From: a virus
Virus record (IMG/VR): IMGVR_UViG_3300005588_000067
Location: 1 to 32,729 of that record
Reading direction: 5' to 3' (one strand)
DNA length: 32,729 nucleotides
The notes beneath the pieces were generated by a model that had not been told where the DNA came from, did no database searches, and saw only the letters and a program-made list of their open reading frames with translations. Every line of letters begins with the position of its first letter. Position 1 is the stretch's first letter. Of this stretch, positions 1 to 32,729 are shown one piece after another. The position numbers and the translations under genes are program-made.

Positions 1-825
1 GGCGTAGTGCACAAGGGTGCCTAGTGATACTGGATTGCTAGACTTACCGAATGACTGCCAGCGCTTGTCTAACTCGCTAGATGATGGGTAGGTATTGCCG
101 CCTGCGCTCCAATCGTCCCATAAGTTAAACCCACTGCCTTGCGTGGCGTGGTGCAGTGCCATGCCGATGCGAATCCATTCTTCATGGCCACACGATGGAT
201 TAATGCACGCTAACATATCTCGCAAGTCAGCGTCTGATACGTCAACTGTTTGACCATCTACCACGGCGCGGTGAAATTCAGGTTTCTTTAGTAGCTCGAT
301 CAATGCCTGAGGGGCGGGGGTGATGTCGGATGGGTCGCCATGCTCCGCCTCGTATAGATTGCCACTGGCGTGAACAGAACCAGCTCCCACAACAAAGCCA
401 CCTGTCTTGAAGTCGATACCGCTGAACTCTTTATGAGTCTGGACCATGGCGATAGGCTCGGGAAGTGAAAAATAAACGTGTTTTGAGCCGCCACCGCTGC
501 CTGTCTCGACAATAAAGCCAGACTCCCTCGCTGATGGGATTAGAGCGCACAGCTTCTCATAAGATGAAACCCCGCCGTTGCGAGCGTCCACGTCTACAAC
601 AAGCAAACCAGAAACCAAAACACCAAAGCCAGTTTTAAAGTGGCCTAGCTCTTCAAATACTTCTAGCTGGTCTTCTGACCAGTGTGGGGTGTGTTGCCAT
701 GCGCTTGTTCTAGGGTGTTTAAAAAATGCCTTACAATTAGGATTGCCGCATTCGCACATTTCGTCTTTAACGCCGTATAGACCGAAAACTTTTAGGCCCG
801 CGTCTATGTATTCTTGATGATCCAT
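1..825 (-). CDS. Bifunctional primase-polymerase with PriCT-2 domain (3' end cut off)
   Basis: This is a replication protein of the archaeo-eukaryotic primase (prim-pol) class, which makes primers and can extend them. The 275 visible residues start at an ATG behind a TAAGGAG ribosome site. A short cysteine cluster (CECGNPNC, residues 24-31) lies in the N-terminal part. The catalytic acidic motif VVDVDARNGG is at 76-85, with D78 and D80. SGGGSKHVYF (110-119) supplies the conserved histidine, and GIDFKTGGFVVGAGS is at 136-150. Residues 199-275 match a PriCT-2 domain, which usually links the primase to a helicase. The helicase part would lie beyond the left edge. The start overlaps the repressor stop as TAATG, so the two genes are probably translated together. 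The assignment comes from motifs; the missing C-terminus cannot be judged. Confidence 0.88.
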   Translation of the reverse strand, partial: MDHQEYIDAGLKVFGLYGVKDEMCECGNPNCKAFFKHPRTSAWQHTPHWSEDQLEVFEELGHFKTGFGVLVSGLLVVDVDARNGGVSSYEKLCALIPSARESGFIVETGSGGGSKHVYFSLPEPIAMVQTHKEFSGIDFKTGGFVVGAGSVHASGNLYEAEHGDPSDITPAPQALIELLKKPEFHRAVVDGQTVDVSDADLRDMLACINPSCGHEEWIRIGMALHHATQGSGFNLWDDWSAGGNTYPSSSELDKRWQSFGKSSNPVSLGTLVHYA

Positions 826-1073
826 TAGTTTTGCTCCTTATTTTCCCATGAAATAACATCCGGTCTTAAGTCTTCCCTTTTGAAATCCCCGCCTGTTTTT
901 ATTTCTGCTACGATTGCACACTTTGCACTAATACGGCCACGGGCAATCCAGTTGAAAACTGCTTGGCTTGAAACACCCATTTCACTGGCTAATTGAGATT
1001 GCCCACCAAAGTAACTAACTAAACATGTTAGCTTGTCCTTTTGCTGCTGTTTTATTTTTTCTGCGTATGTCAT
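825..1073 (-). CDS. YdaS/Cro-like helix-turn-helix repressor
   Basis: An 82-residue DNA-binding protein of the YdaS/Cro type, likely the switch regulator of the early region. After a lysine- and glutamine-rich N-terminus, the central part reads FGGQSQLASEMGVSSQAVFN. This is a typical helix-turn-helix in which GVSSQAV is the turn and recognition helix. It is followed by RGRISAKCA and a C-terminal GGDFKREDLRPDV, the usual ending of YdaS-like proteins. The ATG at 1073 is preferred to an upstream in-frame start at 1112 because AGGAG sits 8 bases before it and the conserved domain starts there. It is transcribed away from the early operon and shares a TAATG junction with the prim-pol gene, so repressor and replication gene probably form one leftward operon. 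Whether it acts as Cro or CI cannot be told from sequence. Confidence 0.8.
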   Translation of the reverse strand: MTYAEKIKQQQKDKLTCLVSYFGGQSQLASEMGVSSQAVFNWIARGRISAKCAIVAEIKTGGDFKREDLRPDVISWENKEQN

Positions 1074-1100
1074 TTTATGATCTCCTATGTAAGTGGCTGA

Positions 1101-1109
1101 ACAATAGCA
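1101..1109 (-). promoter_or_regulatory. Candidate repressor promoter (extended -10)
   Basis: On the minus strand the gap contains TGC-TATTGT, an extended -10 element (TGn plus a 4-of-6 match to TATAAT), 28 bases before the repressor ATG. Only a T-rich stretch occupies the -35 position. It would drive the repressor and prim-pol genes leftward. Confidence 0.25.
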
Positions 1110-1125
1110 CACAAAAAAAGTTTAA

Positions 1126-1141
1126 AAAAGTGTTTACTTTT
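1126..1141. promoter_or_regulatory. Candidate operator palindrome
   Basis: A 16-base inverted repeat, AAAAGT-GTTT-ACTTTT, lies in the control region between the repressor and the early operon. A second AAAAAAGT half-site occurs directly upstream (about 1112-1120). The palindrome overlaps a plausible -35 element for the plus-strand early promoter, so a bound YdaS-like dimer could block it. The symmetry is seen directly; the binding role is inferred. Confidence 0.45.
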
Positions 1142-1161
1142 CATTTTTGATACTTTAATCT
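1133..1161 (+). promoter_or_regulatory. Candidate early promoter
   Basis: TTTACT (1133-1138) could be a -35 box and TAATCT (1156-1161), 17 bases on, a weak -10 box. The first gene of the early operon starts 55 bases downstream behind AAAGGAGC. The -10 match is poor (3 of 6), so the exact hexamers are uncertain. The position and the overlap with the palindrome support a promoter in this gap. Confidence 0.35.
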
Positions 1162-1215
1162 GCTCACCACTGGCTAACACAAACCAGTAAAAACAAACCA
1201 AAAGGAGCAAAGCCA

Positions 1216-2073
1216 ATGAGCTTATTAGATGAACTAGAATCATCAGCGCCACAAGCGCCAATGATCACAATCGTGGGGTTTCCAGGTGCCGGTAAAACGT
1301 CGCTCGCTGGGCTATTCCCTAAATCAATCTTTATCCAAGCGGAAAACGCTAAGACTGTATTCGAGTCGGTTGAAGGCGATAATAAGCCGGCCTTCCTAAA
1401 GCACTTACCTTCGCCATCCAAGGCAAACCAAGTGCATACCTCTAAGGAGGTTATGAGCAAGCTTCGCATGATCTTACAAGAAGAGCACGACTATCAAACG
1501 CTAGTGATCGACTCTATCACCTCGCTTAATGCTTTATTCGAGCAAGAAGTTGTTGAGTTTGACGATCCGAACAACGGCAAAAAAACCGAATCTATCGGCA
1601 ACGCCGCCGGCGGATACCATAAAGGCTACGATGTATCTATGGGAATGCACGCAAATGTCGTGCGAGCTTGTGAGTACATTCGCAGCAAACGCAACATGAC
1701 AATCGTATTCTTGGCGCACACTGGCTTAAATAAGGTTAAAAACCAGCCGGATGAAACCAGTGAATACAGCACCTATTCTCTAGCAATGCACGAACGCAGC
1801 CGCAAAATCTATATTGATAAAAGCGACGCTGTGATCTACATTAAAAAAGAGCAGTTCGTTATGGGCGGTGAGCAAGACAAAAAAGGCAATCAAACGAAAG
1901 CCGCGCGGGTTACAACAACCGGCGACCGTATTTTGATCACCTCGTCAGACGGTACTGTCGGCTATGTTGACGCGAAAACGCGCTACAAAATGCCACAGGA
2001 GATTAAATTCATGGAAGGCGAAAACCCTTTGCTTTCTTACATTCCATTTTTCAACCAAACCAACAACCAATAA
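1216..2073 (+). CDS. Sak4-like phage RecA-fold ATPase (AAA_24 family)
   Basis: A 285-residue phage nucleotide-binding protein of the AAA_24/Sak4 type. Family members are RecA-core ATPases that help single-strand annealing or strand exchange together with a phage SSB. The Walker A motif is GFPGAGKTS at residues 21-29. The Walker B strand is TLVIDSITSL at 95-104. VFLAHTG at 164-170 resembles the sensor region. The length fits the family. It is the first gene of the early operon, with AAAGGAGC 8 bases before the ATG. An SSB-like gene and a YqaJ exonuclease follow immediately, which is the usual grouping of a phage recombination system. Sak4 rather than another AAA_24 branch is inferred from this neighbourhood. 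Confidence 0.82.
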   Translation: MSLLDELESSAPQAPMITIVGFPGAGKTSLAGLFPKSIFIQAENAKTVFESVEGDNKPAFLKHLPSPSKANQVHTSKEVMSKLRMILQEEHDYQTLVIDSITSLNALFEQEVVEFDDPNNGKKTESIGNAAGGYHKGYDVSMGMHANVVRACEYIRSKRNMTIVFLAHTGLNKVKNQPDETSEYSTYSLAMHERSRKIYIDKSDAVIYIKKEQFVMGGEQDKKGNQTKAARVTTTGDRILITSSDGTVGYVDAKTRYKMPQEIKFMEGENPLLSYIPFFNQTNNQ

Positions 2074-2085
2074 AAGGAAAACACT

Positions 2086-2589
2086 ATGTCATTCTGGGAT
2101 CTATCAGACGGTAACAAAGCAGAATCAAACGGCTCTATGGATATGGGTGGCGGCAACATGGAGCCAATCCCTAACGGTACGGAGCTGTTAGCGTTAATCG
2201 ACGAAGCCAAGCTCGACAGCTACGAAGATGATACCTATATTAGCCTTCGCTGGACTGTGCAAGCGCCAGAACAGTATAAGAATCGCAAGATCTTTCAAAA
2301 GGTTCGTGTGTTCGACACTGACTCGACAAAAGCCGATAAAGCAAAGCGCATGCTAATGGCAATTGACCACAACTGCGGTGGTAAACTAGCGGCATCAGGT
2401 GAAGCGCCAGGTGATCACAATATGCCTGCGGCATTGTGCGCCAAGCCGATGATGATTAAGGTGCAGATTTGGGAAATTAACGACAAGTCTGGCAACTGGG
2501 TATCATCCGTAGCAGCTCGCAATGCAACGCCAGCGCCGCAACCTGCGACGACTGACAATAATGCAGACGGCGACGATATTCCGTTTTGA
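2086..2589 (+). CDS. Phage single-stranded DNA-binding protein
   Basis: A 167-residue protein that most likely coats single-stranded DNA during phage recombination and replication. Its C-terminus is a flexible Pro/Ala/Asn stretch ending in the acidic tip DGDDIPF, which matches the DDDIPF tip that bacterial SSB uses to recruit partner enzymes. The middle (about residues 30-145) is beta-rich with segments such as YISLRWTVQA and MMIKVQIWEI, consistent with an OB-fold of the DUF669-like phage SSB group. It lies 12 bases after the Sak4-like gene, and recombinases of that type are commonly paired with an SSB. The tip is read directly; the OB-fold is inferred. Confidence 0.72.
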   Translation: MSFWDLSDGNKAESNGSMDMGGGNMEPIPNGTELLALIDEAKLDSYEDDTYISLRWTVQAPEQYKNRKIFQKVRVFDTDSTKADKAKRMLMAIDHNCGGKLAASGEAPGDHNMPAALCAKPMMIKVQIWEINDKSGNWVSSVAARNATPAPQPATTDNNADGDDIPF

Positions 2590-2596
2590 TCTTTAA

Positions 2597-2622
2597 TAGG
2601 CGCGGCCAATGTGCCGCGCTTA
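2597..2622 (+). other. Intergenic hairpin with CAATGT loop
   Basis: A perfect 7-base-pair stem, GCGCGGC/GCCGCGC (2600-2606 with 2613-2619), encloses the loop CAATGT. Further weaker pairs extend it outward. It sits after the SSB stop and before TAAAGGAG of the next gene. No T-run follows, so it does not look like a plain terminator. A closely similar element precedes the helicase gene. Confidence 0.6.
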
Positions 2623-2637
2623 AAGGAGTTTTTAATC

Positions 2638-2958
2638 ATGGATTACATAGAAAAAGTAAAGAAAGCCATTAATCAGCTAGAAGCTGAAAGCCATCTGTCA
2701 TCTGCCAATCAGTATTGGCTTTCAGAGCTTAAAGAGCTAGACCAAAAAGATGACGACATTACTGAAAGAGATTTTGCATTAATTGAACTGCTTACACCTA
2801 TTGATTTCAATATAAGCAGTTCAATACCAGCGAGAAAGCAATTGGTCGTTAGCCGCAGGAATGAAGTGCAAATAGTAGTACCATTTTTAACAGGCGCTCC
2901 ATTGGAAAAAGCCCTTGAATGGCTAAAAAGTAATAAGTTTAGCGGCCTTTGGGATTAA
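2638..2958 (+). CDS. Hypothetical early protein
   Basis: A 106-residue protein that I do not recognise. The ATG at 2638 is chosen because TAAAGGAG stands 9 bases ahead; an upstream alternative start would run through the hairpin. The first half is highly charged and probably helical (MDYIEKVKKAINQLEAE, then ELKELDQKDDD). The C-terminal half is more hydrophobic (QIVVPFLTG, ALEWLKSNKF). No transmembrane segment or signal peptide is seen. It lies between the SSB and the YqaJ exonuclease, so a minor role in recombination or replication is possible but unproven. Confidence 0.65.
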   Translation: MDYIEKVKKAINQLEAESHLSSANQYWLSELKELDQKDDDITERDFALIELLTPIDFNISSSIPARKQLVVSRRNEVQIVVPFLTGAPLEKALEWLKSNKFSGLWD

Positions 2959-2975
2959 ATAAGCGAGAAAAACAA

Positions 2976-3863
2976 ATGACAACTGAAAACATAGAACAAC
3001 GGAGCAAAAGCTGGTTTGAAGCCCGAAAAGGCCGCATAACTGGCAGCGTAGCGGGGGCAGTGCTTGGCCTGAACCCGTACATGAAGCCAGCCGATGTTAT
3101 GCGCAACATGGTGCGCGACTATCACGGGGCAGATAGAGAATTTAAAGGCAACGTGGCGACGGAATACGGCACAGCAAACGAGCAAACTGCTATTTCATCC
3201 CTTGAAATGTTTCACCTTGATCAGCCAGTTGAAGAAACCGGCTTTCACGTTCACCCTGAGCACGACTGGCTAGGCGCAAGCCCAGACGGGTTGATCGGTG
3301 AAGACGGCATAGCGGAAATTAAATGCCCATTTGGCCAGCGAGGCAAATACGTGCCAGAGTTCAAATCGCTAACAGATCAACCGCACTACTTCGCACAGGT
3401 GCAGATTGAAATGGCATGCACTGGCCGAACATGGGCTAAGTTTTACCAGTGGGCACCAAACGGCGATGCGATTAGTGAGCACGCATATAGCCAAGCTTGG
3501 TTTGATGAAAACCTGCCAAAGTTGGAGGCGTTTTATCAATCTTATTTGGTCGAGCGTGAACTGCCAAACGCGCAGCGCTATCTTGAGCCTAAGCATAAAG
3601 AGCAGAGCGATACTTTTGTTGTTGATTTAGTTGAGGAGTACCAGCTGCTATCAGCGAAAATAAAAGAGTACGAGCAGGCAAAAAAAGACCTGTTAGCTGA
3701 GATAGTCGAACGCTGCGGCGAGCGTCAAAGCGAAATCAACGGCCATAAGCTAACCAAGGTAGAGCGAAAAGGTTCGGTTGAGTATGCCAAGGTGCCAGAA
3801 TTAAAAGGCGTAGACCTTGAGCAGTATCGCAAGAAGCCATCAAGCTATTGGAGCCTAAAATGA
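2976..3863 (+). CDS. YqaJ-type viral exonuclease (lambda Exo fold)
   Basis: A 295-residue nuclease of the YqaJ viral recombinase family. Relatives degrade one strand of double-stranded DNA ends to give a tail for the annealing protein. The family landmarks are in order: ARKGRITGSVAGAVLG near the N-terminus (16-31), a conserved acidic residue in GTANEQ (E69), the catalytic SPDG (D104), EIK (E114 and K116) and QVQ (141-143). After about residue 215 there is a charged, probably coiled-coil tail. The ATG at 2976 is used rather than a TTG nine codons upstream, since that part has no conserved content. It works with the Sak4-like ATPase and SSB encoded just before it. Confidence 0.9.
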   Translation: MTTENIEQRSKSWFEARKGRITGSVAGAVLGLNPYMKPADVMRNMVRDYHGADREFKGNVATEYGTANEQTAISSLEMFHLDQPVEETGFHVHPEHDWLGASPDGLIGEDGIAEIKCPFGQRGKYVPEFKSLTDQPHYFAQVQIEMACTGRTWAKFYQWAPNGDAISEHAYSQAWFDENLPKLEAFYQSYLVERELPNAQRYLEPKHKEQSDTFVVDLVEEYQLLSAKIKEYEQAKKDLLAEIVERCGERQSEINGHKLTKVERKGSVEYAKVPELKGVDLEQYRKKPSSYWSLK

Positions 3864-4063
3864 ATAGTCAGCAGAAATTTATATACAGCAATATATTTAA
3901 CGAGTGTATAAGTTTAGGGTTGACACATTCAGCTAGCAATGATGCCGCCGAAGCTGGTGTGTCAATGTACAATAAACAACAATACACGGGTAAGCCAGTT
4001 GATCTTATAAAGCAGTGTGTAATTAAGGCTAAAAAGTTAAACAAAAAGGAGATAAAAAAATGA
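3860..4063 (+). CDS. Small hypothetical early protein
   Basis: A 67-residue protein with no recognised family. It overlaps the exonuclease stop by 4 bases (ATGA), which points to translational coupling and supports this ATG over an upstream TTG. The protein is basic at its C-terminus (KAKKLNKKEIKK). Its middle, SLGLTHSASNDAAEAGVSMYN, reads as soluble helix. The same tight coupling joins it to the next gene. Confidence 0.6.
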   Translation: MNSQQKFIYSNIFNECISLGLTHSASNDAAEAGVSMYNKQQYTGKPVDLIKQCVIKAKKLNKKEIKK

Positions 4064-4287
4064 GCGCATTTGTAAAGATAGAAGACGCATACGCAGTAGT
4101 TCGAACATCGTCAGGACTATTTAAGCAACTAGACTTGTTTATTTACGATGGTGGCTTGTATGCAAAAAACGGCGCTGGTTATGTTCAGCTAAACATGGAT
4201 AGGTCCACATCTAACGATAAGGTAAGATGGAGGGAGATTAACGGAGTCGAATGCAAGTCAGGTCGATTCGGCTGTATTTCTGTTTGA
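4060..4287 (+). CDS. Small hypothetical early protein
   Basis: A 75-residue protein of unknown function. It starts in an ATGA overlap with the previous gene behind AAAAAGGAG. The sequence is rich in beta-prone stretches (DAYAVVRTS, LDLFIYDGGLYAKNGAGYVQL) and ends with two cysteines (VECKSGRFGCISV). Similar compact all-beta proteins are frequent in early operons, but no named family is supported. A hairpin follows before the helicase gene. Confidence 0.6.
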   Translation: MSAFVKIEDAYAVVRTSSGLFKQLDLFIYDGGLYAKNGAGYVQLNMDRSTSNDKVRWREINGVECKSGRFGCISV

Positions 4288-4292
4288 TTAAC

Positions 4293-4310
4293 AGCCGCCA
4301 ATGCGCGGCT
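4293..4310 (+). other. Intergenic hairpin with CAATGC loop
   Basis: AGCCGC (4293-4298) pairs with GCGGCT (4305-4310) around the loop CAATGC. It is followed by TAAGGTTTTTCT and the helicase ATG. The loop, the GC-rich arms and the position just ahead of a ribosome site match the hairpin at 2597-2622, so the two look like copies of one element. The T-rich stretch could allow some termination. Confidence 0.55.
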
Positions 4311-4321
4311 AAGGTTTTTCT

Positions 4322-6151
4322 ATGTACGATCCTAGACCGTACCAGCAGGATGCTATTGATGCCATCCTAGCATGGATTAAAAAAAGCTTTGAGCCTTGCA
4401 TGATTGAGGCAGTCACAGGCGCGGGCAAATCAATCATTGTGGCCAAGGTTGCAGATTTTGTTCATAGCACAAGCGGTAAGCGCGTACTTTGCTTGCAGCC
4501 ATCGGCAGAATTAACAAAACAAAATCACGAGAAATACACTAGCTACGGCCTAGACGCTTCTATCTATTCATCTAGCGCGGGCGCAAAGTCGCTGCGTCAC
4601 CATGTTGTGTTTGGAACCCCTGGTACTGTTAAGGGTAACATCAACGGATTCAAAGACACGGCAGCCATCATTGTCGATGAATGCCACAAAACAACGCCAA
4701 CAATCCGCATGATTATCGAAAAAATAAGAGAATTTAACCCAAATGTGCGCGTCATTGGCTTGACTGCCACGCCCTATATAATGGGCGGCGGTTGTATTTA
4801 CGCATACGACGAGAACGGCAACCCAGTACCAGAAGATCAAACGCTCGACCCGTTCTATAACACATGCCTGTACCGTATAACTGGGCCTGAGCTGATTAGC
4901 ATGGGCTATTTGACTCAACCGCACGCTGATCCAGACCACGCAGCAAGCTATGACGTATCAAATATTAGCCGCCATACTCAAAAAGAATACGAGCAAGCAT
5001 TCGAGGGACGAGGCCGCAAAACAGCTGAGATCATCGCAGACGTTGTAAGGCACACCCATGGACGCATGGGTGTGATGATATTCGCGGCAACAAAAAACCA
5101 CGCTGTCGAGTGCATGGAAAGCCTGCCACCCGAAAACAGCCGCATGGTAACGGGAGAAACGCCAGCGGGTGAACGCAAGCAAATTATAGCCGATTACAAA
5201 GCGCGCAAATTCAAATACCTAGTGAACATAGGGGTGCTTACCACTGGCTTTGACGCGCCGCACGTTGATGTTATAGCGATATTGCGCGCCACCGAATCCG
5301 CCAGCCTATTGCTGCAAATCATTGGCCGCGGCCTTCGCATTCATCCAGAAAAGCAAGATTGCCTAGTGCTGGACTATGCTGAAAATATAGAGCGCCACCA
5401 ACTGGAAAACGACCTATTCTCGCCGCAGATAAAAGCACGTAAGAAGAATAAGGGTGAGCCTATCGATGTTTGCTGCCCGCTTTGCAATACCGTTAATGAG
5501 TTTAGTTTACGCCCTAACCCAGACGAATTGCCAATTGACCAAGATGGAGATTTTACAGACTTAAACGGCAACAAAGTAACGGTGGAAGATCAGCCAATGC
5601 CTGCCCATTTTGGGCGCCGTTGTTTTGGGCAATCCATTGTGGCTGGCCAGTCTGTGCGATGTGAGCACCGTTGGTCGTCAAAACCTTGCCATGAGTGCGA
5701 GCATGAAAACGATATAGCTGCTAGGTTCTGTGAGTCATGCAAAGAGGAATTGATTGATCCTAACGAGCGCCTAGCTGTCGAGTTTCACCGTATGAAGGCA
5801 GATCCACTAAAGGTCAGTACTGATTACGTGCGCGCGTTCTCTATGCAACAGCACATGAGTAAGGCGGGCAATCTCACAATAAAGGTCCACTACGTCACTG
5901 ATTATGCTAAATTTGATGTGTGGTATAACCCAGATAGTAAGGTATCTAAATACCGTGGACTGTACGAAGACTTTAGCAAGGCGTACTTCTTTGGCAAAGT
6001 TGCTCCAGATATAGCGACGTTTTTCGAGCATAGAGACAAAGGAATACCACCAAAAACAATCACTTACCAAAGACAGGCCGGTAAGAAATACTGGAATGTT
6101 TTTGCTCATAATCAGCCAGTAGATGTGGAGCCAATAAATGAAGCTACCTAA
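4322..6151 (+). CDS. SF2 DEAD/DEAH-type helicase with C-terminal zinc-finger cysteines
   Basis: A 609-residue superfamily 2 DNA helicase, likely used in phage replication or recombination. The motifs run in order: a Q-like RPYQQDAIDAI at the start, Walker A VTGAGKS (31-37), motif II IIVDECHK (DECH at 119-122), motif III GLTATP (146-151), motif V LTTGFDAP (306-313) and motif VI LQIIGRGLR (331-339). After the helicase core there are two cysteine groups, CCPLC (384-388) and CHEC...CESC (456-473), which probably bind zinc. The last 110 residues look like a separate small domain. The layout resembles the phage helicases often called UvsW- or RecQ-like, but no exact subfamily can be fixed. The VRR-NUC gene starts inside its 3' end. 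Confidence 0.9.
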   Translation: MYDPRPYQQDAIDAILAWIKKSFEPCMIEAVTGAGKSIIVAKVADFVHSTSGKRVLCLQPSAELTKQNHEKYTSYGLDASIYSSSAGAKSLRHHVVFGTPGTVKGNINGFKDTAAIIVDECHKTTPTIRMIIEKIREFNPNVRVIGLTATPYIMGGGCIYAYDENGNPVPEDQTLDPFYNTCLYRITGPELISMGYLTQPHADPDHAASYDVSNISRHTQKEYEQAFEGRGRKTAEIIADVVRHTHGRMGVMIFAATKNHAVECMESLPPENSRMVTGETPAGERKQIIADYKARKFKYLVNIGVLTTGFDAPHVDVIAILRATESASLLLQIIGRGLRIHPEKQDCLVLDYAENIERHQLENDLFSPQIKARKKNKGEPIDVCCPLCNTVNEFSLRPNPDELPIDQDGDFTDLNGNKVTVEDQPMPAHFGRRCFGQSIVAGQSVRCEHRWSSKPCHECEHENDIAARFCESCKEELIDPNERLAVEFHRMKADPLKVSTDYVRAFSMQQHMSKAGNLTIKVHYVTDYAKFDVWYNPDSKVSKYRGLYEDFSKAYFFGKVAPDIATFFEHRDKGIPPKTITYQRQAGKKYWNVFAHNQPVDVEPINEAT

Positions 6152-6533
6152 AACCGTCCCCGTATTCGGGGACACTAAATACCGTGGTGATTGCCCTAGC
6201 GAAACTGCGGAGCAGGTCACATTTTTTAACGAGATTCGCCGCAAGTACCCAGACACATGGGGGCGGATTGCCACCCACATAAGGAATGAAGGCAAAAAGA
6301 CAGTTCAGCAGGCTAGACGTGAAAAGGCCGAAGGCATGACTAAAGGCGCTAGTGATATTATTGTGGGCGGTTTTTATTGTGAGCTGAAACGCAAAGACCA
6401 CACTAAAAGCAAGATAGCGCCAGATCAAATTGAGTACCTAGAGATTATAAACAATCTTGGTTTTTATGGGTGTGTCGCACTAGGATGGGAAGCAGCTATG
6501 GAGGCATTCGAGGAATGGAGCCGCACAAACTAG
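6138..6533 (+). CDS. VRR-NUC domain nuclease
   Basis: A 131-residue single-domain PD-(D/E)XK nuclease of the VRR-NUC family, which includes structure-specific and Holliday-junction-type enzymes. Visible landmarks are E22 in the first helix, ASDIIV with D73, CELKRK with E82 and K84, and Q97 in the following helix. The length is typical for the stand-alone phage form. It overlaps the helicase gene by 14 bases, which suggests that the two are made together and may act on the same branched DNA intermediates. The exact substrate is not predictable from sequence. Confidence 0.88.
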   Translation: MKLPKTVPVFGDTKYRGDCPSETAEQVTFFNEIRRKYPDTWGRIATHIRNEGKKTVQQARREKAEGMTKGASDIIVGGFYCELKRKDHTKSKIAPDQIEYLEIINNLGFYGCVALGWEAAMEAFEEWSRTN

Positions 6534-6727
6534 ACCAGCAATGGATAAAACAACAGCTCAACCTAATCCCGTTCGAAAACAGGAAGGCGGCAATAGAAGG
6601 CTACAAGCGGGTATTTAAGGAGGCTTACGACGCGGAACCTATCGACCACATGAAAAGCAATAAGGCCAGACGAGCCGCAAATACACGATTACGAGAATAT
6701 GTTAAAAAACTACTTGCAAAACACTAA
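6515..6727 (+). CDS. Small basic hypothetical protein
   Basis: A 70-residue protein that overlaps the end of the nuclease gene by 19 bases in another frame. The ATG at 6515 follows GAGG and gives the plausible helical protein MEPHKLDQQWIKQQLNLIP. It ends with a strongly basic stretch (KSNKARRAANTRLREYVKKL) suited to binding nucleic acid. I recognise no family with certainty. Similar short basic proteins often follow VRR-NUC genes in phage early operons. An upstream start at 6470 is less likely, as it would extend further into the nuclease gene. Confidence 0.6.
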   Translation: MEPHKLDQQWIKQQLNLIPFENRKAAIEGYKRVFKEAYDAEPIDHMKSNKARRAANTRLREYVKKLLAKH

Positions 6728-6772
6728 TCCAGCGTCTATCTTAAGAGGCAGATAAGCAAAAGGAGCGGGAAA

Positions 6773-6916
6773 ATGACAAACGAACAGGCAGCAATATTAG
6801 CAGCAGAAACAACAATAAAAGACATAATGAAAGGCGAGGTCGATGGATTAGTACCTGTTGCGCATATAAATAAGGTGCTTCTCGCTATCTCTCAGTATAA
6901 GGAGCAACAAAAATGA
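6773..6916 (+). CDS. Very small early protein (47 aa)
   Basis: A short gene with a strong AAAGGAGCGG ribosome site 5-6 bases before the ATG. It encodes 47 residues beginning MTNEQAAILAAETTIKDIMK and ending SQYKEQQK. The composition suggests two short helices and no membrane segment. Its stop overlaps the next ATG (ATGA), the pattern used by its neighbours. That coupling and the ribosome site are the case for a real gene; no function is known. Confidence 0.6.
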   Translation: MTNEQAAILAAETTIKDIMKGEVDGLVPVAHINKVLLAISQYKEQQK

Positions 6917-7095
6917 TCTTATTCAACATAGACACAAACAAGCCAACCAATCTAAAAGAAGCCAACCAAGCGCTAGACAAAGACTACATTGCATACGGCT
7001 GCACAAGCAATGGCCGCGCAATTGCGATGACCACGGACTCATGGGAAGTGCTGCCTGATCATTACATTGTGCTTATTAATCCGGAGGTGGAGTGA
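6913..7095 (+). CDS. Small hypothetical early protein (60 aa)
   Basis: A 60-residue protein starting MILFNIDTNKPTNLKEANQA, coupled by ATGA to the gene before and ending in a TGATG junction with the gene after. A ribosome site AAGGAGCAAC precedes it. The mix of short beta and helical stretches (YIAYGCTSNGRAIAM, DHYIVLINPEVE) suggests a small globular protein. No family is recognised. Confidence 0.6.
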   Translation: MILFNIDTNKPTNLKEANQALDKDYIAYGCTSNGRAIAMTTDSWEVLPDHYIVLINPEVE

Positions 7096-7322
7096 TGGAC
7101 AAGCTAGTACGCCTCCGCGACTTTGCAGCAGAGATTGACATTAACACCCACACGCTGCGCACCCGTATGACGCGGGACTTTCTAAGCCCAAAGCCTAAGC
7201 GCTATGTGGGTTCGATCCGCTTTTATTCGCACAAAGAATTGCACAAGTGGCACGCAGTACATGAAGATATGAAAGATGTAATATTCAAACACAAAACAGA
7301 ATTCAATGGAGTGCAGTTATGA
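7095..7322 (+). CDS. Excisionase/AlpA-like winged-helix DNA-binding protein
   Basis: A 75-residue protein with the layout of small phage winged-helix factors (excisionase, AlpA or MerR-like). The N-terminus LVRLRDFAAEIDINTHTLR forms the helix-turn-helix. It is followed by a basic stretch (RMTRDFLSPKPKR) and a wing with RFYSHKELHKWHA, the usual RFY...el..W ending. Such proteins bend DNA in excision or act as transcription regulators. No integrase is visible, so a role in excision is only a possibility. The ATG at 7095 is preferred to GTG at 7092, giving the TGATG overlap; GGAGG lies just upstream. Confidence 0.65.
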   Translation: MDKLVRLRDFAAEIDINTHTLRTRMTRDFLSPKPKRYVGSIRFYSHKELHKWHAVHEDMKDVIFKHKTEFNGVQL

Positions 7323-7621
7323 AACCAACAACACTAACAATGCACCTGAGCGACTTCTCGCAAGCGCTACAGGCTGAACACGGCTTAACTGAGCCTAGCT
7401 ATACAGTACAAGTTATCCATTGCGGCAAAGAGCTTGCAGGCTTTGGCTTGGTTGGTACTGGGCGTGTGATTATGCAAACGCCAGGTAACGACACGGACTT
7501 GAAAGCGGCTTTTATGTCTGCCCAGTTGCGAGAGAAGCCAAAAGCGCGCACGACTCGCGAAAACATCGCTTTGCCGCCTAATGATTATGGCAAGTCAGTA
7601 ACTTTTAATAGGTTTGGCTGA
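7319..7621 (+). CDS. Hypothetical early protein (100 aa)
   Basis: A 100-residue protein starting in an ATGA overlap with the HTH gene. The N-terminal part (MHLSDFSQALQAEHG) is probably helical. The middle is beta-rich (YTVQVIHCGKELAGFGLVG), and the C-terminus is basic and likely flexible (KPKARTTRENIALPPNDYG). I recognise no family. It lies directly before the DNA methyltransferase gene, with one base between its stop and that gene's ATG. Confidence 0.6.
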   Translation: MKPTTLTMHLSDFSQALQAEHGLTEPSYTVQVIHCGKELAGFGLVGTGRVIMQTPGNDTDLKAAFMSAQLREKPKARTTRENIALPPNDYGKSVTFNRFG

Positions 7622-7622
7622 T

Positions 7623-8564
7623 ATGAATGTACTTAGTTTATTTGATGGTATGAGCTGTGGGCGAATTGCTCTAGATAGGGCAGGAATAGAGATTGAAACG
7701 TACTACGCCAGCGAGCTAGATAAGTACGCCATTACAGTCACACAGGCTAACTGGCCTAATACAATTCAACTTGGGGATGTAACCAAATGGAAGGATTGGG
7801 CTATTGATTGGGCTAGCATTGATTTATTAATCGGTGGCTCACCATGCCAGGGGTTTAGCTTTGCAGGAAAGCAGCTAGCTTTTGACGATCCTCGGTCTAA
7901 GTTGTTTTTTGTGTATATTGATATTTTAAACCATATTCGTTCAGTAAATCCAAACGTCAAGTTCATGCTTGAAAACGTAAAGATGAAAAATGAATACTTA
8001 GACGCTATCAGTCAGACTTTAGGGATTGAACCTGTTTTTATCAATAGCGCACTAGTTAGCGCGCAAAATAGACAGCGTTATTATTGGGCTAATTGGGAGT
8101 TTGATCAGCCAGAAGATAAGAAAATTTTTCTTGCTGATATACTAGAGAAAGAAAGCGACAACTTTGTATTTATGTCTGATAAGTTTGTTAATCGACAAAA
8201 TGGGCGCAATTGCCTAAGAGATGATTTCACAGGCAAGGCAAAAAGTCTCTCGGCTATGGAATACGTCAAGAACGGCAGACAGGGTGATTATGTTTTATCA
8301 ATGACGCCGCGAGGAAACAATAAGGGCGGAGATAGAGCGGTCGATGGAAAAACGCCAAGCATTACTAGTAATTCATGGGAGAATAATTTCCACTTAACAA
8401 ATGATCACAAGAGTTACAGAAAACTAACCCCAGTAGAATGCGAACGGTTACAAACGGTACCGGATAACTACACCAATCACGTTAGCAATACCCAACGTTA
8501 CAAAATGCTGGGCAACGGCTGGACGGTTGACGTAATAGCGCATATATTCGAGGGATTAAAATGA
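7623..8564 (+). CDS. DNA (cytosine-5) methyltransferase
   Basis: A complete 313-residue C5-cytosine methyltransferase that transfers a methyl group from S-adenosylmethionine to cytosine in a specific DNA sequence. The motifs are: I VLSLFDGMSCG (3-13), IV GGSPCQGFSF with catalytic C75, VI MLENVK (115-120), VIII AQNRQRYYW (147-155), then a short target-recognition region (about 175-262), IX KLTPVECERLQTVP (267-280) and X MLGNGWTVDV (295-304). The start is at 7623, where motif I follows immediately as usual; an upstream TTG at 7614 adds only MAD. No restriction endonuclease partner is next to it, so it looks like an orphan enzyme, possibly shielding phage DNA from host restriction. The target site cannot be read from sequence. 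Confidence 0.93.
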   Translation: MNVLSLFDGMSCGRIALDRAGIEIETYYASELDKYAITVTQANWPNTIQLGDVTKWKDWAIDWASIDLLIGGSPCQGFSFAGKQLAFDDPRSKLFFVYIDILNHIRSVNPNVKFMLENVKMKNEYLDAISQTLGIEPVFINSALVSAQNRQRYYWANWEFDQPEDKKIFLADILEKESDNFVFMSDKFVNRQNGRNCLRDDFTGKAKSLSAMEYVKNGRQGDYVLSMTPRGNNKGGDRAVDGKTPSITSNSWENNFHLTNDHKSYRKLTPVECERLQTVPDNYTNHVSNTQRYKMLGNGWTVDVIAHIFEGLK

Positions 8565-8653
8565 AAGCCACCCGCATAAACGGCACCTGGACATATTACA
8601 TTAACGGCGTGAAGATGACGCGTGAAGAGTTGGAGCAATTAAAATGTCGATAG
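8561..8653 (+). CDS. Very small protein (30 aa) coupled to the methyltransferase
   Basis: A 30-residue reading frame (MKATRINGTWTYYINGVKMT, then REELEQLKCR) that starts in an ATGA overlap with the methyltransferase stop and ends 10 bases inside the next gene. The coupling at both sides and the orderly amphipathic sequence argue that it is translated. Tiny proteins with a WxYYxNG pattern occur among phage accessory genes. No function can be given. Confidence 0.45.
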   Translation: MKATRINGTWTYYINGVKMTREELEQLKCR

Positions 8654-8904
8654 AAGGAAAAAAGAAGGCATTCGGTGTTGTGTTTGAGCGTGCATCTAGT
8701 GCTTATTTCAAAGCTGCAGCAGAAATAATGGCAAGCGGATTGCCACCATGGGTTCAGGGGGCTCAGGTTGCAGGGATAAAAAGTGTCTTTGACATGCAAC
8801 TTCAGTCTATGACAAACACACCAGCCGAACGATTTAACGAGGACGGAAGTCTAAAGCCATACGAGCCAAAAGAAGGCGAAACATTGATAGGAGTAAACAA
8901 ATGA
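8644..8904 (+). CDS. Hypothetical early protein (86 aa)
   Basis: An 86-residue protein beginning MSIEGKKKAFGVVFERASSA. Its N-terminal two thirds is probably helical, with a hydrophobic face (YFKAAAEIMASGLPPWVQG). The C-terminus is acidic and disordered (FNEDGSLKPYEPKEGET). It overlaps the tiny gene before it and is joined by ATGA to the next gene. No family is recognised. Confidence 0.6.
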   Translation: MSIEGKKKAFGVVFERASSAYFKAAAEIMASGLPPWVQGAQVAGIKSVFDMQLQSMTNTPAERFNEDGSLKPYEPKEGETLIGVNK

Positions 8905-9242
8905 CACCAGAACAAGTAAGCGCGCTAAGTGATAATGAGCTGAATAGAGCTATGATTTGGTTTTACCCGCCCAAGGATAGTGTTATTTATAATGGTGCTG
9001 TTGATATATATCTTGCTAGATATAGGTCTTTGGATCACCTGTCATCTTTCGACCTAACTATGCCGCTGGCATTTAAGTATGGCATTACAGCAATAAAAGA
9101 TAACCATGGATCCTTTTGGGTTGGCACCGATATTCAGGCCGGGGATGGCTTTGCCATATATATGGATAACGATACAGAAAACGATAACCCACTACGCGCA
9201 ATCTGCGAGTGCCTAGTACTAATCGCCCTAGCCGATAAATAA
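8901..9242 (+). CDS. Phage ABA-sandwich domain protein (tentative)
   Basis: A 113-residue protein that resembles the small phage ABA-sandwich proteins. It has a helical start (TPEQVSALSDNELNRAM), then YRSLDHLSSFDLTMPLAFKY, then beta strands SFWVGTDI and GFAIYMDND. It ends with the characteristic helix NPLRAICECLVLIAL. These proteins are common in early operons of siphoviruses and have no established role. It is the last gene of the early operon, and a promoter for the outer-membrane gene follows 28 bases after its stop. Confidence 0.55.
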   Translation: MTPEQVSALSDNELNRAMIWFYPPKDSVIYNGAVDIYLARYRSLDHLSSFDLTMPLAFKYGITAIKDNHGSFWVGTDIQAGDGFAIYMDNDTENDNPLRAICECLVLIALADK

Positions 9243-9269
9243 CCCGCAAAACCTATCTAAAACTTCAAC

Positions 9270-9297
9270 TTGTTATCGCTCCTGTGTAGTGTATATT
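9270..9297 (+). promoter_or_regulatory. Promoter of the outer-membrane protein gene
   Basis: TTGTTA (9270-9275) and TATATT (9292-9297) are separated by 16 bases. The -10 box matches TATAAT in 5 of 6 positions and is directly preceded by TG. The gene starts 30 bases downstream behind an ACGGAG ribosome site. Together with the terminator at 9854-9888 this makes the gene an independent transcription unit. Confidence 0.55.
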
Positions 9298-9326
9298 TAG
9301 TTACACAAACACACGGAGCGTAACAA

Positions 9327-9827
9327 ATGAAAACATTACTTATCTCAATATTACTTCTTTCAGGCCTATCTCATGCTGAATGGCAGTTAGAGTCAAAAAC
9401 TTCTAAGGTTGCTATGAACTGGGGCGACAAAGGAAGCTTCGATTTCACTCTAAACCAAGTCGGAGGTTCATACCTGCTTAAAAACGGCATTGGTTTCAGT
9501 ACATTAGCCGGTCAATCGGACACACAAAGCGAACAGGTTGCTACGGTAAAGCTGCGTGACTTCTGGGTAATGAGCGCTTTTTATGATGTGAGAGTGACAA
9601 ACAATATATCCATTATTCCATCTTTTACATATACAGAATACAAAGAAGTGGTGAACGGAGAAGCTAAACCAGACACTGGCACGGGTTACGGCATGGCTAT
9701 TCAATATAAAATTAATAGCAAATATGCCGTTAAAGCATCAATGAATGAGTACTACGGCAAAAAGTCAGACTGGTGCGGATATGAAGACACAAAAGGGTTT
9801 GGGCTATCACTCGTAGCCAGATTCTAG
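9327..9827 (+). CDS. Outer-membrane beta-barrel protein (Lom/OmpX-like role)
   Basis: A 166-residue secreted protein, probably a small barrel in the host outer membrane. The signal peptide MKTLLISILLLSGLSHA has a basic residue, a hydrophobic core and a cleavage site SHA-E after residue 17. The mature part alternates polar and hydrophobic residues in strands such as VGGSYLLKNGIGFSTL, NISIIPSFTYTEYK and YGMAIQYKINSKYAVKASM. The chain ends in ARF, the terminal phenylalanine needed for outer-membrane insertion. Its size fits an 8-strand barrel. With its own promoter and terminator it behaves like a moron. By analogy with lambda Lom it may alter the lysogen surface (adhesion, serum resistance or exclusion of other phages). 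Its 3' end overlaps the convergent o-spanin gene by 21 bases. Confidence 0.72.
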   Translation: MKTLLISILLLSGLSHAEWQLESKTSKVAMNWGDKGSFDFTLNQVGGSYLLKNGIGFSTLAGQSDTQSEQVATVKLRDFWVMSAFYDVRVTNNISIIPSFTYTEYKEVVNGEAKPDTGTGYGMAIQYKINSKYAVKASMNEYYGKKSDWCGYEDTKGFGLSLVARF

Positions 9828-10022
9828 CTCGATGATGTATTGAAACAAACTAGAAGCGTCTGCCCTAGAAAAGCAGACGTTTTCTATTTGGTACTCAGCC
9901 CTAATGTTCGGCTTTATTGGTTTTATCGGTTTTATCGGTTTCTTTGGCATCGCCAGACAGCCCGCCAAAATGATCATTAAAAGCACCAGCGGGATTATTC
10001 CGAGCTTTTTTGATAGCTTCAT
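9807..10022 (-). CDS. Rz1-like outer-membrane lipoprotein (o-spanin)
   Basis: A 71-residue lipoprotein, the likely outer-membrane subunit of the spanin complex that fuses inner and outer membranes in the last step of lysis. MKLSKKLGIIPLVLLMIILAGC carries the lipobox LAGC with lipidated C22. A proline-rich repeat follows (KPIKPIKPIKP), as is common in Rz1 proteins. The ATG at 10022 is chosen over GTG at 10025 because AAAAGGA lies 8-9 bases upstream. Its 5' half overlaps the i-spanin candidate in another frame, the normal Rz/Rz1 arrangement. The mature chain is longer after the repeat than in lambda Rz1. Its end overlaps the outer-membrane protein gene tail to tail. Confidence 0.65.
   Translation of the reverse strand: MKLSKKLGIIPLVLLMIILAGCLAMPKKPIKPIKPIKPNIRAEYQIENVCFSRADASSLFQYIIELESGYE
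9854..9889 (+). terminator. Intrinsic terminator after the outer-membrane gene
   Basis: CGTCTGC (9857-9863) pairs with GCAGACG (9873-9879), extended by further A-T and G-T pairs, around a 9-base loop. TTTTCTATTT follows on the plus strand. It would end plus-strand transcription. It lies inside the coding region of the minus-strand o-spanin gene, where the reverse orientation lacks a proper T-run. Confidence 0.7.
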
Positions 10023-10104
10023 CACGTTTTATCCTTTTCTGATTAGCCTTGTACTGCTCCCACATGGAGAACAGTTCAAGGATTATGCGGGCTATGGTGT
10101 TCAT
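9901..10104 (-). CDS. Rz-like i-spanin candidate (DUF2681-like)
   Basis: A 67-residue protein likely to be the inner-membrane spanin partner. The N-terminus NTIARIILELFSMW is hydrophobic but short for a membrane segment. A very basic helix follows (YKANQKRIKRDEAIKKAR). NNPAGAFNDHFGG is a pattern seen in small proteins of phage lysis cassettes. It starts in an ATGA overlap with the holin gene, and the Rz1-like lipoprotein gene begins inside it. Position and overlap argue for a spanin; the weak membrane segment argues against. It could instead be a lysis accessory protein. Confidence 0.5.
   Translation of the reverse strand: MNTIARIILELFSMWEQYKANQKRIKRDEAIKKARNNPAGAFNDHFGGLSGDAKETDKTDKTNKAEH
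9910..9945. repeat. 9-base tandem repeat inside overlapping spanin genes
   Basis: Four 9-base units lie in tandem: GGCTTTATT, GGTTTTATC twice, then GGTTTCTTT. Nine bases equal three codons, so the array keeps both minus-strand frames open. It encodes TDK/TNK units in one frame and PIK units in the other. The unit count could vary by slippage without breaking either gene. Confidence 0.8.
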
Positions 10105-10283
10105 TTCTTCGGATTAAGCGCCAGCTTCTCAAGCACAACAACAGCATAACTAAGGTATTTGCTGATAGTCCCCACAATGGCGTCGTCTTTGGTCGTTGCT
10201 GTAATGCCTGCGATCTTGGTCAGTCCCGCCACGATAAGCGATGCGCCACCTACGATTTGTAGTGCTAGTTCGATGTATTCCAT
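10101..10283 (-). CDS. Putative holin
   Basis: A 60-residue membrane protein with two hydrophobic stretches, about residues 5-27 (IELALQIVGGASLIVAGLT) and 38-55 (SKYLSYAVVVLEKLAL), joined by the polar turn TATTKDDAIVG. It ends with a lysine tail (NPKK). This matches small class II holins, which form lesions in the inner membrane and release the endolysin. It begins 2 bases after the endolysin stop with GGAGGGG as ribosome site, and the spanin candidates follow. The function rests on topology and position. Confidence 0.65.
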   Translation of the reverse strand: MEYIELALQIVGGASLIVAGLTKIAGITATTKDDAIVGTISKYLSYAVVVLEKLALNPKK

Positions 10284-10285
10284 AA

Positions 10286-10639
10286 TTAACCCCTCCAGCG
10301 GGCTTTATATGATCTTGTATCTAAGTGGATGAATGAGTCGTAAACCCCTAAACCATGCTTCCAGTCTAGGAATTCAATATATTTTACCACTTCGATTATA
10401 TCAGCTTTTAATGGTTGGAAGTCAGCAGCTCGCCCATGCAAGTGGTAACTGTTTAGATTCCCCCCGATTGCCTTGTTGTGGTCTTTGCATCTATGGCCGC
10501 TCGTTATGCGTAAAGGCCCGAACTCATCGCGTATATCCTGCAATGCAGCCAATAATTCAGCATCCACTGTATCTAGGCCGCAATCCCCGCACTGACATTC
10601 AAACTCACTCCGATTGAAGTTTTTACTTATGTCGCCCAT
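10286..10639 (-). CDS. M15-family peptidoglycan peptidase (endolysin)
   Basis: A 117-residue endolysin of the M15 (D-Ala-D-Ala carboxypeptidase-like) family that cuts peptide cross-links in the host cell wall. The zinc-binding pattern SxHxxGxAxD is present as SYHLHGRAAD (S64, H66, D73). The second zinc histidine is H105 in FIHLDTR. ITSGHRC (45-51) is the family's conserved turn. The N-terminal FNRSEFECQCGDCG, with three cysteines, is a usual start for phage members. No signal peptide is seen, consistent with release through the holin. It is the first gene of the lysis cassette, with a candidate promoter of its own just upstream. Confidence 0.9.
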   Translation of the reverse strand: MGDISKNFNRSEFECQCGDCGLDTVDAELLAALQDIRDEFGPLRITSGHRCKDHNKAIGGNLNSYHLHGRAADFQPLKADIIEVVKYIEFLDWKHGLGVYDSFIHLDTRSYKARWRG

Positions 10640-10649
10640 GTCACACCCG

Positions 10650-10678
10650 TACCATTGCCGTATTGTTTAAGTTATAAT
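10650..10678 (+). promoter_or_regulatory. Candidate promoter of the plus-strand membrane gene
   Basis: A perfect TATAAT lies at 10673-10678, 37 bases before the ATG at 10716. The best -35 at 17-base spacing is only TACCAT. The gene points against its neighbours, so it needs a promoter here. The element interlocks with the minus-strand candidate for the lysis cassette. Confidence 0.4.
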
Positions 10679-10687
10679 CACTAGTAC

Positions 10688-10716
10688 AATATACATGATA
10701 TTTCTAAGGGTTTCCA
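10688..10716 (-). promoter_or_regulatory. Candidate promoter of the lysis cassette
   Basis: On the minus strand TGGAAA (10716-10711) and TATATT (10693-10688) are 17 bases apart, and the start of transcription would fall about 40 bases before the endolysin ATG. The -10 is directly preceded by TG, as in the promoters at 9270 and 24058. The -35 match is 4 of 6. Confidence 0.35.
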
Positions 10717-11021
10717 TGGCTGGTGAACACGTGACAAGAGGTGAGTTTGATTCTCAATTGATATTAGTGCATGAGACCATTAAGAATAGCAATGAGCGTA
10801 ACGACATCAAACACAATGCGTTACTGGAAAGACTTGATACAGTAGCAGAACAGAACAGGGCGGTTCTGAGTATAATCACCAACGAATTAGATACCCTAAA
10901 AACGCATAAAACGAAAACCGAGATTTACTGGAAGATTGCGATATTCTTTGCTTCTTCTTCATGGCTCGCAATTCTAGGGCGTGTCGGCTGGCTGATATTC
11001 TCAGGCCAACCAAATACATAA
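10716..11021 (+). CDS. Coiled-coil membrane protein with C-terminal anchor
   Basis: A 101-residue protein on the strand opposite to the late genes. It starts MAGEHVTRGEFDSQLILVHE. A long polar helix with coiled-coil character follows (about 12-68). One C-terminal membrane segment (about 72-96, IAIFFASSSWLAILGRVGWLIF) ends the protein. AAGGG stands 5 bases before the ATG, which is preferred to an in-frame ATG at 10695. The layout recalls XhlA-type lysis accessory proteins and small phage exclusion proteins; sequence alone does not decide. A perfect -10 box upstream suggests separate, perhaps lysogenic, expression. Confidence 0.6.
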   Translation: MAGEHVTRGEFDSQLILVHETIKNSNERNDIKHNALLERLDTVAEQNRAVLSIITNELDTLKTHKTKTEIYWKIAIFFASSSWLAILGRVGWLIFSGQPNT

Positions 11022-11094
11022 CACAAGCACACCCCGCAAACAGAACAAACAGCGCGATGGCTGTCCATTCTAGGAATCGGAGTAGACTGGCCAT
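10876..11094 (-). CDS. Possible small membrane protein, antisense to the 10716 gene
   Basis: A 72-residue reading frame whose ATG overlaps the tail-fibre stop as TAATG, the same junction used by many late genes here. It has one clear membrane segment (TAIALFVLFAGCACVMYLVG, residues 11-30) followed by a basic tail (RAMKKKQRISQ). About two thirds of it runs antisense to the plus-strand gene at 10716-11021, so one of the two may be fortuitous. The coupled start and membrane helix favour a small late (holin-like) protein; the overlap argues against. Confidence 0.4.
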   Translation of the reverse strand: MASLLRFLEWTAIALFVLFAGCACVMYLVGLRISASRHALELRAMKKKQRISQSSSKSRFSFYAFLGYLIRW

Positions 11095-12104
11095 TAGTAC
11101 CAACGGCCCTTGAATAAAACATAAGCCTCTCTATCTGCGGAAGCGCTTGATGATACAGTCCTATATTGAACGGTATAGTTGGTCGTCGTTGCCTGCGCGC
11201 TTAATCCTGCGGATACTGGATTAGATACAAAAGTCACCGACGCCAATTGAGGTGCTGTTGAAAATGTCTTCGGCATAGATTGAGGAGTACCATTACCGAC
11301 AAAGCCACCTATACCGGATGCAGATGTTATGGCTATATTTTCTAGTAAGTAACGGTAGCACTCCTGCTGGCCATTTTCTTTTCTTATCCACTCACCATTT
11401 GAGTTACTGCCTCTTATATCACTAGCAATAAGCATGTCCGTGCCGTCGATATAGCCTAAAATAGGCTGCTTATTGTAGGTTTCGTCTATGTCGCCCGCTG
11501 CCAATGCGCTTCCGTCAATCCACTTAATCGTATAAGTAGAGCCATTATAGCTAAAATCAGGAGTGGTCGTTGCATTGACCGAACCTGTTGGCAGCCTAAA
11601 GCTAACATACATGCCAGTTTGCAATGGCCTAAACCCCGTGCCCGATGGCGTAAACGTGTAAACATCCCCAGAGAACGAAGCTGTACCACATACAGCAGCA
11701 CTTAGGTTGGTATTAGTGGGCAACTGATCAGCAAGCGCACCTGTACTAACATTCGCCACCATATTAACGCCGTCATAGCGAAGGCAAGTATCAACCGTAG
11801 TTGATAGATAGCCAGCTGGTAAATCAGCACCAGAAAGCGTCTTGATCGTTTTAATACCTAGACCGTCAACATTAACAGTAGTCACACCTGTATTAGTGGT
11901 ATTAGCGCGGAAGCAGAACTCCTGCCCTGTAGCATAGCCAGAGGGCGCGCCTGTCGCACTTGTTAGCGTAATGGCGTTGGCAGTGCCGCCAACAGTGAAG
12001 TAGCCGCCTTGATACTGCGCTTGTATTGCGTTGTTATTAATCTTGTCAGCGCCAGCTTTTGCGCCAACGTCTGGGGTTACTGTGTCTATTAGTTGGTATG
12101 GCAT
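11094..12104 (-). CDS. Tail fibre / receptor-binding protein
   Basis: A 336-residue virion protein, probably the distal fibre that contacts the host. The N-terminus (DTVTPDVGAKAGADKINNN) resembles attachment segments of tail fibres. The body is rich in Thr, Ser, Gly and Asn with short beta repeats (TTNTGVTTVNVDGLGIKTI). The C-terminus ends YVLFKGRWY, a GRWY-type ending common in fibre tip domains. It is translated after the fibre gene at 12114-12962. A short leader sequence LNMKCH does not occur and no enzyme motif is seen. The receptor is unknown. Confidence 0.72.
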   Translation of the reverse strand: MPYQLIDTVTPDVGAKAGADKINNNAIQAQYQGGYFTVGGTANAITLTSATGAPSGYATGQEFCFRANTTNTGVTTVNVDGLGIKTIKTLSGADLPAGYLSTTVDTCLRYDGVNMVANVSTGALADQLPTNTNLSAAVCGTASFSGDVYTFTPSGTGFRPLQTGMYVSFRLPTGSVNATTTPDFSYNGSTYTIKWIDGSALAAGDIDETYNKQPILGYIDGTDMLIASDIRGSNSNGEWIRKENGQQECYRYLLENIAITSASGIGGFVGNGTPQSMPKTFSTAPQLASVTFVSNPVSAGLSAQATTTNYTVQYRTVSSSASADREAYVLFKGRWY

Positions 12105-12113
12105 TTTATGTCC

Positions 12114-12962
12114 TTAAATTGTATATGATATAAATATAGAGCCTGAGAAGAATTCTCTATTTACCCCTGAAAACGAGCTATCGAAGTAGGAAATTTGAAT
12201 TGATCCGGTTATGTTTATTGTTACATGCACACCGTATGACTCTATTTCATAGACAACGCTTCCATGAGATTGGCGATTTGGCCTAGCCCACAAAGGGACA
12301 AACCCAAAAGTAGAACTAACATTGTCCGAAGAAATATTAGAACCACCAAAGAGCTCGACAGTGACTATATTCCCAGCTTTTGCGAAGTACGCAGTACCTC
12401 CTGTAAATTGATTATCAAGAGGTTTTGATTCGCTTCTGAACATATCACCAAGAATCTTCCCCTGCGCCGCCGTCAATGCCAAACTGGTGCTAGTACTGTT
12501 CAATGTATTCTCAAGCTGCACAGCGCCCTTTTGGGTAGTGCTTGCATCTTGAATAGACAGCGTTCGGTTTGCGCTTAAATCGCCGCCACCTTGCAAAGGG
12601 CTGGTTGTGCTAATCGAACGAGAACCCTGTACAAACCTTGAATCGTTCTGTGTGTTAGTTCGTGATTGAGCCGCCCCAGTTCCCGCTTCTAAAACATTAA
12701 AAGCAGATCTCGCGCCCGCGGCATCACTCGCGCCGGTACCGCCACCTGCTAGACTAATTTTTACTACCTCTGGCGTACCAGATTGCACTCGGCGCAAAAG
12801 CTTCTGCCCATTATCCCAGTTCATCGTGCCGTCTGGAAGGTCAGTGTATGCGCCAAGGTTAGTCTGCCCCATAGTGGCGGCATAAGTATCCTTGTTCGCT
12901 AAATCCTGCAATAGATTAACGTGAACAGGGCTAGAGTTACTTGGATCATTCCAACTTGCCAT
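12114..12962 (-). CDS. Tail fibre protein with fibre repeats
   Basis: A 282-residue side or tip fibre protein. It contains the phage fibre repeat LAGGGTGASDAAGARSAFN (about 71-89). It also has ASTTQKGAVQLENTL (about 138-152), followed by SLALTAAQGKIL, a segment found in many phage tail fibres. The last 100 residues are a beta-rich tip domain, with strands such as VTVELFGGSN and VHVTINITGSIQISYF. The N-terminus MASWNDPSNSSPVHVNLLQD probably binds the tail. The start overlaps the J-like gene stop as TAATG, so fibre and central tip protein are made together. Confidence 0.8.
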   Translation of the reverse strand: MASWNDPSNSSPVHVNLLQDLANKDTYAATMGQTNLGAYTDLPDGTMNWDNGQKLLRRVQSGTPEVVKISLAGGGTGASDAAGARSAFNVLEAGTGAAQSRTNTQNDSRFVQGSRSISTTSPLQGGGDLSANRTLSIQDASTTQKGAVQLENTLNSTSTSLALTAAQGKILGDMFRSESKPLDNQFTGGTAYFAKAGNIVTVELFGGSNISSDNVSSTFGFVPLWARPNRQSHGSVVYEIESYGVHVTINITGSIQISYFDSSFSGVNREFFSGSIFISYTI

Positions 12963-15900
12963 TAAGAGCCTCGCGCATTCCAGCTTATTGTAGCATCAAC
13001 TGCGTTCCCTGTTGCGCGGTCAAAAGCCACTGCACGGAAACGGTCTTGATTGCCTACATCATCAAAATTAGTTACGACAATTTTAGCATCATTCGCTTTA
13101 GCTGTCGCCACTACCGAGTCAAGATCAAGGAAAGGCTTGTTTAATACTACTACTGTGCCGCTAGAACTTGGATTGCCCGCGTCATAATCTGAGGCGAATA
13201 TCTGCGCCTGCCCTTGGTCTGTTTTTTGTTTTATATCCAGCTTATAGCGGATGGAATTAATCCGAACCAAGCCATTGGTGCCGGTCGCGTCAATATTTAT
13301 ATTGATTTTTAAATACTGAAAATTGGAAGCTGTGATTTCGAACTGGTTTTCAGGGAAATCATTCCATGAAATGCCGTCGTTAGAGGTACTCAAAACAGTT
13401 GATACAATCGCACCAGAACGCAAATCCTCATAATCAAGATTGACTGTAATTCGAGTGTTAGGGATTAGTGCGCCAAAATCAATAATCCGCTCAGCTACGC
13501 CAACGCTAGTGCTTGGGTCAAGAAAATGCGTAAATCCGTTATCAAGTTTTACTTGGTAAGGGTCGCCACCAATGTCATTCCATTGTAAATTTGTTTCATC
13601 ATCCCATGAGATACCAATTTCATCATTCCAGAATTGATCAGTATCACTTGTTAATCCTGAGCGCGTCATATTTTCTAAGAATGTTTCAGTTATGTTAACT
13701 GGCCCAATCAAATCAGGGCTTGGCGCTTCATCCCACCGTGGGCTGGTATCACTAGACCAGTCCAACTCTGTTTCATCGTCCCAGCCAAGACCACCGCCAC
13801 CTTGACCAATAGCCATATCGGTTAGCGTATCCATTTGGTTGAAATCGACAAACTCGTCTGTTCTTAGTATGTAATCCTGCGCGCCATCAACACTAATAGT
13901 TCCTTTAATAGCGCCGCCTACATTACCTGCAGCGTCCACAGGTTCAACCCAGAAGGTATAGGTTCCAGTTTCTTCACGGATAATAACTTCAAAAGTGCCG
14001 CTAGATTCACCAATAGGCACAGCAGTGTCGAACATATCACCTTCATGTAGGCGATAGGTTGAAACAGGGTAGACAGAACCAGCGCTCGCCCATCTCAGTT
14101 GGATCTGGCTATCAGTAGCAAGCAAGGCCAAAGAGCTAACAGGTGACGGGCCAGTGATTGTAGGCGCAAAACTGGTGGCATTGGCACTATAGTTTCCGCT
14201 AGTGTCTAATGCTTTTATATAGTAAATCGTGCCGTCTGCTCTTCGAATATCTGTAAAGCGTAATTGACGGCCCGTGTAAACTGAACCAGCTTCACCAAAG
14301 TTTTGATCTAACCTAACTTCGTACTCTTGAACGTCAGCGTCTGGCACAGCTTGCCAAGAGACATCTATCCCGTAACTTCTTTGGATTGCTGAAATAGTTG
14401 GAACGTCAGCAGGTGGTGCGTTTTTCCCTAGTACTTCATACGTTAGAGTTGCCCACGGGCTAAGCCTTCCAATGTCACTAACACCTTGCACGCGGTATTC
14501 AAATTCGCCAAGCTCGCTGTCTTCTATTGTAAATTGCGTGCCTGTCCAGCCTTTTGCTAATTCTATAAACTCAGTTTCACCGGCCTTCTTCGCTTCGATA
14601 TTAAACGCATTTGAACGAACACCGCCGCGCTCCCATGTTAGCGTGACGCGGGTTTTAATAATGTTCTGCACGTTAGTTGAATACAGCTCTTCACTGGCTG
14701 AAAAAAGCAAAGGTGCCGATAAACTAGAATCTGGAAGGTTTAACGCCGGCGGAATATCAACGTCTAGCGCCTCGCCCTCTGTCCAGCTCCATACATCCGG
14801 CGAGTCCTCGGCCAATGTTAAGTCAATACCGCCTGTTAATGAGATCGACTGACCACCTCCAACAACTCGAAATATCTTTTTATCCCAGCCTAGGCGAGCA
14901 CTTGAGAACGTCACGCGGTCGCCTGGTAATAATTTTAATGCAACAAATTTGAATGCAGCTTGCATACGGACACCAAAGCGTGACTGCTCTATATGAAGCT
15001 TTCCTATGCGCCTAGCCGCGCTAGCAGTAATAGTAAACGGCGCGCTTATCTCAGCAGATAATACTTCCTTATCTCTGGCTACATACGTATCAATGGAGAT
15101 TTGCGGGAATTGCACCACCTCGAAATCCTGTCGAGGGTCAAGAAACGAACCTTTAACAGTATTAACTAAATCCGACTTAGATGGGCCAGTCATAACAGAT
15201 ATACCGCCAACCAAATCGGATTCGTCTAAATCCATAATAGGGGAGGTATAAGTGCCTGCGACGTACTGCCACTTTCCTTGCTCGTAATGAATGAGGGCAT
15301 GCCCAGCATCAGCAAGCGCCATTAAATTATCAATTGGGCTTGCGCTATATTCTAGCGTGCCATTTATTTCGTAGCGTGATTCTGTGCCACCTATGCCAGC
15401 GACTTGCTCGTCACATACGTCCGCGCCAGCAATAAAAGAATCGAGGTCAATCTCGTCAATCGTTGCTCTTAGTCCGTTGTCGCTCAAAATATAATCAAGG
15501 CAAACTAGGGCGTGGTTAGTTGAATATGATGTTGTTAGCGTTCTTGGATCATAGACTTTTTTACCACGGACAACACAGGAAATATTGGGCATTCCACGTG
15601 AATAAGCTTCTTTATTATAGTTTAGCTTTAAGTATATATATGCATGATCACGCCCGATGTGGTCAGTTGTCCACTCTGGCATTTCATCAACAAGCACACT
15701 GCTTGCCGCTGTTCTTGGATTGGCGACGAATATTTGTCTGGCTATTGCGCCATTGAATTTATCAGCTACGGTTAAATAAAGGCTATCCCCATCGTTATCA
15801 ACAGTAATGGCCAACTCGTCATTGAGATAAACTTGGCTGATTGATCTCAGTTCATGCGGCGCAAGCGTCACAACCATGTGCATAAACTCAGAATCTGCGC

Positions 15901-16198
15901 CGGTTGTTGTCCAGTAGGTAAGCTGCCCACCTATACGGCATCGCCCATAGACGAACTGTCTAGGCGTTTGAGCAGACAAACCCATTTGTGAGCGCGCTTG
16001 ATAGGTTTGAGCGGGTAAATCTGGCGGCTGTAATGAATCTATAACCTGCTTAACTTTTGAATAAAAGCCAAGCGTTATAAAGTCCAGCGAGTTTTCAAAA
16101 AGACCGCCAAGGCCTCCGGCTATATCGCCACGAAGCACATCACCGACATTATCGCCAATGTCATTAACAAACGTCTCTAATTGACTAAACAGGCCCAT
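12962..16198 (-). CDS. J-like central tail-tip / host-specificity protein
   Basis: A 1078-residue protein, the central tip of the siphovirus tail, comparable to lambda J. Residues 1-60 are helical and glycine-rich. Residues 65-500 form the hub domains (QFVYGRCRIGGQLTYWTTTG, RGMPNISCVVRGKKVYDPRT, LLPGDRVTFSSARLGW). Three fibronectin type III-like domains follow at about 502-592, 593-680 and 684-770. A Trp/Asp-rich repeat region (WDDETELDW and WDDETNLQW) lies at 804-875. The C-terminal beta-rich part probably carries adsorption function. It is followed by two fibre genes in TAATG coupling and preceded by a hub-type gene, as expected. Confidence 0.88.
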   Translation of the reverse strand: MGLFSQLETFVNDIGDNVGDVLRGDIAGGLGGLFENSLDFITLGFYSKVKQVIDSLQPPDLPAQTYQARSQMGLSAQTPRQFVYGRCRIGGQLTYWTTTGADSEFMHMVVTLAPHELRSISQVYLNDELAITVDNDGDSLYLTVADKFNGAIARQIFVANPRTAASSVLVDEMPEWTTDHIGRDHAYIYLKLNYNKEAYSRGMPNISCVVRGKKVYDPRTLTTSYSTNHALVCLDYILSDNGLRATIDEIDLDSFIAGADVCDEQVAGIGGTESRYEINGTLEYSASPIDNLMALADAGHALIHYEQGKWQYVAGTYTSPIMDLDESDLVGGISVMTGPSKSDLVNTVKGSFLDPRQDFEVVQFPQISIDTYVARDKEVLSAEISAPFTITASAARRIGKLHIEQSRFGVRMQAAFKFVALKLLPGDRVTFSSARLGWDKKIFRVVGGGQSISLTGGIDLTLAEDSPDVWSWTEGEALDVDIPPALNLPDSSLSAPLLFSASEELYSTNVQNIIKTRVTLTWERGGVRSNAFNIEAKKAGETEFIELAKGWTGTQFTIEDSELGEFEYRVQGVSDIGRLSPWATLTYEVLGKNAPPADVPTISAIQRSYGIDVSWQAVPDADVQEYEVRLDQNFGEAGSVYTGRQLRFTDIRRADGTIYYIKALDTSGNYSANATSFAPTITGPSPVSSLALLATDSQIQLRWASAGSVYPVSTYRLHEGDMFDTAVPIGESSGTFEVIIREETGTYTFWVEPVDAAGNVGGAIKGTISVDGAQDYILRTDEFVDFNQMDTLTDMAIGQGGGGLGWDDETELDWSSDTSPRWDEAPSPDLIGPVNITETFLENMTRSGLTSDTDQFWNDEIGISWDDETNLQWNDIGGDPYQVKLDNGFTHFLDPSTSVGVAERIIDFGALIPNTRITVNLDYEDLRSGAIVSTVLSTSNDGISWNDFPENQFEITASNFQYLKININIDATGTNGLVRINSIRYKLDIKQKTDQGQAQIFASDYDAGNPSSSGTVVVLNKPFLDLDSVVATAKANDAKIVVTNFDDVGNQDRFRAVAFDRATGNAVDATISWNARGS

Positions 16199-16233
16199 AG
16201 CAACACCCTTAAAAGATTACTAATTTTAACAGC

Positions 16234-16818
16234 TTAGGACTGTTTTTGATACCAAGTTGATTCTGGCCAGTTCGCTTCTTTTGTAGCAACTTGAGATATG
16301 AATTCAAAAAAACGATCACTAGGATATTTAGCTACTTGATCACCATTAGTGTAGCGCTCTACTTTTGGTCGCTCCCAGTCTACAAGTCTATCCCTGATAG
16401 AGATGGACGCGCTTGATGTTTCTCCGTATTTGAAATTAACAGCATCTGTTAAGCCACGCCATGCAATCATGGGATCGCCTAGTTGAACTCCGTCCTCGTC
16501 AAAGAAAATCTGCCAGCATGTAGCCATGTTGTTTAGGTAGTTGAGCTGGCTTATAGCCTCAAGCACTTCGTCACTGATACCGCTCAATGTTACTTCGTAT
16601 TGTTTTGGTGATAGCTTGCCATCACCTTGCGGCATAGAAACATTACCTAAAGCGCCAAGCCCTATAAACTCCTCGCCTTCGTGTGTGTAACTGGCGTTTA
16701 GCGTGGTTAACGCTAATCGGTAAGGTTCAGGGAATTCAACAAGTACAAGAAAAGCCGTTTTGAACGGCTTACCTGTTGCTAGATAGTCAATGATAGCTTG
16801 ATCAATATTGCGCGGCAT
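16234..16818 (-). CDS. Tail-tip hub protein (DUF2163/DUF1833-like)
   Basis: A 194-residue structural protein of the tail tip. Recognisable traits are a helical start (MPRNIDQAIIDYLATGKPF), then beta strands YRLALTTLNASYTHEGEEFIG, an LSG turn (YEVTLSGIS), and the C-terminal pattern DRLVDWERPKVERYTNGDQ followed by YPSDRFFEF and a Trp near the end (EANWP). This pattern is shared by hub proteins found between the tape measure and the J-like protein in many siphoviruses. Both flanking genes fit that order. It joins the previous gene by TAATG. The precise family name is uncertain. Confidence 0.62.
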   Translation of the reverse strand: MPRNIDQAIIDYLATGKPFKTAFLVLVEFPEPYRLALTTLNASYTHEGEEFIGLGALGNVSMPQGDGKLSPKQYEVTLSGISDEVLEAISQLNYLNNMATCWQIFFDEDGVQLGDPMIAWRGLTDAVNFKYGETSSASISIRDRLVDWERPKVERYTNGDQVAKYPSDRFFEFISQVATKEANWPESTWYQKQS

Positions 16819-18536
16819 TAGTTTACGTCCTCAATGAAATCAAACCCCATTGATTGTACGCCGTTTACGTTAATATCCCAGCTTTGATCATTTGAGCCAA
16901 GGTAGAACTTGCCCTTCGGCTCGTTAGTGATAATAGATTCTCCACCTGTTAGCGACTTTCGCAATGGTGGTGCGATTGGGATGTCTGCGGTTGCTAGTAG
17001 ATCAGCAGGGTACTGATTTGGTTCGGCAGGGTCTATCACTGCCGGATAATCGTCTGCTTTTCCGAAATAAGACGCTTGTGCATACACCTGCGAACCTATA
17101 GGCGCTACCGTTCCAGCATTGCTAGCTGTAAATGTATATCGGCCATACGTATCAGGGTCGTCAGCTTCTGCTATCCAGTAAGCCTGAAACAATTTAAAAC
17201 CATTACCTAAGTCTGTTATCTGATAGTCTGTCATATTACTTGATCTAACACTAAGGTCTTCAACTGCAATCTTTAGTGTTTTTATTGGAGTGACCGAGCC
17301 ACCGATTACGATAGATATGTCAAAAGGGTTTGCATCTACAGGTTTTAATATAATGCCTATATAAAGCTTTTCGCCTGTAACAACCGATAAGTCATTTAAA
17401 AATGAGTCTTGCATAGTGAAGAAGCTAGCGCCATCCTGAACAGCTAAACCTAGCACAGGCTCGCCGCTTGGATTGTCTAGTGTTACATTATCAACAGTGC
17501 CATTACCACCATCAGTCCACCCGCTAGGATCAAACGGACTAGGCATCAAGTTAGTGCTTGTGTACGAAATAGCGCCCTTGTATTTGTCGGATTTTCCGAA
17601 ATAGGCGGCTTGAACGTAAAGCTGCGAGCCGATTGGGGGCTGTGTAGGAGCGTTAACCATGTCCGTAAACGTGGCGACAGCAAAACAACCGGCTGCATCA
17701 ATGGTTAGTGTTTCCATTGCTTCAACTAAAACAAAATCATTTCCTAGCTCAGTAAATTTAACTTCATCAACATTCCCGTTAGGGTATGTATTATTTCTTA
17801 AATCTATCCGAGCCGAGGCAATCTGAGATCCTGTTTTATTAAAGCCAATAAAGCAACCCGCCTCCCACGTGTCAACTCTTTTATATATAAAGGCGCAATA
17901 AAGCTTATCCCCGGCTAAAAAGTCTTGAGGATTATCCAAAGATGAGAAAAAAGTAAAAGGCCCTGCTCCTGTCTGCTCTGCCAACCCAATAACGCTAGAG
18001 CCACTAGGATTTGCCAGCGTTACATTTGTTATAGTCCCATCGGAATCTGGCTTCCACCCACTCGGATCAAACGGACTGGGCATGTAATTAGTGCCAGTGT
18101 ATTCAATATAAGACTGCGGCGCGGCCACATCTTCGGGCACCATTTTTAACTCGCCATTGACCTCTAGATAGTCACCAGCTTCAAACAGTTTATCTTGATC
18201 AGCATTCCAGCCTTTTGTATTCAATAAAGACGAACCAGAAGCCACAGCCCCATCAACTACACCAGCGCCAGACATAGTGCCGCTTTGGTAAGCATCGAAT
18301 GGCGTCAAATAGAAACGCCCAACCTTGCCACCTAGGCTAGTCATAAACGCTTTGATTTTATTAGCTTCTTGCCTTGTGCGATTACTAAACGCAACTGAAC
18401 CACGCCAGCGAGCACCGGGCAACTCCATGTGCTGCACATTCTTATTAAGCGTAGACTCAAACGAGCTTGTATTCGATTCAAGTGTAAAGCTGGGGTTAGC
18501 ATCTGGGCTAACATTGGGGAAATTCTTAACGGCCAT
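16818..18536 (-). CDS. Distal-tail-like protein with two inserted jelly-roll-like modules
   Basis: A 572-residue tail protein. Residues 1-145 (FTLESNTSSFESTLNKNVQ, LPGARWRGSVAFSNRTRQEA, GGKVGRFYLTPFDAYQSG) and about 500-572 (KGKFYLGSNDQSWDINVNGV, MGFDFIEDVN) form the Dit-like core that caps the tail tube. Between them lie two copies of a 170-residue module, residues 149-318 and 328-497. Each opens with TNYMPSPFDPSGW or TNLMPSPFDPSGW and closes with APIGSQ(L/V)Y.QA.YFGK.D.Y or the similar PPIGSQ version. The pattern resembles carbohydrate-binding jelly rolls in other phage tails. A third copy lies near the capsid gene. The modules probably bind host glycans; that is inferred. Confidence 0.72.
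   Translation of the reverse strand: MAVKNFPNVSPDANPSFTLESNTSSFESTLNKNVQHMELPGARWRGSVAFSNRTRQEANKIKAFMTSLGGKVGRFYLTPFDAYQSGTMSGAGVVDGAVASGSSLLNTKGWNADQDKLFEAGDYLEVNGELKMVPEDVAAPQSYIEYTGTNYMPSPFDPSGWKPDSDGTITNVTLANPSGSSVIGLAEQTGAGPFTFFSSLDNPQDFLAGDKLYCAFIYKRVDTWEAGCFIGFNKTGSQIASARIDLRNNTYPNGNVDEVKFTELGNDFVLVEAMETLTIDAAGCFAVATFTDMVNAPTQPPIGSQLYVQAAYFGKSDKYKGAISYTSTNLMPSPFDPSGWTDGGNGTVDNVTLDNPSGEPVLGLAVQDGASFFTMQDSFLNDLSVVTGEKLYIGIILKPVDANPFDISIVIGGSVTPIKTLKIAVEDLSVRSSNMTDYQITDLGNGFKLFQAYWIAEADDPDTYGRYTFTASNAGTVAPIGSQVYAQASYFGKADDYPAVIDPAEPNQYPADLLATADIPIAPPLRKSLTGGESIITNEPKGKFYLGSNDQSWDINVNGVQSMGFDFIEDVN
17046..17555 (-). repeat. Jelly-roll-like module, copy 2 (in tail protein)
   Basis: This encodes residues 328-497 of the tail protein. 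It opens with TNLMPSPFDPSGW and closes with APIGSQVYAQASYFGKADDY. It is more diverged from copy 1 than the head-region copy is at the 5' edge, so it is probably the older duplicate. Confidence 0.8.
17583..18092 (-). repeat. Jelly-roll-like module, copy 1 (in tail protein)
   Basis: This encodes residues 149-318 of the tail protein. The 39 bases at 18054-18092 differ at one position from 26645-26683 in the head-region copy. The 29 bases at 17605-17633 are identical to 26199-26227. The middle has diverged. Confidence 0.85.
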
Positions 18537-20383
18537 TATGCGCGTCTCCTTACGGCTTGCGATGCTGAGCCGCCGCCGTTTATTGCTGCAAATACTTGAT
18601 TATAAACGGATTGATTAATGCTTGGTAGCAGGCCAGCTAGCTCGGCTTTAGTCACACCGCTTTGGATATTTACATTCACAGTGACGTTATTCTCGCCGCC
18701 GCCTAGGTTGTGATTAGCTTGCACATTGCCATTGCCATTCATGTGGACAATCTCTGGCCCATTCTCACCCACTAGGTAGCTGTTACCACTTGATACTTGG
18801 CCACCCATAGCGCGAGCGCCTTGGTATTCTTGCTGGTTAATAGCCGCAATCTGCACCGCAGCCAGTCCAGCCATAGCGGTGGCAAATGCAGGTTTTGCTA
18901 TAGTTGGTATTGATTGGTCACCAAGAACCCCTAAAACAGCTAGTGATGCACTAATAAGCGCTTGTGTGCTTGCCAGTGCCTTGTAATTATCAAACTGTTC
19001 TTTGCCGCCTTGTTTGGCAATATCAGCTAGGTTTCCGAAAAACTGACCTGTGTAGCCTAGTGTTTTTTGTTGTTCGGCGGAAAGGATTTGGCTTTTCTGC
19101 TCTTGTGTTCTGTTTTCTATTGCAATCAAGTCGGCAGATAGCTTCTCCGCGTTCTGCGTTCTAAGCTGGTCGTAGCGCTCTTGCGATAGGTTTAATTCAT
19201 CGTTTGAAAGCTGGATTACTTCATTGCGGCGCTCAAACTGTAATCTTGCACGCTCGGCAGGGTCAGCCTGTTGAACTTCGATAGACGCAAGTTGACTGCT
19301 AAGCGAAGAACGCAAGGCTTCTTGTTTCTTTAGCGCATCTGTTTCGGCTTCAATCTTTTCGATACTGCCCTGCATGGCAAGCGCGCTGGCAATCTCTGCG
19401 TCGGTTGCACCATTAAGGATTAATTCGCGTTTAAGCAACTCAGAGTTGTTTAGAGTTAACGCAGCTAGTTGATCAGCCAGGTCAAGCTGTGTCCTTTGGA
19501 TAGCTGTCGCTCTTTCAACTTCTAGCTTAGTTTGTCCATTTAATATAGCATCGCGTTCTTTTAGTGTATTATTGTTTTCTTCAATTACTGCTTTATTAGT
19601 CGCAATTACTCTGTTGAGGCGGTTCTGTTCTTCCTTGTACTCGATAATACCAATACGGCCTTTTTCATAACTAGAAATAAGCCTGTCCAATTGAAAAACA
19701 GCTGTTTCGTAATCCCCTTTTGCTTCTCTTATTTCTTTTTTTAGCTTTTTTTGGTCTTCTGCTAGGTTTATTCGCAAAAGTTCTTTTTGCGCGCTGCCCA
19801 GTTCATCGAATTTATTGATCAGCTCTTCAATTTCTTCTCTAGTGTCGGCTGTCTGCCCTTCGGTGTCACTTAACGCAGTCAACAACGGCCCAGCCATAAC
19901 ACCAGCTGCAGCACCCACAAGGATGCCAAGTGTACCAAAACTCAACAGCATATCAGGAAGCTGAATAGCTAAAGCGCCAAGGTAGTTGCCGGTTACAGCA
20001 CCTTGTTGAGCTACTTGGTTTAATTGAAATGATAGGTTACGAGACGCGCCCCCCATTCCATTGGTCGCTTTTTCTGCCTTGCCAGTCTGAATTGCCAAGG
20101 CTTGTGACTTGACGCTCGCGGCTGCAATAGAATTGGCGTATTCTTGGTTGGATCTTGCGGCAATAAGTGTAGATCTTGCTAGCTCGTCTGTTTCTGTATC
20201 AAGTTTTGCATTAATTTGTGCAAGTTTAGACTGTCCTATAGCAAGTGCTGAGCTTTCTTTTTTTAGCTTCTGCATCGCAAGTTCTGACGCGCCAGATTTT
20301 TTGCCAAGCTTATCAAGCTGGACAAGCCCAGCTTCTAGGCTTTTTGTGTCTAAAGCTATCGCAAGCTTTGCAATATCTGTCAT
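18536..20383 (-). CDS. Tape measure protein
   Basis: A 615-residue tape measure that sets tail length and enters the host envelope during DNA injection. The N-terminal third is helical (LAIALDTKSLEAGLVQLDKL). A hydrophobic stretch follows at about 134-171 (LPDMLLSFGTLGILVGAAAG). A long Glu/Lys/Leu-rich coiled coil covers about 180-470. The C-terminal region has GGQVSSGNSYLVGENGPEIV, a hallmark of phage tape measures. It starts in a TAATG overlap with the frameshift chaperone gene, as expected for this position. At roughly 1.5 angstrom per residue the tail would be about 90 nm. No peptidase or transglycosylase domain is seen. Confidence 0.9.
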   Translation of the reverse strand: MTDIAKLAIALDTKSLEAGLVQLDKLGKKSGASELAMQKLKKESSALAIGQSKLAQINAKLDTETDELARSTLIAARSNQEYANSIAAASVKSQALAIQTGKAEKATNGMGGASRNLSFQLNQVAQQGAVTGNYLGALAIQLPDMLLSFGTLGILVGAAAGVMAGPLLTALSDTEGQTADTREEIEELINKFDELGSAQKELLRINLAEDQKKLKKEIREAKGDYETAVFQLDRLISSYEKGRIGIIEYKEEQNRLNRVIATNKAVIEENNNTLKERDAILNGQTKLEVERATAIQRTQLDLADQLAALTLNNSELLKRELILNGATDAEIASALAMQGSIEKIEAETDALKKQEALRSSLSSQLASIEVQQADPAERARLQFERRNEVIQLSNDELNLSQERYDQLRTQNAEKLSADLIAIENRTQEQKSQILSAEQQKTLGYTGQFFGNLADIAKQGGKEQFDNYKALASTQALISASLAVLGVLGDQSIPTIAKPAFATAMAGLAAVQIAAINQQEYQGARAMGGQVSSGNSYLVGENGPEIVHMNGNGNVQANHNLGGGENNVTVNVNIQSGVTKAELAGLLPSINQSVYNQVFAAINGGGSASQAVRRRA

Positions 20384-20763
20384 TAAAAATCACCTGCCCA
20401 ATCTGGTACTTCGTGTTTGCCATGGCCTCTATTGCGTTCACTGAGCCAAGCGCTTGATAATTGAACGATGGCGAACGCCTCGTCTTTTGTTGGTTTGATT
20501 CCTGTTATATCAGACCAAGCTTTTATTTCTTGCCATGTAATGACAGTGCCTAAGCCTATTTCACAAATCCAGTCCCAGACATAGCCTAGCGGGCCTTGAT
20601 CTGGAAACCCCCAATTCCATTGTTTTAAGCGTGGCTCCTTCTGCCCTTCTTGCGTGGCAGATAGGAAGCCCATTAGCTTTATGAAGGTTTTAATCTGTTC
20701 ATAATTGTCTGCATGTAGCCTTTTTTTTTGCCGAAATGCTCGTCGACAGCTACACATAGCCAA
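20383..20763 (-). CDS. Tail assembly chaperone extension (T part of a G/GT pair)
   Basis: This frame encodes the C-terminal part of the longer tail assembly chaperone. The meaningful portion begins after the frameshift (20720 down to 20383). It reads RLHADNYEQIKTFIKLMGFL and includes the aromatic stretch GYVWDWICEIGLGTVITW. The first 14 residues of the open frame (MAMCSC...) are antiphase to the G gene and probably are not used. Minus-one slippage on the A9 run would yield a 221-residue fusion (109 plus 112 residues). In lambda the GT fusion recruits the tail tube protein to the tape measure, and the order here, tube, G, T, tape measure, is the same. Confidence 0.75.
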   Translation of the reverse strand: MAMCSCRRAFRQKKRLHADNYEQIKTFIKLMGFLSATQEGQKEPRLKQWNWGFPDQGPLGYVWDWICEIGLGTVITWQEIKAWSDITGIKPTKDEAFAIVQLSSAWLSERNRGHGKHEVPDWAGDF

Positions 20764-21047
20764 TAGTATTCAGGATTGGTTAGGTACTCTTTCGCCAATT
20801 CCTTGGTGAACGGAATTTCTTTGCCTTCTTCCGTAACACCAGACCAACCAACTACAGCACAAAGCGCCTGATTGATAACAAAGTTAGACCAATCTGGGCC
20901 ACTCTTTGAGCGGTCAATACGAGCAGAGGCGTTCGCAAATTCAGCACTTAATGGGTCGCACACAGTGAACTTAATGCCAACGTCGCCAGCTTGCGGGTGA
21001 ATAACGTTAATAACTTCGTTCTGTGTGCCTAGCTCCTTGATGTCCAT
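20679..21047 (-). CDS. Tail assembly chaperone (G-like)
   Basis: A 122-residue short chaperone made when no frameshift occurs. The N-terminus contains MDIKELGTQNEVINVIHPQA and GIKFTVCDPLSAEF, typical of this group of small acidic proteins. The middle has NFVINQALCAVVGWSGVTEE. The A9 slippery run is at codons 107-109, close to the end, as in lambda G. It sits between the tube gene (1 base away) and the T frame. It coats the tape measure before tube polymerisation and is not expected in the virion. Confidence 0.8.
   Translation of the reverse strand: MDIKELGTQNEVINVIHPQAGDVGIKFTVCDPLSAEFANASARIDRSKSGPDWSNFVINQALCAVVGWSGVTEEGKEIPFTKELAKEYLTNPEYYWLCVAVDEHFGKKKGYMQTIMNRLKPS
20721..20729 (-). promoter_or_regulatory. 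Programmed -1 frameshift site (A9 run)
   Basis: On the minus strand GGC is followed by nine A and then GGC. The G frame reads AAA-AAA-AAA-GGC. Slipping back one base gives AAA-AGG-CTA and enters the T frame, which stays open to the tape measure gene. The A9 run provides several slippery heptamers (A-AAA-AAA and A-AAA-AAG). Confidence 0.75.
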
Positions 21048-21048
21048 A

Positions 21049-21492
21049 TTAAGGTGCCGCCACTTCGATTAAGTCAGAGGTAACGCCCAAATTGGTTGAT
21101 CGCATATTCACCGCGCCAGATGTAGCTTCTGAATCTGGAGCACTAGCAACAATTGCTTGGCAGTACTGAATACGACCAGATGGGCGAACAACCTTCATGC
21201 TGATAGGATCAGGACTATCAAGTGCGGTGATTAGAATCCCCTGCCCAGCGTCGCCTTCTACAATTCGATATTGCAAAGCAGGGTCGCCGTTGTTTTTTGC
21301 GCCCTTGGCTTTTCGAGTCACGCCATCTTTTAAGTCCACATGATTAAGAATCTCAAAAGATGCGCCAATTTCACCAAGTGAAGACACGCCAGTCACTTCT
21401 GACCATGTTAAACCGGCATAATCTGTGTCTGTTTCTGTAGCTGGTAATGCAGCGGAAACAGATACGACCGTTCCTATATTTGTTAGAGACAT
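21049..21492 (-). CDS. Major tail tube protein
   Basis: A 147-residue protein that forms the tail tube. It starts with SLTNIGTVVSVSAALPATET, the common opening of tube proteins in this phage group. YAGLTWSEVTGVSSLGEIG, GDPALQYRIVEGD and a C-terminal strand (VTSDLIEVA) follow. The single-domain size and position directly before the G/GT chaperones and tape measure support the call. AGGAAAAAGCA precedes the ATG. Confidence 0.85.
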   Translation of the reverse strand: MSLTNIGTVVSVSAALPATETDTDYAGLTWSEVTGVSSLGEIGASFEILNHVDLKDGVTRKAKGAKNNGDPALQYRIVEGDAGQGILITALDSPDPISMKVVRPSGRIQYCQAIVASAPDSEATSGAVNMRSTNLGVTSDLIEVAAP

Positions 21493-21535
21493 TGCTTTTT
21501 CCTATCGTTTCACTGTTTTTGATAGTTGTATTTTA

Positions 21536-21928
21536 TCACTCTGAATACTCAAATGATAGCGGCAACACGTACACGCCACCTCGCTGGAATGGTTCCATTG
21601 TCTGTGGGCTAGTTGTAATGCGAATGGCGTCCACTAATATTGAGCCTCTGGTGAACTCAGCTTCGATTAGGCCGGCTATATCCGTTAGCTGTTTAATGCC
21701 GTTGTTCTTTTTGTTGCACACGTTTATCTGGCCAATGCCACGGCGAAACACTTTAGTATCATTCAGGCCATAATCGCGGTCGTTAGGCGCAATGGATAGC
21801 TCAAGCCATGCACCGCTAGCTGGCTCGGTGAAGTCAAAGCCAATGCTATTAATCGGCAGGCTGTTAGCCGTGGCAAACGCCTTGGCCTTATCCATTAGTG
21901 CTATGTGAACTTGTGATAGTGTTGTCAT
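21536..21928 (-). CDS. Tail terminator protein (DUF4128-like)
   Basis: A 130-residue protein that likely caps the tail tube and joins it to the head connector. The features fit the phage tail terminator family: a helix at the start (LSQVHIALMDKAKAFATANS), the strand GAWLELSIAPNDRDYGLND, a fixed GIGQINV (about 63-69) and a helical DIAGLIEAEF before the last strand pair (VYVLPLSFEYSE). It overlaps the upstream completion gene by 4 bases. Its position before the tube gene fits. Confidence 0.8.
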   Translation of the reverse strand: MTTLSQVHIALMDKAKAFATANSLPINSIGFDFTEPASGAWLELSIAPNDRDYGLNDTKVFRRGIGQINVCNKKNNGIKQLTDIAGLIEAEFTRGSILVDAIRITTSPQTMEPFQRGGVYVLPLSFEYSE

Positions 21929-22344
21929 TCTCTTAACGTCCTACTCATTAATAAGCCTGCATTCTTGGCAACCGTGTACTGCCAATTTTGCGCAGCCTTT
22001 CGCATAAATTTAAACCGGTTTTCCATTGGTCGCGCATAGTTAGCCGTCCAGCCGAAATACAATGTCTCACCAACTCGCCAGCGGTTAATGGTTGTAACCG
22101 TCTCGCCCGCGTCCCAGTCGCGAGGAGTGTAGCCTTCTGGCTGTTCGTCTGGGCCAATAGGTAAACGCCCAATGGCTGCCTGCCCTGAGTTAATCAAGAA
22201 GCTTGTATCAATAGGAGTGTTACCGCCTTTATTGTAGTCGGTCTGCGCTTCTCGGATTATCTCCTGTGCAGACTGCTTAAACACAGCCTCGATACGTTCG
22301 TTACTGGATGATATAAATTTGTTAATGTCGGCGGTGAATGTCAT
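21925..22344 (-). CDS. Tail completion protein (HK97 gp10-like)
   Basis: A 139-residue neck protein. The helical N-terminus (INKFISSSNERIEAVFKQSA) leads to a beta-rich core (LRVGETLYFGW-like strand RWRVGETLYFGWTANYARPM) with the YARPMEN motif, found in gp10-like proteins as YA..vE. A final helix contains AQNWQYTVAKNAG. It is coupled by ATGA overlaps on both sides. It likely sits between the head connector and tail terminator; the family is supported but not certain. Confidence 0.68.
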   Translation of the reverse strand: MTFTADINKFISSSNERIEAVFKQSAQEIIREAQTDYNKGGNTPIDTSFLINSGQAAIGRLPIGPDEQPEGYTPRDWDAGETVTTINRWRVGETLYFGWTANYARPMENRFKFMRKAAQNWQYTVAKNAGLLMSRTLRE

Positions 22345-23378
22345 TTAAACCCCTCCATCCTGACCTGTCGGCCAATAAAATCTATTGTGATTACATTACG
22401 GCAACGGCACTGGATTAGCTGCTTACCGGGTGCGCCTAGGCTGTTATCACCAGGGTACATTGCCTTGCTGCCATCTGGGAACACGTATTCTTCTTCGATT
22501 GGAATGCCATCTTTGTAGTTGGCCTCCATTTGGAAATGATCTAGGCGCGTTCGCTTATCTCCCGTAGCGTCCCATGATTTCTTAGCATCCTGCGAATCCA
22601 GCTCGCCTTTGGCCATGGCCTGCTCAACTGCTTGAAACTGGCCAGCACGCAAAGCATTAATGGATTCAGTGCGTGCTATTGCGTCACCTCTAAATTTCAG
22701 TGTCTTGCTTTGCATTCGTGTGATGGCGTTATCAATCTGTACCTTTGTTAATGGTTTGTCATCCTCAATGGCCTTGCGGATAATATGATCATAACTCTTA
22801 TCCCTAAGCTCGCGATTGAAATAGTTGCGGTCTAATTCTAACAGCTCATTGCGGGCTTTATTAACCCATCCTGCTTGCTGTGTGGTTAGGCCCACTGTAC
22901 CGCCTGCCCTTTTGCCTGTTTCTGGGTTGTATCGCCCTACCAAACCAATCGCCGTGGTGCGTGGGTTATCGCCAAGCTCTAAGCCTCGCTCCAATTGCTG
23001 CTTAATCATATCCACTTGATCTGTAACTACCTCCGTTACAAACTGGCTAGACTCGCTCCGTATCCATTCAATGGCACTAGGCGCGGCCATATCAAAACGA
23101 AAACCGACACTGCCTAGCTCAGTAGGTATGCGACCGATCTGCTCAACGCCTGTTAGGCCGCCTGTTCTGTACGCTTGGTATATTTCATCGTCTACCTGCT
23201 CAAACGCCGCCCTGTCGATGCCCAGCAAGCGCACCACTGCGTCACTGTCTTGTCGCTCTATCGCGGCCTCTAATTCTTTTAGCGTCACGCTGTTTTTTAT
23301 ATCAGACACAGACGAAGCAAAGGCGCGTAGCATGTCGCGTTCTTTTTGTTGTGCAATTAGGTCTAGATTAATAGGCAT
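22341..23378 (-). CDS. Phage Mu gpF-like head morphogenesis / minor capsid protein
   Basis: A 345-residue minor head protein of the Mu gpF/SPP1 gp7 family, which is thought to bind the portal and enter the capsid in a few copies. The core is IARTESINALRAGQF (234-248), then W269 in SWDATGDKRTRLDH ending at H281, then the conserved cysteine pair CRC (324-326). The long helical N-terminus is typical. Its location is unusual: these genes normally follow the portal gene, but here it lies far downstream, after the inserted two-gene cassette. GAGGGG, its only ribosome site, sits inside the terminator hairpin just before the ATG. Confidence 0.85.
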   Translation of the reverse strand: MPINLDLIAQQKERDMLRAFASSVSDIKNSVTLKELEAAIERQDSDAVVRLLGIDRAAFEQVDDEIYQAYRTGGLTGVEQIGRIPTELGSVGFRFDMAAPSAIEWIRSESSQFVTEVVTDQVDMIKQQLERGLELGDNPRTTAIGLVGRYNPETGKRAGGTVGLTTQQAGWVNKARNELLELDRNYFNRELRDKSYDHIIRKAIEDDKPLTKVQIDNAITRMQSKTLKFRGDAIARTESINALRAGQFQAVEQAMAKGELDSQDAKKSWDATGDKRTRLDHFQMEANYKDGIPIEEEYVFPDGSKAMYPGDNSLGAPGKQLIQCRCRNVITIDFIGRQVRMEGFK

Positions 23379-23400
23379 AAAAAACCCCTCGATTGAGGGG
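23379..23400 (-). terminator. Intrinsic terminator overlapping the gpF ribosome site
   Basis: On the minus strand CCCCTC-AATC-GAGGGG forms a perfect 6-base-pair hairpin followed by six T, then the ATG of the gpF-like gene. It would end transcripts of the small cassette upstream. The GAGGGG arm is also the only Shine-Dalgarno candidate for the next gene, so folding would hide it. Late transcription must read through. Confidence 0.7.
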
Positions 23401-23426
23401 ATTATAGCAAGAATGGGCGGTGTGGG

Positions 23427-23648
23427 CTATTTTACCTGCTTATACAAATAGTTAAGCGGTACTACCACATCAGTTCCGTTTACCCTCTTAAAGCAATAGC
23501 TTTCAAGTTTGTAGTTAAGTACATGCTTAGTGTATCCATTCTCAACGCACTTTGATCCGTTAATTAACAACAGAGGAACTATTACCGTAAAAAAACTTAG
23601 CACAAATAGTATATATAACGAAAATAATATGCGGGTTAGATGTCTCAT
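23427..23648 (-). CDS. Small membrane protein of a moron-like cassette
   Basis: A 73-residue protein with one N-terminal membrane helix (about 7-29, ILFSLYILFVLSFFTVIVPL). A 44-residue domain on the outer side of the inner membrane follows, with two cysteines (C34, C52) that could form a disulfide. AGGAGCAATAAA precedes the ATG; the 15 bases ending at the start codon are identical to those of its partner gene. No family is recognised. Topology and setting in a separately transcribed cassette recall phage exclusion or membrane-change proteins, which is inference only. Confidence 0.65.
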   Translation of the reverse strand: MRHLTRILFSLYILFVLSFFTVIVPLLLINGSKCVENGYTKHVLNYKLESYCFKRVNGTDVVVPLNYLYKQVK

Positions 23649-23664
23649 TTTATTGCTCCTCTAA

Positions 23665-24027
23665 TTACTCAAAAACCCATTTTAGTTTTGCCTTACCTAC
23701 AGGCTCAATATCTTTAATCATGGCTGTAAAGCATCCAGACTGGTAAAAATCCACTTCATGCCTTGTTTCATCGGATTCGATCTTTTCACAAAAGACATGA
23801 TGCCCGTCTGGGTAGGCATCCATCCCAGTAGAACCCCCATCTGAAGAGGTCTTAATTACAACATAGCTCCCCTTTAAATAGCTTAGCTCTCCACATAGCT
23901 TTACCGCTGCCTTGTCTAGAGTAAAATCTCCCTTTCTATTAGTGTAGATGAAATGCTTCGGGACTTTTGCGTAAACAGTATGCGAGCTGTTAAGCTCTAT
24001 TACGTCTCCAACCTCTAATTTTGTCAT
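23665..24027 (-). CDS. Conserved-looking hypothetical protein of a moron-like cassette
   Basis: A 120-residue soluble protein. It begins MTKLEVGDVIELNSSHTVYA. Conserved-looking blocks are HFIYTNRKGDFTL (25-37), SSDGGSTGMDAYPDGHHVFC (61-80) and DFYQSGCFTAMI (93-104), suggesting an all-beta fold with His and Cys residues that might bind metal. Similar blocks occur, as far as I recall, in unnamed phage proteins; no function is known. The ATG at 24027 is chosen for AAGGAG 9 bases upstream over an earlier in-frame start. It is the first gene of a two-gene unit with its own promoter. Confidence 0.68.
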   Translation of the reverse strand: MTKLEVGDVIELNSSHTVYAKVPKHFIYTNRKGDFTLDKAAVKLCGELSYLKGSYVVIKTSSDGGSTGMDAYPDGHHVFCEKIESDETRHEVDFYQSGCFTAMIKDIEPVGKAKLKWVFE

Positions 24028-24057
24028 TTTATTGCTCCTTTTGTTAAGCTCCCTTTT

Positions 24058-24085
24058 AATATACACCAGTCTAGCGTTATTGCAA
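24058..24085 (-). promoter_or_regulatory. Promoter of the moron-like cassette
   Basis: On the minus strand TTGCAA (24085-24080) and TATATT (24063-24058) are 16 bases apart. The -35 box starts at the base after the stop codon of the upstream neck gene. The -10 is preceded by GGTG and matches 5 of 6 positions, like the outer-membrane gene promoter. The coding start is 31 bases downstream of the -10 box. Confidence 0.6.
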
Positions 24086-24433
24086 CTACCCTTTCACAAA
24101 TATAACCCATGCAACAGGATCACCAGCCGCTGGCATTTGTTTGATACGGATAATTTCACGACTAACGCCGTCAATAGTTATGCGGCCCTGCATATTAGGC
24201 GTAGTACCGAACACGGCACCGGTTACTTGAATATCAGAGGCAGAGACCAAATCATCAACGTATTCTTTCGCAACGCCACTGGCTGTGGCATCCAATTGGA
24301 TCGGAGTTCCTTCTGTCATTGGGTCGTATTCGGTGGCGCCAGCTACTAACGGTACGTATTCGATAACGCCCTGCTTGAACTTGGCCATCAATCGACTAGC
24401 CGTGTCAGTCATGCGCCCGTAAAAATCAGCCAT
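24086..24433 (-). CDS. Head-tail joining (neck) protein
   Basis: A 115-residue virion protein. MADFYGRMTDTASRLMAKFK is a start shared by small neck proteins of siphoviruses. Beta segments follow (VIEYVPLVAG, GRITIDGVSREIIRIKQM), ending VAWVIFVKG. The ATG at 24433 is inside the end of the Ntn hydrolase gene with AAAGGTAAG upstream, which is better than a start 26 codons earlier. It follows the head-tail adaptor and hydrolase genes. The joining function is inferred from family resemblance and order. Confidence 0.62.
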   Translation of the reverse strand: MADFYGRMTDTASRLMAKFKQGVIEYVPLVAGATEYDPMTEGTPIQLDATASGVAKEYVDDLVSASDIQVTGAVFGTTPNMQGRITIDGVSREIIRIKQMPAAGDPVAWVIFVKG

Positions 24434-24893
24434 TAATAAACTTACCTTTCTTAATATCGTAAACGCGAACCTTGCCGCCCGTGTATATGTCGCGTGTTGC
24501 TGCGTACTCAACCGCCTGTTTTGCGGTCTTGCCGTGGTCTATTGCTGCTATTGCCCACTCGCTACCTGAGCCAGTGGCTGCCACAGCCTCGTCTAGTGGC
24601 TCCATCCAGAATTGCCCGCCATCCTGAATGCTAATAAGATAAACGTGGTCATCCTTAACTAGAATACCCTCACACTGCAATTCGAACTCAGTCTCGACCA
24701 CATCGCCATGACTATAATTAACCGTTAGCGCCGATAGCATCTCAAAGTCAGCACGGCACCCGGCCATAAAGATGATTCCATTCTCTGTCTTCATCCACTT
24801 CTGTGCGCCATCCGTCGTGATCATACTCCCTTTAGTCAAACGGCTATCGCAAGCAATCTGCCCGCGCTTATGATCATAGACGATGGTGGTCAT
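24426..24893 (-). CDS. HslV/proteasome-like Ntn hydrolase
   Basis: A 155-residue threonine hydrolase of the proteasome beta/HslV fold. The protein opens MTTIVYDHKRGQIACDSR, so removal of Met leaves Thr as the catalytic N-terminus, as in HslV (MTTIV). The conserved Asp (residue 16) and Lys (residue 32) keep the 16-residue spacing of HslV D17 and K33. GIIFMAGCRADF matches the AG strand. ATGSGSEWAIAAIDHGKTAKQAVEYA matches in order the GSGG loop and the following helices, then IYTGGKV. The catalytic set looks complete. No unfoldase partner is visible. It lies between head-tail connector genes, where it may process head or neck proteins, but its target is unknown. Confidence 0.82.
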   Translation of the reverse strand: MTTIVYDHKRGQIACDSRLTKGSMITTDGAQKWMKTENGIIFMAGCRADFEMLSALTVNYSHGDVVETEFELQCEGILVKDDHVYLISIQDGGQFWMEPLDEAVAATGSGSEWAIAAIDHGKTAKQAVEYAATRDIYTGGKVRVYDIKKGKFING

Positions 24894-24899
24894 AGTTGT

Positions 24900-25328
24900 T
24901 TACCCGTGTGATACAGTGAAGTTACTCGAACCATAACCGCCACTAGCTAAATATGGCGCTAGCATAGCATTGAGCTTGCGGTATATGGTCGCTTGGTTTC
25001 CTGTGTCTGAGTATGACACTGAAACGGCACCGAATACAGTTTCTTGTGTCACTCTTTGACCAACGTCACCCAGCGGGTCTTCGCCGCGATCGTAGATCGT
25101 AGCCGCCTCCATTTGGGCCGCTATAATATTAAATGGCACTTCTGTAGCGCCATCGCGAGGCCATGATAAGGGCTGTAACGGATCTGTTTTTTCGCCTTTG
25201 TATGATTGTACTTCCATATAATCAAGCGCAAGGGTTAGCGTTTCAGTGCTTGGCCTTGTTAGCGTGATTCCTCGCAGTGCAGCCGCTGCTTCATAGTCTA
25301 CTGTGTCTACGTATCCGATTAGTGCCAT
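24900..25328 (-). CDS. Head-tail adaptor, DnaT-like family
   Basis: A 142-residue connector protein. The pattern LIGYVDTVDYEAAAALRGI, then ALDYMEVQSYKGEKT, then PLSWPRDGATEVPFNIIAAQ is that of the phage family often named DnaT-like, which in structure corresponds to small head completion proteins that bind below the portal. A helical C-terminus (NQATIYRKLNAMLAPYL) follows. It stands 9 bases after the 270-residue head gene and before the hydrolase. The name reflects the family and does not imply a replication role. Confidence 0.78.
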   Translation of the reverse strand: MALIGYVDTVDYEAAAALRGITLTRPSTETLTLALDYMEVQSYKGEKTDPLQPLSWPRDGATEVPFNIIAAQMEAATIYDRGEDPLGDVGQRVTQETVFGAVSVSYSDTGNQATIYRKLNAMLAPYLASGGYGSSNFTVSHG

Positions 25329-25337
25329 GTTGTGCCT

Positions 25338-26150
25338 CTATAAATAATCATTATCTACTAGTATTCCTACAACCCTGCAGCTTACACGACCATTGCCAGT
25401 GGTTGTATTAGAAGAAAAGAAAGCATCCGTCTTCTGAGGTATTGGTGTCATAGCAAAATCTAACTGCACAGTACTTTCGTATATACTGACAACGTTAGTG
25501 GCCGTTAGTGGAATTCCAATGCTTGGGTTTCTTACATTCCAGTAAAAGTCGTTATCCCTACCCTTCGGAGCGCTAAAATAACCAACTTGGCCAAATAGCG
25601 TAAAACCAGCAGGGACAGTGAAAAAAGCTAAATTACTTGTTTGTCTGCTAGATTCAAATGCGCTAACAATCATACTAGAGTCATTTGGTACTCCGCCAGT
25701 GTGTGCATTTTCTCGGGCAGCATAAACATCTCCTATCGTCCCATTTGGGCTAATACATCTCATTTTGTTAATGCGCAATCCTGTACCCTCTGAGAATTCA
25801 ACAGGGGTTTGGCCACTAAGTGAAATTATAAAGCTTTTTTCGTTATAGTCTGAATCTAAGGTTTCAATAAGAATATTATTAGTGTCAACTGCACTAGTAC
25901 TGCTCAGCCAAAATGATGTAGGCGTATCGCTAATTGCATACTGACTAGCAAGCGGCCATATAAGTTTGGTAGTCGTTGTTATATTGTTGGCATATGAATT
26001 CACATAAACCATCCTATGCCCTGCTATCTGTCCCTTTGATATGCTCAGATGTAAAGGCTCGTTTGATACTTTTTGACGGCGAATATACGCCTTGTCACTC
26101 GTCATCAAGTCATCAGGCAAGCCCTGAATTATAGAGGGTACTCTACTCAT
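25338..26150 (-). CDS. Head structural / decoration-type protein
   Basis: A 270-residue beta-rich virion protein. It contains a pattern known from phage structural proteins near the capsid gene: IWPLASQYAISDTPTSFWLS, then NILIETLDSDYNEKSFIISL with SGQTPVEFSEGTGLRINKMR, then GTIGDVYAARENAH and VGYFSAPKG. Such proteins are thought to decorate the capsid or neck. The N-terminus is short and helical (LPDDLMTSDKAYIRR). It begins in an ATGA overlap with the module-bearing gene, so the two are probably translated together. Exact location in the virion is unknown. Confidence 0.6.
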   Translation of the reverse strand: MSRVPSIIQGLPDDLMTSDKAYIRRQKVSNEPLHLSISKGQIAGHRMVYVNSYANNITTTTKLIWPLASQYAISDTPTSFWLSSTSAVDTNNILIETLDSDYNEKSFIISLSGQTPVEFSEGTGLRINKMRCISPNGTIGDVYAARENAHTGGVPNDSSMIVSAFESSRQTSNLAFFTVPAGFTLFGQVGYFSAPKGRDNDFYWNVRNPSIGIPLTATNVVSIYESTVQLDFAMTPIPQKTDAFFSSNTTTGNGRVSCRVVGILVDNDYL

Positions 26151-26812
26151 AGCGTTGGCATCACGTTAGCAGGAAAATCATCTGCTTTTCCGAAAAAAGC
26201 GGCTTGAACGTAAAGCTGCGAGCCGATAGGTGCCGCAACAGCGCCTGATTTCATTATAATACTTGTATATGCGTTAGTCTGGTTGAAAGTCTCTGTATTT
26301 AATACTTCAAGCAAGACAAATCCATCACCTAATAGAGTGAATTTATAATCGACAGGTGAGCCACTCGCCAAGGTGTTTGTCTCTATATTGAATAGAGAAA
26401 ACGAATTCAAGCCTGCATCATCAAAAGTTGCAATCTGTATCCTTTGATTAGCCCATGAATCCATAACCTTGTATATTATCGCAGTGTAGTGCTTTTCGCC
26501 CGCTAGTATGCTCGGTATTTTATTGTCGAAATTAGTATTTAATGTAAATTCACCCGCACCAGTTTGCTCGGCTAGGCCCACAACATCAGCCCCGCTTGGA
26601 TTAGCTATTGTTACATTTTCAATAGTCCCGTCAGCGTCCGGACGCCACCCACTCGGGTCAAACGGACTGGGCATGTAATTAGTAACATAAGGATAGCTAA
26701 CAATAAAACTAGGATTGTGTGACTTTCTTACGCGTCTTTGTTTTTGTTTGTGCCACGCTTGAAACACTTGTGTTTCCGTTGTCGCATAGCTCGGGCTTGT
26801 TAGTGTTATCAT
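26147..26812 (-). CDS. Head-region protein carrying a jelly-roll-like module
   Basis: A 221-residue protein whose main part, residues 44-213, is the third copy of the module found twice in the Dit-like tail protein. It opens TNYMPSPFDPSGWRPDADG and closes APIGSQLYVQAAFFGKADDF. The first 43 residues are basic and low in structure (WHKQKQRRVRKSHNPSF) and are read from DNA that also encodes the end of the preceding gene in another frame. GAGGG stands 8 bases before the ATG at 26812. Lying between the capsid gene and a decoration-type gene, it may display the module on the capsid. That is inference; the module copy itself is clear. Confidence 0.65.
   Translation of the reverse strand: MITLTSPSYATTETQVFQAWHKQKQRRVRKSHNPSFIVSYPYVTNYMPSPFDPSGWRPDADGTIENVTIANPSGADVVGLAEQTGAGEFTLNTNFDNKIPSILAGEKHYTAIIYKVMDSWANQRIQIATFDDAGLNSFSLFNIETNTLASGSPVDYKFTLLGDGFVLLEVLNTETFNQTNAYTSIIMKSGAVAAPIGSQLYVQAAFFGKADDFPANVMPTL
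26174..26683 (-). repeat. Jelly-roll-like module, copy 3 (head region)
   Basis: This encodes residues 44-213 of the head-region protein. It shares a 39-base edge (one mismatch) and a 29-base identical edge with copy 1 of the tail protein, about 8.6 kb away, while the central part is clearly diverged. Confidence 0.85.
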
Positions 26813-26915
26813 CTTTTAAACCCTCGTTTATTTGCTTCTTACGGATAGTCTGCATCAAGGTCGTAAAATCAACTGCTTGACCTGGCACTAAGCCATCTTT
26901 ATTTAATTCTGACAT
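26709..26915 (-). CDS. Small protein downstream of the capsid gene
   Basis: A 68-residue polar protein (MSELNKDGLVPGQAVDFTTL to KTRKKVTQS). Its first 35 residues look like a short helical domain; the rest is disordered and becomes very basic. AAGG stands 8 bases ahead of the ATG. The last 104 bases are shared with the start of the module gene in the +1 frame, an unusually long overlap for this genome. It might be a separate small head protein, or the N-terminal domain of the module protein that a frameshift or sequence change has split off. Confidence 0.55.
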   Translation of the reverse strand: MSELNKDGLVPGQAVDFTTLMQTIRKKQINEGLKDDNTNKPELCDNGNTSVSSVAQTKTKTRKKVTQS

Positions 26916-26932
26916 ATTAAACCTTAAATAGC

Positions 26933-26950
26933 GCCCCTCCGAAGAGGGGC
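26933..26950 (-). terminator. UUCG hairpin after the capsid gene
   Basis: On the minus strand GCCCCTC-TTCG-GAGGGGC forms a perfect 7-base-pair stem closed by the extra-stable cUUCGg tetraloop, 8 bases after the capsid stop. No T-run follows on this strand. It may be a weak terminator or a 3' barrier that protects capsid mRNA, keeping downstream expression lower. On the plus strand TTTATTATTA follows, so it could end antisense transcripts. Confidence 0.55.
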
Positions 26951-26957
26951 TTTATTA

Positions 26958-27968
26958 TTAGTTAGTTACTAAGAACGCTAATGGTACAAGCTTGCGATCT
27001 ACAACACGGTTCCAGCTTGTGGCTAGCTTCAATTCAGCAATGCTGAAGGAGTCACCAGAAGGAGTGCCGGTTGATTCAAAACCGAACGGGTGCAAGATTT
27101 GAGTCTTACGAGTCCATAGGGTAGAGATACCGCCACCGTTACCGCCTGACTCAGCACGCTCCAATTCAACTGGGTATTCTGGCATGCCTTCGCCGTAACC
27201 GAATGCACCAGCGCCAAATAACACTGTGGTATATTTGAAGCCATCAGTTGAACCAGCTGTCACAGTCATGCCATCATCAACAATTACACGTTTGCCCATG
27301 TAAGTTGGGATAGTCATTTGACCTTGTGAATCAGGGATGAAGTCAATGTCGTCAGCGTCAACCATTTGCTTGTACACTTGAGAGTGAACAGCAATTGCAC
27401 CTGTATTGGTGAAGGCATCGCCCAAAGTGAACGCAGCTGCGGTGAAATTAGAGCGGCTAAACTTAGTAGCAGCAGATTGACCGGCAATAGACTCAGAAGC
27501 AACATCAACAACCATATCACCGGAGTCATTCGCCACGTTATCCGCTAGGATGCCGTCACAAGAAGCAATTAAACGGCGCTGCCATTGACGCATCCAGTAT
27601 GTGTCAACACGGTTGCGAATGTGAGTCATTGCATTTTCACCCATTGCCAACTCAGCTGCTAGGTCAGATGCAGATAAACCTTTGTTTAAGAATGCTTTGC
27701 GGCTTACCTGCTCGGCTTGGGTTAGTTTCTGCGCTGCTGCAACTTCAGCAGGATCATCGCTAGTTAGGTTAGCTTCGATAGCAGCGTCAATGTCATTCCA
27801 GAATGGTAATTCTGCTTTTTTACCGGCTGCGTTTGCTAGTGCGTCAAGTAAAGGCGTGCGAACAACAACACCAGATTGATAGAATGCTGTTAGCTCAGGT
27901 GAGTTTACAGCAGGTAGGTCTTGAAAGACGGTTACGTCGATAATGTCGGCTAATTGGGTAGTTGCCAT
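26958..27968 (-). CDS. Major capsid protein (gp13-like, HK97 fold)
   Basis: A 336-residue capsid protein. ATTQLADIIDVTVFQDLPAV, then NSPELTAFYQSGVVVRTPLL, is the typical opening of the gp13-like capsid family. FWNDIDAAIEANLTSDDP, MRQWQRRLIASCDGILAD and the C-terminal LATSWNRVVDRKLVPLAFL are other conserved blocks. The family does not use a maturation protease, which agrees with the separate scaffold gene upstream and no prohead protease in the window. AAGGAAAA precedes the ATG. It is likely the most abundant product of the operon, and the stable hairpin after it fits that. Confidence 0.88.
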   Translation of the reverse strand: MATTQLADIIDVTVFQDLPAVNSPELTAFYQSGVVVRTPLLDALANAAGKKAELPFWNDIDAAIEANLTSDDPAEVAAAQKLTQAEQVSRKAFLNKGLSASDLAAELAMGENAMTHIRNRVDTYWMRQWQRRLIASCDGILADNVANDSGDMVVDVASESIAGQSAATKFSRSNFTAAAFTLGDAFTNTGAIAVHSQVYKQMVDADDIDFIPDSQGQMTIPTYMGKRVIVDDGMTVTAGSTDGFKYTTVLFGAGAFGYGEGMPEYPVELERAESGGNGGGISTLWTRKTQILHPFGFESTGTPSGDSFSIAELKLATSWNRVVDRKLVPLAFLVTN

Positions 27969-27981
27969 GGTTTAATTTTCC

Positions 27982-28629
27982 TTACAAGTGGGAAGCTGTG
28001 CTTCGTAGTCGTTCATACTCTTCTGGGCTTTCGCGCTTAATTTGCACTAGCTCAGCAGAGGTATATTCGTTAAAATTCTTAGTAGCAGCGCCCGTGCTTG
28101 TGGAACCAGTCGAGCGCCCGCCCGTGGAACCTGTACCAGCTAGGAAAGCATCATAACGACCGCTTTCTTTAATGGTTTTCTTTAGCTCATCCAGCGAGCT
28201 TGCGCCGTTGCCAGATACTTTTAATTCATGCGAATCAAGGTCGTAATCAATACTAAAACGAGACTTAACCAAATCGCGTAAGTCTTCATTCTTCGCGCCA
28301 CCAGCTCCCAATTCAGTAACTAGGTCATTAATGGCGTTGTTGATTTTCTCGGTTTTAATACTGCCGGTTAGCTCGTTCATGCGTGCTTTTGCTTCCGCTT
28401 CACGTTCTGCATGGATGCGCTCTAAAGCTTCTTTATCACCTGCCGCTTTAGCCGCTTCTTCTTGAGCATTGCGAACTTGCTCGGCAGCTTCATCGGCTTT
28501 GGCCTTTAATTCGGCCTTTTCGCTTTTCAGGTTTTCGTTTGTTACTTTCAGGCCTTTCACTTCCGCATCTAATTCTTCTTGCGTGTAAAAAGTCTTGATT
28601 ACACCTTCGTGTTCAATTTGTACTGGCAT
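27982..28629 (-). CDS. Capsid scaffold protein
   Basis: A 215-residue scaffold that guides capsid assembly and leaves before DNA packaging. Residues 17-95 form a long Ala/Glu/Lys coiled coil (KVTNENLKSEKAELKAKADE). A glycine/serine/threonine linker follows at about 164-182 (GTGSTGGRSTGSTSTG). The C-terminus is a short charged helical domain (YTSAELVQIKRESPEEYERL), the usual contact with the capsid protein. It lies 13 bases before the capsid gene, the standard place. The ribosome site is weak. No protease motif is present. Confidence 0.82.
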   Translation of the reverse strand: MPVQIEHEGVIKTFYTQEELDAEVKGLKVTNENLKSEKAELKAKADEAAEQVRNAQEEAAKAAGDKEALERIHAEREAEAKARMNELTGSIKTEKINNAINDLVTELGAGGAKNEDLRDLVKSRFSIDYDLDSHELKVSGNGASSLDELKKTIKESGRYDAFLAGTGSTGGRSTGSTSTGAATKNFNEYTSAELVQIKRESPEEYERLRSTASHL

Positions 28630-28694
28630 TCTAGCACCCGCTAAAGTTGCTCGGCTTAACGACCTGTCAAGCCTTCTGGTTGTGATTATAGCAA

Positions 28695-30098
28695 TTAACT
28701 ATCAAGTGTTAAACCGCTATTGTCATCGGCTATTGATGCGTCTATTTCTTCATCTGTTCGCCCTTCTTCGAATCCGATATTTTTTGTTCGGATCATGTAG
28801 CGAACGTCTTGGTTAGAAATAACGCCCATGGTTTTAAGCCCAGTGATTCCATTCAATACTTGTGGGTCAATTGACGACTCCCAGAATTCAGTATTCAGGC
28901 GGTAAGTCACTTCTGTATCAACGCCAAGGAAGCGAAGAAAGTCTTCTAGCGCCTTTTCTAGCACGTCGGATAGATTGTTTACGGCGATGTCCAGTGCGCT
29001 GGCCTCACCGCTTGCATTGATTCGTGCCGCTTCTGCTGTCTCGTTTTGGCCGCCCTTGGTGACAAGTTTCGCGCCCAGCTCTTTCATGCGCTCAATCTTG
29101 TTTTCCATTTGAGATGCACCAAGATTGGACTCGCTGGCTTGTACCATCTCAATGGTGCCGCCCTTGGTTTGCAGCCCTTGGCGAGCACCTACCTTGACGC
29201 CTGCTGGGTTAGCCGATGCGAACTCTTCAACACCCATCTCACCAATATCAATATGCAACGTAGGGCACCCAAGTAAGTAAGACGCCTCCTCTACATTGGC
29301 CGTTGATTGGTAGTGGCTTATATTCATATTGGCAAGGTCGAGCAGCATAGGCGCGTCAACGGCTGGCGTGTTGTCTTCAGTGCCAGCGATGTAAAACGGG
29401 ATATGGTCAAGCGGCTGGCCATTGGCTAGCACTACAATCTCGTCACCTTTCGGCACACTGCCATCATCGTAAAGCTGCATTGTGTACTGGCCTTGATCAT
29501 TCATCCGCAACACACGGTATTGATATTCACTCTCATGGTCGAATTCGTCTGCGCTTGTCTCGATGGTTTCACGCAACACAACCAGTGTAAGCATAGAACG
29601 CCCGCTCACTGTGCCTGTTTTCCAGTTTACAATAGATTCAAACACATAAGGCAATAACACAGGACGCGCACCTGATAGGCGCTCGTCAAGTTTGGTCAGT
29701 CCTTCTTGATCATTGGTGTAGTCTGCTAGAATACCAATCCGGCCAGCTTCTTCTAGCTCGGTAAAGCCAAACTTGGCCAACTGCTCAAGGCTTTTGCCAC
29801 TGCCGTCTATATTGTATAGATATTCGTCAAGCTGAGACGGCAAACCCTGCTCACCCATGTCAGCAGGTTTGCGGAATACCATACCACTGTATGACTTAGC
29901 AGCTTGGCGAGTTGCACCAAGGAAGTATGCGCGCTCTTTATAAACTGCATAGCGGCTAGCGTCGGACTCGGCAAAATCAGCAGGGAGGTAGGTTTTACCC
30001 TTGCTTTTGATAGTACGCTGGCCCTTTACGCTATCGCGGGTGCGCGTAACGTCGGGCAGGTTTACGATGTAATCAGGATGTAAAGTAGTAACGCCCAT
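28695..30098 (-). CDS. Portal protein (DUF4055 family)
   Basis: A 467-residue portal, the dodecameric ring through which DNA enters and leaves the capsid. Landmarks of the DUF4055 portal group are HPDYIVNLPDVTRTRDSVKG at the start, then YLPADFAESDASRYAVYKER, AYFLGATRQAAKSYSGMVFR, and further on YQSTANVEEASYLLGCPTLH. GQNETAEAARINASGEASAL is in the C-terminal helical part. The length fits the family. It follows the large terminase gene and precedes the scaffold gene. Confidence 0.87.
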   Translation of the reverse strand: MGVTTLHPDYIVNLPDVTRTRDSVKGQRTIKSKGKTYLPADFAESDASRYAVYKERAYFLGATRQAAKSYSGMVFRKPADMGEQGLPSQLDEYLYNIDGSGKSLEQLAKFGFTELEEAGRIGILADYTNDQEGLTKLDERLSGARPVLLPYVFESIVNWKTGTVSGRSMLTLVVLRETIETSADEFDHESEYQYRVLRMNDQGQYTMQLYDDGSVPKGDEIVVLANGQPLDHIPFYIAGTEDNTPAVDAPMLLDLANMNISHYQSTANVEEASYLLGCPTLHIDIGEMGVEEFASANPAGVKVGARQGLQTKGGTIEMVQASESNLGASQMENKIERMKELGAKLVTKGGQNETAEAARINASGEASALDIAVNNLSDVLEKALEDFLRFLGVDTEVTYRLNTEFWESSIDPQVLNGITGLKTMGVISNQDVRYMIRTKNIGFEEGRTDEEIDASIADDNSGLTLDS

Positions 30099-30138
30099 TA
30101 TTCGGCCCTATAGTTTTTGCCTATTATAACACCATAGG

Positions 30139-31536
30139 CTAATTAATAAATGATATGGAGATTGGTTTGAATTCTTTACCGATGACAAGCATATCCGAAA
30201 TGGCATCGACACACGGGTCGACCGTATCGTCGTGCGTGCTGTTCGGGAACTGGCTGTGCTCTCTTAAGAAGTCGGAAAGAAAAGGTACATCAGTGCTAAC
30301 GTAAACGTGCCCAGCTTCTACGCTTGGCGCAACATCCATTGCCCGAGTTAGCTTGTCAATATTACGCTGGACGGCTTTCACTGGCATACCTTCACGGCCA
30401 AGCGTTTGGATCAAGCCAGTGCCGCTAACCTTGTCCTCGATCTTCATTGCACGAAGGCTACCTGTCGCGCCACTGTTTTTGTGTTTTTTCCAGAATGCTC
30501 TAGCCTGTTGCAATAGCTCTGGCGCTTCCCACTTACCCCGCACCATGTCCAGTAGGTACGCCTTGCCATCTTTAGTTTTACCCCAGCACTGAAAAACACT
30601 GAAATCGTTTGTTTCTTTTGTTTTTTGCGCCGTATCAGCATAAATGGCACGCCATTCAAAAGTAGGCAAAGCAGTGTAATACTGCCACCACGCATCTTTG
30701 AATATACCTCCACCGATTGGTGCGGGTCGCTGCAAATACTGGCCAGCGTAAACATATGGGTTAGCTTTGTTTTTTCGTTGTAGGTCTCCTATTGGGAATT
30801 GTTGTGGCCAGAAGGATTCTCCCTCCTCAACTTCCGCGGATATGTTTAAGTGCTCCCATTCTTCGCCGTTGCCACCGTCTAGCAGATAACCGGATAAGTC
30901 AGACTCGTGCAGGCGCTGCATGATTACTATGATAGGCGTATCAGGTCGGTTTTTCCGGCTTTCCATGGTCGTGGTGAACCAGTCGATAACATTCTCTCGC
31001 ATGGTGTCGCTCATAGCCTCACCAGCTTTGTGAGGGTCATCTATCACGATAGCGCCGCCGAATGTGTCGCGCATCTTGCCTGCGCCGTAGCCTGTAATAG
31101 TACCCTCCGCACCAGTGGCATACACGATGCCGCCCTGCTCGGTTCTAAACTCGTCTTTAGCGGATGAATCGCGCTTTATTTGAGTGTGGTCAAATATCTC
31201 GCAGAATTGCTCGTGCTGCATGATAGCTCGAACATTGTAGGCGTTATTTGTGGCTAGGCGTTTAGAGTAGGAGGCATGGATAAACTCGGAATCTGGGAAG
31301 TTACCCATACACCAAGCCATGAAATTAATCACGGCTATTTCAGTCTTGCCAGATCGAGGCGGTACATTAATTATAAGTCGCTTGCAGTCGCCCATAACAA
31401 CACGCTCAAGAGCGCTACAAATAGCCTCTTGATGCCAGTTATCCACTAAGTCGATACCCTTGCGCGCCTTAAACATCGTCCGCACAAAGGTAAGCAGATC
31501 ACAGCGACTGTCGGCTATTTGATCAACTGTCAGCAT
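30139..31536 (-). CDS. Terminase large subunit
   Basis: A 465-residue packaging motor with ATPase and nuclease domains. The ATPase has Walker A VPPRSGKT (58-65), Walker B AIVIDD (162-167) and the coupling segment IVIMQRLHESDLSG (203-216). The RNase H-like nuclease has D301 in YADTAQKT, E367 in MKIEDK and D436/D437 in THDDTVD. It pumps DNA into the prohead through the portal and cuts it at the end. The gene overlaps the small subunit gene by 14 bases and is followed by the portal gene after a 40-base gap. Confidence 0.94.
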   Translation of the reverse strand: MLTVDQIADSRCDLLTFVRTMFKARKGIDLVDNWHQEAICSALERVVMGDCKRLIINVPPRSGKTEIAVINFMAWCMGNFPDSEFIHASYSKRLATNNAYNVRAIMQHEQFCEIFDHTQIKRDSSAKDEFRTEQGGIVYATGAEGTITGYGAGKMRDTFGGAIVIDDPHKAGEAMSDTMRENVIDWFTTTMESRKNRPDTPIIVIMQRLHESDLSGYLLDGGNGEEWEHLNISAEVEEGESFWPQQFPIGDLQRKNKANPYVYAGQYLQRPAPIGGGIFKDAWWQYYTALPTFEWRAIYADTAQKTKETNDFSVFQCWGKTKDGKAYLLDMVRGKWEAPELLQQARAFWKKHKNSGATGSLRAMKIEDKVSGTGLIQTLGREGMPVKAVQRNIDKLTRAMDVAPSVEAGHVYVSTDVPFLSDFLREHSQFPNSTHDDTVDPCVDAISDMLVIGKEFKPISISFIN

Positions 31537-32005
31537 GTTTACGTTTTAGTGCGTCAAGAACTGCGGTCCCGTTGTCTTTCGGCGACATAGTGCCGTCACT
31601 ACTAGTGACATCAACTTTATCCCCCAATCCAAGATTACGAATAACAATCGGCGCATTGTATTTGCCAATCATAGCGCCTTCTAACTGACTAGCCTCGCAT
31701 TGGGTTTTGATCTTGCTTACGGCTTCCGACAAGTGGTGGCCTTCTTTTGACCAAGCGTTAAGCGTCTGCCTTGCAATGCCAAGAAACGCAGCAAAACCCT
31801 GCATAGTTAGAGGTAGGTATTTTTCGGTATGCAGTGAAGGGTCGGAAGCAATAGGCGTGTGAATGCGCTCAGGGTTTTCGTGCTTGTGCTTGGCGTACTT
31901 GTTGAACTCCCTGATTAGTTCTTCAGGGAACTCGAATATAAACGGGCGCGTGCCTTGGTCTTTTTCTCGTAGCTGGTAAAGCTGGTTGCCATGCTGAAAA
32001 GGCAT
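31523..32005 (-). CDS. Terminase small subunit (P22 gp3-like)
   Basis: A 160-residue DNA-recognition subunit of the packaging terminase. The middle matches the gp3-like packaging family: YLPLTMQGFAAFLGIARQTL is a helix-turn-helix, then WSKEGHHLSEAVSKIKTQCE, then GAMIGKYNAPIVIRNLGLGD. The N-terminus is charged (FEFPEELIREFNKYAKHKHE), and the C-terminal tail is disordered and polar (TSSDGTMSPKDNGTAV). AGGAG lies 8 bases before the ATG. It probably recognises a pac-type site, which in this family often lies in its own gene; none can be read here. Confidence 0.85.
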   Translation of the reverse strand: MPFQHGNQLYQLREKDQGTRPFIFEFPEELIREFNKYAKHKHENPERIHTPIASDPSLHTEKYLPLTMQGFAAFLGIARQTLNAWSKEGHHLSEAVSKIKTQCEASQLEGAMIGKYNAPIVIRNLGLGDKVDVTSSDGTMSPKDNGTAVLDALKRKHADS

Positions 32006-32029
32006 AGATAGTCTCCTATAAATGCCTTG

Positions 32030-32058
32030 ATTGTATCACTACTGCTGTGGTTAGTCTA
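32030..32058 (-). promoter_or_regulatory. Candidate late promoter ahead of the terminase genes
   Basis: On the minus strand TAGACT (32058-32053) and TACAAT (32035-32030) are 17 bases apart. The -10 has the extended element TGA directly before it. TACAAT matches 5 of 6 positions and TAGACT 4 of 6. The start would fall about 20 bases before the TerS ATG, with AGGAG in between. It would drive packaging and head genes. Confidence 0.4.
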
Positions 32059-32293
32059 AATGCTTGCAATCGTTAGCTATCGCCTGCCATGCCTCTATCT
32101 TATCGTAGGCATTAGGTGTTATCTTTGCGAGCTTAGCCAGTGCAGACTTAAGGTAGCCGTTACGCCCACGCAAGCTAGCAATCGTGCCGTTCTTTGCCTT
32201 ACAGTCATTCGTCAGTTTGTTGTTCTCAGCTTCTAGGCTAGCTATGCGCCGCTTAGCGCTTTCTAGGCGGTCTAGTAGGTTTTGGTCGGTCAT
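32051..32293 (-). CDS. Small coiled-coil protein
   Basis: An 80-residue protein with a strong coiled coil in residues 3-37 (DQNLLDRLESAKRRIASLEA, then ENNKLTNDC). The C-terminal half is basic and helical (YLKSALAKLAKIT, YDKIEAWQAIANDC). No family is certain; short coiled-coil proteins of this sort are common ahead of terminase genes. It starts in an ATGA overlap with the DUF551 gene. The late promoter candidate overlaps its stop. Confidence 0.6.
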   Translation of the reverse strand: MTDQNLLDRLESAKRRIASLEAENNKLTNDCKAKNGTIASLRGRNGYLKSALAKLAKITPNAYDKIEAWQAIANDCKHLD

Positions 32294-32589
32294 AGCAAAC
32301 CCTCCTGCATTGGTGGTAGTGGTAACGGCTGCCAGTGGGTTACTCTGCTTCGTTCAAATCCATATTTAACAAAGTATTTACACGTATGGGTATCTAAATC
32401 AGATTGAGCGGCTCCATTAGCCATGTGAACTAGAACCTCCTGCCTGTCTTCCGGCAACCTATCATCAACACTAACCCACCCGCTCTGGTCTTTGGTGTAT
32501 TGGTCGATCATATCTGGGATTAAATCATCATCTTTTTGCACGATGTACCCGTTTTTATCTAACCACTCTCTAATATTCTGCTTACTCAT
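32290..32589 (-). CDS. DUF551 domain protein
   Basis: A 99-residue protein with a DUF551 domain. GWVSVDDRLPEDRQEVLVHM (37-56) and THWQPLPLPP (84-93) are the two typical blocks of this phage family, which has no known function. The ATG at 32589 is preferred to an in-frame start ten codons upstream because GGAG lies 8 bases before it and the upstream part lies in the previous gene. The N-terminal 35 residues (REWLDKNGYIVQKDDDLIPD) are an extra helical segment. Confidence 0.8.
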   Translation of the reverse strand: MSKQNIREWLDKNGYIVQKDDDLIPDMIDQYTKDQSGWVSVDDRLPEDRQEVLVHMANGAAQSDLDTHTCKYFVKYGFERSRVTHWQPLPLPPMQEGLL

Positions 32590-32728
32590 TGCCTTGCTCC
32601 AGTTTGTTTGCGTACGCATTCGCCATTTTAATAGAAAACTCTAGCATCATTCTTAAGGCGACATCACCTTCTGAATGCGCCTCAACTACTAGCTCTTGCA
32701 TGTTATTAGAAAAGTCACTCAGAGCATC
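32582..32728 (-). CDS. Unknown gene, 3' part only
   Basis: The last 48 residues of a gene that enters from the right edge (DALSDFSNNMQELVVEAHSE, GDVALRMMLEFSIKMANAYA, NKLEQGNE). The fragment is helical and acidic. Its stop lies 8 bases inside the DUF551 gene, the usual coupling here. Too little is present to name a family. Confidence 0.5.
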   Translation of the reverse strand, partial: DALSDFSNNMQELVVEAHSEGDVALRMMLEFSIKMANAYANKLEQGNE

Positions 32729-32729
32729 C

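Follow-up and report, generated by a model that had tools for sequence, protein, structure and literature searches.

Evolved Dits are distal tail proteins (Dits) in which a carbohydrate-binding-type domain is carried by the classical Dit of about 200 aa, and the presence of that domain varies among related phages (PMC10688798; PMC9692632). Hoc and T5 pb10 are encoded next to the capsid gene and combine a conserved N-terminal anchor with an exchangeable C-terminal domain that is solvent-exposed (PMC5292684). The part of the survey by Smug et al. (2023; PMC10684548) drawn on here reports domains common to otherwise unrelated proteins and recent shuffling in receptor-binding and neck proteins; that part treats mosaicism in general and mentions neither Dit nor DNA-level conserved ends.

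Here we describe a protein module that shares features with each of these systems. The module works in the manner of domain shuffling into evolved Dits and extends it: a single family occurs in both head and tail genes, and its DNA ends are conserved. It differs from the inserts of evolved Dits in that its family also occurs outside Dit, in that it is present in one or two copies or together with a second module type, and in that its cores are swapped and its DNA ends are conserved. As with Hoc and pb10, one carrier gene is a capsid-gene neighbour with a conserved N-terminal anchor and an exchangeable C-terminal domain; however, the displayed domain is a predicted jelly roll and not Ig-like, capsid binding is suggested by gene context, and the anchor, a short basic helix, is in some relatives encoded as a peptide on its own. 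Unlike in the above part of the survey of Smug et al., one family here spans head and tail genes, with cores replaced between fixed ends.

Results

Three copies of one module in tail and head-region genes

The sequence analyzed is a 32,729-base virus record from IMG/VR, the whole of which is referred to as the window. The minus strand encodes terminase, portal, scaffold, capsid, head-region carrier, and adaptor and closure genes, as well as major tail protein, tape measure, Dit, fibre J, and a Prim-Pol primase cut by the left end of the window; on the plus strand are genes for a Sak4-like annealing protein, a single-strand DNA-binding protein (SSB), a RecE/YqaJ exonuclease, a helicase, and a cytosine methyltransferase. 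The tail and head features are as follows:

16818..18536, minus strand: distal tail protein (Dit) gene, 572 aa, two tandem modules inserted (PHROG 1302, E=6e-32, residues 14-139)
16821..17045, minus strand: Dit C-terminal part after the insertion
17046..17555, minus strand: second Dit module
17517..17555, minus strand: N edge of second Dit module, exact ATGCCTAGTCCGTTTGATCC
17583..18092, minus strand: first (N-terminal) Dit module
17605..17633, minus strand: C edge of first Dit module
18054..18092, minus strand: N edge of first Dit module
18093..18536, minus strand: Dit N-terminal part up to the insertion site, homologous to insert-free Dits of about 200 aa
26147..26812, minus strand: head-region carrier gene, 221 aa (anchor peptide, module, and short tail)
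26174..26683, minus strand: module in head-region gene
26199..26227, minus strand: C edge of head copy, 29 nt identical to 17605-17633
26645..26683, minus strand: N edge of head copy, 39 nt, 1 mismatch to 18054-18092
26684..26812, minus strand: anchor peptide, 43 residues, basic helix at 12-31
26958..27968, minus strand: gene for the major capsid protein (PHROG 247 major head protein, E=5e-100), immediately upstream of the head-region carrier

A first-pass annotation of this DNA had proposed that a module of about 170 residues occurs twice in a Dit-like tail protein and once in a gene just downstream of the capsid gene, and both the coordinates and the profile matches listed above bear this out. 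The three modules comprise 170 residues each, with pairwise identities of 42-52% (amino acid) and 50-57% (nucleotide), and a repeat finder recovers them as three-copy families and returns nothing comparable in the rest of the window. The edge matches between the head copy and that annotation's "copy 1", which is the N-terminal tail-protein copy at 17583-18092, are exactly as it had claimed: 1 of 39 bases differs at the N edge, and 29 of 29 bases are identical at the C edge. A 20-mer from the N edge matches the window at three places, with 0-2 mismatches, and shuffled sequence at none, and the edge match is therefore above chance.

To separate DNA similarity from protein constraint, we counted identical codons at identical residues. 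For the first Dit module vs. the head module, the same codon is used at 10 of 11 identical residues in the N edge (expected 4.0, P=1.8e-4), at 12 of 15 in the C edge (expected 5.6, P=7e-4), and at 17 of 53 in the core (expected 19.5); the edges of the other two module pairs in the window lean the same way and are singly not significant. The proposed pattern of conserved edges and variable core thus appears in both protein and DNA, and divergence along the module is not uniform.

The module family and its carriers

A scan of 2.9 million viral contigs with the N-edge peptide as query identified 29 loci that carry the module, and a second scan with the C edge only added L190 and L191. Loci L004, L005, L007, and L008 are pieces of the window's own virus population and are not counted as independent. 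About 30 contigs of uncultured viruses contain the module, and its carriers are virion genes of seven kinds:

Carrier 1: Dit, with one or two module copies
Carrier 2: post-capsid (head-region) gene
Carrier 3: 450-aa gene, after a tape measure in L006 and L015 (PHROG 11633)
Carrier 4: laminin-G-like fibre (PHROG 5939)
Carrier 5: protein with weak Mu gp48 similarity, in L024 (PHROG 4920/203)
Carrier 6: 1180-aa fibre, in L017 (PHROG 11439)
Carrier 7: virion structural protein, in L191 (PHROG 384)

At least five of these gene kinds, and the module-free form of the head-gene anchor described below, lay beyond the view of the first-pass annotation. Two scans of 84,980 bacterial and archaeal genomes returned zero matches to the module, and the head protein has no match among phage isolates; the matches of the Dit to isolate phages fall mainly in its N-terminal part. 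By capsid protein the nearest isolates are the Alteromonas phages R9Y1-3 (54% identity), in which the head protein is likewise without a match.

The first scan, having queried the N-edge peptide, could have introduced ascertainment bias. Among the loci found with the C edge only, the N-edge motif is present by pattern in 21 of 24, with a close variant recognized by eye in L191, and N-edge conservation is therefore not a search artefact. An N-edge 17-mer occurs in 16 of the 2.9 million contigs, 15 of which belong to the module family; the sixteenth, L214, is a chance match inside an unrelated repeat protein.

Occupied and empty sockets

The modules in Dit are inserted between NGELKMV and the IPIAPPLR strand. 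The insert-bearing protein has the Dit N-terminal domain and an extra domain beyond the classical Dit of about 200 aa, as evolved Dits do; most of the more distant Dits are insert-free, at about 195-222 aa. The C-terminal part of the window Dit has 80-91% nucleotide identity to the Dits of L016, L026, and L027 and 77% to that of L032, all of which carry other modules. In the Dit of L128 the flank is 89% identical, but a different module of about 150 residues occupies the site, and L016, L017, and L132 carry both module types in tandem; a scan with the second module type returned already known loci only.

The head-region carrier has orthologues with other modules in L012, L021, L031, L010, and L190. 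In L026 and L067 (capsid protein 99.4% identical) a 37-residue anchor gene stands without a module, as does a 39-residue anchor gene in L066, and in many relatives the capsid gene is followed by an anchor-like peptide of about 30-56 aa; some relatives have laminin-G-like or other domains fused to the anchor. An anchor profile matches 41 of 75 loci, the weakest only marginally. Nine of the 11 nucleotide differences in the anchor stretch shared by L066 and L078 fall at third codon positions, as expected for a translated gene. We conclude that the lone anchor peptide of L026 and L067 is an empty socket.

The 26147-26812 product probably sits on the capsid. The carrier immediately follows the capsid gene in every occurrence, Hoc-like genes occupy the same stretch in Jersey-type relatives, and an anchor followed by a displayed domain is the plan of T5 pb10 (PMC5292684). 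These three observations speak against a neck, tail, or non-virion protein, a possibility that we rate as clearly the lesser one yet take seriously, since gene order is the basis for the location, L191 shows entry of the module into a different virion gene, and the head-region product is absent in some relatives.

Predicted fold and ligand

The model of the head protein has a mean pLDDT of 82, with the module mostly at 86-97, and comprises an all-beta domain behind an N-terminal helix; the AlphaFold model of the whole Dit, with a pLDDT of 61, is too weak for use, and the fold of the Dit inserts is taken from the homologous head copy. In Foldseek searches the PDB structures nearest to the predicted beta-sandwich are phage baseplate/fibre chains of Pa193 (9b45) and E217 (8env) and the K2-2 tailspike, then CBM22, CBM4, and CBM16. 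E values for fibre domains and carbohydrate-binding modules (CBMs) range from 5e-6 to 1e-3; for the CBM4, CBM16, and CBM22 matches, which rest on prediction only, they are 1.7e-4 and up, with TM-scores by target length of 0.5-0.58. In a viral structure library the nearest entries are tail fibres and concanavalin-like proteins. The resemblance to these CBMs and fibre domains is one of fold: identity is about 10%, TM-scores overall are moderate (0.4-0.6), and searches of Pfam, PHROG, and PDB sequences, with single sequences or all 29 members, gave no significant match. With such scores and such identity, a CBM-like fold is no proof of sugar binding.

The module is thus predicted to have a jelly-roll fold like those of phage-fibre and carbohydrate-binding domains, in agreement with the resemblance from which the first-pass annotation had derived a carbohydrate-binding role; a fold unlike any binding module, which that annotation had named as counter-evidence, was not obtained. 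By analogy with evolved Dits, in which the insert aids adsorption to exopolysaccharide-bearing lactococci (PMC10688798), the module may bind glycans. We think it unlikely that the module is instead a structural or stabilizing decoration without ligand, in which any folding core is tolerated and hence exchanged. Such a decoration would fit the sockets that are empty in some close relatives, which mark the module as dispensable, and the variable cores, which could mean weak constraint, and the binding role draws on analogy; against it stand fold matches to CBMs and phage receptor-binding parts, the adsorption function of lactococcal Dit inserts, and carriers that are mainly tail-tip, baseplate, and fibre proteins.

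Exchange of cores between genes and lineages

Comparison of related loci shows the same flanks with different cores. Host genes whose flanks are 80-100% identical carry modules at only 43-57%. With flanks aligned separately, nucleotide identities are mostly 77-100% for flanks and 43-51% for cores, in four kinds of gene; the exceptions are the more distant pairs L006/L014 and L009/L023, with 5' flanks at 58-63%. Six orthologous head genes contain six different cores, and the anchors of three of them (window, L012, and L190) have 100% nucleotide identity, which breaks off at the first module codon.

Comparison of distant loci shows the same module with different flanks. The Dits of L029 and L026 have 54% nucleotide identity in flanks and 82% in the module, those of L137 and L032 have 53% and 88%, and in Dits of different lineages that share a module identity climbs at the N edge and drops past the C edge. 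The Dit of L137 displays both patterns: the module is closest in identity to that of L032, as just given, and the flanks are 85-88% identical to those of L011, whose module is only 52% identical. In a maximum-likelihood tree of 29 modules the host-gene label needs 15 changes, compared with a shuffled mean of 14.1, and host gene is therefore uninformative on a module's nearest relatives; starred branches force at least five (Dit), at least three (head), and at least three (fibre). The window head module is closest to a module in the L006 450-aa gene (71% amino-acid identity), and for the second Dit module of the window the nearest relative is the lone Dit module of L010 (54%).

The cassette exchange that the first-pass annotation had suggested is strongly supported: cores are swapped among close relatives with flanks unchanged, and related cores occur in other genes. 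We conclude that exchange is established by two-way evidence.

Conservation of edge DNA

Across the 29 modules, the same codon is used at identical residues in 61% of cases at the N edge (39% expected), 52% at the C edge (42% expected), and 40% in the core (37% expected). Per-column codon excess is concentrated at module positions 3-12 and 154-162, and codon agreement at the conserved core residues N28, P29, G31, G36, G62, K72, and G121 is at background, S30 excepted. As a control within the same Dit genes, compared between lineages, fully conserved flank columns give 0.38 vs. 0.35 expected, and the module N edge gives 0.66 vs. 0.38 expected. The synonymous-site excess is thus present at the edges and missing from most equally conserved positions in Dit flanks and core, which indicates that the common history of the edge DNA is more recent than that of the Dit gene or the core. 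In the comparison of the window with L012 the N edge travelled with the core, and the swap there used the flank, not the edge; from the moves between genes, we infer that the edges serve as crossover sites.

A specific recombinase or nuclease that acts on the ends as sites, in the manner of a shufflon or an integron, would explain why, in distant phages and in seven gene kinds, only the ends show synonymous-site conservation, and why the N-edge 17-mer is nearly exclusive to the module family. Yet the edges are direct copies on one strand and not the inverted crossover sites of a shufflon or site-specific cassette; no recombinase gene of such a system was found in the window proteins scanned, the annotated proteins including no integrase, invertase, or homing nuclease, with small ORFs of unassigned function remaining; and the edges tolerate substitutions, with a C edge less conserved than a fixed site should be. 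General homology handles are therefore preferred, and specific sites appear distinctly improbable.

That cores diverged in place through fast mutation or positive selection, with ends held by protein constraint and without exchange, is very improbable: the edges are indeed also the best conserved protein parts, but 100% identical flanks lie beside unrelated cores, edge codons are conserved beyond protein need, the module tree mixes gene kinds, and near-identical modules in distant phages, that is, shared cores, refute it. A diversity-generating retroelement would likewise leave the ends constant and the middle variable, but can be dismissed, since no reverse transcriptase with template and variable repeats was found in the window (every long ORF included among the proteins scanned) and the cores differ by indels and every kind of substitution and match cores of other phages.

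A candidate annealing system

The first-pass annotation had also raised the phage's own annealing system as a promoter of exchange, and such a set is encoded in the window:

1216..2073, plus strand: Sak4-like single-strand annealing protein (SSAP), candidate exchange agent (PHROG 124, E=1e-33; Pfam AAA_24)
2086..2589, plus strand: single-strand DNA-binding protein (PHROG 9002, E=2e-53)
2949..3863, plus strand: RecE/YqaJ-type recombination exonuclease (PHROG 434, E=4e-44; Pfam YqaJ, E=3e-22)

Phage recombinases accept divergent substrates (PMC3945230), and annealing proteins including Sak4 have been linked to mosaicism (PMC5499656). A close Sak4 homologue is present in 5 of 6 module-bearing contigs longer than 30 kb (one cut at the contig end) vs. 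1 of 9 equally long contigs of capsid relatives that lack the module, an association that is only suggestive because the phages are related and the counts cover close Sak4 homologues only. The L028 contig carries two modules but yielded no close Sak4 homologue. The results are consistent with exchange driven by the Sak4/SSB/RecE set.

Discussion

The results make it likely that the module is a mobile jelly-roll display domain, exchanged by homologous recombination at conserved ends. According to this proposal, fixed sockets would be provided by the Dit loop, by the short basic anchor peptide after the capsid gene, and by several other virion genes, and homologous recombination would substitute whole cores drawn from a common pool. 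Alleles of one gene could pair through their near-identical flanks, and flanking homology would suffice; different genes or lineages would have for pairing only the short, near-identical stretches at the conserved N edge (about 40 nt) and C edge (about 30-50 nt). The likely agent would be an annealing system such as the phage-encoded Sak4/SSB/RecE set, and exchange would allow host-surface (probably glycan) contacts to be altered, multiplied, or removed independently on head and tail. A further-reaching and much more speculative version, to which we give little credence, is that the conserved ends are kept as recombination sites recognized or preferred by a phage-encoded function, such that binding domains from a shared pool enter standard head and tail sockets in frame across distant phages.

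Mosaicism of phage receptor-binding proteins is known, and the in-frame entry of a domain into unrelated genes is mostly unexplained. In this family the intermediate states coexist: anchors without a module, genes with a single module or with two, genes with a second module type, and related cores housed in different genes; and the conserved DNA ends make the exchange mechanism directly testable. The conserved ends with a replaced middle suggest a ready-made way to alter what the virus sticks to. Should surface sugars prove to be the ligand, a phage with sockets on both head and tail could alter or combine its host contacts in a single step, and the host preference of uncultured phages might be read from their module cores.

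A second module type in the Dit socket

The module insertion site within the distal tail protein Dit (the Dit socket) is common to two module types: the jelly-roll-like first type, and a second type of about 150-175 residues that looks unrelated to the first and that sits either alone or behind it. A wider family of the second type was sought and none was found; the four examples are in related virus loci:

L016:2522-3043, second module type, Dit socket
L017:10511-11032, second module type, Dit socket
L128:3146-3619, second module type, Dit socket
L132:10919-11392, second module type, Dit socket

Tandem modules of the first type, in a further related locus, lie in a gene matching PHROG 384:

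L191:3678-5189, two modules in tandem

The cores of the L191 pair are similar, whereas those of the window's tandem pair in Dit are not. The similarity of the two L191 cores suggests recent duplication or conversion within one gene.

Other genes of the window

Window 20679-21047 and 20383-20763, two tail-chaperone reading frames that overlap
Window 24426-24893, gene for a proteasome-like peptidase of the HslV family, lying among the head-tail genes

A run of nine A residues (GGCAAAAAAAAAGGC) near 20725, at the overlapping tail-chaperone frames, is likely a programmed frameshift site. A homologue of the HslV-family peptidase in related locus L010 occupies a different position within the cluster. 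The product of 9327-9827 varies between relatives and weakly resembles outer-membrane beta-barrels (Pfam OMP_b-brl, a match below cut-off at E=1.4e-4). It may act in superinfection or in modifying the surface.

A small basic peptide gene after the capsid gene

The gene next after the head carrier (window 25338-26150) is mosaic too: similarity of its product to L021 and L031 is confined to the first ~69 residues, and the remainder is different. At about 26915-26709 of the window, on the minus strand, a short reading frame of some 68 codons is open; it starts between the capsid gene and the head carrier, overlaps the head carrier's N-terminal anchor in a different frame, and is open in L026 as well (alignment read by eye).

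In many phages of the window's capsid family, the capsid gene is followed by a tiny gene for a basic peptide of about 28-56 aa, with a residue pattern like YAxPxSxxFxxWxxQxxRRxRK:

L026:1720-1830, tiny basic peptide gene after capsid gene
L066:3370-3486, the same
L078:8450-8563, the same
L186:5069-5152, the same (isolate Alteromonas phage R7M; gene without annotation there)

Third-position bias in the sequence of this gene indicates that it is translated. The peptide is possibly a capsid peptide so far unrecognised.
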